Origin: Amycolatopsis sp. EV170708-02-1
Lineage (GTDB): Bacteria > Actinomycetota > Actinomycetes > Mycobacteriales > Pseudonocardiaceae
Assembly (NCBI RefSeq): GCF_022479115.1
Contig: NZ_CP092497.1
Coordinates: 3,968,001-4,032,000 of the forward strand
Length of the DNA: 64,000 nucleotides
Direction: 5' to 3'
Shown in pieces: positions 1-64,000 of the stretch (positions are counted from its first letter, which is position 1; every line of letters begins with the position of its first letter). A program made the translations under genes and the position numbers. Below the pieces are notes generated by a model. It saw only the letters and a list, made by a program, of their open reading frames with translations. It made no database searches and was not told where the DNA came from.

Positions 1-188
1 TGCCGCAGGCACAGCCCTGCAACACGTCATCGCCGGTGGGCAACGCGTTCTTCGCCCGGGTCGCCGGAGTCGGTTCACCGGACTCTTCCGGGACGGTCGT
101 CGTCGACGTGATCGTCGATCCAGAACACCTCGGCCCGGCTCTGGCCGCGGCAAGCGGTTCCGTGATCATCAGCCTCAGGGGAGCGTGA
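1..188 (+). CDS. SAF/CpaB-like protein, C-terminal fragment (5' end outside window)
   Basis: The frame ending in TGA at 186-188 encodes about 61 residues of an upstream protein cut by the window edge. Its last part (VIVDPEHLGPALAAASGSV) closely parallels the C-terminus of the SAF protein at 1618-2259, which also has a VV-x-EH-GP-LA pattern followed by a hydrophobic beta strand. I infer a second copy of the same CpaB/RcpC-like family. It ends one base before the next start codon, so it is probably the preceding gene of the pilus operon. Too little is visible to say more. Confidence 0.6.
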   Translation, partial: PQAQPCNTSSPVGNAFFARVAGVGSPDSSGTVVVDVIVDPEHLGPALAAASGSVIISLRGA

Positions 189-189
189 C

Positions 190-753
190 ATGAAATCCAA
201 GCTCTTGATCGCCTTGCTCGTCGCGGCCGCTACGGCGGCGTGCAGCGAGAGCGGAAGTACGCCCTCGACCGTGCCCTCATCACCCCCGGCACCAAGCTGG
301 AGCCCGACCGCTGAGGACGTGGCGAAGCAGAAAGCGCTCGAGGCTTACGAAGGTTACTGGCGCGTCAGCACCGCCGCGGAGAAAGCGCCTCGGTCGAAGG
401 ATTGGCGCTCAGCTCTGGGCGAGTACCTCGTCGACCCGGAGCTGACGCGCCACCTCGCGGAAATCCAGAACCTGGCCTCAGTGCCATCGCATATGGAGGG
501 TGACTACCGGCGTTCCCCGGCGGTGACCGCGGTGTCGCTCGACAAGGCCGACCCGCGGATCAAGATCACCGACTGCCTGGATCGGACCGGACTCCACCTG
601 GTCAGCGACAAGCCGGGCGAGCAAGGGCGGGTTCTCGACAACCCGGACCAGCCGCGACGGTACGAGTTCCGGGCCGAGGTCGTCCGGTACGCCAGCCTGA
701 ACGATCGGTGGCTGGTCCAGGTCGTCGTAGCCGCCTTGGACAAGCCATGCTGA
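190..753 (+). CDS. putative lipoprotein of the Tad-like operon
   Basis: This 187-residue protein starts with a short basic n-region and a hydrophobic stretch ending ATAAC, so Cys18 is the likely lipidated residue; the Thr at position -3 makes the lipobox slightly atypical. A Ser/Pro-rich linker (about residues 20-42) follows, then a globular domain with a NTF2-like look (an early helix with EAYEGYWRVST and a C-terminal WLVQVVV strand). Such small lipoproteins occur in actinobacterial Tad and conjugation-type loci, but I cannot name its function. The ATG follows the previous stop by one base, and its stop overlaps the next start (ATGCTGA), so it is translationally coupled. Confidence 0.65.
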   Translation: MKSKLLIALLVAAATAACSESGSTPSTVPSSPPAPSWSPTAEDVAKQKALEAYEGYWRVSTAAEKAPRSKDWRSALGEYLVDPELTRHLAEIQNLASVPSHMEGDYRRSPAVTAVSLDKADPRIKITDCLDRTGLHLVSDKPGEQGRVLDNPDQPRRYEFRAEVVRYASLNDRWLVQVVVAALDKPC

Positions 754-1625
754 CGAAGGCGATCGGCTCGGCTCTGCTGATGGCCGCGACGGTCAGCCCG
801 GCGACGGCGTGGGCAGACCCAGGTGGCTGCCAATCCTCGGGGGTACGCGGGACCTGCTGGGTCGGCGCGACGGATCCCGGCCGACCGGGCCGCGAGGGAG
901 GACAGCCGGGGACAGGCCCGGCAAGCCACGGAAGGCGCGCCGGACCTGCACCGCAGTGCGTTCCGATGGAGATCCCCCAGCCGGCGGTCGGTGACCCGAT
1001 GTGGGCGGGGAAGGACGCGGCGAAGGGTCGGTTGGTCGTGATGATCTGCGGCGTCGGCGGGCCCGGCGGTGGATATCCCGGCGACTCTCGGGTGGCTTAC
1101 GTGCCCAATGGGGTCCCTCCCGTCCCGCAGGTTTCGCCGGCCGAACTCGCTCGGCAGGCGATCGACCAGATGGGACTCTCCGCGCCCGACATCAGGCTGG
1201 CTCCGCCCGCCGATTCGCCGCACGGAGCAACGATCGGCTTTCCGGTGTGGATGTGGAGCGCGCGTAGCGAGGCCACCACCGGCCCGGTCACCCGGACGGC
1301 GACCGCTGGGACAGTCAGCGTGACGGCCACCGCCAAGCTCACCGGCATCACCTGGAGGATGGGCGACGGAGCAGCGAAAGCTTGCGCTGGACCGGGTACG
1401 CCGTTCACCGAAGACCGCGCCGGCCTCGCGTCACCTGACTGTGGGCACGTCTACCTGACCAAGGCCCCGTCCGGCGCCTTCTCGATCACGGCGACCGGTC
1501 ACTGGGAGATCAGCTGGACCGGCGGCGGGACGTCCGATTCCGAGGCAATGGATCTCACTTCGAATGCTCAGCTGCCCGTCCGCGAGATCCGCACGCTGAA
1601 CTCCAGAGGAGGCAGCCATGAGTGA
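747..1625 (+). CDS. secreted protein of unknown function, Tad-like operon
   Basis: A 292-residue protein with a classical Sec signal peptide: basic start MLTKAIGS, a hydrophobic core, and a likely AWA-D cleavage near residue 22. I chose the ATG at 747, which overlaps the lipoprotein stop, because the upstream in-frame start would put charged sequence before the signal peptide. The middle is Gly/Pro-rich and low in complexity, followed by a beta-rich region with Thr-rich strands (TVSVTATAKLTGITW) and several Cys residues. No family was recognised. The position suggests an exported component or accessory of the pilus system. Its end overlaps the next start by 8 bases. Confidence 0.6.
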   Translation: MLTKAIGSALLMAATVSPATAWADPGGCQSSGVRGTCWVGATDPGRPGREGGQPGTGPASHGRRAGPAPQCVPMEIPQPAVGDPMWAGKDAAKGRLVVMICGVGGPGGGYPGDSRVAYVPNGVPPVPQVSPAELARQAIDQMGLSAPDIRLAPPADSPHGATIGFPVWMWSARSEATTGPVTRTATAGTVSVTATAKLTGITWRMGDGAAKACAGPGTPFTEDRAGLASPDCGHVYLTKAPSGAFSITATGHWEISWTGGGTSDSEAMDLTSNAQLPVREIRTLNSRGGSHE

Positions 1626-2259
1626 CCCGGCTCAGCTTGAAAGGCCGCCGCTCGCGCCAGAGGTTCGGCCGCTTCGGAGGCGACCGTCGAGGGTGCTGAT
1701 CCTCGTGGGTCTCGTGCTGGCCGCGTTGTGCGCGACCGGGACGGTGTTCGTCTATCGGAACGTCGACACGACGATCGCCGCGGTCGGTGTCGGCGCGCCG
1801 GTCCGATACGGGCAGGTCGTGCTCGAGAGCTCCGTGCGTGAGGTCCAGGTCCGACCTGATCCTGGTCTCACGCCGGTGTTGTGGAAGGACCGGTCGCAGC
1901 TCATCGGGCGGAAGGCCACGACGAATCTCTGGCCAGGGAGCGTGCTGACCGCGCAGGCTGTCGGAGGCGAGCTCCCGCCCAGGCCCGGAGAGCAACTACT
2001 GGGCATCGCCGTCAAGCCGACTCAGCTCCCGGCGACGCCGTTGGAACCGTTAAAACCCGTTCTCCTCGTTCCTTCGGGTCAGGGCGGCACAGTCGTCGAG
2101 ACCTGGGAACCGGTGCAAGGAACGGTGGTTCGCGTAGGGGAGCGGGATCAGACCGGACTCCGCGTTGTCGATGTCGTCGTCGCAGAGCACCAGGGCCCGA
2201 AGCTCGCTACCAAGGGTTCGGTGGGCACGGTCGCGATCGTCCTGCTGCCGGGGAGTTGA
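1618..2259 (+). CDS. SAF-domain (CpaB/RcpC-like) membrane protein
   Basis: A 213-residue protein with one transmembrane helix (about residues 23-43, RVLILVGLVLAALCATGTVF), then a SAF-type domain. Typical SAF features are visible: 'VGAPVRYGQVV' early, 'LIGRKATTNLWPGSVLT' in the middle, and 'PGEQLLGIAVKPTQLP' later. In Tad systems CpaB/RcpC proteins are periplasmic assembly factors; in monoderm actinobacteria the partner secretin is absent, so its exact role is unclear. A TTA leucine codon lies at 2050-2052. It overlaps the previous gene by 8 bases and precedes the ParA-like gene by 7. Confidence 0.75.
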   Translation: MSDPAQLERPPLAPEVRPLRRRPSRVLILVGLVLAALCATGTVFVYRNVDTTIAAVGVGAPVRYGQVVLESSVREVQVRPDPGLTPVLWKDRSQLIGRKATTNLWPGSVLTAQAVGGELPPRPGEQLLGIAVKPTQLPATPLEPLKPVLLVPSGQGGTVVETWEPVQGTVVRVGERDQTGLRVVDVVVAEHQGPKLATKGSVGTVAIVLLPGS

Positions 2260-2266
2260 GCCAACC

Positions 2267-3163
2267 ATGCTGATCACTTTCACCTCTCTGCGCGGAAGCC
2301 CGGGAACGTCGGCCGCGACGCTGGCCTTGACGTGGGCTTGGCCGCGCCACGCGGTCGCCGCGGAATGCGATCCGTCCGGCGGTCAGGCGCTCGCGGTGTT
2401 CGACCCGAACGGTGCCCTCGGGCACCGAGGGATGCTCGAGGCGATGCTGGCCGCGCGGACGATGCCGTTGCCGCAGGCGTTGTGGCAGCAGACGATCACA
2501 CTGCCGGACGGCACCGGACGGCACTTTCTCCTACCTGGGCCGCAGACGACCCGGATCGCGGAAAGCCTGCAATGGCAGCGACTGGCGCTGGCTTTCCGGA
2601 CCTGGGAGTCGGTCGACGTCCTGGCGGACTGTGGCCGGCTCCGTTCCCGCGGCATGCCGCACGCTGTTCTGGGAAACGCCGACCTGACGGTGCTGGTAGT
2701 GCGCAACGATCGACATTCGCTCCGAGCCCTGTCGTCCTCTGTGGACTTGATTCGCGAGGAGATCGGCCTCCTCGGTACAGCGGATGACGGCTTGGTGGTC
2801 GTTCTTGCGGCTGCTCCCGCCGGGTTTCCGGTCAAGGAGGTCGAGAGGCAGTTCGCGAAACTCGGTCTGCCGGTCATCGGCGAAATGCCGTGGGACCCCT
2901 CGGCCGCCATGCAGTTCACGGACACGTTCAGGCCAGGCAAACGCTTCGAGGTCTCGCCGTTGCTTGAAACGTCCCGGAAGCTTGGGTTTGAAATCGGCAA
3001 GCGAGCCTTCACGCGGTCGCGAAGGCTTCGAGGGCGGGCGATCCCTCAGCAGGTGCCCGCCAGGAACGAGGCGCCACGACGTGAACTCGTGAGAAGGCCA
3101 CCGCCTCCTTCGATCCCACGGCCTGCCGCGTCTGCTGGGGGAGGGGATCGCCATGGTGGTTGA
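2267..3163 (+). CDS. MinD/ParA-like (CpaE/TadZ-type) protein with degenerate P-loop
   Basis: A 298-residue protein starting at the ATG at 2267, directly after the SAF gene; the longer upstream frame overlaps that gene and was not used. The N-terminus has a ParA-like layout, but the deviant Walker A is reduced to SLRGSPGTSAATLAL, without the GKT lysine. Later blocks fit the fold: 'ECDPSGG', 'DVLADCGRL' at the Walker B position, and 'LTVLVVRNDRHSLRAL'. CpaE/TadZ proteins localise pilus machinery; the missing lysine suggests it may bind but not hydrolyse nucleotide. It overlaps the cpaF start by 11 bases. The C-terminus is Arg/Pro-rich. Confidence 0.75.
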   Translation: MLITFTSLRGSPGTSAATLALTWAWPRHAVAAECDPSGGQALAVFDPNGALGHRGMLEAMLAARTMPLPQALWQQTITLPDGTGRHFLLPGPQTTRIAESLQWQRLALAFRTWESVDVLADCGRLRSRGMPHAVLGNADLTVLVVRNDRHSLRALSSSVDLIREEIGLLGTADDGLVVVLAAAPAGFPVKEVERQFAKLGLPVIGEMPWDPSAAMQFTDTFRPGKRFEVSPLLETSRKLGFEIGKRAFTRSRRLRGRAIPQQVPARNEAPRRELVRRPPPPSIPRPAASAGGGDRHGG

Positions 3164-4493
3164 GCGGGATTTCGCCGGGGCTGACGAACTCGTCGATCGT
3201 GTCCAGCAAGCCCTCGCGAAGCAGGTTGAGGAAGCGATGGCACGCCACAGCGAGCCGGAATCACAAGGTTTCGAGCGTGCGTTGGCCGGAAAGCTGATCG
3301 ACGAGGTGCTCTCGGTTGCGATCAAGGAGTGGGCTGGCCGAGGGCGGCCGTTTCTTGATCCAGGCAAGGAGTGGTTCGTCAAGCAGGCCGTGATGGCGGA
3401 GATGTTCGGCCTGGGACGGCTGGAGCCGCTGCTGGCCGACGAAGGCGTCGAGAACATCGACATCATCGGCAACGAGCCCGTCTGGCTGTCCTATGCGGAC
3501 GGAACGGTCATGCGCGCGCCCCGGATCGCACCGACCGATGAAGCCTTGCTTCGTTGGCTGCAGCGTCTGGCCGCCCGCCACGGACGGACCGAGCGCTCCA
3601 TCAACAGCACGTCACCACTGCTGAACATGGAACTACCGGGAGGCGAGCGCCTGGCTGCCACCATCGAAGTCAGCGACCGCCCGCACGTCTCCATCCGACG
3701 GCACCGGCTGTCCAAGACCGGACTGGCGGACCTCCGCAAGCGGAGGATGATCTCGACGGCGCAGCTCGCACTCTTGCGCGCGGCAGTGCGAGCGGAGAAG
3801 AACATCGTCGTTTGCGGCAGGCAACGGGCGGGGAAGACGACGCTCCTGCGAGCTCTCTGCTGGGAGATCCCTCCGTACGAACGGTTCGCGACGCTGGAGA
3901 CCGAGTTCGAGCTCGGCCTGCACCGGCATCGTGATCGCTTTCCCGCCGTGGTCGCCTTCGAGGAACGGGTCGGCAATTCGGAGCGGTCCGGCAGCACCGT
4001 TGCCGACCTGTCGCACTTGGTCTGGCAGTCGCTGCGCATGCACATCACACGCACGATCGTCGGTGAGGTCCGTGGCCGCGAGATCATCCCGATGCTCGAC
4101 GCGTTGTCGACGGGCGGATCGGGCTCACTCTCCACGCTGCATGCGCGGAACGCGGGGGACGCCATCAACCGGATGGCTCGTCTATGCCTTGAGGGGAACT
4201 CGGCATGGACTCCCGAGCTGGCGCAGGAAACCGTCGCGCACGCGATCGATCTCATCGTGCACGTCGATCTCGTCGCCGACGGAAGCAGCCTCGATCGCTA
4301 CGTTGCCGAGATCGTCTCCGTCGAGGCCGGTGAGTACGGCCGGCCCGCGCGGACCTACCTCTTCCAACGCGCTGCAGGTCGTCGTTCTGTGCCTACCGGG
4401 AATCTGCCGACCGACATCGAGGACTACGAGCGCGCCGGGTTCGACCGGGCTTGGCTGACCTGCGGTAGCGATGGGGAGTGGGCCCATGCCTGA
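3153..4493 (+). CDS. cpaF: CpaF/TadA-type secretion ATPase
   Basis: This 446-residue cytoplasmic ATPase powers Tad pilus assembly. Walker A is VVCGRQRAGKTTLL with Lys228. The Asp-box/Walker B region reads TRTIVGEVRGREIIPMLDAL, followed by the family's GSLSTLHARNAGDAINRM block containing the His-box. An N-terminal helical domain (residues 1-110) and a PAS-like domain with 'GLGRLEPLLADEGVENI' precede the ATPase core, as in other CpaF proteins, and the length is normal. The gene overlaps both neighbours, with the next ATG inside its last codons (ATGCCTGA). Function is assigned by family; that this locus builds a surface pilus in this organism is inference. Confidence 0.93.
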   Translation: MVVERDFAGADELVDRVQQALAKQVEEAMARHSEPESQGFERALAGKLIDEVLSVAIKEWAGRGRPFLDPGKEWFVKQAVMAEMFGLGRLEPLLADEGVENIDIIGNEPVWLSYADGTVMRAPRIAPTDEALLRWLQRLAARHGRTERSINSTSPLLNMELPGGERLAATIEVSDRPHVSIRRHRLSKTGLADLRKRRMISTAQLALLRAAVRAEKNIVVCGRQRAGKTTLLRALCWEIPPYERFATLETEFELGLHRHRDRFPAVVAFEERVGNSERSGSTVADLSHLVWQSLRMHITRTIVGEVRGREIIPMLDALSTGGSGSLSTLHARNAGDAINRMARLCLEGNSAWTPELAQETVAHAIDLIVHVDLVADGSSLDRYVAEIVSVEAGEYGRPARTYLFQRAAGRRSVPTGNLPTDIEDYERAGFDRAWLTCGSDGEWAHA

Positions 4494-5352
4494 ACTCGTC
4501 CTTGTTCTGCTTGGCGTCGGTCTCGTCGGCGGCCTGGCCCTCATCGGCGCCGGGGCGTTCGGATTCGGACGGCGACGGAAGGTCGCCTTCCAGCCAAAGA
4601 TGCTGTGGTGGCGTCGTCGTGCAGATCGTGGCTTGCGTTGGCGAGGACCGCTCGCGCTGTCTGCAGGTGCTCTCGTCTGGCTTGTCTCCGGCTGGCCGGT
4701 CGCCGGGGTGGCCATCACGATCTTCATCGTCTTCCTGCCGTGGCTTTTCGCGGCGGGTGCGATCGCCAAGCAGCGCATCGAACGGCTGGAAGCCCTTGAA
4801 ACGTGGTTGCGACGTCTCAGCGATGTCATGGCGGCGGGAAACACCGGCCTCGTCAGCGCCATACAGAGCTCGACCCGCGAAGCGCCTGCCTGTCTCGCCA
4901 GCGAGCTGACCACGCTGGCGCATCGTCTGCGGACCTGGGACGTGCAGGAAGCCTTGCTCGAGTTCGCCGACGACGTCGACGACCAGATCGGGGATGCCGC
5001 GGTGGCCGGCCTCTGCGTCGCACACCGCCAAGGCTCAGGGGTCGCCGTCCTGTTGCGTGCGCTCGCTCGCCAGGTTGCCGAGGACATCGTCGCTCGCCGG
5101 ACCGCGGAATCCGAACGGGCACGGAGGAGATCTACTGCGCGGGTCTTGCTCGGCATCTGGGCCGCGATGTTCTCGGGGATCGCTCTCTTCGGTAGCTCGA
5201 TGTACACCGCGGCCTATGCCACTCCGGTCGGACAGGTTGTCCTGGCCGTCGTGCTCGGGCTGGTCGGCGCCTCCGCGGTATGGCTGCGCCAGCTGGGCCT
5301 TGAGCCACCTGCCGCCAGGTTCCTTGCCGCACGGGCTCGGCGGCGGACATGA
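4486..5352 (+). CDS. tadB: TadB-like pilus assembly inner-membrane protein
   Basis: A 288-residue membrane protein of the GspF/TadB type. Two helices lie near the N-terminus, a cytoplasmic helical domain in the middle (LETWLRRLSDVMAAGNTGL, typical of TadB), and two helices near the C-terminus. I chose the ATG at 4486, not 4471, because GGGGAG lies at good spacing before it and it overlaps the cpaF stop by 8 bases. TadB and TadC form the platform on which CpaF acts. It overlaps tadC by four bases (ATGA). Confidence 0.85.
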   Translation: MPELVLVLLGVGLVGGLALIGAGAFGFGRRRKVAFQPKMLWWRRRADRGLRWRGPLALSAGALVWLVSGWPVAGVAITIFIVFLPWLFAAGAIAKQRIERLEALETWLRRLSDVMAAGNTGLVSAIQSSTREAPACLASELTTLAHRLRTWDVQEALLEFADDVDDQIGDAAVAGLCVAHRQGSGVAVLLRALARQVAEDIVARRTAESERARRRSTARVLLGIWAAMFSGIALFGSSMYTAAYATPVGQVVLAVVLGLVGASAVWLRQLGLEPPAARFLAARARRRT

Positions 5353-6215
5353 GCACACTCGGCCAACTCATCCTGCTGGCACTGGGGATCGCCGGCGGCA
5401 CGACACTGATCGTCGCGGCATACGTGCCGGGACGTCTCCGGCTCAGCGATGTCCTGAACGGTCCGCCAGCCGTCTCGGACAGCTCGTCGCTGAATCCCGC
5501 CTTTCGAGCGATGATCCGGCTCGCCGACCGCTGCGGAGCGAGAGCGCCGGCCACAGACCTCGACCTTGTCGGCCAGACGCGCGAATCCTTCATGCTGAGC
5601 CGCATCGGCTACGCGTCCGCCGGAGCCCTGGCGGTCCCGCTGACGAGCGCCGCGCTCGCCGTCCTCGGTGCTGGGACACCGGTCTTCCTAACCGGAGCGA
5701 TGTCGCTGTGCGTGGCGGCATTCGGCTGGACATTTCCGCGACTTCTGCTGCGCGCTAAGGCGCAGAGAGCACGGGCCGCGTTCCAGGGCGCACTGATCGC
5801 TTACGCACACCTCGTCGCTCTCGGGCGTCTCGGTGACCGCGGTCCGGTCGAAGCGATGCGCTACCCGGCCTCGTTGGGCGAAGGCTGGGCATTCCACCGG
5901 ATCCGGCTGGCGATGAACGAAGCGTCCTTGCGCGGCCGGATGCCGTGGGAAGGACTTGAGCGCCTCGCCGGCGAGCTGGGTGTTCGCGAACTCAGGGATC
6001 TCGGCCACATCATCACCAGCGCGAGCGAGGGCGGAGCGAGCATCGCGGACACCCTGCGCTCGAAAGCGGCCTCGATCGCCCAGCAAGGCCTGGCGGATCA
6101 GAAGACCGGCTCGTCGATCCGTTCGGATCGGATGGACATGCCGATCGCCTTGATGGGCCTGGCATTCATCGTCTTTCTCGCCTTCCCCGGCATTTTCACG
6201 ATGCTCGGCACCTGA
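5349..6215 (+). CDS. tadC: TadC-like pilus assembly inner-membrane protein
   Basis: A 288-residue integral membrane protein and the usual partner of TadB. It has an N-terminal helix, a cytoplasmic region, two central helices (about residues 78-125) and a C-terminal helix (PIALMGLAFIVFLAFPGIFTM). The central 'LGVRELRDLGHIITSASEGG' block is the conserved TadB/TadC helical domain. Its start overlaps the tadB stop (ATGA). A clear GAGGAG ribosome binding site for the next gene follows the stop. Confidence 0.85.
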   Translation: MSTLGQLILLALGIAGGTTLIVAAYVPGRLRLSDVLNGPPAVSDSSSLNPAFRAMIRLADRCGARAPATDLDLVGQTRESFMLSRIGYASAGALAVPLTSAALAVLGAGTPVFLTGAMSLCVAAFGWTFPRLLLRAKAQRARAAFQGALIAYAHLVALGRLGDRGPVEAMRYPASLGEGWAFHRIRLAMNEASLRGRMPWEGLERLAGELGVRELRDLGHIITSASEGGASIADTLRSKAASIAQQGLADQKTGSSIRSDRMDMPIALMGLAFIVFLAFPGIFTMLGT

Positions 6216-6230
6216 ACAGAGGAGAAGCCC

Positions 6231-6449
6231 ATGCTCAAAACAGTGGTGGCCCGCCTGCAGCTCGCCGTACTCACGATCGGATGCGTCCTGCAGAAGCGCG
6301 GAGTGCAGTTCGTGCGCGAAGCCGAGCGCGGTGACGAGAACATCACCAAAGCCATCTACGCCGTACTAGGTCTCGTGCTGGCCACCGCGATCGCCGGGGC
6401 GGTCACGGCCTTCGTGAACGGCAAGCTTCCGTTGATCGGAGGGCAATGA
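6231..6449 (+). CDS. Flp-like small pilin
   Basis: A 72-residue protein with a basic N-terminal leader, a GDENITKAIY segment, and one long hydrophobic helix (AVLGLVLATAIAGAVTAFV). This is the size and layout of Flp/type IVb pilins, and its place between tadC and the TadE-like genes fits the major pilin. The usual processing site (G followed by a +5 Glu) can be approximated by the G-D-E-N stretch, but a TadV-type prepilin peptidase is not in the window. A strong GAGGAG site precedes the ATG, consistent with high expression. It overlaps the next gene (ATGA). Confidence 0.75.
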   Translation: MLKTVVARLQLAVLTIGCVLQKRGVQFVREAERGDENITKAIYAVLGLVLATAIAGAVTAFVNGKLPLIGGQ

Positions 6450-6841
6450 ACCTCCGTCGCCGCGCCGCGGACCTGACTGGCGACCGCGGCGACGAGAACG
6501 TGTCAGCGATCCTCGGCCTGGGAGCACTTCTTCTGATCACCTGGGTCGTCTTGCAAGCCGTTCTGCTCTTCCTGGGGCGAAACGTGGCCTTGGAGGCGGC
6601 GAGGGATGGCGTCAACGTCGCGCGGCTGCCGCCCGTCGACGTGGTGGCCGCTGAGCAGCACGCCGAGAGCTACATCAGCCAGGTGACCGGAAGCTGGCTG
6701 TCCAATGTGGATGTGGAAGCCGTAAGCGACGGTCGAAACGTCACTGTGGTCGTCACTGCCGAGGCTGCTTCGCTCGTACCCTTCGCGCGTTTCTCCGTGA
6801 GCCAGCGAGCCTCCGGGCCGATCGAACAGCTGACGCCATGA
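6446..6841 (+). CDS. TadE-like minor pilin
   Basis: A 131-residue protein with a short basic leader (DRGDENVSAI) followed by one hydrophobic helix (about residues 25-48) and a soluble beta/alpha domain. This is the standard TadE/TadF pseudopilin layout. The GDEN motif before the helix is shared with the Flp-like protein upstream, suggesting common processing. It overlaps both neighbours by four bases. Confidence 0.7.
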   Translation: MNLRRRAADLTGDRGDENVSAILGLGALLLITWVVLQAVLLFLGRNVALEAARDGVNVARLPPVDVVAAEQHAESYISQVTGSWLSNVDVEAVSDGRNVTVVVTAEAASLVPFARFSVSQRASGPIEQLTP

Positions 6842-7251
6842 GGTACGGAGATCGTGGCGACGTGAACGTCGAAGTCGTGATCGGCGTGTCGACGTTGATC
6901 GTCCTTTTCGGTCTCGCACTCGTCGGAATGCGGGTAATCACAGCAGAATCCGCGGTGGACGAGGCCGCCCGCTCCGCCGCACGTGCGGCTTCCATCGCCC
7001 GTGACGGTCATGCCGCTGCGTCGGTCGCCGAGGCACGGGCGCGAGCTGTCATCACTCAGCAGGGCTTGAACTGCACCGAGCTCAACATCGCCGTCGATGC
7101 TCGAGACTTCGCCAAGCCGCTGGGCGAGACCGGCTACGTGATCGCCACCGTCAGCTGTGAAGTCACGTTCGGCGATCTCATGATCCCGGGTTCCCGACTC
7201 GCGGCCGCGGAGTTCCGGTCACCGATCGATCGCTATGGAGCACGCCGATGA
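6838..7251 (+). CDS. TadE/TadF-like minor pilin
   Basis: A 137-residue protein with the leader YGDRGDVNVEVVIG, one helix (TLIVLFGLALVGMRVI), then an Ala-rich amphipathic helix (VDEAARSAARAASIAR) and a small extracytoplasmic domain. 'AV(D)EAARSAARAAS' is characteristic of actinobacterial TadE-like proteins. The domain has two Cys residues (NCTEL and VSCEVTF) that could form a disulfide. It overlaps both neighbours by four bases. Confidence 0.72.
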   Translation: MRYGDRGDVNVEVVIGVSTLIVLFGLALVGMRVITAESAVDEAARSAARAASIARDGHAAASVAEARARAVITQQGLNCTELNIAVDARDFAKPLGETGYVIATVSCEVTFGDLMIPGSRLAAAEFRSPIDRYGARR

Positions 7252-7652
7252 TCCGTTTGCAGGGTGAACGCGGGTCTGTCTCGGTGTGGTTGGTCGGGCT
7301 GAGTATCGCCCTGATCATCGCGATCGGGTGGGCGGTCGACGGCAGCCGCAAGGCCCAAGCCCATTCGGAGGCGATGTCGATCGCCGAAGAGGCCGCGCGT
7401 GCAGCCGGGCAGGCGCTCCGCGTACAGGCTCTTGCCTCGGGCCAGGTCGCTGACGTCGATCCGCAGAAGGCCGTCGCTGAAGCGGAGCGCTACCTCGCGG
7501 CGACGGGCGTCGCCGGAACCGTTGTCGTGCAGGGCAATCGGATCGTCGTCGACACCGCTGTCACCAGAAGCACGATCTTCCTCGTCATCGTCGGTGTTTC
7601 GGAGTTCTCCGTGCGCGGTCATGGTGCCGCCGATCTGGTTTCCGACGGATAG
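7248..7652 (+). CDS. TadG/TadE-like pilus-assembly protein
   Basis: A 134-residue protein with the leader GERGSVSVWLVG directly followed by a hydrophobic helix (SIALIIAIGWAVDGSRKAQA) and an Ala-rich helix (AEEAARAAGQAL). This is the pattern of the short TadG-like Tad proteins that follow TadE genes in actinobacteria. A second hydrophobic segment lies near residue 110 (STIFLVIVGVSEF). It overlaps the preceding gene (ATGA) and ends 10 bases before the LysM/BTAD gene. Confidence 0.68.
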   Translation: MIRLQGERGSVSVWLVGLSIALIIAIGWAVDGSRKAQAHSEAMSIAEEAARAAGQALRVQALASGQVADVDPQKAVAEAERYLAATGVAGTVVVQGNRIVVDTAVTRSTIFLVIVGVSEFSVRGHGAADLVSDG

Positions 7653-7662
7653 GAGCCCGGCT

Positions 7663-10356
7663 ATGAGAAGGTTCCTGCGGCTCCTCATCGGCCTCCTGGG
7701 ACTGGGCCTGCTCGTCGTCGGTCCGCCGCTCCTCCTGTGGACGTTCAAGTCGGCGTTCCTGCCGGACCACGTGCCGGATCTCCGGGAAGTCGCCGGCTGG
7801 ATCACCGACCGGGACTCCGGCCAGGTGTTCCTCCTCGTGGTGGCGGTCGCTGGCCTGGTCGCCTGGTTGCAACTCGTTGTCGCTGTCGTGCTTGAATGCG
7901 TCGCGCTCGCACGTGGCGTGGCGGCGCCGCGACTGCCCGGATTCCGCTGGGCTCAACGACTCGTGGCGGGAGTCCTCTTCGGGCTGGTAGTCGGTACGAC
8001 GGCCGCCGAGGCTTCGCAACCTGCCGCCCCGGCTTCCATCGCCGCCCCGCAGATCTCCGGACAAAGCAGCCACCAGCTCCCGGAGCAGGCAGAGCCTTCA
8101 CCCGTAGGCGGGTACACAGTCGTTCCCGGCGACTCGCTGATGAGCATCGCGGCCGAACAGCTCGGGGACGAGAACCGCTACGAGGAGATCTTCGCCCTGA
8201 ACCAGGGGCGGCGTCAGGCCGATGGAGAGGCTCTCCGAAGCGTTGGCTTGATCAAGCCTGGTTGGCGCCTTGAGCTGCCTGCCGAAGATCGCTGTGTCGA
8301 GATCGTTGTCAAGGAGGGCGACACGCTGACGGCGATCGCTCAGACGCGCCTCGGCTCGGCTGCCCGGTACGTCGAGATCTTCGAGCTCAACCGAGGTCGC
8401 CCGCTGCCAGGAGGCCGGATCCTGAACGACCCGGACCGGATTCATCCCGGCGATGTCCTTCGGCTTCCTGGTGCGGCCACGCCGGCACACGGCGGGGGAG
8501 CAGCATCTGGGACTGCTGCTGTTCCTGCTCCGGTCGTTTCACCTGGTTGTGGGCCAGAGCCTGCGCCACCAGCTGCCCGGTCACCGGAACCGAGTTCGCC
8601 TCTGCCGGAGCGAGTACCGGCACCAATCCCTGCTCCGGCGCCCGCCGAGGTCGCTCCCGACAGCGTGTTACCCCTGGTCGCCGTTGGGCTTGGAGGACTA
8701 CTTGCCGCCGGCATTCTGGCGACCTTCGCCCGGCACAGGATGCTCGTGCAACGACGTCGTCGGCCTGGGCAGCGAATCCGCCGTCCACCGTCCACGGATC
8801 TGGAGACCGCACTCAGGAAAGCCGAAGAACCTGCCACTGCGGAGGCTCTTGACGTCGTGTTGCGCAGTCTCGCCCGACGTGCCCGAGAAGAGGGCACCTC
8901 ACTGCCGACGGTTCGGTCTGCCGTGGTGGGTAGCCGAGGTGTAGTCCTGTATCCGCAGGGATACAGCGAAGCCTTCGCCGATTCACTGGATGCCGAGGAG
9001 CTTGACGTGGTTCCAGCGCCGTACCCAGCTCTTGTCACCCTCGGCCACGACACTCGCCGTGACCTTGTCATGGTCAACCTCGCTGAGATCGGCACGATCG
9101 CGCTCGACGGAACCACGGAAGAAGTCGAGCCTGTCTTGTTGGCCATGGCGTGGGAACTGGCGACGTCAGCTTGGTCCGAGTCCGTGCCCGTGACCTTGGT
9201 CGGCTTCGGTCGTTCCACCGCTGCACACAACCCTGATCGCTTCCGCCACTTCACGTCGGTGGACGAGTTTTCTGCAGCAGACCCGGCCCGAGCGGGCGTC
9301 ATCCTGTCCACTGAACCGCTCGACTTGGAGCATGAGTGCCTTGCCGCTGTGGTCGCTACCAGCACGTCGGTCTCGGGTGCCTGGCGGCTGGATGTTTCCG
9401 GGAAATCCACGTCGATCGACGAACTCGGCATCGAAGTCGAGCCCCAGCGTCTGACCGTCGACCAGGCGGAAGAGCTCATCGCGACGCTCGCTGCCGAGGC
9501 CAACGCCGAGCAGGTACCTGCGGTTGAGTCCCCGGATGTTCCCTTCGTACCGCAGTCGGCTACGGGGCCCGAGCTGAGACTGCTCGGGCCGGTTGGGCTG
9601 CACAAAGTCGACCCGATGAAGGTCGAGGGCAAGAAGATCAACCGGCTCACCGAACTCGCCGCGTTCCTGCTACTCCATCCCGGCGCGACCGCCGACGAAA
9701 TCTCGCGGCAGCTCGGAACGGACACTCGCCCCTGGTCCGCGGCGACGCGGCAGGGCTATATCTCCCGGTTGCGGACCTGGCTCGGCCACGACGAGAACGG
9801 CGACCTCTACCTCCCGAACGTCGAGGCCAACGGAGGCGGCTACCGCCTGTCGAAGTCGATGAACAGCGATTGGCATCGGTTCCGGCAGCTCGCCGGCTCC
9901 GGACTGAACCATGACGCGTCAGATCGGCGGGCTCGACTTGAAGCCGCACTGGAACTCGTCACCGGCATGCCCTTCAGCAACATCGGGCCCGGCCGCTACG
10001 CCTGGAACTCGTGGCACCAGCGAGAAATGATCGACGCCATCGTCGACGTCGCCCACGCCCTGGCCGAAATCTGCCAACAGGACGGCGATCTGCCAGCGGC
10101 CCGTCGCGCGATCTTGCGCGGTCTCCTCGCCGAACCCGTCAGCGAGCTCCTCTATCGAGACCTTCTCCGCGTGGAGTACCGGGCCGGAAACCTCGTCGCG
10201 GTGAAGGCCACCGCCGAGAAGTTGGCTGACCTCGCGGCCGCACTCGATGTCGACCTCGACGAGGAAACCGCCGCGCTCGTGGACACCCTGGTGGGCCCTG
10301 GTGAAGGCAGACTCACCAGGGATTTACGTTGCACTCACCCGAATACGTCGCGATAG
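7663..10356 (+). CDS. membrane LysM protein with C-terminal BTAD regulator domain
   Basis: An 897-residue fusion. N-terminal transmembrane helices (about residues 5-25, 50-75 and 100-115) are followed by two LysM domains ('YTVVPGDSLMSIAAEQLGD' and 'VVKEGDTLTAIAQTRLG', residues about 148-270). A Pro/Ala-rich linker, another helix (VLPLVAVGLGGLLAAGILA) and a cytoplasmic part follow. The last ~260 residues (from LRLLGPVGL) are a winged-helix plus bacterial transcriptional activation domain (BTAD), with 'RLEAALELVTGMPF' and 'ELLYRDLLRVEYRAGNLVA'. LysM binds peptidoglycan and BTAD is known from SARP-type regulators, so it may link wall sensing to regulation; that role is inference. AGGAG precedes the ATG; an upstream extension in the same frame overlaps the TadG gene and was rejected. 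TTA codon at 8668. Confidence 0.85.
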   Translation: MRRFLRLLIGLLGLGLLVVGPPLLLWTFKSAFLPDHVPDLREVAGWITDRDSGQVFLLVVAVAGLVAWLQLVVAVVLECVALARGVAAPRLPGFRWAQRLVAGVLFGLVVGTTAAEASQPAAPASIAAPQISGQSSHQLPEQAEPSPVGGYTVVPGDSLMSIAAEQLGDENRYEEIFALNQGRRQADGEALRSVGLIKPGWRLELPAEDRCVEIVVKEGDTLTAIAQTRLGSAARYVEIFELNRGRPLPGGRILNDPDRIHPGDVLRLPGAATPAHGGGAASGTAAVPAPVVSPGCGPEPAPPAARSPEPSSPLPERVPAPIPAPAPAEVAPDSVLPLVAVGLGGLLAAGILATFARHRMLVQRRRRPGQRIRRPPSTDLETALRKAEEPATAEALDVVLRSLARRAREEGTSLPTVRSAVVGSRGVVLYPQGYSEAFADSLDAEELDVVPAPYPALVTLGHDTRRDLVMVNLAEIGTIALDGTTEEVEPVLLAMAWELATSAWSESVPVTLVGFGRSTAAHNPDRFRHFTSVDEFSAADPARAGVILSTEPLDLEHECLAAVVATSTSVSGAWRLDVSGKSTSIDELGIEVEPQRLTVDQAEELIATLAAEANAEQVPAVESPDVPFVPQSATGPELRLLGPVGLHKVDPMKVEGKKINRLTELAAFLLLHPGATADEISRQLGTDTRPWSAATRQGYISRLRTWLGHDENGDLYLPNVEANGGGYRLSKSMNSDWHRFRQLAGSGLNHDASDRRARLEAALELVTGMPFSNIGPGRYAWNSWHQREMIDAIVDVAHALAEICQQDGDLPAARRAILRGLLAEPVSELLYRDLLRVEYRAGNLVAVKATAEKLADLAAALDVDLDEETAALVDTLVGPGEGRLTRDLRCTHPNTSR

Positions 10357-10403
10357 GCATGGTCTTGCCTTCCCTCGAAGGCGAGAAACCTTTAGGAGAG
10401 AAC

Positions 10404-10682
10404 ATGTCTGTCGCAACAAAGATTCTGCCCATTGGCTTCGCCTTTGCGGCCGTCTTGGGAGTCAGTGAGGCCCAAGCTTCGGCCTCGCCGCGCGAGGAGC
10501 TCTATCAGTGCATCGTCCAGGACAACGTGCCGCTGTGGTACCACGGTGTAATCCTTCGGTTCGTCAACAAGGGGCAGGGCCTGTATGACGTACTCGACTT
10601 CGGTGGTCAGAGGATCTGGGCAACGCTCTGGGGCGGTGGCATGTCGTACCAGATCGACCGGTGGAACGTCGGTTGGTGCTAA
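10404..10682 (+). CDS. small secreted protein, unknown
   Basis: A 92-residue protein with a signal peptide (MSVATKILPIGFAFAAVLG, likely cleavage after ASA near residue 28). The mature part is small and aromatic-rich, with Trp residues (PLWYHG, IWATLWGGG, WNVGWC) and two Cys, in YQCIV and the final residue. The ATG at 10404 has a good AGGAG site six bases upstream; the longer frame from 10329 overlaps the preceding gene's end and lacks a signal at its start. No family was recognised. It sits just after the pilus operon and before a terminator, so it may be a late accessory gene. Confidence 0.6.
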   Translation: MSVATKILPIGFAFAAVLGVSEAQASASPREELYQCIVQDNVPLWYHGVILRFVNKGQGLYDVLDFGGQRIWATLWGGGMSYQIDRWNVGWC

Positions 10683-10691
10683 AGGCTTGTA

Positions 10692-10728
10692 CAAGGGACT
10701 TTCCGGCTCTAGCGCGGAAAGTCCCTTG
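10692..10728. terminator. hairpin terminator after the pilus locus
   Basis: Perfect 14-base inverted repeat (CAAGGGACTTTCCG and its complement) around a 9-base loop, starting 9 bases after the stop of the small secreted protein. It lacks a long T tract, as is usual in actinobacteria. Confidence 0.75.
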
Positions 10729-11503
10729 CGGCCGGGATAGGTGGACTTCTGCCAGCGATTCTCCTCCGCTGGACGCTGATACTGGTGTGGAGGCACCTTC
10801 GATCGGCGCGTGTGCATCTGCACCATGAAGACCATGGACCTTGTCAAATGCGACGAGGCGACCTCTATGAATAGTTGATCGATCAGGCAACGGTGACGAT
10901 GTCTACGAGGATCGCGGGCGGCGAGGCGCTGTCCGACCGTCTCGCCGCTCAATTCGTGCCCGCTCACCGCGCTCCAGTGGCAGCTCGCCGGCCAATAGCC
11001 CCTCTCACGATTCGAGGCGGCTCTGCGCGCCTGGGGGCGATCCAGCACTGGCCGATGTGCCGACACACCCTCTTAGAGGAGACCCTGTCGGGCCGCGACT
11101 AGGCGCGTCACGACGAGGTACACGCGCTCCTGCGTCGCGCAGCTCGTTCCGGCGCTGAGAACGTCGCCACCGGTCTCGTGCTGACCGCCGTCGTCGGCGG
11201 GTTGTCCGCGCAAGTCGAGCCGCAATCGGCGCCTCCGGGGTTCGCCGTGGTGTCACTGGCGGCGGCGTGTCAGTGACCGAGGTGAACACGCATGTGCATA
11301 CCTCGGTCACCGGGCACCTGTGGGAGCAGATCCGGTGCTATCCGCTTCGCCGCCAGCCTCATGTGGTGGCCAACCTGGTTTGCGATGCCCGGCGGGCGGC
11401 TCTTCTGGCGCTGGGCATCGATACCTCGCAGGCCGCTGCCGAGATCGTCAGCATCGGCGCGGCCATCCTTACCGCCCGCCGGCGGAACCGAGCGCTGAGC
11501 AGT

Positions 11504-11838
11504 GATCAGGGCTGCGCTGTTTGCGGGAGCAACGTACCTGGGCAACCAGGCCACCGCCTACCCGTGGGGACCAACCCCGGCTGGGCGGGGACGACGGGTT
11601 CGCATCGTTCGAGCCGAACTAAGGCCAGGGGCCAGCCCCGCCTGAGCGGGGAGACTTGTCAACGGCTTCGGTCCTTAGGCTGCGTTCACAGGACAACTCG
11701 CCTGCACGGAGATGAGCTGTTGGTGGACGTGACGGCGTTGCCGTACTCGGGATCAACTCGCTTGGGCGAGGGCAACAGCATATCGAACATTGACGAGTTC
11801 GGTGGGTGAGGGACCAGTCTCGCTAGCTCTGCGTGACC
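11504..11838. CRISPR. decayed type I-E-like CRISPR array
   Basis: Degenerate 28-base repeats recur every 59-62 bases. The clearest copies start at 11568, 11629, 11691 and 11750. They begin GGACCA, GGGCCA, GGACAA and GGATCA, carry a C-rich block, and end in a GCGGGGA-like block (eroding in the last two). Weaker copies fit the same spacing at about 11504 (ending GCGGGAGCAAC) and 11811 (starting GGACCA). The consensus resembles the well-known actinobacterial I-E repeat (GGATCACCCCCGC...GCGGGGA), and the period fits a 28-base repeat plus about 33-base spacer. No cas genes are in the window. Repeats diverge strongly, so this is a relic if correct. Confidence 0.5.
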
Positions 11839-11965
11839 GCAGCGCGGATTCGAACACTGTCGCCGTATGTGGATCAGTGGCTTTCGTGTCGGGATTGTCC
11901 CCATGTCGACCACCAGGTTGGTGCGGACCTCAGGTTCCGAATCAGCACGTTCGATCAGCAGGTAA

Positions 11966-11988
11966 GCCCGTGGATTACATCCACGGGC
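11966..11988. repeat. small perfect palindrome
   Basis: GCCCGTGGAT and its complement around a 3-base loop. It lies beyond the CRISPR-like repeats with no adjacent intact gene; its role is unknown. Confidence 0.5.
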
Positions 11989-12668
11989 AAGAGCATCGCT
12001 CTAGTCCGCGTCGACGCCACGTGAACCGGTCAGTTCGAGGAATTCGGTCGGCTGAACCAATCGCCCAAATTCGTCATCGCCTGGTTCGTGCACGCGGGCA
12101 TGGTACGGGGCGTGTCGCAACATTTTCTGACGATGCCACAAGAGTTCAAGTCATGGCCTACCTCGGTCTCGATGATGGACGCATCGAATGCGGGGCAAGC
12201 AACGATCATGGCGCAGATCTGCGGGTCGGAGAAGACGCGGGCTCATTCGCTGAACGTCGAGTTGCTTGGGGTCGCGATGTTCGAAGTCAGATTATGCGGA
12301 GGCCTGGACTTGTATGTGCCCAAAGGGGCAGGCACTCTGGACGGTTAGGGCACCCTCCTCGGCTGTCATGTGGTCGCGACTGCCTATGGGGAGGGGACAT
12401 CATGGCGGTAGGCGGCACGCCGTTCTCCCTGGTCAAGCGCGGTACTTGTCCGGGACGTGAACGGTTCGGCGATGCCCCTCGACCATCGCGGTCATAGCAC
12501 CGCCAGGTGATGCACTCAGGTGCATGGTCATCGGCGACGAACATTCGACGCATCGGTTTCCCGAAACCGTGGTGACGATGGGCAGCTGGAGCTTTAGGGC
12601 AATTCCGTTGCCCTAATGTACCCCGCTAAGCCGGTCGACACGTCCATCCACCTTATCGTAACAATACG

Positions 12669-13814
12669 GTGAACGTGAACGAGCCCTTTTTGGGCAGTGG
12701 TACTATCTCCAATACAGTATCACGGTTCGCGATCACCGTAATGCTCCCGGCGCGGAAGACTGAGTCGAGCCATCAGGATGCCCCCGACGACTGCGCAGCG
12801 ACTCAGTCTCACGACGTTGCTATAAGTGCGGTGATTCAGGTGCACCTGACGAAATTGGCTGACCAGCTCAACGAAAAGCCTGCCATTGTGATGTGGCCCG
12901 ATGGGGACATGCTCTCGTATCGAGAGCTGGAAGTGCGGTCGAACCGCTGCGCACATCTCTTTCGTGCCCTTGGTCTCGGGCTTGGCGACTCCGTTGCTCT
13001 TTTCATGGCAAACCAGCTTGAACTGTTCCCGTTGCTGTGGGCCGCACAACGCACCGGACTTCGCTATACCTTGGTGAGTTGTCGCCTTACGGCTGTTGAA
13101 GCAGCGTACATAGTGAGGAATTGCGACGCTCGTGTCCTCGTCTACTCCGCAGGGCTGAAACATGTCGCGGCAAGAATCACCGGTCCCGCCTTGCGGCACC
13201 GGATGGCGGTGGGCGCGACCGGGATGTCGGATGTCTTCCTGGATGCCCGCCTGGAGTACTCACTCGCAGGCTGCCCCGATGCTCCGGTTGAGGACGAGGT
13301 CGAAGGGCAATACGTGACCTACTCCTTTGTCACCTCCGGCTTCCCCAAAGGAAGCCCGCCGGAGGTGTCCGAGGTTCCTTTCGGCGCCGGCTTGCCACTC
13401 GACCACCTGTTGGCTGCGAAGTTCGGTTTGGATGTGACGACTCGTTACCTCAATCCAGGTCCTCTTCATCACGTGGCACCGTTGTCGTGGGCACTCGCCA
13501 CCATTCGCAATGGTGGCACCGTCATCGTCATGGATCGATTCGACGCCCAGGGTGTACTCGGCGCGATAGAACGTCATCGAGTGACACATGCGCAGTTTGT
13601 GCCTACGATGTTCGTCCGTATGCTCAAGCTGCCGCGAGAGTGTCGCTGCCGGTACGACGTCTCCAGCCTCCTGCACGTCGTCCACGGAGCCGTGGCCTGT
13701 CCTGTCTCGGTCAAAGAGAGAATGATCGACTGGTTCGGTCCCAAACTGATCGAATACTGCGGCACCGAGGCAAGGCCATTTGCCAGGGTGGCCGGAACGG
13801 AAGCGGCTCTGTGA
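12669..13814 (+). pseudogene. decayed, truncated acyl-CoA/AMP ligase
   Basis: A 381-residue frame with clear similarity to the N-terminal half of adenylate-forming acyl ligases: 'LSYRELEVRSNRCAHLF', 'LFMANQLELFPLLWAAQ', 'LHHVAPLSWALATIRNGG', 'HAQFVPTMFVRMLKLP' and 'LIEYCGTEA'. The P-loop that should read like YSSGTTGRPKG is corrupted to TYSFVTSGFPKGSP. The protein stops shortly after the A5 block (EYxGTE), so the hinge and the C-terminal domain with the catalytic Lys are missing, and no continuation is seen downstream in any frame. Local base composition is lower in GC and the codon choice is less biased than in neighbours. It is most likely a dead remnant of a FadD-like gene. Confidence 0.65.
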
Positions 13815-14447
13815 GCCCATGTGTCCACGGCGCGGCAGCGGGCCGACGGGGGTGTAATGGGGTCAACTGGTCCGCCCGAGGCCATCTATTTGACGGTGCG
13901 ACGGTACCGCCCCTGGCCGGTGAAATCTAACCCCAGGAGATCGCGAGCGTGTTGAACCTGCACCGGACATAACGGGGTGTGTCGCGGTCATCGGCGTCCT
14001 GGCGAGGAGCGGCGACGGGCACGCATTCGTGTTTTGTCGGTCGACAAGTCCGCCGCCGCGGCCGGCCTCGGCGCCTGCCATCGTGGCTGTCAAGAGTTCT
14101 TCCTGCAACGACGTGACGCCATTATTTTGATGATCTCCAGGTGGGCAAGCTAACAGTGCATGGTGATCGGAACGGGGTCGTGGGAACGGCGCCCGTGATG
14201 GAAATGAGCATCAGTGTCCTCGTGACACTCTTCCCCGAACGCCTGCCATTCTCTAGAATCAGGTGGAGTAGGTATCCATCATGGCCTGTCGCATGTGGAT
14301 GTTGGTCAGGGAAGACGCGTGCGGCGCGGTGGAAAGCCGCGAGTTGCCGATCGGGTGATTACTGTCGGCATTGTGTTCGTGTCGGGCAGTTGGCGACGTC
14401 TGATACCTGACTGTGTCAGGTGGAAATTCTAGGCGAAAGGGATTCTT
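13815..14447. other. 633-base gap without a recognisable gene
   Basis: Only short, overlapping low-quality frames on both strands. The last ~60 bases before the next gene contain its GAAAGGG ribosome binding site and an upstream TCGGGCAG / TGATACCT stretch that loosely resembles the motif noted at 22444 and 48539. Confidence 0.5.
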
Positions 14448-15206
14448 ATGGGAAAGACGGCGTTGGTGACAGGTGCGAGCCGCGGTATCGGTCGCGCTAT
14501 CGCGCTTCGGCTGGCTGCGGACGGAATGCTGGTCGGCGTACACTATGGGCGGGACGAGGGTGCGGCGAAGTCGGCGATACGGGAAATCGAACAAGCGGGC
14601 GGCCGGGCGTTTCTCGTGCATGCGCTCTTCGGTTCACCCGGTGATGTGGAGCGGTTGTGGGATGAGTTCGATGCCGCGCTCGCGGAAACAGGAGCGGAAC
14701 CGGGGCTGGATGTCCTTGTCAATAACGCCGCCACTGTCGCGTTCGCTGATATATCGGAAGTGACGCCGGATCAGTTCGACACCGTTTTCGCGGTCAATGT
14801 CAAGGCGCCGTTCTTCATTGTCCAGCAGGGGCTCGATCGGCTGCGGGACAACGGTCGGATCATCAACATATCGACCGGGGGGACACGCACCGCACTACCC
14901 GGTGTGATCGCGTATTCGATGACCAAGGGTGCGGTGAACACGTTCACTCACACGCTCGCGCAAGCGTTGGGGACTCGGGGGATCACCGTGAACGCGGTGG
15001 CGCCGGGGTACACCGACACCGACGTCAACGCCGGTTGGCTGAGCATTCCGGAGATGGCCAAGGCTGCGGCCGGGCAGTCTGTTTTCGACCGTATCGGGCA
15101 ACCGGCCGACATCGCCGACATCGTGGCGTTCGTCGCCTCCGACGATGCCAGGTGGATCACCGGGCAGTGCATCGATGCGACGGGTGGTGTGCTCCTGGGC
15201 GCGTGA
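14448..15206 (+). CDS. short-chain dehydrogenase/reductase (FabG-like)
   Basis: A 252-residue classical SDR. It has the NADP-binding TGASRGIGRA motif at residues 7-16, the NNAA motif (VLVNNAATVA), the catalytic Ser in INISTGG, and Tyr/Lys in AYSMTKGAVN, and ends in the usual W-ITGQ-IDATGG block. Family members reduce or oxidise hydroxyl/keto groups with NAD(P)H. GAAAGGG lies six bases before the ATG. It stands alone and converges on the lipid cluster; it could serve that cluster or be unrelated, as nothing in the sequence decides this. Confidence 0.9.
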   Translation: MGKTALVTGASRGIGRAIALRLAADGMLVGVHYGRDEGAAKSAIREIEQAGGRAFLVHALFGSPGDVERLWDEFDAALAETGAEPGLDVLVNNAATVAFADISEVTPDQFDTVFAVNVKAPFFIVQQGLDRLRDNGRIINISTGGTRTALPGVIAYSMTKGAVNTFTHTLAQALGTRGITVNAVAPGYTDTDVNAGWLSIPEMAKAAAGQSVFDRIGQPADIADIVAFVASDDARWITGQCIDATGGVLLGA

Positions 15207-15210
15207 ATAG

Positions 15211-15256
15211 GTGAATGTCACGTTCAGTCCGCTGTCGGACTGAACGTGACATTCAC
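15211..15256. terminator. bidirectional terminator between SDR and FAAL genes
   Basis: Perfect 20-base inverted repeat (GTGAATGTCACGTTCAGTCC and complement) with a 6-base loop, lying between two convergent genes. The right arm overlaps the last codons of the ligase gene (stop at 15253). Confidence 0.85.
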
Positions 15257-17046
15257 ACCACGTGTGCATTCTTGACCGGACCGGCGAGAAAGTCTTCTCG
15301 GCATGCGTTACGTCGGATCTTGCCGCTCGTCGTCTTCCGCACTAGTCCTTGGTGTCCGATTACGACTGTGGAACAGGGGATCTGATGATCCTCGAACAGG
15401 CGGCGTCGAACCACTCTGGCCAGTTCGGTGGCCTGGTCGACCACCAGTTTCTTCCCCCGGATCTCCACGAACAGCACTACTTTTTCACCGGCCACCACGT
15501 CCAGTTCGTCCGCAGGAACACCAAAGGCGGCGATACCGCCGGGACGGATGAGCGGATGCGCGGTGCGTACGCTGTCTTCGAGGTCTGCAGGGTGCACGTT
15601 CCGGCCATTGATGATGATGAGGTCTTTCAGCCTGCCGGTGACATAGAGGTTGTCGGAGTGGAAGAAGCCGGTATCACCTGTGCGAAGATATTCTCGGTCT
15701 TCGCCGTCGATCCGGGCGTGGAAGTAGTGCTCGGATTCCTCTGGCAGCCCGTAGTAGCCTGCGGCTTTTGTATCCGAATCGACCCAGATCTCACCTATCG
15801 TTTCCGCCGAACAGGGCAGCCGTGTCTCCGGATCGACGATCCGCACGCTCGAGCCTGGCTTGGTGACCCGTCCGCTGCTGAAATACGTGGTGACCGGCCT
15901 GCCGATATCGGGGTCGACCGGAATGGCGCGGTTTTCGGCCAGGGAGTACCGGTCCACCGCCAGGCGGTCCCGTCCGCCCATCGTCACGGTAACGGTGTTC
16001 TCGGCCAGCCCAAAGGCGCCATAGATCGCTTCGGGAGGAAAGCCGGAGTCTCGGAAAGCGGCCAGGAACCGGTCCACGCTGGCCGGTCGGACAGGCTCGG
16101 CGGACCACAACGCTACTTTGAGCGAGCTGAGATCCCATTTTCGCCGCATCTCCGGTGTCGTGCGGCGAACCAGTAGTTCGTAGGCGAAGTTCGGTGCGCA
16201 GGTGTGCGTCGCTCGCACTCGTGACATCACCGTGCCCCATAGCTCGGGCGCGCCGAGAAAGGTCAAGGGGGAGAGCAGGTAGGTATGACCGTGGCCGGCC
16301 AACGTGCTCAGGATGACGCTGATCAGGCCCATGTCGTGGTACTGAGGGACCCACGAGACAGTGACAGTGTCCTGGTTCAACCCGAGGTCGCGGCGATTGT
16401 GCCCGATTTCCGCGGTGAGGTTTCCATGGGTGATCATCACGCCACGCGGCGAACTTGTCGAGCCCGACGTGTACTGAAGGAGCGCCACCTCGTCCGCGCT
16501 CGCGGGCTCGTGCCAGGTGACCGGGGAGCTTGAGGCCGACTCATCGGTTACGTACCAGGGCACGTGCTCTGCGGGCTTCCACCGCCGTGCCATCGAGCCG
16601 ATCCGGCGGATCCGGTTGTAGCTTTTACCGGTCAACACCGCTTTCGCGCCGGTGGCGTCGATGATTCCGCCGAGCCGGGTGACTCCGGTGCCCGGGCGCA
16701 ACGGATCAGGGGGATACGCCGGCGCGGCGATGACGCCCGCCATCAGGCAACCCAGCAGTGCTTGCACGAACTCCAGCGACGGCGGGTAGACCAGTAGTAC
16801 CCGATCACCTGCTGACAGTCCCCAGGCCGCGAGATTCTCGGCGACGCCCTCGCCCGCACGCCGCAACTGCGCGACTGTCATCGAGTCCGCGTTCCGGCCG
16901 GAGTCATCGACGAAGGTGAACAGCGTACGGCGCGGATCCTGCTCGTACAGGGCCCGAAACGAGTCCAGGCAGGATGACGAACGCTGGGTGGGCGACGGTA
17001 CGGAGCTCGCCGGCAGTGGACTTTCCATTGGCACCGACTTCCTCAT
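15253..17046 (-). CDS. fatty acyl-AMP ligase (FAAL)
   Basis: A 597-residue adenylate-forming enzyme that activates a fatty acid as acyl-AMP and normally passes it to an ACP. Visible motifs are LLQYTSGSTSSPRGVMITH (P-loop), the FAAL hallmark VSWVPQYHDMGLI, 'YGAFGLAEN', 'YLRTGDTGFF', 'GRLKDLIIINGRNVHPADLE' and a C-terminal 'KTTSGKIRR'. The frame stays open upstream to 17691, but that part is the shadow of the P450 gene. The real start is the ATG at 17046, which overlaps the P450 stop by four bases (ATGA). The ACP acceptor is probably the one inside the flavoprotein fusion two genes upstream. The PfaA-type ACPs are an alternative. Confidence 0.92.
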   Translation of the reverse strand: MRKSVPMESPLPASSVPSPTQRSSSCLDSFRALYEQDPRRTLFTFVDDSGRNADSMTVAQLRRAGEGVAENLAAWGLSAGDRVLLVYPPSLEFVQALLGCLMAGVIAAPAYPPDPLRPGTGVTRLGGIIDATGAKAVLTGKSYNRIRRIGSMARRWKPAEHVPWYVTDESASSSPVTWHEPASADEVALLQYTSGSTSSPRGVMITHGNLTAEIGHNRRDLGLNQDTVTVSWVPQYHDMGLISVILSTLAGHGHTYLLSPLTFLGAPELWGTVMSRVRATHTCAPNFAYELLVRRTTPEMRRKWDLSSLKVALWSAEPVRPASVDRFLAAFRDSGFPPEAIYGAFGLAENTVTVTMGGRDRLAVDRYSLAENRAIPVDPDIGRPVTTYFSSGRVTKPGSSVRIVDPETRLPCSAETIGEIWVDSDTKAAGYYGLPEESEHYFHARIDGEDREYLRTGDTGFFHSDNLYVTGRLKDLIIINGRNVHPADLEDSVRTAHPLIRPGGIAAFGVPADELDVVAGEKVVLFVEIRGKKLVVDQATELARVVRRRLFEDHQIPCSTVVIGHQGLVRKTTSGKIRRNACREDFLAGPVKNAHVV

Positions 17047-18284
17047 GTGTGCTCCAGGACAGCAGGCAGGGTCGTGAGACTGCGGACGTGCGAGACGGCG
17101 CGGAATTGGGGTTCCGGCGAGGCGTGATCGAGGTGAATCCCGGGAAATCGCCGAACGAAGCGGGGAATGATCTCCTGGCCTTGCTCGCGCGCGAGAGCGG
17201 CGCCGAGGCAGTTGTGCAACCCGACTCCGAATCCCAGGTGATGGTTCGGCGGCCGGTGCAGATCGAGCACGTCGGGATCGGGGAAGCGCGCTGGGTCCCG
17301 GTTGGCGGCACCCAGTACCAAATGGACCAGGTCCCCGCGATTGAGGGTGTGTCCGTTCAACGAGATGTCCTCGGCGATCAGTTGTGGAACGGCGATCTGC
17401 ACGGGGGACTCGAAGCGAAGGAGCTCTTCGGCCGCACCTGCTGCCGGACATCGGCCATCTATCAGGTCTCGCAGGTTTTGCGGATGGTTGAGCAGCGTGA
17501 ACATCGCGTTGCCCAGGTAGTAGGCGATTTTTGGGATCGCGGTGAGGAAGACCAGCGCGATGTTGACGATGAGATCTTCGTCGCTGATGCGGCTGTCGGT
17601 GTCGGCTTCGGCGATCAATTGTGACAGTTTGTCGGCCGACGGGCTGTGGCGTCGGGTGTCGACCAGGTCTGTCACGTACTCGGTGAGCCACAGCAGGTTG
17701 GCGTTGTACTTCTGGGCCGCGTTTTCCTGGTTTGGGCTGTGGCTCGGCTCGTAGATGATCGCGAGCATGCCGGGCATGACAGTGGCGATCGTGTCACGGT
17801 CGTCCGCGGCGAGGCCGAGGAATCCCATGATGGCCGCCGTCGCCATCGGAAACGCGAAGTCGCCGACCAGGTCCACCTGACGCCTGGCGTTCAGACCCTC
17901 CAGGACCTCGTCCGCGATCGCGGCGAGCTGAGGGCGGAAGGTCGTGACGCTGTCCTGCCCGAAGACGTGACTGAAGACTCTGCGCAGCCTGGTGTGCTTA
18001 GGTGGATTCGAGACAAGCATCATGGCGTTGAGAACCCTGCCCAGGTTCTCGACACTGGACTCATGGCCGTGATCGGGCCGAAGATGCCCGGTCGTGCTCA
18101 TCGGCGGGTGGATCAGCCTCGGATCGCCCATCAGGCTCGAGACCTCGGCGAAACCGGTGAGCCACCACCCTCCCAGCGACGCGTCGTGGTACACCGGGTC
18201 TTCTTCGCGAAGCCGCCGGTAAAAGGGATACGGGTTCGCGACGAACGCCGGGTCCGCCGGATTGAACAGCACGGGGGTGCGCAT
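17043..18284 (-). CDS. cytochrome P450 with atypical I helix
   Basis: A 413-residue bacterial P450. The heme loop FGVGLHNCLG contains Cys359, the K-helix ExxR is EELLR, and 'PPKHTRLRRVFSHVF' is the usual C-helix block. The I helix reads VFLTAIPKIAYYLG where most P450s have AGxET/AGxDT, so the acid-alcohol pair used in oxygen activation is missing. That may mean an unusual reaction, a peroxygenase-like mechanism, or loss of activity. I chose the ATG at 18284 because GGAAGG lies 7 bases upstream; a TTG at 18302 overlapping the previous stop is also possible. Its place between the flavoprotein-ACP-TE and FAAL genes suggests it acts on the acyl chain, perhaps while carrier-bound; this is inference. 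Confidence 0.9.
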   Translation of the reverse strand: MRTPVLFNPADPAFVANPYPFYRRLREEDPVYHDASLGGWWLTGFAEVSSLMGDPRLIHPPMSTTGHLRPDHGHESSVENLGRVLNAMMLVSNPPKHTRLRRVFSHVFGQDSVTTFRPQLAAIADEVLEGLNARRQVDLVGDFAFPMATAAIMGFLGLAADDRDTIATVMPGMLAIIYEPSHSPNQENAAQKYNANLLWLTEYVTDLVDTRRHSPSADKLSQLIAEADTDSRISDEDLIVNIALVFLTAIPKIAYYLGNAMFTLLNHPQNLRDLIDGRCPAAGAAEELLRFESPVQIAVPQLIAEDISLNGHTLNRGDLVHLVLGAANRDPARFPDPDVLDLHRPPNHHLGFGVGLHNCLGAALAREQGQEIIPRFVRRFPGIHLDHASPEPQFRAVSHVRSLTTLPAVLEHT

Positions 18285-18298
18285 GCGAAGGCCTTCCG

Positions 18299-20626
18299 TC
18301 AAGAGTGGGCCGATACGGTCGGTGCCACTCGCGCACCGAGGTACTCGTGCATGGCGTGCGCGATCTCGGTTCGTCCGGGCTCGTAGACGATCGAATAGTG
18401 GTCACCGGGCACGACTCGGACGTCCAGGTTCGCGACCGAGGGAGATTCCCAGCCGGCGAGTTGCCCGGGAAGGATCCGTGGGTGCAGCTGCTCCGCCTTC
18501 AGCAGTAATGCGGGGACGTCGAGCCGAGCTGGCCAGTAGGCGCGACACGCGTGGACGTGGGCCGACAACAGGCGGAACAATGCCTGGATGACCTCGTCGG
18601 CGGGCGTCCAGCCGCTCTCTACGAGCTGCCCGGCCAACCAGCGGCGTGCCGCGATACCCGACAGCGACGGGTCGATCGCCCCTGCCGCCGATGCCTTGTC
18701 GCGGCCGTGATGCCGCCCGTCGGCGATGAGCTGAGCCATCTCGGCGTCGGTCATCGTGAGTTGCCCGAGGTAGGAGTCCGGTAGCTCGAGGAAAGGGTCG
18801 AGCATGATCACGTTCACCTGTTCGCCTTGGTCGGTCAGCTGTCTGGCCATCTCATAGACGACCACTCCACCGGCTGAGTGACCGGCCAGGAAGTAGGGGC
18901 CATTCGGCTGCACGGAACGGATCTCGGCCACGTGATGTTCCGCGATCTCTTCGATACGGTCCAGGGGGACGCCGAGCCCGTCCAGCCCTGGCGGCAACAA
19001 CCCGTACGACGGTCCCTGCCAGGCGACACGGTCGACGAGCCCGCGCAGGTAATCGACGTACCCCACGCCGGCGCCGACCCAGAAGAACGGAGGCTGGCAC
19101 TCGGTGCCGGCTTCGCCCGGCTCGGAGAGGGGGACCAAAGAAGGCGAACGAAGCTCGGTGTATTCATGCCCCGACAAAGCCTGTGCGAGATCTTCGATGG
19201 TCTCGTGTTGGAGAAGGACGGTGTGCGGGACATAGGTGCCGAGCCGGCGCCTGAGCGCGACCGACAGTTCCATGACGGCCAGTGAGTGCAGACCGAAGTC
19301 CGCCACGGGCGCCGACGGGTCGATGTCCTTCTCCTGCGTCCCCAGCAGCGCAGCCACCTGTTCGACCAGCCACTCGCACAGGTCGTCCGCCACATCGCCG
19401 GCCGCCTGGTTCGCGACGCGGAACGATCGCTGGACGAGGTCCTGCGCGTGGGCGATTTGGCATTCGAGCGCGGCGAAGCCGGGCAAGCTGCCTGTGTGGT
19501 ACGTGTTCTGCTTGCCCTGCAGGGCATCGAGACGTTGGTAAGCGCCGCTGTTGATGCCCTCGACCGGGAAATGTGGCATGTGGCGTCCGCGGCGCAGCGC
19601 CTGCACCCCGTCGAGACGAGCCCCTAACCGCCTGACGTCGTCCCGCAGTGTGGCGATCACCTGCTCATCGTCTACTGCCGGTCCTGAATAGAGGTAACAG
19701 GAGAAGCTGTCGTGCTGTCCGCCGTCCGTGGACACCAGAACGCATCTGCCCGGTGACGGGGTCTCGTAGCGGATCACGGCCAGATCGGGGTATGGCCATC
19801 CGGTGATCGCGCATACGACCTCGACGTACTCGGTGTAGCGAACGCTGCTCGCAAGCCGTCTTTCCTCGGCCGTGGGCGCATCGAGCAGCGGGACGAACTC
19901 ATCCAGAGGCAGTGCGACGACGAGTTTGTCGACCTCGATCGTGTTCGTCGTCGTCTGGATGGTGATTCGCTCTCCGAGGCGCGCGATCCGCTCGACCTCG
20001 ACATTACAGCGCACGCACTCGAGTTCGGCCGTGATCCTGTCGCACAAGGCGTCCGTTCCACCGGCGATGGTGAAGCCGGCACCAACTGAGACCGGGGCCA
20101 GGCTCGACAGCAGTCCGTTCACCTCGAGAAACTTCACGAAATGAAGCGCCGAAGACCTTTCGTCCAAGCAGCCGTAGCCGGCCGCGATGAATTCCGTTCC
20201 GACAGTGTCGGCGAGTTCCTCCAACTCGTTGTCGGACAGCCACTCAGGCACGGGCGTCGCCAAGGCGGAGGCGGAGTGGGCGAGACCCGGTTCCGCGACT
20301 CGCGGAAACTCGAACTCGCGCACCGGGTAGTACCGCTGGCGCATCACTCGCGTCCGGCTTTGAAACGCCCCGGCCGAACCGTCGTCGAATTTGACGACGG
20401 ATAGTGGTCCGGCGTCCTGAGTGGACAGTGAAAGGCGAGCGGCAAGCTGAGCCACCCGGCTTGACTGTAGGCCGAAACGCCACGGCCAGAACGTTCCCCT
20501 GTCGCCGACGGACGATCCGCCCTCCAGCACGATCACCGTATGCCCGGCGGCTTCGAGTTCGCTCGCCGTGACCAGGCCTGCCGTGTTCGCGCCCAGTACG
20601 CACACCCGCTGCGCTTCGACTTCCAC
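18299..20626 (-). CDS. flavoprotein-ACP-thioesterase fusion
   Basis: A 775-residue three-part protein. Residues 1-420 are a Rossmann-type FAD oxidoreductase resembling amine-oxidase/protoporphyrinogen-oxidase proteins: 'VCVLGANTAGLVTASELEAA' (the glycine motif is GANTAG), 'FTIAGGTDALCDRI', and 'YHTGSLPGFAALECQIAHA' near the C-terminal FAD site. Residues about 430-505 are a carrier domain with FGLHSLAVMELS, phosphopantetheine site Ser448. Residues about 525-765 are an alpha/beta thioesterase with AGHSAGG (Ser584) and GDHYS (His743). I chose the GTG at 20626 because GGAGGAAGG precedes it; the frame further upstream overlaps the esterase. FAAL could load the ACP, the flavin domain could oxidise the bound chain, and the thioesterase could release it. 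The flavoenzyme's reaction is not predictable from sequence. Confidence 0.85.
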   Translation of the reverse strand: MEVEAQRVCVLGANTAGLVTASELEAAGHTVIVLEGGSSVGDRGTFWPWRFGLQSSRVAQLAARLSLSTQDAGPLSVVKFDDGSAGAFQSRTRVMRQRYYPVREFEFPRVAEPGLAHSASALATPVPEWLSDNELEELADTVGTEFIAAGYGCLDERSSALHFVKFLEVNGLLSSLAPVSVGAGFTIAGGTDALCDRITAELECVRCNVEVERIARLGERITIQTTTNTIEVDKLVVALPLDEFVPLLDAPTAEERRLASSVRYTEYVEVVCAITGWPYPDLAVIRYETPSPGRCVLVSTDGGQHDSFSCYLYSGPAVDDEQVIATLRDDVRRLGARLDGVQALRRGRHMPHFPVEGINSGAYQRLDALQGKQNTYHTGSLPGFAALECQIAHAQDLVQRSFRVANQAAGDVADDLCEWLVEQVAALLGTQEKDIDPSAPVADFGLHSLAVMELSVALRRRLGTYVPHTVLLQHETIEDLAQALSGHEYTELRSPSLVPLSEPGEAGTECQPPFFWVGAGVGYVDYLRGLVDRVAWQGPSYGLLPPGLDGLGVPLDRIEEIAEHHVAEIRSVQPNGPYFLAGHSAGGVVVYEMARQLTDQGEQVNVIMLDPFLELPDSYLGQLTMTDAEMAQLIADGRHHGRDKASAAGAIDPSLSGIAARRWLAGQLVESGWTPADEVIQALFRLLSAHVHACRAYWPARLDVPALLLKAEQLHPRILPGQLAGWESPSVANLDVRVVPGDHYSIVYEPGRTEIAHAMHEYLGARVAPTVSAHS

Positions 20627-20657
20627 GCCTTCCTCCGATCTCCGGTCCTGACGGGGG

Positions 20658-22238
20658 TTACCGGAACGACGCCCAGAAACCGCAGTGATGTTCGGCGGCG
20701 AGGTCGACCAGGCGGATCCCACCGTCGCCAGGGGCCAGAGACAGTGTTCGCGAACCTGCGAATCTCGGCCACAGGGGGACGTCGGGGCCGTTCGGGTTGC
20801 CGGTCTCGGCGAAGCGGGTCCAGTAGTCGATCATTCGATCGGCAAGGCGGCGCTGGTCCGGGGTGAGCTGCTCGGTGAAGCCAGCCCGATCGAACACATA
20901 GGCCAGTTCCGAGGAGTGGTAGGCGCCCGAGGGAAGGTCCGCTGGGAAGGGGAAGAAGCCGCGAGGAGCCTGGGAGTCGGCGAACTCGTAGGTGTAGACA
21001 GACGTATGCCTGGCGAGCAAGCGGTCGTCAGTCAGTTGCGTGCACGACCATACCCGGTCGGTCGCCATGGTCGACCACGCCAACGCCGGGGAACCGTATG
21101 TGCTGGACAGGTATCGCGTCGCCACCTGGGAGGCTTGCTCGCCGAAGCCGTCGTCGAGCATGCTCCGGTATTGCTCCTCGGTGAAGGGCTGAGGAGCGAA
21201 CGCCGCGCTCAGCCTGCTTTCGTCGCGGTTGCTGCCCCAGATCACCGGTACGCGGTGGAATCGGCCTTGCCGTAACATCTCTGCCGGATTTTCGGGCAGG
21301 ACCCTGGTGCCGAAGGCGACAGCGGTCAGCCCGGCGGTTTCCGGGTCCTTCGCGAGATCCGCGGCGGGGATGCGGCGCAGGCATTCCGCGGCTGTCGCCG
21401 GTTCGGCGCAACCGAACCTGCCGGCGAATGCCAGTCCGCTGGCCTTGGCTTGTGTCAGCGGCAGCCACGGTGCACTGGCAGAGCCCCCGTAGACGATTCC
21501 GTGCGCCGGCCACGTGGTCGCGCATGAGCCGCTCTGCGCGATCGCGCGCTGGAACAGCCCCCGGGCGGCGGGCGCGGTCAGCTGGGCGCACACGTCGAAC
21601 GCGCCGCCGGATTCGCCGAACAACGTCACGTTGCCAGGGTCGCCGCCGAAAGCCACCGCGTTGCGTCGCACCCAGCGCAATGCCGCTTGCTGGTCCTCCA
21701 GCCCGAAGTTCCCGGAATCACTCAACGCCGGATGTGCGAGGAACCCGAAGACGCCAAGACGGAAGTTGGTGGTGACCACGACGACATCTCCCCTGATGGC
21801 GAGCCGCGCGGCACCGTAGTCCGCCGCGGTTCCGTAGCTGTTGCCGCCGCCGTGCAGCCAGAGCATCACCGGCTTCAGCCGTCCGTGGCCGGCCGAAGCC
21901 GGTGTAGTGACGTTGAGGTAGAGACAGTCCTCATCGGTAGGCCGTGGGTCCCCACTGAACGCCTGTGCGCACAGGTTCCCGGGTTTCGTGGCGTCCCGGG
22001 GTTCCGACCATCGTCGCGGGGGTTGCGGAGACCGCCACCGGAGTTCGCCTGTCGGCGGTGCGGCGAACGGAACTCCTTGGAAAGTCCGGTGGCTGGAGGT
22101 CACTGTGCCGCGTACCGGGCCGGAATCGGTCCGCACCACCGCGTCAGCACCATTCTCGGCGGCCTGGGCCGGCCCTGACGATGCGACAAGTGTGCTCGCG
22201 ACAATGACCGCCAATACCCGCATGCTGCACTTCTTCAT
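20658..22238 (-). CDS. secreted type-B carboxylesterase
   Basis: A 526-residue protein with a signal peptide (MKKCSMRVLAVIVASTLVASS, cleavage near AQA-A, residue 27), followed by a full carboxylesterase/lipase type-B fold. Hallmarks are 'FQGVPFAAPPTGELRW', 'EDCLYLNV', the nucleophile elbow VTLFGESGGAFDV, and the late His in 'GAYHSSELAYVF'. It is the first gene of the leftward operon, 31 bases ahead of the flavoprotein fusion. Extracellular hydrolysis of an ester is expected, for example release or detoxification of a secreted lipid; whether it belongs to the pathway is inference from position. The internal ATG at 22223 is an alternative start. Confidence 0.88.
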   Translation of the reverse strand: MKKCSMRVLAVIVASTLVASSGPAQAAENGADAVVRTDSGPVRGTVTSSHRTFQGVPFAAPPTGELRWRSPQPPRRWSEPRDATKPGNLCAQAFSGDPRPTDEDCLYLNVTTPASAGHGRLKPVMLWLHGGGNSYGTAADYGAARLAIRGDVVVVTTNFRLGVFGFLAHPALSDSGNFGLEDQQAALRWVRRNAVAFGGDPGNVTLFGESGGAFDVCAQLTAPAARGLFQRAIAQSGSCATTWPAHGIVYGGSASAPWLPLTQAKASGLAFAGRFGCAEPATAAECLRRIPAADLAKDPETAGLTAVAFGTRVLPENPAEMLRQGRFHRVPVIWGSNRDESRLSAAFAPQPFTEEQYRSMLDDGFGEQASQVATRYLSSTYGSPALAWSTMATDRVWSCTQLTDDRLLARHTSVYTYEFADSQAPRGFFPFPADLPSGAYHSSELAYVFDRAGFTEQLTPDQRRLADRMIDYWTRFAETGNPNGPDVPLWPRFAGSRTLSLAPGDGGIRLVDLAAEHHCGFWASFR

Positions 22239-22780
22239 CGTGAGTCTCGATTCCGCGTGGACAGTCGGATTCAGACGGGAGAAGTCTCACAAACACTCCT
22301 GCCGCCGAAAGACGCTATTTCGTGCTCGGGTGAACGTGCTATTCGCGGCCGTGCAAGCCAACGGTGGAGATTGGCGAATTTGAGGATGAACAGCACTACA
22401 AGATACCCGTGATCTGAATGGGGTAAGGCAGGGTTCCCTTTTGTTCGGGGCACTCTGCCCGTTTGTACCTCGTGGCACGTTCGAGGCTTGTCCGGCCCGG
22501 CGGATTGTGCAGCTCTCTGAAGGGTGTCGACCTGGTCGGTCCTGAAGGTGTGGGCCCCGTTCTGCGCAAGCCTGGACTGCTCGGCCGGGTGCGTTGGGGC
22601 AGTGCCGGCGAACTTTTCGGGCAGTCATGAGTGGCTTCTCCTCACGAGTTCAAGCCCCTGCGTAACCTGACTCGCCGGATCTGGACCAACGAATTTTGTT
22701 CGCGCATGTGGTTTCCGGCACTTAATTTCGTTCTCGATTTATATCGGCGGCCTTGAGGGGCGCAGGGGTCGGAGGTAACG
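22239..22780. promoter_or_regulatory. divergent promoter region of the lipid cluster
   Basis: This 542-base region separates the leftward esterase operon from the rightward pfa operon and must hold both promoters; it is lower in GC at both ends. At 22444-22472 it carries TTCGGG, GGCA, and the 17-base stretch TGCCCGTTTGTACCTCG, which matches 15 of 17 bases at 48555-48571 upstream of the PrnB operon. A second local copy of the left part, GAACTTTTCGGGCAG, lies at 22610-22624. No confident -35/-10 pair could be assigned. Confidence 0.5.
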
Positions 22781-24433
22781 GTGATCGGAACGGTCAACGG
22801 CCCGAGTGCCGCTGCGCTGCCGAACTCGTCCTTCTTTTCGTCGATCGGTACCTGGGAGCCCGGCGATCAGCCGCCGGCGTTCGGCTCGGCCGCGCTGACC
22901 CTCGCGCTCGGGCGAGTACGTGAACCGGTACACGTCCTCGCGGACAGGGTGAACAGCCGGATCGGGGTCGGCTTCGGTGGGGTGGTCTCCGGGGTCGACG
23001 CCTCTGGTTACGGCCTGCTCGGCACGTTGCCGCCGCTGTACCCGGAGTGGCTCGGTGATCGCTCGTTCGGCGAGGCGCATGGTGTGCGGTTCCCGTATGT
23101 GGCGGGGGAGATGGCGAACGGGATCGCGACGTCACGGCTGGTCATCGCGATGGCGCGGGCGGAAATGCTGGCCTTCTTCGGTGCCGCGGGATTGGCGCTG
23201 TCCCGGGTTGAGCAGGCTGTGAACGAGCTGTCGGCAGCACTCGGCGATCGCCCCAACTGGGGAGTCAATCTCATTCATTCGCCTGCCGAGCCCGCGCTGG
23301 AGACGAAGGTCGCCGACCTGCTGATCCGAAGCGGGGTGCCGCATGTGTCGGCGTCGGCCTTCATGCGGCTCACGCCCGCTGTGGTCAGGTGCGCGGTGGC
23401 GGGATTGCGTGTGGACGAGGCAGGTCGAGTCGTACGAGCCAGGCACCTATTCGCGAAGGTGTCCAGAGCCGAGGTGGCGGGGCAGTTCATGTCACCCGCG
23501 CCGGCGGAACTGCTTCGTGCGCTGGTCGAACGAGGTGAGCTGACCGAAGAGGAGGAGCGGCTGGCCTGCCGTGTCCCGGTCGCCGAAGATGTGACGGTCG
23601 AGGCCGACAGCGGCGGGCATACCGACAACCGCCCCTTGGTGTCCTTGCTTCCGGTGATCTTGGCGCAGCGAGATCAGCTCAGTCTGCGCTACGGCTACGC
23701 CCGGCCTATCCGTGTCGGCGCCGGTGGGGGGCTCGGGACACCCGCCGGGGTGGCTGCGGCATTCGGGCTGGGCGCGGCCTATGTGGTCACTGGCTCGGTG
23801 AACCAGGCAACGACGGAAGCCGGAATCTCCGACGACGCGAAGGCGATGCTGGCTCGCGCGGGTGTGGCGGACACGGTCATGGCGCCGGCCGCGGACATGT
23901 TCGAAATGGGGGTGAAACTGCAGGTCCTCCAACAGGGCACCATGTTCGCGAGCCGCGCCGCGCGACTGTACGAGCTGTATCGGACCTACGAGAGCCTGGA
24001 GGACATTCCGGCCGCCTTGCGAGACAAGCTTGAGCGCCAGGTTCTGCGACTGCCCCTCGCTGATGTCTGGGCGCAGACCGCCGCGTTCTGGGCCGACCGC
24101 GATCCGGGCGAACTGGCTCGCGCCCAACGGGAACCGAAGCATCGAATGGCCCTGGTGTTCCGGTGGTACCTGGGGAAGTCCAGTCGCTGGGCTATCGACG
24201 GCGATGTCGACAGACGTACTGACTACCAGATCTGGTGCGGGCCCGCGATGGGTGCGTTCAACGGCTGGGTGGCGGGGTCGTTCCTCGCCGAACCCGCTGC
24301 GCGGTCGGTCGTCCAGATCGCCCGCAACCTACTCGAAGGCGCGACAGTGCTCAGCCGTGCGCAACAGCTGCGGACCTACGGAGTGGCACTTCCGCCCGAG
24401 TCCTTCCGGTTCACCCCTCGACGGCTGAGTTGA
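22781..24433 (+). CDS. pfaD: PfaD/Pfa1-type enoyl reductase of a PUFA synthase
   Basis: A 550-residue flavin-dependent trans-acting enoyl reductase of the 2-nitropropane dioxygenase (FMN) superfamily. PfaD hallmarks are abundant: 'LGTLPPLYPEWLGDRSFGEA', 'FPYVAGEMANGIA', 'GVNLIHSPAEPALE', 'VGAGGGLGTPAGVAAAFGLG', 'AADMFEMGVKLQVLQQGTMF', and the C-terminal signature 'RWYLGKSSRWAI' then 'DYQIWCGPAMGAFNGWV'. It reduces the double bond in selected cycles of PUFA-type chain building. The GTG start has GGAGG at good spacing. Its stop lies just before the KS-MAT gene, so the two are cotranscribed. Assignment is from recalled family motifs and is very secure. Confidence 0.95.
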   Translation: MIGTVNGPSAAALPNSSFFSSIGTWEPGDQPPAFGSAALTLALGRVREPVHVLADRVNSRIGVGFGGVVSGVDASGYGLLGTLPPLYPEWLGDRSFGEAHGVRFPYVAGEMANGIATSRLVIAMARAEMLAFFGAAGLALSRVEQAVNELSAALGDRPNWGVNLIHSPAEPALETKVADLLIRSGVPHVSASAFMRLTPAVVRCAVAGLRVDEAGRVVRARHLFAKVSRAEVAGQFMSPAPAELLRALVERGELTEEEERLACRVPVAEDVTVEADSGGHTDNRPLVSLLPVILAQRDQLSLRYGYARPIRVGAGGGLGTPAGVAAAFGLGAAYVVTGSVNQATTEAGISDDAKAMLARAGVADTVMAPAADMFEMGVKLQVLQQGTMFASRAARLYELYRTYESLEDIPAALRDKLERQVLRLPLADVWAQTAAFWADRDPGELARAQREPKHRMALVFRWYLGKSSRWAIDGDVDRRTDYQIWCGPAMGAFNGWVAGSFLAEPAARSVVQIARNLLEGATVLSRAQQLRTYGVALPPESFRFTPRRLS

Positions 24434-24448
24434 TTGAGGATGGAACAC

Positions 24449-27400
24449 ATGCCGGCTCTTCGCTCAAGGCCGCTCTCCGTCGCTATCGTCGGAGCGAGCG
24501 CGATTCTTCCCGGATCCACCGATGTCAGCGGGTTCTGGCGGAATGTGCTGGAAGGACGTGATCTGGTCACCGAGGTGCCACCGACGCACTGGCTCGTCTC
24601 GGACTACTACGACCCGGATCCCGCGGCGCCGGACAGGACCCACGCTCGGCGCGGTGCGTTTCTGGACCCGATCGAGTTCGACCCACTGGCCTTCGGTATA
24701 CCGCCGAACACGTTGCCTGCCACCGACACCACTCAGTTGCTCGGGCTGCTCGCCGCCGAGCACGTGCTGCGTGACGCGCTCGGCGAGGACCTCACGAGCC
24801 TGGACCGGAGCAAGGTCAGTGTGGTCCTGGGTACGTCGGCGTTGGAGTTGCTGACCACGATGTCACAACGGCTGCAGCGGCCGGTGTGGCTGAAGGCACT
24901 GCGCGAGTCGGGTGTGGCGGAGGACCAGGCGCAGGCCATCTGCGACCGTATCGCCGAGCACTACGTGCCTTGGCAGGAGGCGACCTTCCCTGGGCTGCTG
25001 AGCAACGTGGTGGCCGGGCGCATCGCCAACCGGTTCGATCTGGGTGGTGCGAACTACACCACCGATGCCGCCTGCGCGAGCTCGCTGGCCGCGATCGCCA
25101 CCGCGGTGAACGAGCTGTCCTGCGGCCAGTCCGATCTGGTGATCACCGGCGGTGTGGACACCCTCAACGACATCACCATGTACATGTGTTTCTCGAAAAC
25201 ACAGGCGTTGTCCCCGCAAGGGGACTGCCGCCCGTTCTCCGACCAGGCCGACGGCACGATCCTGGGTGAAGGCGTGGTGATGTTCGCGCTCAAGCGGCTT
25301 GCCGACGCCGAACGTGACGGCGACCGGGTTTACGCGGTCATCAGAGGTATCGGTGCGTCGTCCGACGGTCGTGGCACCGCCATTTACGCGCCGCTGCCAC
25401 GAGGGCAGGCGAGCGCGTTGCGCCGTGCCTACCAGGCGGCCGGGTACGGGCCGGAAACGGTCGAGCTGGTGGAAGCGCACGGCACCGGAACCAAAGCGGG
25501 CGACGCCGCGGAGTTCAGCGCGCTCCATGAGGTATTCACCGCGACCGGCCGGGAGGACGCCGGCTGGTGCGCCCTAGGGTCGGTGAAGTCCCAAATCGGT
25601 CATACGAAGTCCGCCGCCGGTGCGGCCGGCCTGCTCAAAGCGACGCTCGCCTTGCATCACAAGACGTTGCCACCGACGATCAAGGTGGACCGGCCGAATC
25701 CCGGTCTCGACCTCGACGCCGGACCGTTGTACGTGAACACCTGTTCCCGGCCGTGGGTTCGCGGCTCCGATCACCCTCGTCGCGCCTCGGTGTCCAGCTT
25801 CGGGTTCGGCGGCAGCAACTTCCACCTCACACTGGAGGAGTATCTCCCTCAGCCGGACTCGTCTGCTCAGCCACAATGGCTGGCCCGCGCCGTTCCGACC
25901 GAGCTGGTGCTGCTCAGCGCGGCCAGTCCGGCCGAGTTGGTCGCACAAGCGCGGGACGTGCTGTCGGATGACAGTCCACTTGCCACGGTCGCGCGCAGGT
26001 CCCAGCTCACTTTCCGCGCCGATGACGCCGCACGCCTGGCGGTCGTCGCCGTCGATCGCGGAGATCTGGCCGGCAAACTCGGACAAGCGATCGACCGGAT
26101 CGGGCAAAGGCCGACGGAACCGGTGACCTCGCCGACCGGACTTTACTACGCCGCAGGCGTAGCTGAGAGCTGGCGGATCGCGTTCCTATTTCCCGGACAG
26201 GGCAGCCAGTACGTCGGTATGGGAGCCGAGCTTGCGATGCATTTCCCGGCCGCGCAGTCGGCATGGGATCACCATTCGTCCCTGCGCATCGGAGACCGGC
26301 CGCTGCACCAGGTCGTTTTTCCAGTTCCTGTGTTCACCGACGGTGATCGGAAAGAGCAGCAGACACGGCTGACCGCCACCGAGTGGGCACAGCCGGCGTT
26401 GGCGGCACAGAGTCTGGCAATGCTCGGTGTGCTGAGCGTCTCTGGTGTCACTCCTGACGTCGTCGCCGGACACAGCTTCGGCGAGCTGATCGCGCTGCAT
26501 GCCGCCGGTGCGTTCGACGCCGATACGCTGATGCGGTTGGCGAGGAAACGCGGTGAGCTGATGCGGGACGCCTCGGCCACACGGGGCGCGATGTTAGCGG
26601 TCTCGGCCTCGCGTAGCCGGCTCGAAGAGATCATCGGTGATTGGAGCGAGCTGTGGCTGGCCAACCACAACGCGCCGGATCAGGTAGTCATCGCGGGCAC
26701 GCTCGACGCGGTGAACGTGGCGGCGGACAAACTGGCCGCCGAAAGAATAACCGTACGCCTGCTCGACACCGCGACCGCGTTCCACACACCCTTGGTCGCG
26801 CCGGCCACCGAGCCACTGCAACGGTTCTTGGACGAGGCCGACGTCCGAACGCCCACTCTTCCCGTCTACTCCAACACCGACACCACGCCCTATCCGGCTG
26901 AACCTGACGCGGTACGGGCCAGACTGGCCGGGCAACTGGCGAAGCCGGTTCGGTTCGCAGAACAGATCGAGACGATGTACCGCGACGGTGCGCGGATCTT
27001 CGTCGAGGTCGGCGCGGACGCGAAGCTCACCAATCTGGTCGGACGGATCATCGGCGACCGCGAGCACGTCGCGGTCGGGCTGGACAGCAAAGGCAGGCAT
27101 GGCGTCACCAGCCTTCAGCACGCCTTCGGCAGGCTGAGCGTGGCCGGTGTGCCGATCAGCTTCTCGCCGTTATGGGAGCCTTACGCGGCCCCGGCCGAGG
27201 CGTCCGCACGGCGTGGGACACCGGTGGAAATCCTCGGTACCAACTTCGGGAAAATGTATCCCCCAGCCGACGAGGCCGAGCTCCCGGAGCCGAATCCGCC
27301 GCAGTCATTGTCGGAGGCCCTGCCGGTCGGCGGTGTATCGCCGAGCACCGTACGGCCGGAGGAGATCGAGTATCCCGGTAGCGAGTTGCTCGGTGTGGTC

Positions 27401-30400
27401 GCCGACAAGGCCGCCGAAGCACATATCGCGTACCAACGGGCGATGAGCGAGAGTCACCTGGCTTTCCTGAAGCTGTTCGAATCCGCGAGCGGCGGGACCA
27501 TACCGGAAGTGATGGCCACGCCCGCTGCCGAGACAGCGGGCTCGCCGACGAGCCCTCCGCCCGAACCGGTGTCGTCGGTTCCGATTGAGTCCTCACGGGT
27601 GGTGGTGGAGGCGTCGGTTGTTGCTGGGGTGTCCGATGTGGAGTCGTTGGTGTTGTCGGTGATCGCGGAGAAGACGGGGTATCCGGTGGAGATGCTGGAT
27701 GCGGGGATGGAGCTTGAGGGTGATTTGGGGATTGATTCGATCAAGCGGGTGGAGATTCTGTCTGCGGTGAGTCGTCGGTTTCCGGAGATGGCGCGGTTGG
27801 ATGCGAGTGAGTTCGCCGCGGTGCGTTCGGTGGGGCAGATCGCGGCCAAATTGCGTGACCACAGCCCAGTGTCGCCGGTTCCGGTGGTGAAGGCGCCGGT
27901 TGTTGCTGAGGTGTCCGATGTGGAGTCGTTGGTGTTGTCGGTGATCGCGGAGAAGACGGGGTATCCGGTGGAGATGCTGGATGCGGGGATGGAGCTTGAG
28001 GGTGATTTGGGGATTGATTCGATCAAGCGGGTGGAGATTCTGTCTGCGGTGAGTCGTCGGTTTCCGGAGATGGCGCGGTTGGATGCGAGTGAGTTCGCCG
28101 CGGTGCGTTCAGTGGGGCAGATCGCGGCCAAGTTGTGTGACCACAGCCCCGCATCGCAACCCGGCGAGGTGATCCCCAGTGCCACCCGAGCGGCCGGATC
28201 CGCCGCACCGGTGACGCGGTCCGTTGTTCGCTCGCTCCCTGCGGCTGCCCCCGGCACGCCGCTCGCCGGGCTGGCGGACGGCCCGATCGCCGTGACTGAC
28301 GACGGCACCGGGATCGCCCGATACATCGCCGAGAAGCTCGTCGTGGCCGGTATCCCTTCAGCTGTGGTGGTCGGCGACATTCCCGCTGACGCGCAGGGCG
28401 TGCTATTCCTCGGTGCTCTCGGCGAGGTCGATTCCCTGCGGGACGCGGCCGCGGTGCAGCGGGCAGCGCTGCGGGCCGCGCGCTCTGTAGCCGCACGGTT
28501 CGGCGAAACCGGCGGAGTGTTCGTCACCGTGCAGGACACTGGGGGCGACTTCGGCCTCAGCGGACACGCTGCCGATCGCGCCTGGCTCGGCGGTGTCGCC
28601 GCGCTGGCGCGCACCGCCGCCCATGAGTGGCCCAGTGCCGCCGTCAAGGCCATCGACTGCGAGCGGGGCGGACGCGAGCCGGAGGTCCTCGCTGACGCGA
28701 TCGTGACCGAGCTGCTCACCGGCGGGACGGACACCGACGTCGGATTGCGAGCCGACGGCCGCCGTCACATCCTCGTTGACGTCGACCTGCCCAGTGGCGT
28801 AGCGGCTACCGGGCCTGCGAGGGTCGGGCCGGAGTCGGTGATCGTCGTGACCGGAGGCGCGCGCGGGGTGACCGCCGCGGCCGTGCGCGCCCTGGCAGAG
28901 GCACATCGTCCACGGTTGGTGCTGCTCGGCCGTACCCCTGTCGAGGAGGAACCGGAATACCTCACCGGAGTCACTGAGCAGGCGGAGCTGACTCGGGCGG
29001 TGATCGAGGAGTCGATCCGCCGCGGTGGGGAAAGGCCTACGCTCGCCGCCGCGGCCACGGTTGTTTCCAGGGTCGTCGCGTGCAGGGAGATTCGCGCAAC
29101 ACTCGAAGCATTGCGCGAGGCCGGCTCGGAGGTCCGGTACATGCCGGTCGACGTCCGGGACACCCGGCGACTTGACACGGCGTTGGCGGAGGTGCGCGAG
29201 ACGTGGGGGCCGGTCACCGGCATCGTGCACGGCGCGGGTGTGCTGGCGGACAAGTGGATCGCCGACAAGACCGACGAACAATTCGACCGGGTCTTCGGCA
29301 CGAAGGTCGAGGGGTTGCACGCGCTGCTGGCCGCGACCGCCGCCGACCCGGTTGACCTGCTGTGTGTGTTTTCCTCGGTGGCGGCGCGTTACGGCAACGC
29401 GGGGCAGTGCGACTACGCGATGGCCAACGAAACCCTCAATCATGTCGTCGCCGCCGAGGCGGCGAGGCGGACAGGCGCCACGATGCGGGCCTTGGTCTGG
29501 GGGCCGTGGCGGGGCGGCATGGTCGACGCGACCTTGGCCGGACACTTTCACGACCGTGGTGTCGCACTGATCGGACAGGAGGAGGGGGCGGCCGCGTTCG
29601 TGGCCGAGCTCGATGGAAGTGCGGTAGACGAGACCCGGATCGTGCTCGTCGCCGAGGCCGCTGATGGTCCGGTCCAACAGCCGATGACCGAGGTCCGATT
29701 GAGTTCCCGCTCCCACCCGTACCTGGGCGATCACGAGATCGCCGGTAAACCTGTGCTGCCGATCGCGATGGCGCTCGAATGGTTCACCGCCGCGGCAGCC
29801 GCCGGAGCCCCGGAATCACCGATGACCGTGCTTCGGGACATACGCGTCCTGCGCCGCGTCAGCCTGGACAACTTCGCCGCCGGCGGCGATCGGCTGACCG
29901 TTCGGGGCCGGGAGGCACTGGAGCTGGTCGGTGACGGTGGCACTCGCCACTATCAGGCTGTCGTCCACCCCGGCGCGCCGCACGCGGGCGACTGGCCGGA
30001 GCCAGAGAACCTCCAACCCGCCCGCGGCCCACCCTCTACGACGGGTACGTGTTGTTCCATGGCCCACTGTTCCAAAGTATCCGGAGCCTGCTGGGTATCT
30101 CCCGTGACGGCGCGGAGGGAACGGTGATCGGGGGGCGGGATCTCGGCTGGCCGGCCGCCGAGTGGAAAACCGATCCCGCGGCGGTCGACGGCGGGTTGCA
30201 GCTGGCCGTCCTGTGGGCGGAACGAGTGCTGGGCGGTGCGTCGCTTCCCATGTCGGTGTCCGAATTCCGGGTCTACCAGTCAGGACCGCTCGAGGGGCCC
30301 GCCCGCTGTGTCGTGCGGGCAAGGCAGGCCATCGGCGGTGTCGCCGAATGCGACGTGGCGCTCATCGACACTGCGGTGCGAGTGGAATTGCGTGGCGTCT

Positions 30401-30423
30401 CGCTCGTCCGCCGACCCGACTGA
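24449..30423 (+). CDS. pfaA: PfaA/Pfa2-type PUFA synthase (KS-MAT-ACP-ACP-KR-DH), frameshifted near its end
   Basis: Multidomain synthase of about 1991 residues if one missing base is restored. KS (residues 5-450): DAACASSL with Cys209, then VEAHGTGTKAGD. MAT (about 560-890): PGQGSQYVGMG, GHSFGE with Ser676. Two ACPs: GIDSIKRVEIL with Ser1097 and Ser1191. KR (about 1460-1740): GGARGVT and DYAMANETLN with Tyr1656. DH (about 1745-1990): LGDHEIAGKPVLP with His1762. Frame 2 breaks up after NLQPARGP near 30,020, and the rest of the DH (YDGYVLFHGPLFQSI) continues in frame 1 to 30423, so one base appears missing, probably in the short C run. I chose the ATG at 24449 (GAGGA upstream); TTG 24434 and ATG 24440 are also in frame. 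TTA codons lie at 26594 and 27170. Typical marine PfaA has more ACPs. Confidence 0.9.
27616..28149 (+). repeat. near-identical tandem ACP repeat inside pfaA
   Basis: Two direct copies of about 252 bases (27616-27867 and 27898-28149; period 282 bases, 94 codons) encode the two ACPs. I count only about four base differences. The repeat uses T-ending codons (gat, gtt, att, cgt) much more than the flanking KS, MAT and KR coding sequence, so it looks recently duplicated or homogenised, and possibly of separate origin. Confidence 0.9.
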
Positions 30424-30446
30424 CCGATGAGGAAAGAAGGTCGCAG

Positions 30447-33400
30447 ATGTGGCGTGAGCCGATTGCCATAGTCGGGGCAGGCTGCGTGTTGCCGGACGCG
30501 TTGACTCCTGGCGCCTGGTGGGACAATCTCGCGCGTTCCCGGGACAGTCTGCGTCCCGCGCCGGCAGGCCACTGGCGATTGCCCGCCTCCGCCGTCATCG
30601 GCACGCCCACCGAGTCCGGCGATCGGGCCTGGTCCGACAAAGGCGGTTATGTCGACGGCTTCGGTGCGGTGTTCGACCCGGACGATTATGACCTCGACGC
30701 CACCTTGATCGGCGATCTCGACCCGCTGTTCCAGTGGGTGCTGCACTGCGGGCGACAGGCGTTGGGCCAGGCAGGCCGTCAAGGTCCCGAACCGGACGCC
30801 GGCCTTGTGCTGGGCAACTTGTCGTTTCCCTCGGCGTCGATGGCCGCGTACGCGGAGAATGTGTGGCTGGACACGCTCCCGGAGGCAGCGCGAGACGCCC
30901 TCGTCCGCACCGGTACCCGGCCGGATCCGCACAACCGGTTCTGTTCCGGGCTGCCCGCCCACCTGGCCGCCACCGCCCTTGGCCTTGGCAGGGGCGGGTT
31001 TTCCTTGGACGCTGCGTGCGCGTCCTCGCTGTATGCGATCAAGCTGGCCTGTGACAGGTTGCACGACCACACGGCCGGGCTCATGCTCGCGGGCGGGGTC
31101 AACCGGGCCGACGATCTGTTTCTCCACATGGGATTCAGCGCGTTGTCGGCGATGAGCCGTACCGGGCGGAGCAGGCCTTTCCATCGTGGTGCCGACGGAC
31201 TGGTGCCGGCGGAAGGAGCCGCGCTGTTCGCGCTCATGCGCCTGACGGACGCGAGTGCGGCCGGTACGCCGATCCTGGGGGTGATCCGCGGCATCGGCCT
31301 GTCCAACGACGGGCGTAGCGGCGGATTCCTGGTGCCCGCGCTGGACGGGCAGATCCGGGCGATGGAGCAGGCGTATCGCCTCGCCGGGCTGGCACCGGAG
31401 ACCGTGTCCCTGGTGGAATGTCACGCCACCGGTACGCCGGTCGGGGACGCGGCCGAGGCGCAGGCCATGGCGAAGGTGTTCGGCGCGGCGCGAGACCTTC
31501 CGATCGGCTCCGCCAAATCGAATGTCGGCCATCTCATCACCGCGGCCGGCGGGGCAGGCCTGCTCAAGGTCCTCGGCGCGTTGCGGACAGGTATCCGCCC
31601 AGCCACGCTTCACACCGAAGAGCCGATCGACGCGTTGCGCGGCACCGCGTTGCGGCTGCTCACCGAACCGGAGGAATGGTCTGGACCGCGACGTGCCGCG
31701 GTCAGTGCGTTCGGTTTCGGCGGTAACAACGCGCACATGATCGTCGAAGCCTGGGATGGCGCGCGCACGGCACCCGGTGCCCCGTTCGTGGCCGCCGCTG
31801 ATCCGGTGGCGATCGTCGCCGTCGCTGTGCGGGCGGGCGACGGCGACGACACAGCCGATTTCGTCGCGTCGCTACTGCACAGCGCGCCCTGCCGACGTCG
31901 CCGGGACACGGTCACCTCGGAGATGACCGGTCTGCGTTTTCCGCCGGCGGACCTGCGGGAGGCCCATTCCCAGCAGTCGCTGCTACTCGACGTGGTCCGC
32001 GAAGCGACGCGAGGGATCTCCTTGGCCAGGGATCGGACCATCGTGCTGGCCGGAATGGGTTGCGATCCGGAGGTGGCACGTCACGGTGCGCGCTGGCGGA
32101 TCGCTTCCCTGCTGGCCGAAGCCGGGATTGTGGCCGACCCCGCGCAACTGGCCGAGTTCCGCGCGGCGTTCGCGCCACCGTTGAGCGCGGCCACAGTGGT
32201 CGGCACGATGCCGAATATCATCGCGAACCGCCTCAACGCGCAGCTCGATCTCACGGGGCCCAGCTTTGCCGTTTCCGCCGAAGAAGCTTCCGGCACGGTC
32301 GCACTTTCCCTTGCCGCACGGGCGATCCGCGCAGGAGAGGCGGACGCCGCGATCGTCGCCGCGGTGGATCTGTCCGACGAGCCGGTCCACCGGAAGGCGC
32401 TGGCCGAACTCGGCAGAGATGTCGACACCGGTGACGCCGCGGTCGCACTCGTACTGAAACCGCTGAGAGCCGCGCGACGTGACGGCGACGACGTCATCGC
32501 TGTTCTGGCCACACCGGACACGAAGGACACGCGGGCTACGAAGCTCGTCGTCGGTGCGAGTGGTTTCGACCCAGCCGGGCTGTTCGGCAGCGCCCATGCC
32601 GCCGAAGGGCTGCTGGCGGTCGCCGTGGGCGCGCTGGCCTTGCGACACCGGGCCCTCCCTCGGTCCGGTCACCCGGCCGACCCGGCTCTCGGTCTTCGTG
32701 CTGCCGATGTTCTCGTGACGCCCTTGGCGGCGCCCGAGAGCCGGGTACAGATGCTCGCCGGGGCTGCCGTCGGCACACTGGCCGCACCGCCACCCCGGAT
32801 GTATGTCTACGCCGGGGCAGACGTCGACGGTGTGCTCGCCGCACTCACCGAGGGCCGGGAATCGCGCGAAGGGCCGGCGCGGCTGGTCATCCTGGCGGCG
32901 GACGCCGAAGAGCACGCCCATCGAGCTGCCGCTACCCGTCGCTGGCTGACCGCGGGCGCGCCCAAACCTCCCGGTGTCGCGTTCCGCGAGCGGCCGTTGC
33001 CGGGGGAAGTCGCGTTCGTCTTCACCGGCGGGATGGCCGCCTACCCTCGTATGGGCCGTGAGCTGATGATGGCTTTCCCGACGCTGGTGGACAGCGTGGA
33101 GCCTCGCCCTGGGTGGCTGCAGGAGCACATCGGCTGGGCCTACACGGGCTCGGACGGTGGAGCTCCCCGGGCGCTCGACCAGATCTGGGGCACAGCACTG
33201 CTCAGTCAGCTTCATGCCACGATCACCAGGACCGTGCTCGGCTTGCGGCCCACCGCCACCATCGGCTACTCGGCGGGTGAAACGAACGCGCTGGTCGCCA
33301 TGGGTGTGTGGACCGATTTACCGGAACTGGTTGCGCAGATCAACAGGTCGACGTTGTTCACCCAGGACCTGGCAGGCGACTTCGCCGCGATCCGCCGGGT

Positions 33401-36400
33401 GTGGACCCGGGACGGGATCACCGGTGAACCGTGGGCCAATTACCTCGTGGGTACCTCGGCCGCGCGTGTGCGTGCCGCTCTGGCCGGCGAGCCGGGCGTT
33501 CACCTGGTCACGATCAACGCGCCGGATTCCTGTGTCATCGGCGGTGACGCCGTCGGTTGTGAACGGGTTTTGGCCCGGCTCGACGGGGTGAACGCGCTGC
33601 ACCTGCCGTATCGGCTGGCGGCCCACGTACCTGAAGTCGGCGAGGTCCGCGCGGAATGGCGGCGCCTGCATCACCGTTCCACCGATCCGGCGCCCGGTGT
33701 GCGCTTGTACTCGTGTGCGACCGCCGACAGCTATACGCCTACAACCGATGCGGTCGCCGACGCGCTCACCGCACAAGCCGTGAGCACGATGGACTTCGCC
33801 GCCACCGTCGAGCGGGCCTGGGAGGACGGCGTCCGGGTGTTCGTCGAACATGGCCCCCAAGGCCTGTGCACCCGATGGATCAAGTCCACCCTCGGTGATC
33901 GCGATCATCTTGCCGTCGCGCTCGACCCGGGAGACGGCCGCGACGCCGACCAGCTGATGCAGGTCGCCGCCGAACTCGTCGCCGCGAACGTCGACGTCGA
34001 TGCCGAGGCGCTCTACGAGCGTCTCTCCGCCTGTGTTCCCAGTCGGGAACAAGCTGGACGACGCTTGACGCTGCCCGCCCATCCGCCACTCGTCCGGCTG
34101 CCCGACCTCGCACAGGCTGATCAGGTCATGCCCCCGGCTCCGCCGCTGGCTCCCGTTCACCCCCGTGAACCCGCTCGGTCATCGGCGGCGCTCGCCACGT
34201 CACGTCCGGACGGAACGCGAGCCGCAGCCGTGAATCGGCTTTCGCGCCTTGCCGCCGTCCACCGGGATTTCATCGAGCGACAGGCCGAGGTGCACCAAAA
34301 ATACCTGGAGGTGCACAAGAATTTGCTATCCGTGGCGCGCCGCGGTACTGAGTCCCCGAACACTGTCCCCGCAGCGGCGCCTGTCTCCACCACACCCGGT
34401 CAGCCCGAGCCGACGCGCGACAACCATCGGCGCGGCCCGGAATTCGATCGCGCCCAGCTCGAGTTGCATGCCTCCGGCCGTATCTCGGCGTTGTTCGGCC
34501 CGGCGTTCGCCGAACAAGACGGTTACGAACGGCAGACCCGCATGCCTCAGCCGCCCATGTTGCTGGCCGACCGGGTGACCGGCATCGACGCCGACCCCGG
34601 CTCCATGGGCACCGGGACGATTTGGACCGAGACCGACGTCCGGGCCGATAGTTGGTACCTCGATCACACCGGGCGCATGCCGACCGGTCTGCTGGTCGAA
34701 GCCGGTCAGGCCGACCTGTTGTTGATCAGCTGGCTCGGAGTGGATCTGCTGAACCGGGGGCAGCGGGTATACCGGCTGCTCGGCTGCGAGATGAGCTTCC
34801 ACGGCAGCCCGCCGCGTCCAGGCGAGACCTTGCGCTACGAAGTCCACATCGACGGCCACGCCGAGCACGACGGTGCCCGGCTCTTCTTCTTCCACTACGA
34901 CTGTTTCGTCGGAGACGAACTGCGCCTCACCATGCGAAACGGCCAGGCCGGATTCTTCACCGACGCCGAACTGGCCGCCAGCACGGGTTTGCTGTGGACA
35001 CCTGACGACGATCCGCCCACCGCCGAGGAGAAGACCGGAGATCCTGCCGGCCCCGCCGACAGCGCCCGATTCGACGCCGCGGCGGTCCGTGCCTTCGCCG
35101 GCGGACGGCCCGCCGACTGCTTCGGCCCCGCCTGGCGCGCCACCGAAGCACACGTTCGCACTCCGCGGATCGCCGATGGGCGCATGCTCCTGCTCGGCGA
35201 GATCACCGCGTTCGATCCGTCAGGCGGATGGGGAACGGGCTATCTGCGCGCCGAGACCATGGTTCGTGCCGACGACTGGTTCTTCGCGGGGCATTTCCAG
35301 AACGACCCCTGCATGCCGGGCACCCTGATGCTCGAAGGGTGCCTGCAGGCAATGGCGTTCTACCTGGCCGCCGCCGGATGCACGATCGAACGCGACGGCT
35401 GGCGCTTCGAACCCGTACCGGGCACCGCCTACCCCATGCGCTGTCGCGGCCAGGTCACCCCGGACAGTCGCTGCCTCGGGTACGAGGTGTTCGTAGCCGG
35501 ATTCTCGATGAGTCCTTACCCGACGGTGTACGCCGACGTGCTGTGCACGGTCGACGGGATCAAGGCGTTCCATGCCCGCAGACTGGGACTCCGGCTGGTT
35601 CCGGACTGGCCGTTGGACCACTGGCGCCACCTCGGCCCCCCTGCTACCCAGAACAGCGGCCAACTCGTCCCGTTGCCGGTACTCGGCGGCCTCGCCGGGC
35701 ACGCGGACCGCGGCGTCGTCGCGGAGCAGAACGGATTCGCCTACGGTTACGCCGCCTTGCTGGCCTGTGCCTGGGGCCGGTCCACTGACGCTTTCGGCCC
35801 CGCGTACGCGCGCTTCGACGGACCACGGCGGATGCCTCGGTTGCCAGGGCCGCCGTATCACTTCATCACCAGGATCACCGCCGTCGACGAGAAGCCGGGC
35901 ACCATGCTGCCCGGTGGGCACGTGGAAGCCGAGTACGACCTACCCGAAGACGCCTGGTACCTCCGCGACAAAGACGCGACGACGATGCCGTTGGCCGTTT
36001 TGATGGAGATCGGGCTTCAGCCTTGTGGATGGCTCGCCACCTACGTCGGCTGTCCGCTCAGCGTCGACACCGATCTGTTGTTCCGCAACCTCGATGGAAC
36101 CATGACCATCGGCGATGAGATCCCCGCCGGTGCCCGGACCGTCCGCACCCGGGCTCACCTGCGTGATATTTCACAGACGTCCGAGATGATCCTGGTGTTC
36201 TTCGACGTCGAGTGCCTGATCGACGAAGTACAGGTACTCGCGATGTCCACCAGCTTCGGGTTCTTCCCGCCGGCGGCCTTCGCCGATCAGTCAGGCCTGC
36301 CGGTGCTCGCCGAGGACCGTGTCGCACTTGCGGCACCAGGTGAGCAAGTCGACCTCACCGACCGCCGGGATCGCGACGGCGCCGGAAAACCACGGCCTGC

Positions 36401-38063
36401 CGGCCAGATGCTGCTGATGCTCGATCGGATCACCGGTTACTGGCCTGATGGCGGTCGCGCCGGTCTGGGGCGGGCCCGCGCCGAGAAGGATGTCGACGCG
36501 GGGGAGTGGTTCTTCAAGGCACATTTCTTCACCGACCCCGTACAGCCTGGTTCACTCGGCATCGAAGCGATGTACCAGCTTCTGCAGTGGTGTGTGCTCG
36601 AACGAGGTACCCATGCGTCGAACCCGCGCTTCACACCGATGCTCGATCGGCCGATCGAGTGGAAGTATCGCGGTCAAGTGTTGCCCACCAACGACCGGAT
36701 CACCATCGAACTGGAGATCACCGACGCCGGTTCCGACAGCCGCGGGGAGTACGCGATCGCCGAGGCCTGGTTGTGGGTCGACGGTACGCGGATCTACCAC
36801 GCCCGCGGACTGGGCATCCGCGTTCTCGCCGGATCCCCGAGCGGCTCCGCCGCCGTCCCGCCGCAGGCCACCGAGGTGATCGATCCGGCCGCCGAATCGT
36901 GGCTGGCCGACCATTGCCCCACCTTCACCGTGCCTGCGTTGCCCATGGCCTCGATGGTCGACCGGCTCGCTCACGCGGCACTCACTCACCGCGGCCGTCC
37001 CATCGCCGGACTCCGGGATGTCCAGGTGCGCCGCTGGCTTCCCCTGCCAGGTGCGGTCCGAGCCGAATACAGGGTCGACGGTGTGGACGATGACATCTCC
37101 GTGACGATGCTCGCCTGGCGAGAGGCGCGTACGGCCGCGATGTCCCGTTTCGAACCCGTCGTGACCGGCCGGGTGCTCCTCGGCGACCCACCGCGCCGGC
37201 GTCCAGCCATGTTCGAGTCGCTGTCCGACGCCGTCGCCATTCCCGATCCCTACGAATCGGGAAGATTGTTCCAAGGCCCAGCCCTGAGGTACCTGACATC
37301 GCTGCGGGTCGGCACGACCGGGGCGTCAGGGGTGCTCGACCCGGCCAACGGATCGGCACCCCACGGTGAGCTTCATCAGGGGTTGCTCGATGGAGCACTC
37401 CAAGTAGTCCCGAGCGACCGTCTGTGGTTGTGGTCCCCCGATATCCCGCAGGGCGTCGCCGCGTTCCCGCACGGCTTGGTCGCGCTTGACCTTTACCAGC
37501 CGTTGCCCGATGCCGCCGAAATCCGGGTGGAGGCACGGTTCGCCGGTTTCCGCGCCGATCAAGCAAAGGTGTCCATCGGGATACAGTTGATAGCCGATGA
37601 GCAGGTCTGTGTCGCGATGGACTCGGTCTGGGCACTGCTGCCCATCGGGCGGCTCGCACTCGTCGCTCCCGGTGACCGCCGTGCGTTTCTCCGCGACCGG
37701 GCTGCCGTACCCGGTGCGGGTTTGTCCGCCCAGGAAGGTGGATGTACTCGCCTCGCGCGCCGTGACGTCGAGTGGTGTGACTGGCTCGCCGGAACCGTCG
37801 CCCACGTATACGGCCTGGCACCCGGGGCCCGGGGAATCGATCATATGGTGGAGATCGCGGTCCAAGACCACGTCGCCGCCCGAGCCGGCGTGCACCCGTC
37901 CGAAGTCCGTGTCGCGCCGGATCACCGGACGGCCTATCCGGCAAACCGGCCGTCCGAAACCTATCGGCTCTGTGTCGAGGAGGGCCTTGACTGTGTCCTC
38001 GTCAGCGACGACAGCCAGCAGCTCTCCGGTGGGCCCGCGGAGGGGCGGATCTCGACGATCTAA
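30447..38063 (+). CDS. pfaC: PfaC/Pfa3-type PUFA synthase (KS-CLF-AT-DH-DH plus C-terminal hotdog)
   Basis: A 2538-residue synthase subunit starting at the ATG at 30447 (GGAAAGAAGG upstream). KS (residues 1-430): DAACASSL Cys191, VECHATGTP His326, NVGHL His362. CLF (about 470-830): same fold, but the nucleophile position is Glu (VSAEEASGTVAL, residue 613). AT-like domain (about 850-1170): TIGYSAGE, Ser942. Two FabA-like didomains follow. The first active half is GHFQNDPCMPG, His1616, paired with a half around 1400-1500. The second is AHFFTDPVQPGSLG, His2026, preceded by a half with MPLAVLMEIGLQPCGW. The C-terminal ~370 residues contain a further polyketide-DH-like region (LFQGPALRYL) instead of the acyltransferase (AGPAT) end known from myxobacterial Pfa3. 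A TTA codon lies at 33318. It works with PfaA and PfaD to build and dehydrate the chain. Confidence 0.93.
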   Translation: MWREPIAIVGAGCVLPDALTPGAWWDNLARSRDSLRPAPAGHWRLPASAVIGTPTESGDRAWSDKGGYVDGFGAVFDPDDYDLDATLIGDLDPLFQWVLHCGRQALGQAGRQGPEPDAGLVLGNLSFPSASMAAYAENVWLDTLPEAARDALVRTGTRPDPHNRFCSGLPAHLAATALGLGRGGFSLDAACASSLYAIKLACDRLHDHTAGLMLAGGVNRADDLFLHMGFSALSAMSRTGRSRPFHRGADGLVPAEGAALFALMRLTDASAAGTPILGVIRGIGLSNDGRSGGFLVPALDGQIRAMEQAYRLAGLAPETVSLVECHATGTPVGDAAEAQAMAKVFGAARDLPIGSAKSNVGHLITAAGGAGLLKVLGALRTGIRPATLHTEEPIDALRGTALRLLTEPEEWSGPRRAAVSAFGFGGNNAHMIVEAWDGARTAPGAPFVAAADPVAIVAVAVRAGDGDDTADFVASLLHSAPCRRRRDTVTSEMTGLRFPPADLREAHSQQSLLLDVVREATRGISLARDRTIVLAGMGCDPEVARHGARWRIASLLAEAGIVADPAQLAEFRAAFAPPLSAATVVGTMPNIIANRLNAQLDLTGPSFAVSAEEASGTVALSLAARAIRAGEADAAIVAAVDLSDEPVHRKALAELGRDVDTGDAAVALVLKPLRAARRDGDDVIAVLATPDTKDTRATKLVVGASGFDPAGLFGSAHAAEGLLAVAVGALALRHRALPRSGHPADPALGLRAADVLVTPLAAPESRVQMLAGAAVGTLAAPPPRMYVYAGADVDGVLAALTEGRESREGPARLVILAADAEEHAHRAAATRRWLTAGAPKPPGVAFRERPLPGEVAFVFTGGMAAYPRMGRELMMAFPTLVDSVEPRPGWLQEHIGWAYTGSDGGAPRALDQIWGTALLSQLHATITRTVLGLRPTATIGYSAGETNALVAMGVWTDLPELVAQINRSTLFTQDLAGDFAAIRRVWTRDGITGEPWANYLVGTSAARVRAALAGEPGVHLVTINAPDSCVIGGDAVGCERVLARLDGVNALHLPYRLAAHVPEVGEVRAEWRRLHHRSTDPAPGVRLYSCATADSYTPTTDAVADALTAQAVSTMDFAATVERAWEDGVRVFVEHGPQGLCTRWIKSTLGDRDHLAVALDPGDGRDADQLMQVAAELVAANVDVDAEALYERLSACVPSREQAGRRLTLPAHPPLVRLPDLAQADQVMPPAPPLAPVHPREPARSSAALATSRPDGTRAAAVNRLSRLAAVHRDFIERQAEVHQKYLEVHKNLLSVARRGTESPNTVPAAAPVSTTPGQPEPTRDNHRRGPEFDRAQLELHASGRISALFGPAFAEQDGYERQTRMPQPPMLLADRVTGIDADPGSMGTGTIWTETDVRADSWYLDHTGRMPTGLLVEAGQADLLLISWLGVDLLNRGQRVYRLLGCEMSFHGSPPRPGETLRYEVHIDGHAEHDGARLFFFHYDCFVGDELRLTMRNGQAGFFTDAELAASTGLLWTPDDDPPTAEEKTGDPAGPADSARFDAAAVRAFAGGRPADCFGPAWRATEAHVRTPRIADGRMLLLGEITAFDPSGGWGTGYLRAETMVRADDWFFAGHFQNDPCMPGTLMLEGCLQAMAFYLAAAGCTIERDGWRFEPVPGTAYPMRCRGQVTPDSRCLGYEVFVAGFSMSPYPTVYADVLCTVDGIKAFHARRLGLRLVPDWPLDHWRHLGPPATQNSGQLVPLPVLGGLAGHADRGVVAEQNGFAYGYAALLACAWGRSTDAFGPAYARFDGPRRMPRLPGPPYHFITRITAVDEKPGTMLPGGHVEAEYDLPEDAWYLRDKDATTMPLAVLMEIGLQPCGWLATYVGCPLSVDTDLLFRNLDGTMTIGDEIPAGARTVRTRAHLRDISQTSEMILVFFDVECLIDEVQVLAMSTSFGFFPPAAFADQSGLPVLAEDRVALAAPGEQVDLTDRRDRDGAGKPRPAGQMLLMLDRITGYWPDGGRAGLGRARAEKDVDAGEWFFKAHFFTDPVQPGSLGIEAMYQLLQWCVLERGTHASNPRFTPMLDRPIEWKYRGQVLPTNDRITIELEITDAGSDSRGEYAIAEAWLWVDGTRIYHARGLGIRVLAGSPSGSAAVPPQATEVIDPAAESWLADHCPTFTVPALPMASMVDRLAHAALTHRGRPIAGLRDVQVRRWLPLPGAVRAEYRVDGVDDDISVTMLAWREARTAAMSRFEPVVTGRVLLGDPPRRRPAMFESLSDAVAIPDPYESGRLFQGPALRYLTSLRVGTTGASGVLDPANGSAPHGELHQGLLDGALQVVPSDRLWLWSPDIPQGVAAFPHGLVALDLYQPLPDAAEIRVEARFAGFRADQAKVSIGIQLIADEQVCVAMDSVWALLPIGRLALVAPGDRRAFLRDRAAVPGAGLSAQEGGCTRLARRDVEWCDWLAGTVAHVYGLAPGARGIDHMVEIAVQDHVAARAGVHPSEVRVAPDHRTAYPANRPSETYRLCVEEGLDCVLVSDDSQQLSGGPAEGRISTI

Positions 38064-38200
38064 AAGGTCTCAGGTTCGGTTGCAAGCCCCAGCATCTCGA
38101 GCAGCGTGGCCCGGTCGGCGTCGTTGTGTGCCAAGCGGCACACGATGCGAACGGCGCGGGTGCGCGTTTCGAGGTCGAGCTGTCGCGCCGTGGTGTCCAT
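38060..38200 (-). CDS. small conserved-looking protein
   Basis: A 46-residue frame, MDTTARQLDLETRTRAVRI followed by VCRLAHNDADRATLLEML. It resembles short actinobacterial proteins ending in an A-H-D/N-D-A-D-R-x-x-L-L-x-M-L-G-L pattern; that resemblance is from memory. It runs convergently into pfaC and overlaps its stop codon. The start is uncertain because no clear ribosome binding site precedes the ATG, and the frame continues upstream to 38419 without good coding character. Function unknown. Confidence 0.45.
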   Translation of the reverse strand: MDTTARQLDLETRTRAVRIVCRLAHNDADRATLLEMLGLATEPETF

Positions 38201-38474
38201 GTCGATGGGCAGGGTGTAGTCAGGTGGGCGGCGAGGTTGTGCCGTGGTGCCCTCGCGTGTGTTCAGTCCTGGTGAATCGGTGGCCACATGCAGCCTCCTC
38301 CCGGCAAGTCCCGACGCTGTCCAAATGCGACACATAAACGACGCGTTGGACGTCACAGGTGTCAATGACGTCGGCTCGACCTGTCCCCTTGGACACCCAT
38401 GCGTGGTCCGCGGCGTCAAGTCCCTGCTGACCGGTCTGCTGGTGGCGAACGATCATTCCAGTGCCGACCCCGAT

Positions 38475-38516
38475 CGTCGTGGGGCGGGTGACCACACACA
38501 CACCCGCCCCACGACG
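38475..38516. terminator. strong hairpin after the trypsin-like gene
   Basis: Perfect 16-base inverted repeat (CGTCGTGGGGCGGGTG and complement) with a 10-base loop, directly beyond the leftward stop at 38518. It probably terminates that gene. Confidence 0.75.
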
Positions 38517-38517
38517 C

Positions 38518-39377
38518 CTATCCCCACCGCGGATCACACCCGTCCCGAACGGGTGCGGCCCCAGCAGGCCTTTGCCGGGTGGCGCGACGCCCGGTCCCGT
38601 TCTGCTCGGCACCGTTCAAGTCAGTGCTCCGGGCATCGAGCAGGTGCTCGACCAGCGGCATCGGGCTCAGCACCGCGACCTGGGGTGAGGTCGCGAACAA
38701 CAGCCCGATCACCCGGCATGCCAGGTCGGTGACGACCGCACCAGAGTCCTCGCCAGGGGACAAGGCCCCGAAGTGATGATCTGCTTGGCGAACCGGACTA
38801 TCCGGCCGCTGGAGTAGCTGATCGCGATGGTGGCGTTAAGACCCAAAATCGGGGCGGTGTGGTCGCCGGCTCGGCCGCTCATGCCCAGGATGTCCCCGAC
38901 CTGCGGGGTCGGATTGCGCTCGGAGGTCCCGATGCCGCCGATCGCCGCGCGGGCGCGGGTGGCCGAGTTCGCCGCTGCGACCTGCTGGGCGCGCGGTAGC
39001 GTCGGCGACACTGCCCGCAGATCCGTTACGTCCGGGAGGTGGACTCGCTTCTCACAGTAACGTTCCGCCCAGTCCCGGGCGCGCGACGGTGTCAGCTCCG
39101 ACCCGGAGCACGCCTCCACCAGTCCGACTTCGATCACGTCAGTGGGGGTCGCCCCGATCTTCATGGGCACGATCTCATCCGGCTGCAGGAGATCTGGAGA
39201 CACTTTCATGTCCACGAGCACCTGCACGCACGGCGTACCCGTGTCCCCGCTTTCGGTGAGCTTGTGTCCGAGAGCCACACCCACCACGTTCGGCAACGCG
39301 AGCAAGTCGTCTTCATACGCGGCTTGTGTCGGAGTCAGCTTCCGCAGATCCGCAGGGATCAACAAGTCGGTCACCAT
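38518..39377 (-). pseudogene. trypsin-like (S1-type) protein interrupted by a frameshift
   Basis: The N-terminal part (from ATG 39377) reads 'LPNVVGVALGHKLTESGDTG', 'PDEIVPMKIGATPTDVIEVG' and 'QVGDILGMSGRAGDHT', a layout known from bacterial proteins with degenerate chymotrypsin-like folds. After FAKQIITSG the frame loses sense. The missing end, SPGEDSGAVVTDLACRVIGLLF with the GDSG-like nucleophile motif (GEDSG), lies in another frame ending at 38518. Restoring one G in the G run near 38765 joins them as ITSG-ALSPGEDSG. About 285 residues would result, without an obvious signal peptide. It is either a real lesion or a sequence error. Confidence 0.7.
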
Positions 39378-39821
39378 CAACGTTCCCTGCTTCCTCGAGG
39401 GGGAAGGCTCGCTGGCTCGGCGTGCTCGGAAGCCGGAGCATTCCGCGATCCGCGCCAGGAAATCCACACCCGGAAAATCGTTGCACCCGAACGGTGTCGA
39501 TCTTCACGCGAAAGAATATCGGATTCGGGCCGGCATGAGCCGACCCCGGCGCGTGATTGCCGGGCGGGAGGGCTTGCAGCTTCGGCAGACCGTGCTCAAT
39601 ACTCACTTCGCTGTGGAAACCATCGACCTGCCCCAAACCGCGATACGGGGCATGGGCTCACAAGGTCCACATCGGATGCTACCCGGAGTCTGATGTGGAC
39701 ACCCGGCTGGAAACAAGTAGACGGAACGGCCCCTTCCAGGGGATTGGTCTTGCTGTCGAGGCGGAGTCGTCTTCACGATGTGTCGTGTGGCAGCCCGCCG
39801 CGGCACGCGTCAGGAGGTCCG
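39378..39821. other. divergent intergenic region
   Basis: Lies between the leftward trypsin-like gene and the rightward PLAT-like gene, so it should contain both promoters. No gene, repeat or recognisable operator was seen. The AGGAGG site of the PLAT-like gene is at its right end. Confidence 0.5.
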
Positions 39822-40253
39822 ATGAAACGCTCCACTGCAGGTGAACGGTGGTTCTTTCTGGACATCAGCACTGGTGACGCAGACTGTGCGGGCACTGTCG
39901 GTGACGTACATCTACGTCTGTGCGACGCGCATGAGGTGTGCACGGTGGAGCAGGTGCTCGGCCAGGCCAGCCACGACCACTTCGAGCGAGGCCGCACGGA
40001 GCGGCACTTCGTCCGCGTTCCGCCGGAGTTCGCTGAACCCGACCACGTCCGCGTACGGCTCGCGTCCGGCGGCCGTTGGCTCCTCCACTACATTCGCGTC
40101 AGCACCCCGGACACCCGCGCAAGCTATACCAGCGGACCCGCTGATGTGTGGCTGACCAGCGATACCGATGGCACCGGTGAAGAGGTAACCCTACGCCTTA
40201 CGCCCGACCAGCAGCGCACCACCGCCACCGCGACACAGCATGCGCGCATCTGA
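39822..40253 (+). CDS. PLAT/LH2-like domain protein
   Basis: A 143-residue protein with a near-perfect AGGAGG five bases before the ATG; the longer frame from 39039 is not supported. Residues about 10-100 look like a PLAT/LH2 beta-sandwich: 'GDADCAGTVGDVHLRLCD', 'HDHFERGRTERHFVRVP' and 'RVRLASGGRWLLHYIRV', matching the family's G-T-x-x-V start, dFxrG turn and W-x-x-x-x-I-x-V end. PLAT domains bind lipid or protein partners. No signal peptide is seen. Its gene neighbours give no pathway. Confidence 0.65.
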   Translation: MKRSTAGERWFFLDISTGDADCAGTVGDVHLRLCDAHEVCTVEQVLGQASHDHFERGRTERHFVRVPPEFAEPDHVRVRLASGGRWLLHYIRVSTPDTRASYTSGPADVWLTSDTDGTGEEVTLRLTPDQQRTTATATQHARI

Positions 40254-41077
40254 CACCTGTCGTTCGTGCCCCGCGCCAGTGGCCTCTCGAGCAACCTGAT
40301 GAACACATTTCGTAGAAGTAATGCGAGTAACGCCGCGAGACTTCTTCAACAGTTTGCTGAGCCTGTGGTCGTTTGGTGAATTATTCACGTCGCGGCTGCT
40401 GCGTTCTGGCCTGCGGATGCACCGCGTGCCCTGTCCGGGCAGTTGGCAAGGTGCCAGATGTCGACGGCGATCGCCCGTCATGCGGTCATTCGTCCACGAA
40501 GTCAGACTCACTCACGGCGGTTATTCAACTCGGGTGAATACGTTGACGAAGGCGCGTTCAGCGCCAAGTTCGGTCGGTAGGCCACCAGTGTCCTGGAAGG
40601 ATTCAGACGTCCACCCGCCGATCGGGTCACACCGAGCGGCAGACCGTGGCATGACACGCGATGGGAGAATGAGGCCGCCGGATCCCACGGGCGCAGGTGC
40701 GGCGGACGTGTTTGCGCACGCAGCCACGCAATCGGCGCACCGGTGCCGACCTGCTGGACGCCCGGCACGACAAGATCTTGTTCGACCTCGTCGTCACTTC
40801 GCTCGCGACTGAGGTACCAACGGCGGATTGTCGCAACTGTGCTGGTGGTCATGGTGTCAGCGTGGCTGTGAAAGCCGATGGGGTGCGCCAGTCGAGCGCG
40901 TTGCGCGGCCGTGACAAGTACCTGCCCGAACGCGCCCGCTCGGGCAACGTCGGCGGCTATTGCCCCGTTCCCGGCACGGCACAATTGCGTCCTGTGGCGA
41001 TGCTCAACCGGCGGCATGCCCCTTGCCGCTCCGAGATCGGTGGCACTGCAGGGTCTCTCCAGTAATGTCACCTGAGG
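40254..41077. other. 824-base gap without a recognisable gene
   Basis: Open frames here (for example 40508-41071 on the - strand) are rich in Arg/Pro/Ser and look like chance frames in GC-rich DNA. No RNA gene, repeat or terminator was recognised. Confidence 0.5.
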
Positions 41078-42430
41078 TCAGTTTTCGGGGTGGCCGGGGG
41101 TGACTTCGGCGAGCATGGGTCGTACGACGCCGTCCTCATCCGCGGAGTCGGCGAAGTCTTCCCAGTCCATGTTGGCCAGTGACAGGTTGTTTTCGATCTC
41201 CTGAACGGCGGGTGGGGTCGCGCGGAAGGTCCGACCGCGGCTGTCGTCATCGAGGTCGACCACCAGTACGTGGTGTTCGGCGGATTCCATGGTCATGATG
41301 TCCGCGACGAGCAGGAAAGCCCACGACGTGCCGGCAGGTACTAGTTCGAGGAGTTGCGCCGCTGTCAATTCTGCGAACGCGGCGTTGTCGACCGGCTCCA
41401 CGTCTGCGCTGAAGGTGTCGCCGCCGGAGAAGTGTCGCGGCGTGGTGACTTGAGTGCAGGTGGTGGCCCATGCGTCGTTGTTGGAGAAGTCGGTGCGTAT
41501 CAGCGGCACCGACTCGACCGATGGCAGTTGTGGAGTGACAGCCGGAACCGCGGGGCGGCGGGCTGTCCGTTTTCGGCTTGTTCGCGCCTGTGGCTGGTTC
41601 GAGGATTTCGCGAACTTGGGGTGCTCGCGCTTGTACCCGTTGCGCCACATGATCTCGCCGTCGGCGTCCAGCATTTCCAGGTCGCCGTTGTCGCGGACCA
41701 CGACTTGTTTGGGGTGGAACGGGGACCGGGGTGTGGTGAGGCTGTCCCATGCCTTGCGGACGCCACGCAGGTCCACCTGGTCGACCTCGTCCTTGGACCA
41801 TCGCAGGAACAGGCCGTCCTCCTCCAGTGAGAGACGGGTTCCGAATGGATCCGGATACCCCGATGGGACCAGGTAGAACCAGCTGGTGATCCGACCGTGT
41901 GGCCCGTAGAGGAAAGTGCCGCCGTGTTGGTGGTCGTGTACCAGGACGTACTGGCCGTTGGGGGAGGTCAGGCTTTGGTCGGCCAGGCTCTGCCCGACCA
42001 GCATCCGGTCCCCACGTGCCACGGAGAACGGCGATGGTGTGATGTTCGCGGTCGCGGTGTCGGTGTGCCACACGATTTCGCCGGCGCTGTCCAGCAGGAC
42101 GACGTCGCCGTCGCCACGGACTTCCAGTAGTTCAACGTCACGGCCTGCCGTGTCGGTGGACCACAGCGGGGTGCCGTCCTCGTCGTGCGCCACGAGATTG
42201 CCGTCCGGCTGCAGGGTGACGTCACTGACGCCGTGACCGCGACGTTTCCGTCCCCAGTCCTCATCCGCAGGGCTGAACGCGCTGGACCACCACAGTGGCT
42301 CGCGGTCGTGGTTGCGAATCAGTATGAGATCGTCGAATCCGAAGTGTTTGAGGGTGAAAGCGTCGTTGAGCGAGGTCAACGACTGCCGTCGCAAGCTTTC
42401 GCCGACACGTAACCGGTGTCCCTCGGGCAT
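41078..42430 (-). CDS. B-lectin (bulb-lectin-like) protein with C-terminal DUF6924-like domain
   Basis: A 450-residue protein with at least two regions. The N-terminal ~290 residues hold repeated B-lectin strands with the pattern Q-x-D-G-N-L-V and x-x-L-W-S-T: 'VTLQPDGNLVAHDEDGTPLW', 'VRGDGDVVLLDSAGEIVWHT' and 'VVVRDNGDLEMLDADGEIMW'. A basic linker (TSRKRTARRPAV) follows. The last ~140 residues carry 'VPLIRTDFSNNDAWATTC', 'HHVLVVDLDDDSRGRTFR' and 'ENNLSLANMDWEDFADSADE', which I recognise as a DUF6924-like domain often found in actinobacteria. I chose the ATG at 42430 (GGAAGAAG upstream); a TTG at 42502 is possible. Mannose-type carbohydrate binding is plausible; there is no signal peptide. 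Confidence 0.75.
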   Translation of the reverse strand: MPEGHRLRVGESLRRQSLTSLNDAFTLKHFGFDDLILIRNHDREPLWWSSAFSPADEDWGRKRRGHGVSDVTLQPDGNLVAHDEDGTPLWSTDTAGRDVELLEVRGDGDVVLLDSAGEIVWHTDTATANITPSPFSVARGDRMLVGQSLADQSLTSPNGQYVLVHDHQHGGTFLYGPHGRITSWFYLVPSGYPDPFGTRLSLEEDGLFLRWSKDEVDQVDLRGVRKAWDSLTTPRSPFHPKQVVVRDNGDLEMLDADGEIMWRNGYKREHPKFAKSSNQPQARTSRKRTARRPAVPAVTPQLPSVESVPLIRTDFSNNDAWATTCTQVTTPRHFSGGDTFSADVEPVDNAAFAELTAAQLLELVPAGTSWAFLLVADIMTMESAEHHVLVVDLDDDSRGRTFRATPPAVQEIENNLSLANMDWEDFADSADEDGVVRPMLAEVTPGHPEN

Positions 42431-43085
42431 GGGGTGCTCTTCTTCCGTTGGCAATTTTTGCACCGAAGCGGATTCGGCATGATGGACGGCGACTGTAGTC
42501 AAGGCTTCAACAGCCTGTCATCAGATCCAGTCTGGACAGCCCGAACAGGCAACGCAGATTGTCCTGCTGGGACACAAGCTTCTCGCCAGAAAGTGTCAAA
42601 CTGACAGTCGCCAGCGTGACGAGTTTCCAGGAATAACGCGCCGAAGACGTGTTCGACATCAAGGAGCGGGGTGCCGCGGGCAGCGAACACGGCCCGTGGC
42701 GAATGGCGGGATTCGGTGCCCGGCTGCGATGCTGGTTGCAGCCGGGCACTTGTGCAAGTTGGCTGGCCGACGTCTTGCGGGACGTAGGCGCGCAGCCCGT
42801 CTTCGCTACGCGGGGTTGTGTCCGGAGCTGTTCTGGGCGAACGGCGTCGGCCTGCTCGAACGGCGGCGCCCAAGTCACATGGCCGTGCAGATCGGCGACC
42901 CTTCGCCCGTTCGAGGGGCGTACTCACCCTCGTAGGAGCCATTGGTGCAACTCCTTGTCGCTCTGGGTGCACATCGGCTGTCAGAACGACGTGTGCAGGG
43001 GGCCGATCTGTCAGTCTCGGCTGGGTCAGGGAACGCCGAGTTCGATCTCTGCGTTTGGCTGCCCAAGGCGTAGGCGGTGTGCCCA
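42431..43085. other. 655-base gap without a recognisable gene
   Basis: Short overlapping frames only. It separates two divergent genes and should hold their promoters. Confidence 0.45.
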
Positions 43086-43952
43086 ATGCTGAAACTCGAT
43101 CCAGCCGAGTGTCCGAACCGGGGCGAAGGGGTCGTCAGGGAACCAGTCGGAGCCCTCCGGCTCGGATTGTTGCTCCGGTCGGCGGCCGGACGGTTGCCGT
43201 TGCTGCACGAGGCTCAAGCGCTCTGCCAGCGCCGCGTGATCGAACAGCATGAGCTGTGGCGTCATCCACCGTTGGACGCCGACGGACTCGCCGTTGTGCT
43301 GGTGGGTGGGTTGGGCAGTACGCCGACACTGCTCTCCCCGTTGGAGGATCTGCTGCGACGGCTTGGTTGTCAGGTCAAGGTCGCACCGGTCCGCCTCGGT
43401 ATCGGGTGCGGCGAGATGACGGCGCAGCTGGTCGAGGCCGCGTTGGTGGAGTTGACCGAGGCGGTGTCCGCGCCGGCCGTGGTCATCGCACACAGCCGCG
43501 GCGGACAGTTCGCCCGGGCTGTGGCGCTGCGGAGGCCAGAGCTGTTGCGAGGCCTGATCACCCTGGGGGCACCGCTGACTCGTATGCTCGCTGTGCATCC
43601 GTTGCTGCTCGCGCAGATTGCCGCCCTCGGCGCAGCAGGAGCCCTCGGCGTGCCTGGGCTCCTCCGGCCGGGTTGCCGGTGGGGTGGGTGCTGCGCACGG
43701 TTGCGTGCGGATCTCGCGGCTCCGTTTCCTGAGGGGTTGCCTTTCCTGTCGGTGTACTCCCGCACGGATCGCGTGGTCGACTGGCGAAGTTCCTGTGATC
43801 CGGCCGCGCGTCACCAGGAAGTCCGTACAAGTCATGGCGGTCTGATCTGGGATCCGGTCGGCCTGACGGCGATCGTGGACGAGCTCGTCCACCTGCTCGC
43901 CACGTCATCGCCTGCTGTCCAGGACCCCGCTGACCAGCGGCTCGTCGCATAG
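43086..43952 (+). CDS. alpha/beta hydrolase
   Basis: A 288-residue protein with the hydrolase signs 'LAVVLVGGLGSTPTLLSPLE' (oxyanion strand), the nucleophile elbow VVIAHSRGGQFARAVA with Ser in AHSRGG, 'LRGLITLGAPLT', an Asp-containing strand 'LSVYSRTDRVVDW', and a late His in 'EVRTSHGGLIWDP'. This resembles actinobacterial esterase/lipase-like proteins annotated as GPI-inositol-deacylase-like or PGAP1-like hydrolases. There is no signal peptide, and the N-terminus (about 50 residues) is unassigned. The start is uncertain: ATG 43086 lacks a clear ribosome site, and GTG 43077 is in frame. Confidence 0.75.
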   Translation: MLKLDPAECPNRGEGVVREPVGALRLGLLLRSAAGRLPLLHEAQALCQRRVIEQHELWRHPPLDADGLAVVLVGGLGSTPTLLSPLEDLLRRLGCQVKVAPVRLGIGCGEMTAQLVEAALVELTEAVSAPAVVIAHSRGGQFARAVALRRPELLRGLITLGAPLTRMLAVHPLLLAQIAALGAAGALGVPGLLRPGCRWGGCCARLRADLAAPFPEGLPFLSVYSRTDRVVDWRSSCDPAARHQEVRTSHGGLIWDPVGLTAIVDELVHLLATSSPAVQDPADQRLVA

Positions 43953-44003
43953 CGCTCTGAATCTGGCGCTGGAGCGGACGACTTAAAGAAAAAATGAAGA
44001 AGC

Positions 44004-44321
44004 ATGTCCGAGAGTGGTATGAGGAAACCAGCCGAGCTGGGACGGATGATCATGATGGCAGAAAACCGGATCGAGTTGAACAGACGCGAGTACGCGATCC
44101 TGCGGGCGGTCGCGGCAGGGCGTGGAACACTGGTCGCATGCAGTGAGCCAGACCTCGCCGTCGACGGTGGATGGTGCGACCATATTTCCGTGCACCGTCT
44201 CGTTGAATTGGGACTCATCGAGGGAGAGCGGCGGGTGCCATTCGGGCAACTCACCCTTGCGGTGGTGACCCGGCTGGGCGCGGCACTGCTTCTCGAGGAG
44301 GGTGGCGCGATGGCCGCGTAG
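44004..44321 (+). CDS. conserved hypothetical protein
   Basis: A 105-residue protein. The core 'RIELNRREYAILRAVAAGRG' plus 'CSEPDLAVDGGWCDHISVHRL' resembles a small actinobacterial family with a winged-helix feel (helix-turn-helix followed by a beta wing, PFGQLTLAVVTRLGAALL) and two conserved Cys. The true start may be one of the ATGs near 44046-44055. Function unknown. Confidence 0.55.
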   Translation: MSESGMRKPAELGRMIMMAENRIELNRREYAILRAVAAGRGTLVACSEPDLAVDGGWCDHISVHRLVELGLIEGERRVPFGQLTLAVVTRLGAALLLEEGGAMAA

Positions 44322-44674
44322 GCCTGCGTCCGTAGCACGAGGCACTCCCGGCTCAAGTTGGTGCGCGCCCATCGCAAGGTCGCCGAACTCGAGCGCGACG
44401 TCCGGGGACGGAACAACGATCGCGTGGCGCGAGCGTTGGCGGGCCTCTCTGGGAATGATCTTCGTTGGCGCCTTCAAAGGGCTCTAGCGGCCCCAGATTC
44501 ACCGAACGGCAGGAGCGTCCGTCACCGGAGGGGCTCGCGGCCGAGGCCATGAACCGGGGCATGTTCTGAGCCGGGGCCCCTGCGGCCGCGCGATCTCCCT
44601 CGGGCTCAGCTATGTGATCGACGCTTCTCGTGGCGGCATACCTATGTCGAACGGACTGCGGCGGTCGAGGCCGA
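44322..44674. other. 353-base stretch with a doubtful small frame
   Basis: The frame 44358-44552 (+, 64 codons) gives a charged helical sequence (RAHRKVAELERDVRGRNNDR) that could be a coiled-coil protein coupled to the upstream gene, but it lacks a good start or ribosome site. Nothing else is seen. Confidence 0.35.
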
Positions 44675-46993
44675 TCAGGAACCGTGCTGTGTTTCGGTGG
44701 CGGCCAGAATACCGGTAATTTTCTCGGCAGGGCAAGGGCGACCGAAAAGCCAACCTTGCCCGGAATCGCAGCCTAACTCTCGCAGGATGTCTGCCTCGAT
44801 CGCATTCTCCACACCTTCTGCCGTCACGGTCATCCCCAAGGTGTGTGCGAGCGAGACGAGAGTACTGATGATCGACTCGTCAACGGAGGGTCCACTGGCG
44901 ACTCCTCCGAGGTCACGTACGAATGATCGATCCAATTTTATCGTATCCGCCGGAAGTCGTTTCAGGTAGGCAAGATTGGAGTAGCCGGTGCCGAAGTCGT
45001 CGATCGCGATCCTGACGCCCATTGCGGCCAGTTCCTCCAGGACTCGCAGTGGCCGGCCCGCGGTTGCCATAATCTCGTTCTCCGTCAACTCCAGTTGCAG
45101 AAGAGACGCCGATAAACCTGTTCGCGCAAGTAGCTCTTCGACGTCGTCGACGATCGCCGAATCGCGAATCTGGCGCGAGGCGACATTGACACTCACATGC
45201 AGGCCATTTCCACGGCCGGCGTACGGGAATTGTTGCGCCCACGTGGCAGCTTGTTGACAGGCCTGGGCAAGGACCCAGCGCCCGAGCGGTATGATCGCAC
45301 CAGTTTCTTCGGCGAGACTGATGAAGTCGCCGGGTGGCACGACACCAAATTGTGGATGCCGCCATCGTACGAGCGCCTCCACCCCGATGAGCTTCCGCTC
45401 AGCCAGGCTGACCAGTGGTTGGTATTCGATCAGGAACTCTTCGCGTTTCAGGGCGTCCGGCAGCGCGGCGAACAAGCCAAGCCGGGTTGCTTCGCGCGCG
45501 TTGCGATCTGCGTCAAACACCGCATACCTACCCCGTCCTTCCTCTTTTGCCCAGTATAGCGTCATATCTGCGGCTGCCATCAGCTCCTTGGCGGAGGTGT
45601 TCGCAACCGATCGTTCGACAACTCCCACACTTGCGGAAATCGAAAAGCTGCTTCCGGCGGCCTCAATGGGTGACTCCAGCGCTTGCAGTGCCGCTTCCGC
45701 GGTCGCTACTACGTCGTCCAGTCCGCCCGAATCGTCAACCAATATCACGAACTCGTCACCGCCGATCCTTGCGATCATCCGACCGTGTGCACTGACGCAG
45801 CGCTTCAGTCGAGCGGCGACGGCGACAAGCAACTGATCTCCAACCGCGTGTCCCAAGGTGTCGTTCACGGCTTTGAATCGGTCTAGATCGAGGTAGCAGA
45901 TGCCCACGCGAGCACGCGGGCGATCCGCGTTACGCTCAAGCACCTCGTCGAGGCGTTCAAAGAACAATGTGCGATTAGGCAGATCTGTGAGGTGATCATG
46001 GGTAGCCTGATGACGTAGATTCTGCTGAAAGTGCCGGCGTTCGGTGATGTCTTCCGCCATCGCGACCGTGTAGAGCGGCGCGCCCGCGGCATCGCGAATC
46101 AATGATACGGTGAGATTGGTCCAAATCAGCTCGCCATCTTTGCGTCGGTATCGTTGTTCCATCTGCATGTATCTCGTCTCGCCTTGGATTAACGCTTGAT
46201 AGGCCATTAATGCCTCAGGTGCGGTTTCGCCTTCGAGTAACTGGTCCCATCTCATCTCTCGAAGTGATTCCCGGTCATATCCCAGCAAGTCGACAGTCGC
46301 TTGATTTACGTCAATAAAGCGGCCGTCCAGTAAGGCGACCGACATCCCGATCCCGGCGGAGTTGAATACAGTGCCAAACCATTCATTACTTGATCCTGAT
46401 GAAATACTCGGAGCTGACCTCGCAGGCTTACGTCGCAGCTGCCTGTCGCCATTGCTCGACGGTGAGGTGTGAAATGCTCTCACGTAACCGTCCGCTATCG
46501 CGCCCTGAAGCAGAGAAACGCGAGCCGTGACATCCAAGTCGGGGATCTGATCGTCGACAATGTCGGTGACATCATGACCGTTGTCGTGGTCTGCGAGACG
46601 AAATTCAGTGGCCTCCCGATCAAGCATGGGAAGAAGTCTCCCAATCAAGCCAACGCTGGTCTCGAGCACCGATTCTCCGGCCAGGCTCCCGCTGGCCAAG
46701 CTGGCGCCGACCTCGCACGCGGCGTCGACGCTGAAAGGTGTCGACCACAATGCCACGCAGAGTTTCTTGCTGAGAAGTCGGAGCGATGTTTCGATCTCGG
46801 GCTCACCGGCTGCCGCGCAGCCAGTGGCCGCCAAGGCGTCTGCCCAGGTTCGGGCGAACCATGCCGTGTCCCGGACCGCGTTGACGCCGCCGCGCTTGAA
46901 CCCCGCTGCGGAGAAATTGCTGATCCAAGTCACGATATTTCCTCGTCCACCGCCGGTGAGCGCTGCGTCGAGCTGATAGCCAGACTCCTGCAT
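44675..46993 (-). CDS. PAS-GGDEF-EAL cyclic-di-GMP signalling protein
   Basis: A 772-residue cytoplasmic protein. The N-terminal ~210 residues are a helical region of unknown type. A PAS domain follows (about 215-335: 'NEWFGTVFNSAGIGMSVALL', 'MEQRYRRKDGELIWTNLTVS'), then GGDEF (RIGGDEFVIL, residues 411-415, with 'DLDRFKAVNDTLGHAVGD') and EAL (GVEALVRWRHP at 539-541, 'ELTENEIM', 'AIDDFGTGYSNLAYLKRLP', 'TAEGVENAIEADILRELGC'). Both catalytic motifs look intact, so it could make and break c-di-GMP, as RmdA/RmdB-type proteins of Streptomyces do. AGGTGG precedes ATG 46993; GTG 47002 is an alternative. It is monocistronic and lies between the two clusters. Confidence 0.93.
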   Translation of the reverse strand: MQESGYQLDAALTGGGRGNIVTWISNFSAAGFKRGGVNAVRDTAWFARTWADALAATGCAAAGEPEIETSLRLLSKKLCVALWSTPFSVDAACEVGASLASGSLAGESVLETSVGLIGRLLPMLDREATEFRLADHDNGHDVTDIVDDQIPDLDVTARVSLLQGAIADGYVRAFHTSPSSNGDRQLRRKPARSAPSISSGSSNEWFGTVFNSAGIGMSVALLDGRFIDVNQATVDLLGYDRESLREMRWDQLLEGETAPEALMAYQALIQGETRYMQMEQRYRRKDGELIWTNLTVSLIRDAAGAPLYTVAMAEDITERRHFQQNLRHQATHDHLTDLPNRTLFFERLDEVLERNADRPRARVGICYLDLDRFKAVNDTLGHAVGDQLLVAVAARLKRCVSAHGRMIARIGGDEFVILVDDSGGLDDVVATAEAALQALESPIEAAGSSFSISASVGVVERSVANTSAKELMAAADMTLYWAKEEGRGRYAVFDADRNAREATRLGLFAALPDALKREEFLIEYQPLVSLAERKLIGVEALVRWRHPQFGVVPPGDFISLAEETGAIIPLGRWVLAQACQQAATWAQQFPYAGRGNGLHVSVNVASRQIRDSAIVDDVEELLARTGLSASLLQLELTENEIMATAGRPLRVLEELAAMGVRIAIDDFGTGYSNLAYLKRLPADTIKLDRSFVRDLGGVASGPSVDESIISTLVSLAHTLGMTVTAEGVENAIEADILRELGCDSGQGWLFGRPCPAEKITGILAATETQHGS

Positions 46994-47602
46994 GGTGGCC
47001 ACCTCTCATTACTCTGAGTGCTTGCGGCACAGCTGTTCGTTCAGATGGAGGAGGACTGTCACCCGTCCAACGTAGTGATGCTACGTTCCGGCAAGGAAAC
47101 GCCCAAGTGGACGAGTGTAGCTAAGCCCGAACGGGTTACGACAGCTGTGCTCGGGATATCATTCATATGTAACATTTAGCTCAGGCTTGTGTATCAGTCT
47201 TTCGACATGATCAACTGGAACTGGTCGAGCCCGCGCGGCACCGGCGACGTGCCCGTTGGGTCCACGGAAACGGCCCGCGTCCCTGATCAGGAACCCTTGG
47301 GGGCCTAGCCGGTGGTTGCATCACCAACTGCGAGAGTGGTGCACTGACTAGATCCTGGTGATGCGGACGAACCGCGGCCGAGGTGGCGGGGCGCGACCCG
47401 CGCCTGCGCGGCGATTGCGCTTGTCTGGAACCTCTTGTCCTCCCGGCACAGGTAGAGGACGACCTGAAGCGCGTGAGCCATGCCGGACGTCCTGCATGTA
47501 CTGGTGCGATTCTGCGTGCTGCTGATTACTCTTCAGGCGACAGTTGCAGGAGACTCTTATTGAGGGGTAAGTCAAACATGGCGTGGTCGGTGCGGGGTGG
47601 TT

Positions 47603-47642
47603 GTGAGTGGCGTTTCGTGTTCTAACCCGAAACGCCACTCAC
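47603..47642. repeat. 15-base-arm perfect palindrome
   Basis: GTGAGTGGCGTTTCG and its exact complement around a 10-base loop. With no gene ending beside it, it is more likely a dispersed intergenic palindrome than a terminator. Confidence 0.75.
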
Positions 47643-47664
47643 GACCCGCGCTTGACAAGGGCCG

Positions 47665-47705
47665 AAGGCTCCCTTCGCCGCATTAGACGCGGCGAAGGGA
47701 GCCTT
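47665..47705. repeat. 17-base-arm perfect palindrome
   Basis: AAGGCTCCCTTCGCCGC and its exact complement around a 7-base loop, only 22 bases after the preceding palindrome. From memory, similar GAAGGGAGCC-type palindromes are scattered in Amycolatopsis genomes. Confidence 0.75.
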
Positions 47706-48533
47706 GATCGCGCCACCGACCCACCCGAGAATACGCCACGTTTGCCTTACCTCTCAATAGATGGCCTTCGGGGTTGCGGACAGCACCAGACCGCGGCTTG
47801 AGATGGATCGGCTCTACTGATGCTGGCACCAAGACCGCGCCCGGCATCCAAGAAGCGTTGCTGTCACAGGTTCCGGCGGAGACCGCGTGGGCAAGCTCTC
47901 CGGTGCTCGCGCGGCGGGACGAACGGTACACGCTGGCGACTCCTATACGCGTGTTTCGACGAGCGCACTCGTGGGCTCAGCCTGTAGTCGGCGCTGTCCG
48001 CGCGAGTGATCGTGGCTGTGGTGGAATGTGTGCGGAAAGGGTGACCCGTCAGTAGAGCTGATGATTCCCCGCAAGATCGTGATTAATAGCCAGAGCTGTC
48101 TCCGATGCAGGGACGTGTCCGCACAGGTCCGCCCGTCGGCTTCAAGTACCTGGCGAGTATTGTGTATGCGCCAGTATGCGGATATGCACAGACCGCCGCT
48201 GCGGAGTTGGCTCGTAACAGTTGCGACACGAATTTCCACTCGGTTGTCGGCCGGTCGAAGCTGATGAACGGTGACCACGTGCAGCGTCCCGTCATGTGGC
48301 GGTTGCGTGCCCACAGTCTTCGCTGCTCGCCGGAGCAGGTCCCGGTGCGTGCCCTGCGACGAAGACCGCGGTCTCACCGTCCAAGATCGCGAACGAGCCT
48401 GCGTCCGTACTGAAGCCTCGCTGGTGCAACCGAGCAGCCAGCGTCTGTCTGGCCGCTCGGCCGAAAATTCCGAGGGCAGTGCCTCCTATGTCTCAAATCC
48501 CAATCACGTTCATTGGGCCAAATGGAGTCACAT

Positions 48534-48571
48534 GAACTTTCGGGCAGAAAGATTGCCAGTTTGTACCTAGG
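48534..48571. promoter_or_regulatory. possible operator shared with the lipid cluster
   Basis: GAACTTTCGGGCAG (48534-48547) is followed by TGCCAGTTTGTACCTAG (48555-48571). The second part matches 15 of 17 bases at 22456-22472, and the first matches 22610-22624 with one extra T. GGGCA and TGCC form a short inverted repeat. It lies about 70-105 bases before the first gene of the PrnB operon, a typical operator/promoter distance. Confidence 0.4.
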
Positions 48572-48640
48572 CAATCGAATCTGCTTGCTGCTTGGATCCG
48601 TTCTTAATCAAAGGGGCAGAGGCCCCGCTGCAAGGCATTC

Positions 48641-49015
48641 GTGAGCTCAGAAATGGGGATTGCGGTGGCGTTCTCTGCCTTCGTTGTGGTGATCAGCCTG
48701 TTGTTCATGGGCGGAGGTTTGGCGAAGCTCGCAGGAGTCGATGTGATGCGCAGGGACGCGGAGCGCTTCGACCTCAAGTACGGCACCTATCGGCTCATCG
48801 GCGCAGCCGAGCTTGCCGGCGGACTGGCCTTGTGTGTTGCACGGTTCGCGTCGCAGCCCCTGCTCGGCATTGTTGCGGCCGCAGGACTGACTGCGCTGAT
48901 GTCAGGTGCTGTGGTAGTGCACCTGAAAGCGAAGGATGCTGTGGCCAAGACGGTACCCGCCGCTGCCTTCGGAGTCATCACAGCGGTGATCGCATACTTC
49001 TTCGCGGCGAGTTGA
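48641..49015 (+). CDS. DoxX-like membrane protein
   Basis: A 124-residue protein with four predicted transmembrane helices (about residues 7-27, 50-65, 72-90 and 102-122). The pattern 'FMGGGLAKLAG', 'YRLIGAAELAGGLAL', 'GIVAAAGLTALMSGAVVVH' is typical of the DoxX family. It is the first gene of an operon; its stop is one base before the PrnB-like start. DoxX-like proteins often accompany redox or biosynthetic genes, but no specific role can be read here. The start is GTG 48641 or ATG 48653. Confidence 0.78.
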   Translation: MSSEMGIAVAFSAFVVVISLLFMGGGLAKLAGVDVMRRDAERFDLKYGTYRLIGAAELAGGLALCVARFASQPLLGIVAAAGLTALMSGAVVVHLKAKDAVAKTVPAAAFGVITAVIAYFFAAS

Positions 49016-49016
49016 T

Positions 49017-50135
49017 ATGTCCCTGCCTCGCTTGCAGGCTATCACTGAAGCCGACAAATTGGATTCTTTTGACGAGTGTATTCAGGCCTTGGATCCGATC
49101 GACTTGGATCGACTGCTTCCGGCGGTGTGGCAGGCGAACGCTGCCGGCGATGTTCGGGCACTGCTTTCATTGATCCGGGAGATCGCCCCTCCGGTGGCGG
49201 ACGTCGAGCGGATGTCCATATCGGAGACTCTGGCCACGATGCGCGATCTTGGCATACTGCTCGGGTCGGTAAAGCGGAACGGCGCAGAGCCGGTATCCGA
49301 GATTTCCACTCTCGAGGAGGTGCTGCGGCTCCTCGCTCAGCGCAGCGGGTTGATTCCTCGTGACACCATCCATCACTACATCAGGTGGAATCCGACAGGG
49401 CGTCGGGAGCGGATGTACACAGGCTTGCCGATGGAGCGGTTACTCATGGCCGCCGTGCGGATCAGCTTGCCGCGCCTCAGTGATGCGGTCGACCTGTGTG
49501 TCGTGCTCGACTCAGCGGACGCGGGTGACCTCACCTTTGCTCTGGCCGCCAACGAGCTCGCCGCTTTGGTCGGGGCCATGGAGCACTCGATCGACACGGT
49601 TCTGGCCGGCGTCACGCCGGAGTTCTTTGCCAGGACCATGCGGCCGTTCTTCGAGGAGATCCGTGTCGGGGACGAGGTCTATCTCGGTCCGGCCGCAGCA
49701 CATGTGCCTCTGTCGGTCGTGGACCTCCTCGTATGGGCGTGCGATCACGGCGGAGACGAGTACCTCGAGTTCGCGGACGACTCGGTCGTGTACGGCTTGG
49801 AACATTGGAAGCCGTTGCACGGGAAGTGGCGACGAACTACGTCGCTTGTAACCAGAGTCACCGAGGAGCTCAAGCGGTGCTTGCCGGACGAAACACTCTC
49901 GCTAGGGCTGTACGCGAGCGCGGAGGCACTGTGTCGCACGATGCGATCACTCATGGTGTTCCGAGGTAAGCATCTCACGATCGCGAGGAAGGCCTATGCG
50001 GCTGACATCGGTCTTTACGAACTCGGCAGCGGCGGTGGGAGCGTGGCGATGCTCGAAGCGATCACCGACGCGACCAGGGCCACCTCGACGTTGCTGCGAC
50101 GATCCGTCACCACTCACTTGAAGGACCTGGGCTGA
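49017..50135 (+). CDS. PrnB-like heme enzyme (monodechloroaminopyrrolnitrin synthase family)
   Basis: A 372-residue protein that I align from memory with PrnB of pyrrolnitrin biosynthesis: 'ATMRDLGILLGSVKRNGAEP', 'IRWNPTGRRERMYTG', 'RPFFEEIRVGDEVYLGP', 'AHVPLSVVDLLVWA' and 'VFRGKHLTIARKAY'. In the last motif, His319 occupies the place of the proximal heme ligand. PrnB rearranges a (chloro)tryptophan into an aminophenylpyrrole and belongs to the indoleamine/tryptophan 2,3-dioxygenase-like fold. Length matches the family (about 360). Downstream genes overlap it (TGATG), so it is made together with a PhzS-like monooxygenase and a KS/KAS III/ACP set. No PrnA-type halogenase, PrnC or PrnD homologue is in the window, so the substrate may be unchlorinated tryptophan or something else. 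Confidence 0.85.
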   Translation: MSLPRLQAITEADKLDSFDECIQALDPIDLDRLLPAVWQANAAGDVRALLSLIREIAPPVADVERMSISETLATMRDLGILLGSVKRNGAEPVSEISTLEEVLRLLAQRSGLIPRDTIHHYIRWNPTGRRERMYTGLPMERLLMAAVRISLPRLSDAVDLCVVLDSADAGDLTFALAANELAALVGAMEHSIDTVLAGVTPEFFARTMRPFFEEIRVGDEVYLGPAAAHVPLSVVDLLVWACDHGGDEYLEFADDSVVYGLEHWKPLHGKWRRTTSLVTRVTEELKRCLPDETLSLGLYASAEALCRTMRSLMVFRGKHLTIARKAYAADIGLYELGSGGGSVAMLEAITDATRATSTLLRRSVTTHLKDLG

Positions 50136-51403
50136 TGGCAAGGGTGGTGATCGGCGGCGGTGGCGTGGGCGGCCTTGCGGCGGCCTTGTGTCTGCACCAC
50201 CTAGGAATCGGTGACGTTGTCGTGCTGGAGGCTGCGCAAAACATCGAGCCCCTAGGCGTAGGGTTGAACATCCTGCCCAACGCGGTCCGGGTCCTGCGTG
50301 ATCTGGAAGTGCTCGACCAGTTGTCCGTTCAGGCGATCCACACCAGCGAACTGCGCTACTACAACTGTCACGGCGATCTCATCTGGGCTGAGCCCCGTGG
50401 CGTTGCGGCCGGATACATCGTCCCGCAGCTTTCGATCCATCGCGGCGATCTGCATGGGGTCCTGCTGGCCACAGTCAGAGACCGACTGGGGTATCAGGCT
50501 GTTTTGACCGGCGCATCGATCACGGGTGTTGCCGAAGATGAGACCGGCGTTCACGCGCGAGTCGAACATGCCGACGGTTCATTCTCCACAATCTCTGGGG
50601 ATCTCATGATCGGTGCCGACGGCATGAATTCCACTGTCCGCGCGGCACTATGGCCGGAAGAAGGTGCACCGGCGCGCAACGGGGTCGCCATGTGGCGCGG
50701 AACATCATGGACAGAGCCGTTCCTAGACGGGCGCACCATGATCGTCAGCGGTGACGACGTCCGACGCATCGTGTTGTACCCGGTTCGTGCCGACGGCCGG
50801 TCCGGCCGGGTGATGGTGAATTGGGTTGCAGCTCAGCCCGCGCCCGGAGGCCTCTCACTTCGGTCCGGGGGCCCCTCGGATCCCGAGCGTTTCTGGTCGT
50901 CCTTCGACGTGTGGAGTTTCGACTGGCTGGACATCTCGGCGATCATCGCCGCATCCGAACAGGTACACGAGTATCCGATGGAGGACCGTGATCCGTTGCC
51001 GAGGTGGACATGTGGCCGGGTGACCTTGCTCGGTGACGCGGCGCACGCGATGTACCCGATGGGCTCCAACGGCGCGACACAGGCGGTGATGGACGGCTGG
51101 GTTCTCGCGAGAGCGTTGGCAGAGCACGATTCCCATGACGAAGCGCTGCTCGCGTATGAGACCGAGCGCAGGCCGATCACCACCGAACTGCAGATCAAGA
51201 ACAGGAGCATGGGGCCGGAAGCGGTGATCTCCGTGGCGCACGAACGGGCACCACATGGCTTCGTCAACGTGAACGACGTGTTCACCCCGGGGGAGCTCGC
51301 TGCCATCTCGCAGAAGTACGCCGTGGTCGGAAATTTCGACATCGACTCGGTGAACCGACATTCGGGCCCCGAGAACCCACCAGAAGTGAGGCGCAAGACA
51401 TGA
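50135..51403 (+). CDS. PhzS-like flavin-dependent monooxygenase
   Basis: A 422-residue class A flavoprotein hydroxylase. It has the FAD-binding GGGGVGGLAAALCL motif at the N-terminus, the 'DLMIGADGMNSTVRAAL' DG motif, and 'VTLLGDAAHAMYPMGSNGAT' with the GD motif. The whole protein parallels PhzS of phenazine (pyocyanin) synthesis: 'PLGVGLNILPNAVRVL', 'ELRYYNCHGDLIWAEPRGV', 'SIHRGDLHGVLLATV' and 'YPMEDRDPLPRW'. Such enzymes hydroxylate or oxidatively decarboxylate electron-rich aromatics. Here the likely substrate is the PrnB product or a later aromatic intermediate (inference). The start overlaps the PrnB-like stop by one base, and the stop overlaps the KS start (ATGA). Confidence 0.9.
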   Translation: MARVVIGGGGVGGLAAALCLHHLGIGDVVVLEAAQNIEPLGVGLNILPNAVRVLRDLEVLDQLSVQAIHTSELRYYNCHGDLIWAEPRGVAAGYIVPQLSIHRGDLHGVLLATVRDRLGYQAVLTGASITGVAEDETGVHARVEHADGSFSTISGDLMIGADGMNSTVRAALWPEEGAPARNGVAMWRGTSWTEPFLDGRTMIVSGDDVRRIVLYPVRADGRSGRVMVNWVAAQPAPGGLSLRSGGPSDPERFWSSFDVWSFDWLDISAIIAASEQVHEYPMEDRDPLPRWTCGRVTLLGDAAHAMYPMGSNGATQAVMDGWVLARALAEHDSHDEALLAYETERRPITTELQIKNRSMGPEAVISVAHERAPHGFVNVNDVFTPGELAAISQKYAVVGNFDIDSVNRHSGPENPPEVRRKT

Positions 51404-53157
51404 GCACCGAGGAGCCGGAGCAGACGTCGACCTGGGGCGGCGCCGGCGGCGAGCAAGCGATCGCGGTGGTGGGGATGGCTTGCCGTTTCCCGGGAGCCGA
51501 TAGCGTGGATACTTTGTGGCAGTTGATGCGGGACGGGGTGGACGCGACCGGTGACACCCCGGTGGAGCGCTACGACGCGAAGGCGATGTACTCGCCCCAT
51601 CCGGAACCGGGCAAGGTGATCAGCCTCCGGTCCGGGTACGTCGATGGCATCGCCGGTTTCGACGCGGAGTTCTTCGGCATGTCGGAGAACGAAGCCCGTA
51701 GCCTCGATCCGCAGCAACGGCTCCTGTTGATGACAACGTGGGAGGCGTTCGAAGACGCGGGACAAGTTCCCTCCGCGCTCGCGGGCAGCCGAACGGGTGT
51801 GTACGTGGGCAGCATGCACCTCGATTACTGGGATCTTGTCGCCAAGCGCGGTGTGCAAGCGATCGGCCCCAGCTCGGTCTATAACTACCGGTCAGTGCTT
51901 TCGGGCCGCCTGTCCTACACGTTCGATCTCCGCGGGCCGAGCATAACCCTGGATACGGCGTGCTCGTCGTCGCTTGTGGCCGTGCATCTGGCGAGTCAGA
52001 GCTTGCGCCTGGGCGAGACGAACATGTCGGTAGTGGCCGGCGTGAATCTCAAGCTCACTCCTGACGAGGACGTGCTGCTCTCGCAGGTTCGGATGCTGGC
52101 GCCGGATGGACGGTGCAAGTTCGGGGACGCGTCGGCGAACGGGTTCGCACCGTCGGACGGCGTTGGTGTGGTGGTCCTGAAACGGCTCGCAGACGCACTC
52201 GTCGACGGTGATCGTGTGCATGCCGTCGTCCTGGGAAGTGCCGTAACCAATGATGGTGCCAGCAGCGGATCGTTGCTGGCACCCTCGGTCGAAGGGCATG
52301 TGCAGATGCTGCGGTGGGCTTACGAGAACGCCGGAGTGGCACCTGGTGAGGTCGACTTCGTCGAGGCGCACGGCACTGGTACACCTATGATCGATCCGAT
52401 CGAGTTCGCCGGATTGGGCGAAGTGCTGGGTGAGGGACGCGACCAGTCCCGTCCGGTCCTGGTCGGATCCGTCAAGTCGAACCTCGGTCACACCGAAGGC
52501 GCGGCAGGCGTCGCAGCGCTGATCAAGACGGCCATGTGCCTGCGGCACCGCCAGGTCGTTCCGAGTCTGCATCACCACATGCCCAACCCGAAGGTGCCGT
52601 GGAGCGAACTGCCGGTGCGTGTGCCGACCGAACTGCGCCCGGTCGAGCCTGTGGGGCGACTCGCCATCGCGGGCATCAGCGGTCAGGGAATCTCATCGGT
52701 CAATTGCCACATCGTGGTGGGAGAGGCTGACCCCACGTGGCGACGTGCGAACAATGCTCATGTCACCAGGCCATTGCCGTTCGCAGTGTCAGCGCGTACG
52801 CCCACAGCGTTGGAAGACCTCCTGCGGCGCTACATCACTTATCTCTCTCCATGTGGCCAGGGACGACAGGAATCCCTTCTCGACGTGTGCTTCAGCGCAG
52901 CGACGAGCAGGGAGCACCACACGCATCGCCTTGTTTTCGAAGCCGCTACCGCGGATGAACTCGTGGACAAGATGCGGCGCTACCTTGGAGGCGAGACCGA
53001 TGTGGAAGCCGCGACGGTGGTGGCGGCGGTGTACCGCGCGGGTGGTTCTCCCGACTGGGCCGACGTGTTCGAAGGCGAAGGCCGGTGCGTGTCGTTGCCG
53101 CACTACCCCTGGCAGACAAACGACTACTGGCTTGATGGCGTGGCGGTGACATCATGA
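51400..53157 (+). CDS. free-standing PKS ketosynthase with AT remnant linkers but no AT
   Basis: A 585-residue protein. Residues 20-445 are a modular-type KS with intact TACSSSL Cys, VEAHGTGTPMIDP His and SNLGHTEGAAG His. A KS-AT linker follows ('FAVSARTPTALEDLLRRYIT', 'DVCFSAATSREHHTHRLVF'), then the text jumps directly to a post-AT linker ('VAAVYRAGGSPDWADVFEG', 'LPHYPWQTNDYWL'). The whole catalytic AT is absent. This is like the AT-less KS-docking arrangement of trans-AT systems. A separate AT must act in trans; the AT in the 60771-63755 protein or FabD are candidates. Both ends overlap neighbours by four bases, so it is stoichiometrically coupled to the monooxygenase and KAS III. Confidence 0.9.
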   Translation: MSTEEPEQTSTWGGAGGEQAIAVVGMACRFPGADSVDTLWQLMRDGVDATGDTPVERYDAKAMYSPHPEPGKVISLRSGYVDGIAGFDAEFFGMSENEARSLDPQQRLLLMTTWEAFEDAGQVPSALAGSRTGVYVGSMHLDYWDLVAKRGVQAIGPSSVYNYRSVLSGRLSYTFDLRGPSITLDTACSSSLVAVHLASQSLRLGETNMSVVAGVNLKLTPDEDVLLSQVRMLAPDGRCKFGDASANGFAPSDGVGVVVLKRLADALVDGDRVHAVVLGSAVTNDGASSGSLLAPSVEGHVQMLRWAYENAGVAPGEVDFVEAHGTGTPMIDPIEFAGLGEVLGEGRDQSRPVLVGSVKSNLGHTEGAAGVAALIKTAMCLRHRQVVPSLHHHMPNPKVPWSELPVRVPTELRPVEPVGRLAIAGISGQGISSVNCHIVVGEADPTWRRANNAHVTRPLPFAVSARTPTALEDLLRRYITYLSPCGQGRQESLLDVCFSAATSREHHTHRLVFEAATADELVDKMRRYLGGETDVEAATVVAAVYRAGGSPDWADVFEGEGRCVSLPHYPWQTNDYWLDGVAVTS

Positions 53158-54116
53158 CGCGCGCCGCGGTGCTGTCCGGGTTGGGGGCGTGGGCCCCGCC
53201 CCATGAAGTGTCCAACGACGAGATCGCAGCGCTGATCGGTCGCGATGACGAATGGATCCGGGCCCGGACAGGAATCGCCAGCAGACGCAGGGTCGCGCCG
53301 GGCGTATCCACGGGAACGTTGGCTGTCGGTGCGGGCAGGCGTGCGCTGCGTTCAGCCGAAGTCAGCACGGTAGACCACGTGATTCTGGCAACCACCACTC
53401 CGGAACGGATCATGCCGGCCACCGCCCCGGCGGTCGCTTCCGCGCTGGGACTTTCCGCGCCCGCATTCGATCTCAACGCGGCGTGCTCCGGTTTCGTCTA
53501 TGGTCTGGCCGTCGCGTCGAGCCTGATCATTGCCGGCACCGCGGAGAGTGTGCTGTTGATCGGCGCCGACACGCTCTCTTCGATCACCGACCCGACCGAT
53601 CCGATGACCGCACCGCTGCTCGCGGATGGGGCCGGCGCGGTCGTCCTGAGAGCGGGACACGCGGAGGAACTCGGGGCTCTGCACGCATTCGACCTGCACA
53701 GCGAGGGCGAGCACGTCGAATCCCTGAAAGCTGAACACGGGGGCCGCGTCGTGATGCAAGGTAGGCAGGTCTTCATGGCCGCGGTGCGGAACATGGCGGC
53801 GTCAGCCGTGGCGGCAGTCGAGACCGCCGGTTTCGCACTGCCCGATCTGGACAGGGTCATCGGGCATCAGGCAAACATCAGGATCCTGCACGCCGTCGCC
53901 GATCAGCTCGGTCTGACACCAGACCGGCTGGTAACGAATCTCGTGCGGTTCGGCAATACTTCCGCCGCGTCGATCCCACTCGCGATGGTGGACGGCGTCT
54001 CGACGAGCCAGCTGAATCCCGGCGAGCTTGCTCTCGTTACCGCCTTCGGTGCGGGGTTCACCTGGGGGGCGACGACGCTGCGGTGGCCCGCCCTTGTAGT
54101 GGAGAAAGTCGACTGA
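53154..54116 (+). CDS. KAS III-type (FabH-like) ketosynthase
   Basis: A 320-residue thiolase-fold enzyme with the complete Cys-His-Asn triad: Cys111 in NAACSGF, His238 in GHQANIRI and Asn268 in GNTSAAS. The N-terminus (LGAWAPPHEVSNDEIA, then WIRARTGIASRR) and the C-terminal 'VTAFGAGFTWGA' are typical FabH blocks. It condenses an acyl-CoA or acyl group with an ACP-bound extender, or acts as an acyltransferase. In this operon it may start a chain or join the PrnB-derived unit to the ACP product (inference). It overlaps the KS stop (ATGA) and is followed 21 bases later by a discrete ACP. Confidence 0.92.
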   Translation: MTRAAVLSGLGAWAPPHEVSNDEIAALIGRDDEWIRARTGIASRRRVAPGVSTGTLAVGAGRRALRSAEVSTVDHVILATTTPERIMPATAPAVASALGLSAPAFDLNAACSGFVYGLAVASSLIIAGTAESVLLIGADTLSSITDPTDPMTAPLLADGAGAVVLRAGHAEELGALHAFDLHSEGEHVESLKAEHGGRVVMQGRQVFMAAVRNMAASAVAAVETAGFALPDLDRVIGHQANIRILHAVADQLGLTPDRLVTNLVRFGNTSAASIPLAMVDGVSTSQLNPGELALVTAFGAGFTWGATTLRWPALVVEKVD

Positions 54117-54137
54117 AGTGATCAATGAGGAGTAGGC

Positions 54138-54371
54138 GTGAATGAGAACTTTCGCAGGTTGGCCAGAGTGCTTGATCGTTGGTCCACAGTCGCGGGCGAA
54201 GACATCACACCGCAGTCGGAGATCGACGACGGTCTGGACATCGACTCTCTCACCCGGCTGGAAGTGGTGCTAGCCATGAACAAGGAGTTCGGGCACACAT
54301 TCGACGACGTCGATGTACTTGAGGCGAAGACCGTATCTGACCTGCTAAAACTCGTCCCGGTTTCGGGCTGA
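54138..54371 (+). CDS. discrete acyl carrier protein
   Basis: A 77-residue ACP with the phosphopantetheine site in LDIDSLTRLEVV. The helix I region (NFRRLARVLDRWSTVAGEDI) and helix III (VLEAKTVSDLLKLV) are as expected. The start is GTG at 54138 with GAGGAG five bases upstream. It is the last gene of the + operon and the likely carrier for the KS and KAS III reactions. Confidence 0.92.
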   Translation: MNENFRRLARVLDRWSTVAGEDITPQSEIDDGLDIDSLTRLEVVLAMNKEFGHTFDDVDVLEAKTVSDLLKLVPVSG

Positions 54372-54550
54372 ATCACACAGGCGAGTTCATCGTCCGCATC
54401 CTCACCACGTGAACTAGACGGCTCCAGCAAATTCGATCGGCCGGCTGATTCAATCGCCGGTCGTTATAGTCGGTGACGAGTAATTTGCCGACCTCGAGGA
54501 CCTGCTTGAGGTCTGTCAAACGAGCGGTGTAACTCGGGTTGACGAAACGA

Positions 54551-54764
54551 CGGCTTGCTCGTTAGGAAAGGGATCGCGGGCCTTGAGGGCGCGGCGGATG
54601 CGGGCGTTGACACTCTCGATAGCGATGGTCGAGCCGACCATCTGCCGATCTCTGGATCGAACGCGAGGAACGTCATGACTCGGCCCAGGTGTTGTCCCGC
54701 AGCCGCTCGATCGCCGGAGATCGGGCGCACCAGGTGTCGCCGAACCGCTCCATCGCGGCGGCCT
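54551..54764 (-). mobile_element. IS256-family transposase fragment
   Basis: Read on the - strand in shifting frames, this stretch gives 'MERFGDTWCARSPAIERL', 'MTFLAFDPEIGR' and 'IAIESVNARIRRALKARDPF' then PNEQA. These are the order and wording of the C-terminal part of IS256/Mutator-type transposases (…YPAI…L, …FLAFPPEIR…, …NAIESLNARxRRAxRxRGxFPxEQA). Frameshifts and a stop break it, so it is dead. It begins immediately beyond the A-PCP stop codon and fills much of the convergent gap (54372-54764). No inverted-repeat ends were identified. Confidence 0.7.
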
Positions 54765-56594
54765 CTATGGGGTCCTACTTGGCGCTGCGGCGATCAGCGC
54801 AGCGATGGCACTGAGGTTGGGCTGTCGCATCACTTCGCTGGCTTTGACCCGAATCTCGAAGGTGCTCTCGATCAAGGCGAGCAAGCGCGCTATGGCCAAT
54901 GACGTACCGCCCGAATCGGGTAGGCTGTCGACGAGATTGAGCTCAGGTTGGTCGAATACTTGTCGGCAAGCCGCGAGCAGGAAGTCCTCGGTACCTTGGG
55001 GCGCGTGTGATCGCACGGCCTCAGGAGAAGCGGTCGCAGCCGCCGCTGCCTGCCGCACGAGGTCGGCGCGATCGACTTTCCCGTTGGTGTTGATGGGAAG
55101 ACTGTCGACGAAACGCACCATGGCAGGCACCGCCTGTTCGAGCACCCTGGTTCGGGCGTTGTCCAAAACCGCGACGGTGTCAGCCTCTGCCCCGTCTCTC
55201 AGCAGCAGGAAGGCAGCCAAGCGTAACGAACCGCCGGTTCCCTGGAATGGCACCACTACGGCACTGCGGACCGATTCGTGTGTCTCCAGTGCCGCCTCGA
55301 CCTCCGCCGGCTCTATCCGCGCACCGCTGATCTTGACCTGCTCATCCATGCGGCCAAGGAATTCGAACAGCCCGTCGGCGCGTAACACCGCTCTGTCGCC
55401 GGTCAGATATACCCGATCCGCATACGACTGCCCACTAGGTGCGGATACGAAGCGTTCGGCCGTGCGCTCCTGGTCGACGTAACCAAGAGCCAGGCCAACT
55501 CCGCCGATGCGGATCTCGCCGGCCTCGCCCCGGGGCAAGATGCGGCCATCCTCGTCCGTGATGAAAACGCTGTATCCGGCCAGCGGTTCTCCGATGGGTA
55601 TCGCACCCTCCGGATCGTCACTTTGCGGCCGCAGCCGGTAAGTGGTGGTTAGTACGGTGGCTTCAGCTGGGCCGTAGCCATTGTGCACGACCGCGGAGCA
55701 TTCGGTCGGTGGACGTTTGCGCATCCGGTCCCCGGCTACGAGGATGTGGCGCATCGTGAGGTCGTCCGGCCATCGTTGGTCGAATGCGAGTTCAGCCAGC
55801 TGTGTCGGCAGCGCGCAATGGGTGATGGCTGACTCCATCCACCACCGGAAAAGCTCGGAGACTGAGCCGCGCGAGTCCTTTGGAGCGACGTGTAGGGTGC
55901 CGCCGGAGGACAGCGCTCCCCACAGCTCGTAGACGTGCAAATCGAAGGTAGGGCTGGCGAACAGGCCGACCCGGGATGTCGAATCGATCTCAAACCTGCT
56001 GCATGTGCAGCTGATCAGGTTTGCCACAGCGTCCTGACACAGCAGCATGACCTTGGGCTTGCCGGTGCTACCCGAGGTCGCGACCGCGCAAAACGCCTCA
56101 CGCGGATACCGGTGGGCCGGGCCATTGCGTGACCCGATGCTCAGGCCACCGACCTCCGCAGCGGGTTCAATCCTCCAACCAGACGTCAGTGTGGCGGAGT
56201 CTTCAATGAGCAGGTGATCTATCTTCGCGTCATCCGCGATCGACTGGATCCGGTCGGCTTCGGGTCGCACACCGAGGCCGAGATAAATGGCGCCGATCCT
56301 GGCTAGTGCCACCGCTGAAGCCACCAGCAGCGGGGAGCGCTCCAAACAGACACCGACCAGCTGGCCAGGACTGACCCGGCCGTCGAGGGCTCGGATGATG
56401 CGGGCGGCGGTACGGTTGAGATCCCGGTAGCTCCAGGTGACTTGTCCGGACACGACCGCCGGCGCCTCGGGCTGTTTTGTCAGCCAGGTGTCGAACCACT
56501 CGAGCGGACCGCACCCCGTGACCAGGGCCTGAGCCGTGTCCCCGCCCCACGCAATGCTGAGCGAACGGGAGTGGCCGCGGTTGTCGATGGTCAT
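54765..56594 (-). CDS. NRPS adenylation-PCP didomain protein
   Basis: A 609-residue protein: A domain (residues about 20-500) and PCP (about 520-600). A-domain cores visible are TSGSTGKPKV (A3), FDLHVYELWGALSSGG (A4), HNGYGPAEATV (A5), GYVDQERTAERF, YLTGDRAVLRADG (A7), GRMDEQVKISGARIEP (A8) and NTNGKVDR (A10). The PCP has GGTSLAI with Ser565. From a hand alignment to PheA, the pocket residues read about D-L-Y-A-L-A-G-V-L-K. Asp235 is kept, so an alpha-amino acid is expected; the substrate is not assigned. I chose the ATG at 56594 (GGAG upstream); the frame further up overlaps the C-domain gene. Its stop abuts an IS256 fragment. Confidence 0.9.
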   Translation of the reverse strand: MTIDNRGHSRSLSIAWGGDTAQALVTGCGPLEWFDTWLTKQPEAPAVVSGQVTWSYRDLNRTAARIIRALDGRVSPGQLVGVCLERSPLLVASAVALARIGAIYLGLGVRPEADRIQSIADDAKIDHLLIEDSATLTSGWRIEPAAEVGGLSIGSRNGPAHRYPREAFCAVATSGSTGKPKVMLLCQDAVANLISCTCSRFEIDSTSRVGLFASPTFDLHVYELWGALSSGGTLHVAPKDSRGSVSELFRWWMESAITHCALPTQLAELAFDQRWPDDLTMRHILVAGDRMRKRPPTECSAVVHNGYGPAEATVLTTTYRLRPQSDDPEGAIPIGEPLAGYSVFITDEDGRILPRGEAGEIRIGGVGLALGYVDQERTAERFVSAPSGQSYADRVYLTGDRAVLRADGLFEFLGRMDEQVKISGARIEPAEVEAALETHESVRSAVVVPFQGTGGSLRLAAFLLLRDGAEADTVAVLDNARTRVLEQAVPAMVRFVDSLPINTNGKVDRADLVRQAAAAATASPEAVRSHAPQGTEDFLLAACRQVFDQPELNLVDSLPDSGGTSLAIARLLALIESTFEIRVKASEVMRQPNLSAIAALIAAAPSRTP

Positions 56595-56622
56595 CGAAGT
56601 CTCCTTCAACTCTGTGAGTCCG

Positions 56623-57975
56623 TTACCGTCCGGTGGCACGATCAAGATCAGTCAGGCTCCTGCCGGAGTCGAGGACATAGGACTCGAGTAGCTGTGCGAA
56701 CTGTCGTTGCAGTTCAGAAATCCGTTCAGTGTCGTAGAGGTCGGTCGCGAAATCCCAGATCAGCAACATTCCGCCGACGGTCGATCGGGGGTTGACCGTT
56801 CGCTGAGAGTCCGGGATGAGCACTACGTCGAGGTCAAAACGCGAGGTCCCGGTGTTGAGCGCCTCTTGGATGGACACGTCGAGGCTGAGCCCATCGATCT
56901 GGGGTAGAGGAGCGTCGTGCGCGCTGAACATGACACGGAACAGGGGGTTGTCCAGGCCGGAGGCGGAATGCACGCCGAGCTCACGAGCAAGGTCTTGGAC
57001 CGGTATGCCCTGGTGCGGTAGCGAGCGAACCAGTACTTCTGTGACCTCGTCTGCGGCGTGTCGGGCGCTCTGCCCAGGCTGGAGCTGGATGCGCAGTGGG
57101 ATGGTATTGACGAACATCCCGATGCACTCCTCGTATCCAGGCGGACGATTGCCGACGGCGCTGCCGATCACCAGATCGGTCCGGCCGGTGTCCCGGCGCA
57201 ACAGTTCTGCGAAGAGGGTGAGGAAGATCGAGAAGACTGTGTGCCCGTCGCGTCGAGCTGTGGCGCGCAACCGGTCGGCCAGTTCGGGCGCGATCAGTTG
57301 TCGCCTTTGGTCACCGTGGGGTATCGACCGCACTCGCGTGGAGGGAACCAGCCCAGGTAAAGGGAGGTCGAAGGTTGCGCCATCGAGTGCGCGGCGCCAG
57401 TATGCCATGGACTCGGTACGGGGACCCGCCTGTTGGTCCGCGGCACCCGTGTGCTCGACATATTCGGTGTAGGACCGAGGCTTCGGCAACTCGGCCGCAG
57501 TACGGCGCGTCAGCGCACGGTAACTGATGAACAGGTCGCGTATGACGAGGGCGAAGGACCACCCGTCATGCACCAAGTGATGCTCGGTATGCAGCAGTCT
57601 GTGGTGGCGGTCGGAGAGCCGGACCAGTGTCCAGCGCACCAACGGAGCCTCGGCGATCTTGAAGGGCTCGTCATGCTGCTCTCTCCAAAGCTTCTCGAAA
57701 TCCGCTTCCTGGTTTGAGCTCTCTGGGATCTCCACAGCTCTGTAGCGCATCTCGCACGCGCGATTCACCCGTTGCTTCGGAGGACAGTGCACGGTGTCGA
57801 CTTCGAGCTGGAACGCCTCGTGACGTGAGAGAACGGTGGCCAGACTTTCTCGCAGGGCAGGCTCGTCCAGCATGCCGCGTAAGTCGAGAATGGCCGTGAA
57901 GTTGTAAGCTCGGCTCTCCGGGAAAAGTTCCTCGTGGAGCCAGACGATCTCTTGGGAACGAGAAAGGGCGGTCAT
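56623..57975 (-). CDS. free-standing NRPS condensation domain
   Basis: A 450-residue C-domain protein with an intact HHLVHDG motif (HHxxxDG: His132, His133, Asp137). Other cores are 'SRSQEIVWLHEELFPES' (C1), 'RHEAFQLEVDTV', 'IGSAVGNRPPGYEECIGMFV' (C5), and a late 'NPLFRVMFSAHDA' (C6). It could join the amino acid on the A-PCP protein to a polyketide acyl chain from the KS-AT-ACP protein. The start ATG 57975 lies 23 bases after the upstream stop; a longer N-terminus overlapping that gene looks non-coding. Confidence 0.9.
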   Translation of the reverse strand: MTALSRSQEIVWLHEELFPESRAYNFTAILDLRGMLDEPALRESLATVLSRHEAFQLEVDTVHCPPKQRVNRACEMRYRAVEIPESSNQEADFEKLWREQHDEPFKIAEAPLVRWTLVRLSDRHHRLLHTEHHLVHDGWSFALVIRDLFISYRALTRRTAAELPKPRSYTEYVEHTGAADQQAGPRTESMAYWRRALDGATFDLPLPGLVPSTRVRSIPHGDQRRQLIAPELADRLRATARRDGHTVFSIFLTLFAELLRRDTGRTDLVIGSAVGNRPPGYEECIGMFVNTIPLRIQLQPGQSARHAADEVTEVLVRSLPHQGIPVQDLARELGVHSASGLDNPLFRVMFSAHDAPLPQIDGLSLDVSIQEALNTGTSRFDLDVVLIPDSQRTVNPRSTVGGMLLIWDFATDLYDTERISELQRQFAQLLESYVLDSGRSLTDLDRATGR

Positions 57976-57998
57976 CGATGTGGCTCTTTCAGGAGGGG

Positions 57999-59732
57999 CT
58001 ACAAGGTGGTGATGGTGTCCCGGAGCAGGTACTCCAGACCGTTGCCGTGCAGCCATTCGGCGCAGACCTTGGCGTGTTCGGGGCGATCGGTTTCAGACAG
58101 ACGCTGCTGGGCGTCCGCAGCCCGGTGCCGGGCCTCGGTACAGAACACGTCAGCCAGGTCCTGTGTCGGCCCCGCGCCACCGGGGTCCAGTCGAGCGGCT
58201 TTGGCCAGCACCAACGACATGCTGAAAAGCTCGGTGGCGATCCGGTTGAGCAGGATCAGCATGTGTTCCTTGGTGAAAAGTCCTTCGGCATCGGGATGGC
58301 GGTCTACTAGATCACGACACTCGCGTGCGAAGGACACTGCCTGGCCCGCAACGAAACGGAGGTGGTCCTGGTTGCGCCTGGAGAGCGAACCGCCCGCCGT
58401 TCTAAGCTCGCTCGGTTCCCGCGCCACAGGCTTTGGCGCGGAATAGTGACGTAGCAGAAAGTTCCTGGCCGCCCAGCGGTCGATATTGAAGTCCACGCCG
58501 CCGGTGACTCGCAGTCCTCGCGCGTCGCGGAAGAACCGCTCGACCGGCAACGGCTGGGCACCGCGCCTGGCCTTGCTTGACGCGGTCTCGTAGCCCTCGG
58601 CGGCCAGCAGGGATAGCGTCCGGTCGACAATTCGCCAACTCGTCATCGTGATGATGTTCTTTGCGAGAACCTGTTCCGGATCCAGATCAATTCCTGGGTG
58701 GTGCTGCTCGGCGAGCATGCACCACTCGGCGACGCTTTCCATCGCGAAGGTCTCGGCGAGGTTTGCCGCTACAACGCGCTGGATCTCATCATGGTCCTCC
58801 AGGCCGCTGCCGTCGACACTGCGCCGCTTGACGAACTCTCGGGACCAGTGCAAGCAGAGGCGGCCGATGGCAAGGGCTGGAGCCGCATTGGGATACATCC
58901 GGCCGCGCACGCTGATGGAATGCAATTCGGGAACCAGTCGCCATTCCTCTTTGGTGTGCATCCCGTCGAAAGCCAAGACCCGGCCACGCGGGACGAATAC
59001 CCGGTCGAACATGAGGTTCGCGCTTGGCATTCCCTTCAGGCCCAGGAACTCGTGGCAGGACCGGACAGAGAATCCCGGGTCCGAGGTGTCGACGAAGAAC
59101 AGTCGAATATGATCGATGCCGTTTTCGCGCACGGTGGCTGAGACGCGGAGCAGGCCGGCGATCGGGCCGTTGGTGATGTAAACTTTCTCGCCGCTGACGT
59201 AGAACCCAGTACCGTCGGCGGCCGGGACCGCTTTGGTTGCTCGTGCTCGGTTGATCGCGCCGGTCGGCTCGGTGTCCGCGTCTCCTGAGATCAGGCCCAT
59301 TGCCAGCAGCCGTTCAAGCTCCGACTTCAACTCACCGTCAGCGAGGATCGGTAGATACGCGCCTGCGCCGAGGCCGAGGTGGATGGCCATGGCGAAGCTC
59401 GCGGCGACCGACCAACTGGCCACGGCCTGGATCATCCGAAACGCGTTGTAGGCTGACAGGCCGAGGCCGCCGTGCTCGAGCGGAGCCTGGAGCCGGAAAT
59501 AGCCGCGGGCAGCGCAGGCCTCGTGAAAGCCGTCCGGGAGTTTCGCGGTGCGGTCAACCTCAGCCGGGTCGACGGTCTGCTTGAGGAAGTTCATCACCGC
59601 GGCGACGACGGCGTCGCCACGGGCACGTTCACTCTCCGACTGCACGGGGAAGGGACTGATCAGATCCCAACGGAGCCGACCGAAATGCAGTTCGTCAAGG
59701 AAGCCCGCACGGGTTTCTTCGAGGGGGTTCAT
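57999..59732 (-). CDS. acyl-CoA dehydrogenase-like flavoprotein
   Basis: A 577-residue protein of the acyl-CoA dehydrogenase family, longer than the usual ~390 because of a ~170-residue C-terminal extension. Family signs are 'EHGGLGLSAYNAFRMIQAV', 'GLISGDADTEPTGAINRA', 'GFYVSGEKVYITNGPIAG', 'FDRVFVPRGRVLAF', and the substrate/flavin end 'ERFFRDARGLRVTGGVDFNI'. The catalytic Glu was not identified with confidence. In NRPS/PKS operons such proteins oxidise carrier-bound acyl or aminoacyl groups (as in pyrrole-carboxylate formation from prolyl-PCP) or create alpha,beta-double bonds. Which applies here is unknown. It lies 9 bases after the thioesterase gene and 23 before the C-domain gene. Confidence 0.85.
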   Translation of the reverse strand: MNPLEETRAGFLDELHFGRLRWDLISPFPVQSESERARGDAVVAAVMNFLKQTVDPAEVDRTAKLPDGFHEACAARGYFRLQAPLEHGGLGLSAYNAFRMIQAVASWSVAASFAMAIHLGLGAGAYLPILADGELKSELERLLAMGLISGDADTEPTGAINRARATKAVPAADGTGFYVSGEKVYITNGPIAGLLRVSATVRENGIDHIRLFFVDTSDPGFSVRSCHEFLGLKGMPSANLMFDRVFVPRGRVLAFDGMHTKEEWRLVPELHSISVRGRMYPNAAPALAIGRLCLHWSREFVKRRSVDGSGLEDHDEIQRVVAANLAETFAMESVAEWCMLAEQHHPGIDLDPEQVLAKNIITMTSWRIVDRTLSLLAAEGYETASSKARRGAQPLPVERFFRDARGLRVTGGVDFNIDRWAARNFLLRHYSAPKPVAREPSELRTAGGSLSRRNQDHLRFVAGQAVSFARECRDLVDRHPDAEGLFTKEHMLILLNRIATELFSMSLVLAKAARLDPGGAGPTQDLADVFCTEARHRAADAQQRLSETDRPEHAKVCAEWLHGNGLEYLLRDTITTL

Positions 59733-59741
59733 CGTCCGCCT

Positions 59742-60536
59742 TCAAAGTCGGGGAGTAACGTGGTCGGCCGGCGACGCGGCAAGGTCACGGCTCGCCAGAG
59801 TTGCCTGGATCAGTCCGAAAAGGCCGGAACTTCGTTGGCGAAGGTAGAAATGTCCGCCAGGGAGCAACTTCAGTGTGAACTGCCCTTGGCAATGGTCTCG
59901 CCACGCGGCGAGTTCCATGGCCGTGAGCCGGTCCTCGATCCCACCGACGGCATGTATCGGCATGTTCAGCGGAGCCCCGTCGACGTACTGATAGCTGTCC
60001 ACGAGTTCGAAATCGCACCGGTGCGAGCTCATCACGATGGCCAGCAGTTCGGCATCCTCGGCTATCTCGTTCGGCAGTGTGCAGTACTCGCCTTGTATTT
60101 CGGCGAAGAGTTCCCGGTCGCTGAGCTGGTGGATCGGATGCAGCCTGCGCGGCAGGTGTGGAGCCGGGCAAGCGGAGACCATCAAATACTCTGGAGCCGG
60201 CAACCCGAGCCGGTGCAGTGACCGCGCTGTCTCGTAGGCCAGTAAGGCGCCGAGGCTGTGGCCGAAGAAGGCAAAGGGTCCGTGGAACTCCGCCTGCTCC
60301 ACCAGATCGTGGACCAGCGAGTCGACCCTGGTGTAGTGTGGATCGGAAATTCGCGAGCCCCGGCCGGGAAGCTGGATCCCCCACACTTCGATATCGGGTA
60401 GGTCATCGGCCCATCGGACGAACTCGGCTATCGAACCGCCGCTGTGGGCGAAGCAATACAAGCGTAAGGGTGCTTCAGGACGCCTGCGGCGGTTCATCAG
60501 CCACCGTGGAGCGTGTCGTTCCTGGATGTCGAGCAC
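59742..60536 (-). CDS. type II thioesterase
   Basis: A 264-residue external thioesterase of the TEII class. It has 'LYCFAHSGGSIAEFVRWA', the nucleophile elbow FFGHSLGALLAYE (Ser94), the LSDRELF region, 'VGGIEDRLT' with the probable catalytic Asp, and 'LLPGGHFYL' with His229. It removes stalled or wrong acyl groups from carrier domains of the PKS/NRPS line. The GTG start has a strong AGGAGG five bases upstream. Confidence 0.93.
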   Translation of the reverse strand: MLDIQERHAPRWLMNRRRRPEAPLRLYCFAHSGGSIAEFVRWADDLPDIEVWGIQLPGRGSRISDPHYTRVDSLVHDLVEQAEFHGPFAFFGHSLGALLAYETARSLHRLGLPAPEYLMVSACPAPHLPRRLHPIHQLSDRELFAEIQGEYCTLPNEIAEDAELLAIVMSSHRCDFELVDSYQYVDGAPLNMPIHAVGGIEDRLTAMELAAWRDHCQGQFTLKLLPGGHFYLRQRSSGLFGLIQATLASRDLAASPADHVTPRL

Positions 60537-60630
60537 GACGACCTCCTATTCCGCGTTTGTCGGCTATATTGGAGGACCGGCCGGGCTTGCCCGTGCAGTT
60601 GGCAGCTTAGCGGCCCTCACGAGGGGTTCC

Positions 60631-60747
60631 CTAACGCTTTTCGGGCACAGGGTCGTACCACCGTTTCCGATCCGCCGGCCAGAGTGAGTATTGCTCCTTG
60701 TTGTTGCGCGCCACGTCATACAGGCGGTCGCCGTCGTCCTCGAACAT
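60631..60747 (-). CDS. truncated MbtH-like protein (38 residues)
   Basis: A short frame too small for most gene finders: it starts MFEDDGDRLYDVARNNKEQ and continues YSLWPADRKRW before ending at YDPVPEKR. NxExQYSLWPAD is the central MbtH motif, and the acidic N-terminus also fits. Normal MbtH proteins have about 65-75 residues and continue with P-x-GW and a C-terminal helix (CLxYIxxxWTDMRPxSL). Those parts are absent here, and no continuation is seen downstream in any frame. CTGGAG lies seven bases before the ATG. MbtH proteins help adenylation domains fold and work; this one is either a trimmed functional form or a decaying gene. Confidence 0.7.
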   Translation of the reverse strand: MFEDDGDRLYDVARNNKEQYSLWPADRKRWYDPVPEKR

Positions 60748-60770
60748 CGGTTTCTCCAGTTGGTAGTCGG

Positions 60771-63755
60771 TTAAGAGATGTCAACCGTGGACCTTTCCGA
60801 TGGCTGATCGGTCCGAGCGGATTCGACCAGGCGGGCCAGCAGGCGAGGGGTAGGTGCGGTGAAGATCTGTTTGACGGTGATCCGTGTACCGAATGCCGCT
60901 CGGACGGCAGCGGCGAGTTGGATGGCGATCAATGAGTCTCCGCCCAACTCGAAGAAGTCGGCCTCGGCGGTGACCTCCTCCAGGCCGAGCAGCTGGCCGA
61001 AGATCTGGGCGAGCCTGTGCTCCGCCACGCCTTCGAGAGCTGATTCGGGAACGAGCGGTGCTGCGCTCCCAGCATTCGCCGGACCGGAATCATCAGGTGC
61101 CAGCGGTGAGTACCGCTGTGGACTGAACGGATAAGTCGGAAGCTCGACACGACGTGGTTGGTTGCCGTTGTGCAGCCGTGTCCAATCGAGAGCAATTCCT
61201 GCGGCCCAGAGCCTGCCTGTGGCGGCGAGGGAGGTGCGCACTGAAGATTGTCTGTCGGCAGGGTGAGGCAGGCTTGGCAGAATCAAATGACGTTCGGTGC
61301 GGGAAGGGTGGCGGCGGGCAAGGGTCGTCAATGTATGGCCGGGCCCGACCTCGAGCAGGATCTGGTCGGGTTCGGCGAGCAACGTGGCGAGGGTTTGGCT
61401 GAATCGCACGGTCGTGCGCATGTGGGTAGTCCAGAAGTCCGGTGTGGGCGCCCCTTCCATAGGGACCCAGCTTCCAGTGCTGTCGCCGATCCAGGGTATG
61501 GAAGGCGCCTTGGCATCGAGTTGTCCGACCAGCGCGGCGAACTTGTCGAGGATTGGCTGGACTAGGGCACTGTGTGCGCCGGCGGTGACGTGTAGCCGGC
61601 GCGCATCGATCCCGACTGCCGTAAGGCGAGCGCAAAGCGAGTCGATAGCGGCTTGCGATCCCGACACTACGCACTGATCGGGTCCGTTGACCGCCGCGAC
61701 TTCTAAGTCGCCATCGAGTAGCTTGGCGACATCGCCCTCGGGCAGCGCGACGGCGAGCATCGCCCCGGGTGGCAGGGTTTGCAACAACCTGCCGCGTTCG
61801 GCGACCAGCCACAACGCGTCGGGTAGTGAGAAAACTCCTGCTACGCAGGCGGCGACGAAGGCGCCTAGGCTGTGCCCGGCGACGGCGGCCGGTTGCACTC
61901 CGCGCGCTTGCCACATTCGGGCTAGTGCGTACTCCACCGCGAAAACGGCCGGCTGAGCGATACTCATGTCCTGTAGCGCTGCTTCTGCGGCAGTGCTTTC
62001 CTGCGCGTTCTCCGGGTAGAGCACCGTCGTGATCTCGCGGTCGATCGCGGGCCTCAGCAGCCCACAGCACTCCTCGATCGTATCGTGGAACACCCGGTCA
62101 TGATGGTAAAGCTCGCGGCCCATGCCGACGTGCTGACCACCCTGCCCGGGGAAGAGGAAGGCCACGGGGCGATCCCGGCCCTCCGACAGATAGCTGACGG
62201 ATGTCGGGTCGACGAGGGCGTTGACCGCCTCAGCATGGTCGGTGGCCACGGCGAACCGGCGATATACGAAAGCGCGCCGCCCGGCTTGCAGCGTCCAAGC
62301 GGTCTCAGCTAGCCCTCGACCGAGTTCGTCGGTACACGATGCCTGCTCCTGAAGATGCTCGGCTAAACGTACGGCGGCCCGGTCCAGCTCTGGGATGGTG
62401 CGCGCCGACACAACCAAAAGGTGACTTTCCGGTGTCGCGACGACGCTCTCCTGGGTGGGGGGCTCCTCCAGGATGGCATGAGCGTTGGTGCCGCCGATTC
62501 CGAACGAGCTGACTCCTGCTCGCCGGGGGCCGTCCGAGTGCCACGGGTGTAGTGCGGTGTTCACTACGAAGGGGGTGTCCTCGAAGGCGATCTCTGGGTT
62601 TGCCGACGTGTAGTTCAGACTTGGTGGGATCAGGCCGTGCTGAACTGTCAGTACCGTCTTGATGAATCCAGCCACTCCGGCGGCGGAGTCGGTGTGACCG
62701 ATGTTGGTTTTCACCGAGCCGATCCGGCAGGAGCCGTGTCGATCGGTACCACGTCTGAAGGACTCGGCCAGCGCGGCCACTTCAATCGGGTCACCGAGTG
62801 GCGTTCCCGTCCCATGTGCTTCGACGTAGCCAATACTGCCCGGATCGACTTCGGCCACCAGGTGAGCCGTGCGGATGACGTCGGCTTGTCCGGCCACGCT
62901 GGGGGCGGTGAACCCCACCTTCTCCATACCGTCATTGTTCACAGCTGTCCCACGCAGCACAGCGCGTATGAGGTCCCCGTCTTCCAGCGCATCGCCGAGC
63001 CGCTTGAGTACGACGATACCGACGCCATTCGAGGCAACCGTCCCTCGTGCTCGCGCGTCGAAGGCAGAACAGTTGCCATCCGGTGAGAGGATGCCACCCT
63101 CGGTGTATTCAGGCACTCGCGATGGGACTGTTACGCTGGCGCCGCCTGCCAGTGCCAGATCACACTCGCCGCACAGCAGCGCCTGGGCGGCGATGTGAAT
63201 GGCGACCAAAGAAGTCGAACACGCTGTCTGCACCGTCACGGCCGGGCCAGTGAGCCCGAGCTTATGGGCGACACGCGAGGTCAGAAAGTCCACCCCGGTG
63301 GCCAGGCGTAATTGCCATTCAGTGACCGGTCCGAGCTTGTCGCGGTGCGCCTTCAGTGTCTCCAGATAGTCGGTCTGGCCACTCCCGGCGTAAACACCCA
63401 CCGAACCAGCGTAGTTGTGAGGGTCGTATCCCGCGTTCTCCAATGCCTCCCACGCACACGTCAAAAAGAGTCGCTGTTGGGGATCGAGAAGCAGAGCCTC
63501 TCTGGGTGAATAGCCGAAGAATGCCGCATCGAACTCGTCCGCGCCCTCCAGCACGCCGAGAGCGGGGATGTACTCCTGGATCGCGGGGTCACCAGGAAAG
63601 CGAGTGATCGAGTCCCTGCCATGCGTCAGATTGTCCCAGAACGCGCGAACGTCTGGGGCACCTGGAAACCGTCCAGCCATGCCGATGACGGCGAGAAACG
63701 AGTCGTCCGCTGCCAGCGGATTCCGTTGATCCATCGAAAGCTCGGGCGCGGTCAC
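60771..63755 (-). CDS. type I PKS module KS-AT-ACP
   Basis: A 994-residue module without reductive domains. KS (residues 20-450): QTACSTSLVAI Cys, VEAHGTGTPLGDPIE His, TNIGHTDSAAGVAG His. AT (about 545-850): LFPGQGGQHVGMGREL, GHSLGAFVAAC, and the selectivity region TAGAHSALVQPIL, which is neither the classical malonyl HAFH nor the methylmalonyl YASH, so the extender is not assigned. A post-AT linker (LPTYPFSPQRYSP) and an ACP with ELGGDSLIAIQLA end the protein. The GTG start overlaps the stop of the upstream gene (GTGA), so the two megasynthases are coupled. There is no docking-type coiled coil at the N-terminus, which begins with a short polar stretch. Confidence 0.93.
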   Translation of the reverse strand: MTAPELSMDQRNPLAADDSFLAVIGMAGRFPGAPDVRAFWDNLTHGRDSITRFPGDPAIQEYIPALGVLEGADEFDAAFFGYSPREALLLDPQQRLFLTCAWEALENAGYDPHNYAGSVGVYAGSGQTDYLETLKAHRDKLGPVTEWQLRLATGVDFLTSRVAHKLGLTGPAVTVQTACSTSLVAIHIAAQALLCGECDLALAGGASVTVPSRVPEYTEGGILSPDGNCSAFDARARGTVASNGVGIVVLKRLGDALEDGDLIRAVLRGTAVNNDGMEKVGFTAPSVAGQADVIRTAHLVAEVDPGSIGYVEAHGTGTPLGDPIEVAALAESFRRGTDRHGSCRIGSVKTNIGHTDSAAGVAGFIKTVLTVQHGLIPPSLNYTSANPEIAFEDTPFVVNTALHPWHSDGPRRAGVSSFGIGGTNAHAILEEPPTQESVVATPESHLLVVSARTIPELDRAAVRLAEHLQEQASCTDELGRGLAETAWTLQAGRRAFVYRRFAVATDHAEAVNALVDPTSVSYLSEGRDRPVAFLFPGQGGQHVGMGRELYHHDRVFHDTIEECCGLLRPAIDREITTVLYPENAQESTAAEAALQDMSIAQPAVFAVEYALARMWQARGVQPAAVAGHSLGAFVAACVAGVFSLPDALWLVAERGRLLQTLPPGAMLAVALPEGDVAKLLDGDLEVAAVNGPDQCVVSGSQAAIDSLCARLTAVGIDARRLHVTAGAHSALVQPILDKFAALVGQLDAKAPSIPWIGDSTGSWVPMEGAPTPDFWTTHMRTTVRFSQTLATLLAEPDQILLEVGPGHTLTTLARRHPSRTERHLILPSLPHPADRQSSVRTSLAATGRLWAAGIALDWTRLHNGNQPRRVELPTYPFSPQRYSPLAPDDSGPANAGSAAPLVPESALEGVAEHRLAQIFGQLLGLEEVTAEADFFELGGDSLIAIQLAAAVRAAFGTRITVKQIFTAPTPRLLARLVESARTDQPSERSTVDIS

Positions 63756-64000
63756 TCGATACCTCCGGCGGTTTGGCGAGCGCGACGCTGCCGCATCCGG
63801 GCGCGCCCATCCGTGCGCTGGTACTCGCGTTCGTGAGTGGATAGCGGCATCGGCTGGTGAGGCTGTACCTGGCGCAAATGGCCGGCGAGTTTACGAATCG
63901 TCGGAAAGGCGAAGAGTGCCACGCCGGGCACCTGGTGTCCCAGCAGGCTGGTCAGCTTCCGCTGCACTTGGACAAGCAGCAGTGAGTGCCCGCCGACTTC
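63752..64000 (-). CDS. C-terminal carrier domain of a further PKS/NRPS protein (5' part outside window)
   Basis: The frame enters from the right edge and encodes EVGGHSLLLVQVQRKL, a carrier-protein phosphopantetheine site (GGHSL), followed by 'FAFPTIRKLAGHL' and a basic tail (RARMRQRRARQ). The tail is the kind of unstructured end seen before the next module in coupled synthases. The type of module (PKS or NRPS) cannot be told from this part. Its stop overlaps the GTG of the KS-AT-ACP gene. Confidence 0.9.
   Translation of the reverse strand, partial: EVGGHSLLLVQVQRKLTSLLGHQVPGVALFAFPTIRKLAGHLRQVQPHQPMPLSTHEREYQRTDGRARMRQRRARQTAGGIE

Follow-up and report, generated by a model that had tools for sequence, protein, structure and literature searches.

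On balance, we slightly favor the view that a PrnB-family enzyme of Amycolatopsis sp. EV170708-02-1 works within a self-contained, sporadically distributed six-gene cassette that joins a rearranged tryptophan unit to an acyl group, and that the nonribosomal peptide synthetase/polyketide synthase (NRPS/PKS) operon facing the cassette makes something else. The stretch of DNA that we analyzed, which we will term the window, is 64,000 nucleotides long. The cassette has these features:

48641..49015, + strand: DoxX-like small protein, first cassette gene (PF13564, 57.9 bits)
49017..50135, + strand: PrnB-family heme enzyme, 372 amino acids (PF08933 match, alignment, and predicted fold)
49701..49703, + strand: codon of H229, which adjoins the carboxylate-contact stretch (cassette-type PrnBs and some others have His here, HpaB/AraC/MFS-associated types Gln)
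49971..49973, + strand: codon of H319, which aligns with the proximal heme ligand (position 313 of 2v7i)
50028..50030, + strand: codon of S338, aligned to Ser319 of FbPrnB, which binds the substrate carboxylate
50135..51403, + strand: PhzS-like FAD monooxygenase (FMO), 422 amino acids (PF01494, 96 bits; NCBIfam subfamily NF005720, 503 bits, above the cut-off of 400; 2rgj/3c96, 307 bits)
51400..53157, + strand: AT-less type I-like ketosynthase (KS), 585 amino acids (PF00109, 271 bits; PF02801, 136 bits; CurL-like C-terminus)
53154..54116, + strand: FabH-like KAS III, 320 amino acids (PF08541, PF08545)
54138..54371, + strand: discrete acyl carrier protein (ACP), 77 amino acids (PF00550, 42 bits; by eye, the Ser of the DSL motif is residue 37)

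An earlier note on this DNA had described the product of 49017..50135 as a PrnB-type enzyme that keeps the heme-ligand histidine, and both claims are borne out. The protein scores 108.1 bits against PF08933, about four times the curated cut-off of 27, and it is the sole PrnB match across the 9.66-Mb genome. Its predicted structure is confident and has an IDO-type fold that appears to be nearest to PrnB rather than merely IDO-like. The fold, the proximal histidine, the carboxylate-binding serine, and PF08933 are common to the window enzyme and the solved PrnBs, 2v7i (pyrrolnitrin) and 9dfg (FbPrnB), but the identity is only about 30%, and the GPGAVE of 2v7i becomes GPAAAH. Alignment suggests that both functional residues are retained. 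H319, whose loss was named beforehand as grounds for rejecting the claim, is His in 34/34 rows of alignment A1 and in 82/82 rows of the tree set (the two solved PrnBs excluded). S338 is Ser in 33/34 and 82/82 rows, respectively; its match to the serine of FbPrnB takes the numbering of the paper and of the structure chain to be offset by 20, as we interpret them. The residues that are invariant in the 34-row alignment are R115-D116-T117, H120, Y121, W124-N125-P126, F315-R316, and H319. Of these, Y121 aligns to Tyr104 of FbPrnB, while the corresponding residue in P. fluorescens PrnB (2v7i) is Val117. Thus, the observation of a PrnB-family enzyme within a biosynthetic operon is confirmed.

The cassette genes run in the order DoxX-like, PrnB, FMO, KS, KAS III, and ACP, with gaps of 1, −1, −4, −4, and 21 nt (the FMO start overlaps the prnB stop by 1 nt). 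These spacings are from ORF coordinates; for the loci of relatives we used a home-made gene caller, which misplaces starts and misses some genes. A Pfam scan gave no match to an AT domain within the KS, and its Cys-His-His motifs are complete (DTACSSSL, EAHGTGT, and NLGHTEGA), as in an elongating ketosynthase. KAS III scores as a FabH-type enzyme (335.6 bits for NF006829, cut-off 249, and 292.5 bits for TIGR00747, cut-off 292.1), and its Cys-His-Asn motifs are complete as well. All six genes are under purifying selection: relative to the Lentzea cassette, dN/dS is 0.19 for PrnB, 0.21 for FMO, 0.18 for KS, 0.15 for KAS III, 0.12 for ACP, and 0.21 for DoxX. Across genera, the loci L119, L120, L121, L077, and L066 have the six cassette genes in common and little besides, which argues that the cassette is a unit. 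(The extra match in this comparison was between a second FMO-like protein of L121 and the FMO of L119, at 29%; close kin share more.) An integrase-like gene follows the Lentzea copy. Upstream of the cassette we found no regulator: five of the ORFs between 47348 and 48570 have no Pfam match.

To survey the PrnB family, we took the best 80 of the 107 loci confirmed in a profile search of species genomes, with flanks of up to 10 kb, some of them shortened by contig ends, so that counts of genes are lower bounds on presence. Of these best 80, 77 are actinobacterial and three (L071, L076, and L078) are from Pseudomonadota. In 74 of the best 80 of 107 loci, an FMO homolog (by tblastn) lies on the PrnB strand and begins less than 700 bp beyond PrnB; at L072 it begins 716 bp after PrnB. 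At the other five loci (L033, L044, L067, L070, and L073) tblastn found none at E 1e-10, and L067 has a different FAD_binding_3 protein in the FMO position. The PrnB-FMO pair persists in most family members despite changing surroundings. At L065 (11065-13230), the family scan shows that the FMO after PrnB is fused to a domain resembling leucine carboxyl methyltransferase, and ORFs at L075 and L081 resemble this fusion in length and clustering.

We derived locus types from the clustering of called genes and from gene counts, all among the best 80 of 107 loci. Type A (DoxX, KS, KAS III, and ACP) comprises 6/80 loci plus the window, which upholds the link of PrnB to KS, KAS III, and ACP that the earlier note had drawn; the DoxX-like gene is found at 6/6 of the loci that have KS, KAS III, and ACP. 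The hosts are Lentzea (L002), Saccharopolyspora spinosa (L003), Thermocrispum (L004), Glycomyces (L066 and L069), and Nocardia brevicatena (L077), so that type A spans the Pseudonocardiaceae, Nocardiaceae, and Glycomycetaceae. G350 (locus L119) is an additional cassette genome. Type A2 is L005, plus L122 from outside the surveyed 80. Type B (KS without KAS III) accounts for 12/80 loci, 11 of them with HpaB, and type C (HpaB without KS) for 44/80. Overall, HpaB is a neighbor at 55 loci, MFS at 55, NmrA at 57, and AraC at 60. The widespread Streptomyces arrangement, at 44/80, is NmrA / AraC-HpaB-MFS-PrnB-FMO (e.g., L041:5991-15191). Genes of the GlgE family lie beside PrnB in 45/80 and glycogen phosphorylase-like genes in 46/80 of these loci. 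A Na/H-exchanger-family transporter is encoded within or just after the cassette-type operon at L122 (8288-9601) and L066 (16241-17491), but not in the window cassette.

Within the host's family (390 genomes, with 3–5 first-look candidates scored per genome), 17 genomes match PrnB at E 1e-20, and the KS is specific to PrnB loci. At E 1e-150, 20/390 genomes match the KS; every one of the six with at least 62% identity (G000, G250, G364, G350, G381, and G081) is a PrnB carrier (6/6). Among the other 14, with at most 57% identity, the only PrnB carrier is G110. There is no such contrast for KAS III, as it is common outside PrnB carriers: 213/390 genomes reach E 1e-72, identities outside cassettes go up to 59%, and even the KAS III of the Thermocrispum cassette is just 52% identical to the window's. 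Also, we found no cassette-type KAS III and ACP in the flanks of 74 of the best 80 of 107 loci, so we regard them as an add-on.

The A2 loci show what can take their place. L005 and L122 have no match to the window's KAS III or ACP. Instead, the genes around PrnB-FMO-KS encode a PCP, an amino-acid A domain, and two further proteins, one of the PhyH family and one P450-like (called as two pieces in L005). For TIGR01762 ("chlorinating enzyme," cut-off 226), the PhyH protein of L122 reaches 435 bits; its L005 counterpart is 80% identical, and both have an H-Q-A stretch. SyrB2-type halogenases are marked by H-X-A/G in place of H-X-D/E. As A domain, PCP, and a chlorinating-type protein replace KAS III and ACP while PrnB-FMO-KS stay, the apparent donor of the KS changes. 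A second variation is in the KS itself. Among the best 80 of 107 loci, the KS of 12/12 B-type loci has Gln in place of Cys and retains both His, and the called genes near these KSs include no cassette-type ACP. (These stand-alone KSs lie beside prnB in L006, L007, L008, L010, L011, L015, L016, L018, L027, L030, L047, and L074.) The change is not universal: at L124, a similar locus, the Cys is present.

Away from PrnB loci, three of the nearest relatives of the KS (50–55% identity) are in three-gene operons that encode a KS-PCP, an A domain, and an FAD oxidoreductase (L126:3678-8192, L127:7560-11961, and L128:7275-11804; the A domain of L128 was recognized by blastp only). These operons again combine a KS, a carrier, and a flavoprotein, but unlike the cassette they have no PrnB match among their genes. 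The two of their flavoproteins that we scanned best match the geranylgeranyl-reductase family, under its cut-off.

Which substrate the window enzyme uses is suggested by its relatives. In the Glycomyces locus L066, a tryptophan halogenase gene (PF04820, 539 bits) is directly before prnB. Its product scores 829 bits to a tryptophan 6-halogenase and also matches RebH and PrnA (tryptophan 6/7-type). The other Glycomyces locus, L069, has a halogenase that is 94% identical and a flavin reductase that is 87% identical to those of L066, and in the Glycomyces cassettes the flavin reductase gene comes after the FMO. L079 has members of the halogenase and flavin-reductase families about 5 kb upstream on the opposite strand. 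Genes like trpC (IGPS), trpD, and trpE occur together in 7 of the best 80 of 107 loci: five are of the B type (Pfam on L018) and two are from Aquabacterium, where they could be a housekeeping trp operon. The halogenase and trp genes point to tryptophan as the relatives' substrate, and we infer the same for the window enzyme.

The earlier note had also suggested looking for a tryptophan halogenase to the right of the window. The Glycomyces relatives do have one. In contrast, a whole-genome search found just one PF04820 match in the window or the next 20 kb, which is the N-terminus of the FMO (21.8 bits), and we found no prnA-type halogenase in the cluster, nor a PrnD-type Rieske oxygenase among the ORFs scanned. 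Genome-wide there are 13 PF04820 matches, the best with 230 bits. We rejected this best match (L112) as a tryptophan halogenase because it seems unlike one; by eye, glycosyltransferase-like and P450-like ORFs adjoin it.

We placed the window enzyme in a tree of 84 rows, two of which are the solved PrnBs. A branch of length 1.02 (starred) divides the 82 other rows from these two. Given such long branches and the roughly 30% identity, the reaction may differ from that of the solved PrnBs. The window row groups with L002, L003, and L004 (99/84) and next with L005 and L077 (100/96), and its closest row is from Lentzea (85% over 344 columns). Both Glycomyces rows fall outside this set, so the tree requires two changes, not one, for the A architecture. 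PyrK1 of Streptomyces rugosporus, a PF08933 protein that is 42% identical to the window enzyme, is on a different branch: it groups with L070 and L073 (support 90/92), away from the cassette clade but on the window's side of the branch that divides the solved PrnBs from the rest. At position 229, 8/8 A/A2 rows have His, and Gln is present both in 12/12 B rows and in 51/51 rows that lack a KS but have HpaB, AraC, or MFS. The ten remaining rows have six His, three Gln, and one Gly. PyrK1 has His as well, as do most PrnB-family proteins in a separate homolog set that included PyrK1, so His at this position is not exclusive to the cassette.

As background for a possible pathway, PrnB itself (monodechloroaminopyrrolnitrin synthase) converts 7-chlorotryptophan to a phenylpyrrole, and PhzS hydroxylates and decarboxylates its substrate. 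We propose that the PrnB-family enzyme accepts tryptophan (ring-halogenated in some hosts), as its fold, its residues, and the neighbors of its relatives suggest. By oxidative rearrangement it would form 3-(2-aminophenyl)pyrrole or a pyrroloindole-type unit, possibly keeping the carboxylate, and the PhzS-like FMO would oxidize this unit. Going by the families, the FabH-like enzyme would condense an acyl-CoA with malonyl-ACP to give a beta-ketoacyl group on the discrete ACP. Finally, in the least certain step, the AT-less KS may join the carrier-borne acyl group to the tryptophan-derived unit, either straight away or with one round of extension in between. Because the cassette has no ketoreductase, a keto group would remain and could cyclize with the aniline nitrogen, which would yield a pyrroloquinoline of the kind found in Rapidithrix. 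Neither a cyclase nor a ligase that could determine how the parts are coupled is encoded in the cassette. The facing operon would make a separate product.

We also put forward, tentatively and as an unlikely idea, that the KS is the joining enzyme and that PrnB, FMO, and KS form a plug-in platform for hybrid heteroaromatics derived from tryptophan. As its carbon nucleophile the KS would take the free product of PrnB and FMO, either in place of malonyl-ACP or in addition to it, and couple this product to a carrier-borne acyl group, which would be the FabH product on ACP or, in L005 and L122, a chlorinated amino acid on PCP. The 12 Cys-to-Gln KSs would then only decarboxylate the product of PrnB and FMO.

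The operon that faces the cassette, which we treat as a separate neighboring unit, encodes:

54765..56645, − strand: NRPS A-PCP protein (family scan; the A domain also matches PDB entries)
56623..58056, − strand: stand-alone NRPS condensation (C) domain (PF00668, 248 bits)
57999..59732, − strand: acyl-CoA dehydrogenase-like protein (ACAD; family scan)
59742..60536, − strand: stand-alone thioesterase (TE; PF00975, 135 bits)
60771..63755, − strand: KS-AT-ACP polyketide synthase module (family scan)

The two operons are convergent, 393 bp apart (54371 to 54765), and both biosynthetic, so they could be one cluster in which the rearranged tryptophan unit enters a peptide-polyketide chain. The earlier note had described a single PKS/NRPS cluster of this sort, but co-occurrence in relatives makes it quite unlikely. 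At L116-L118 (in genomes G080, G076, and G074; picked from 11 other ACAD loci), homologs of the KS-AT-ACP (52%), TE (45–49%), ACAD (44%), A-PCP (31–35%), and C (27–29%) group together and the cassette is absent (3/3). None of the 14 other family genomes with an ACAD of at least 42% identity is among the 17 PrnB carriers of the 390 (0/14, with the best few candidates scored per genome); weaker ACAD matches, at about 30%, are present in some PrnB carriers. At L119-L123, which have the cassette or a variant, C, ACAD, and TE have no match at E 1e-5 (5/5 loci), and L121 and L122 have distant A-domain matches (24–28%). As the two operons do not co-occur, we treat them as neighbors and exclude the facing operon from the cluster. 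Of the claim that a rearranged tryptophan unit is joined to a polyketide/peptide chain, what stands is that the PrnB-type enzyme is tied to KS, KAS III, and ACP. A different division is that KS, KAS III, and ACP make an acyl product of their own, such as a lipid for membranes or signaling, and have nothing but transcription in common with prnB and FMO. The similarity of KAS III to common FabHs and the many PrnB-FMO pairs without such genes nearby (most of the best 80 of 107 loci) would fit. We nevertheless consider it very unlikely, because the same KS clade remains with PrnB-FMO where A domain, PCP, and the chlorinating-type enzyme replace KAS III and ACP, and because the overlaps continue through FMO, KS, and KAS III.

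The nature of the tryptophan-derived unit is another question. PyrK1 presumably serves the pyrroloindole part of pyrroindomycin, which is a proposal only. If the window enzyme acted likewise, it would form a pyrrolo[2,3-b]indole by oxidative closure, leaving the indole unopened, rather than a phenylpyrrole. This is possible, though we think it somewhat unlikely. PyrK1 belongs to the PrnB family, is on the same side of the solved-PrnB branch, and has the H229 of the cassette type, and one paper cites the pyrroindomycins as a target of pyrrolo-indole synthesis (PMC3009299). However, PyrK1 groups with L070 and L073 and not with the cassette clade, and these two loci have no FMO match. We are more doubtful that the enzyme merely oxygenates tryptophan, as a hydroxylase or dioxygenase like other heme-dependent aromatic oxygenases, with the FMO performing a second oxidation and no rearrangement.

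Rearrangement and coupling within the cassette, which we prefer, would differ in several ways from known systems. Unlike the prnB of pyrrolnitrin, the window gene is coupled to an FMO gene and a small PKS and has no tryptophan halogenase nearby. The FMO resembles PhzS-type enzymes (2rgj/3c96 match residues 4-362) but its context is PrnB, not phenazine. PrnB homologs in NRPS or PKS-NRPS settings are already known: the homolog pdnC is in the paenidepsin clusters (PMC13036774), and PyrK1 is from a species that produces pyrroindomycins, with an aglycone from PKS and NRPS (PMC4979870). That aglycone is made by modular PKS and NRPS, whereas the cassette has only discrete KS, KAS III, and ACP. PyrK1 weakens the earlier note's claim of a new pathway logic. 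For the combination of PrnB, FMO, KS, KAS III, and ACP, and for its product, we found no report in open-licence PMC papers, which does not prove absence. Strains of one species, Rapidithrix thailandica, yielded both the pyrroloquinoline marinoquinoline A and 3-(2'-aminophenyl)-pyrrole; the discoverers consider the aminophenylpyrrole, and presumably marinoquinoline A too, to be a dead end of biosynthesis, and a related dihydroquinoline to be an artifact that arose during isolation (PMC2630848). R. thailandica is not actinobacterial, and the parallel with the cassette lies in the ring systems.

The mechanism of PrnB is unsettled. Purified PrnB was inactive in vitro, and missing cellular components, including partner proteins, are suspected (PMC11791213). 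This mostly actinobacterial sister family offers the FMO as a natural candidate partner (74 of the best 80 of 107 loci). With just six genes, the cassette could be transferred whole into a laboratory Streptomyces, and its variants (with a tryptophan halogenase; with A domain, PCP, and a chlorinating-type enzyme; or with a Cys-to-Gln KS) are a built-in series on the role of the KS. If our proposal is true, it would open a class of tryptophan-acyl heteroaromatics.

Some other genes in the vicinity deserve mention. To the left of the cassette, a PAS-GGDEF-EAL protein (44675-47002, − strand) is transcribed away from it, and about 20 kb right of the window is an nSTAND1-WD40 repeat protein (L083:1-3303). 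Farther left in the window, a PfaD-like protein (22781-24433, + strand; PF21607, NMO) is followed by two ORFs of 1897 and 2633 amino acids (24434-38063, + strand), so 22781-38063 is perhaps a PUFA- or glycolipid-synthase-type cluster.
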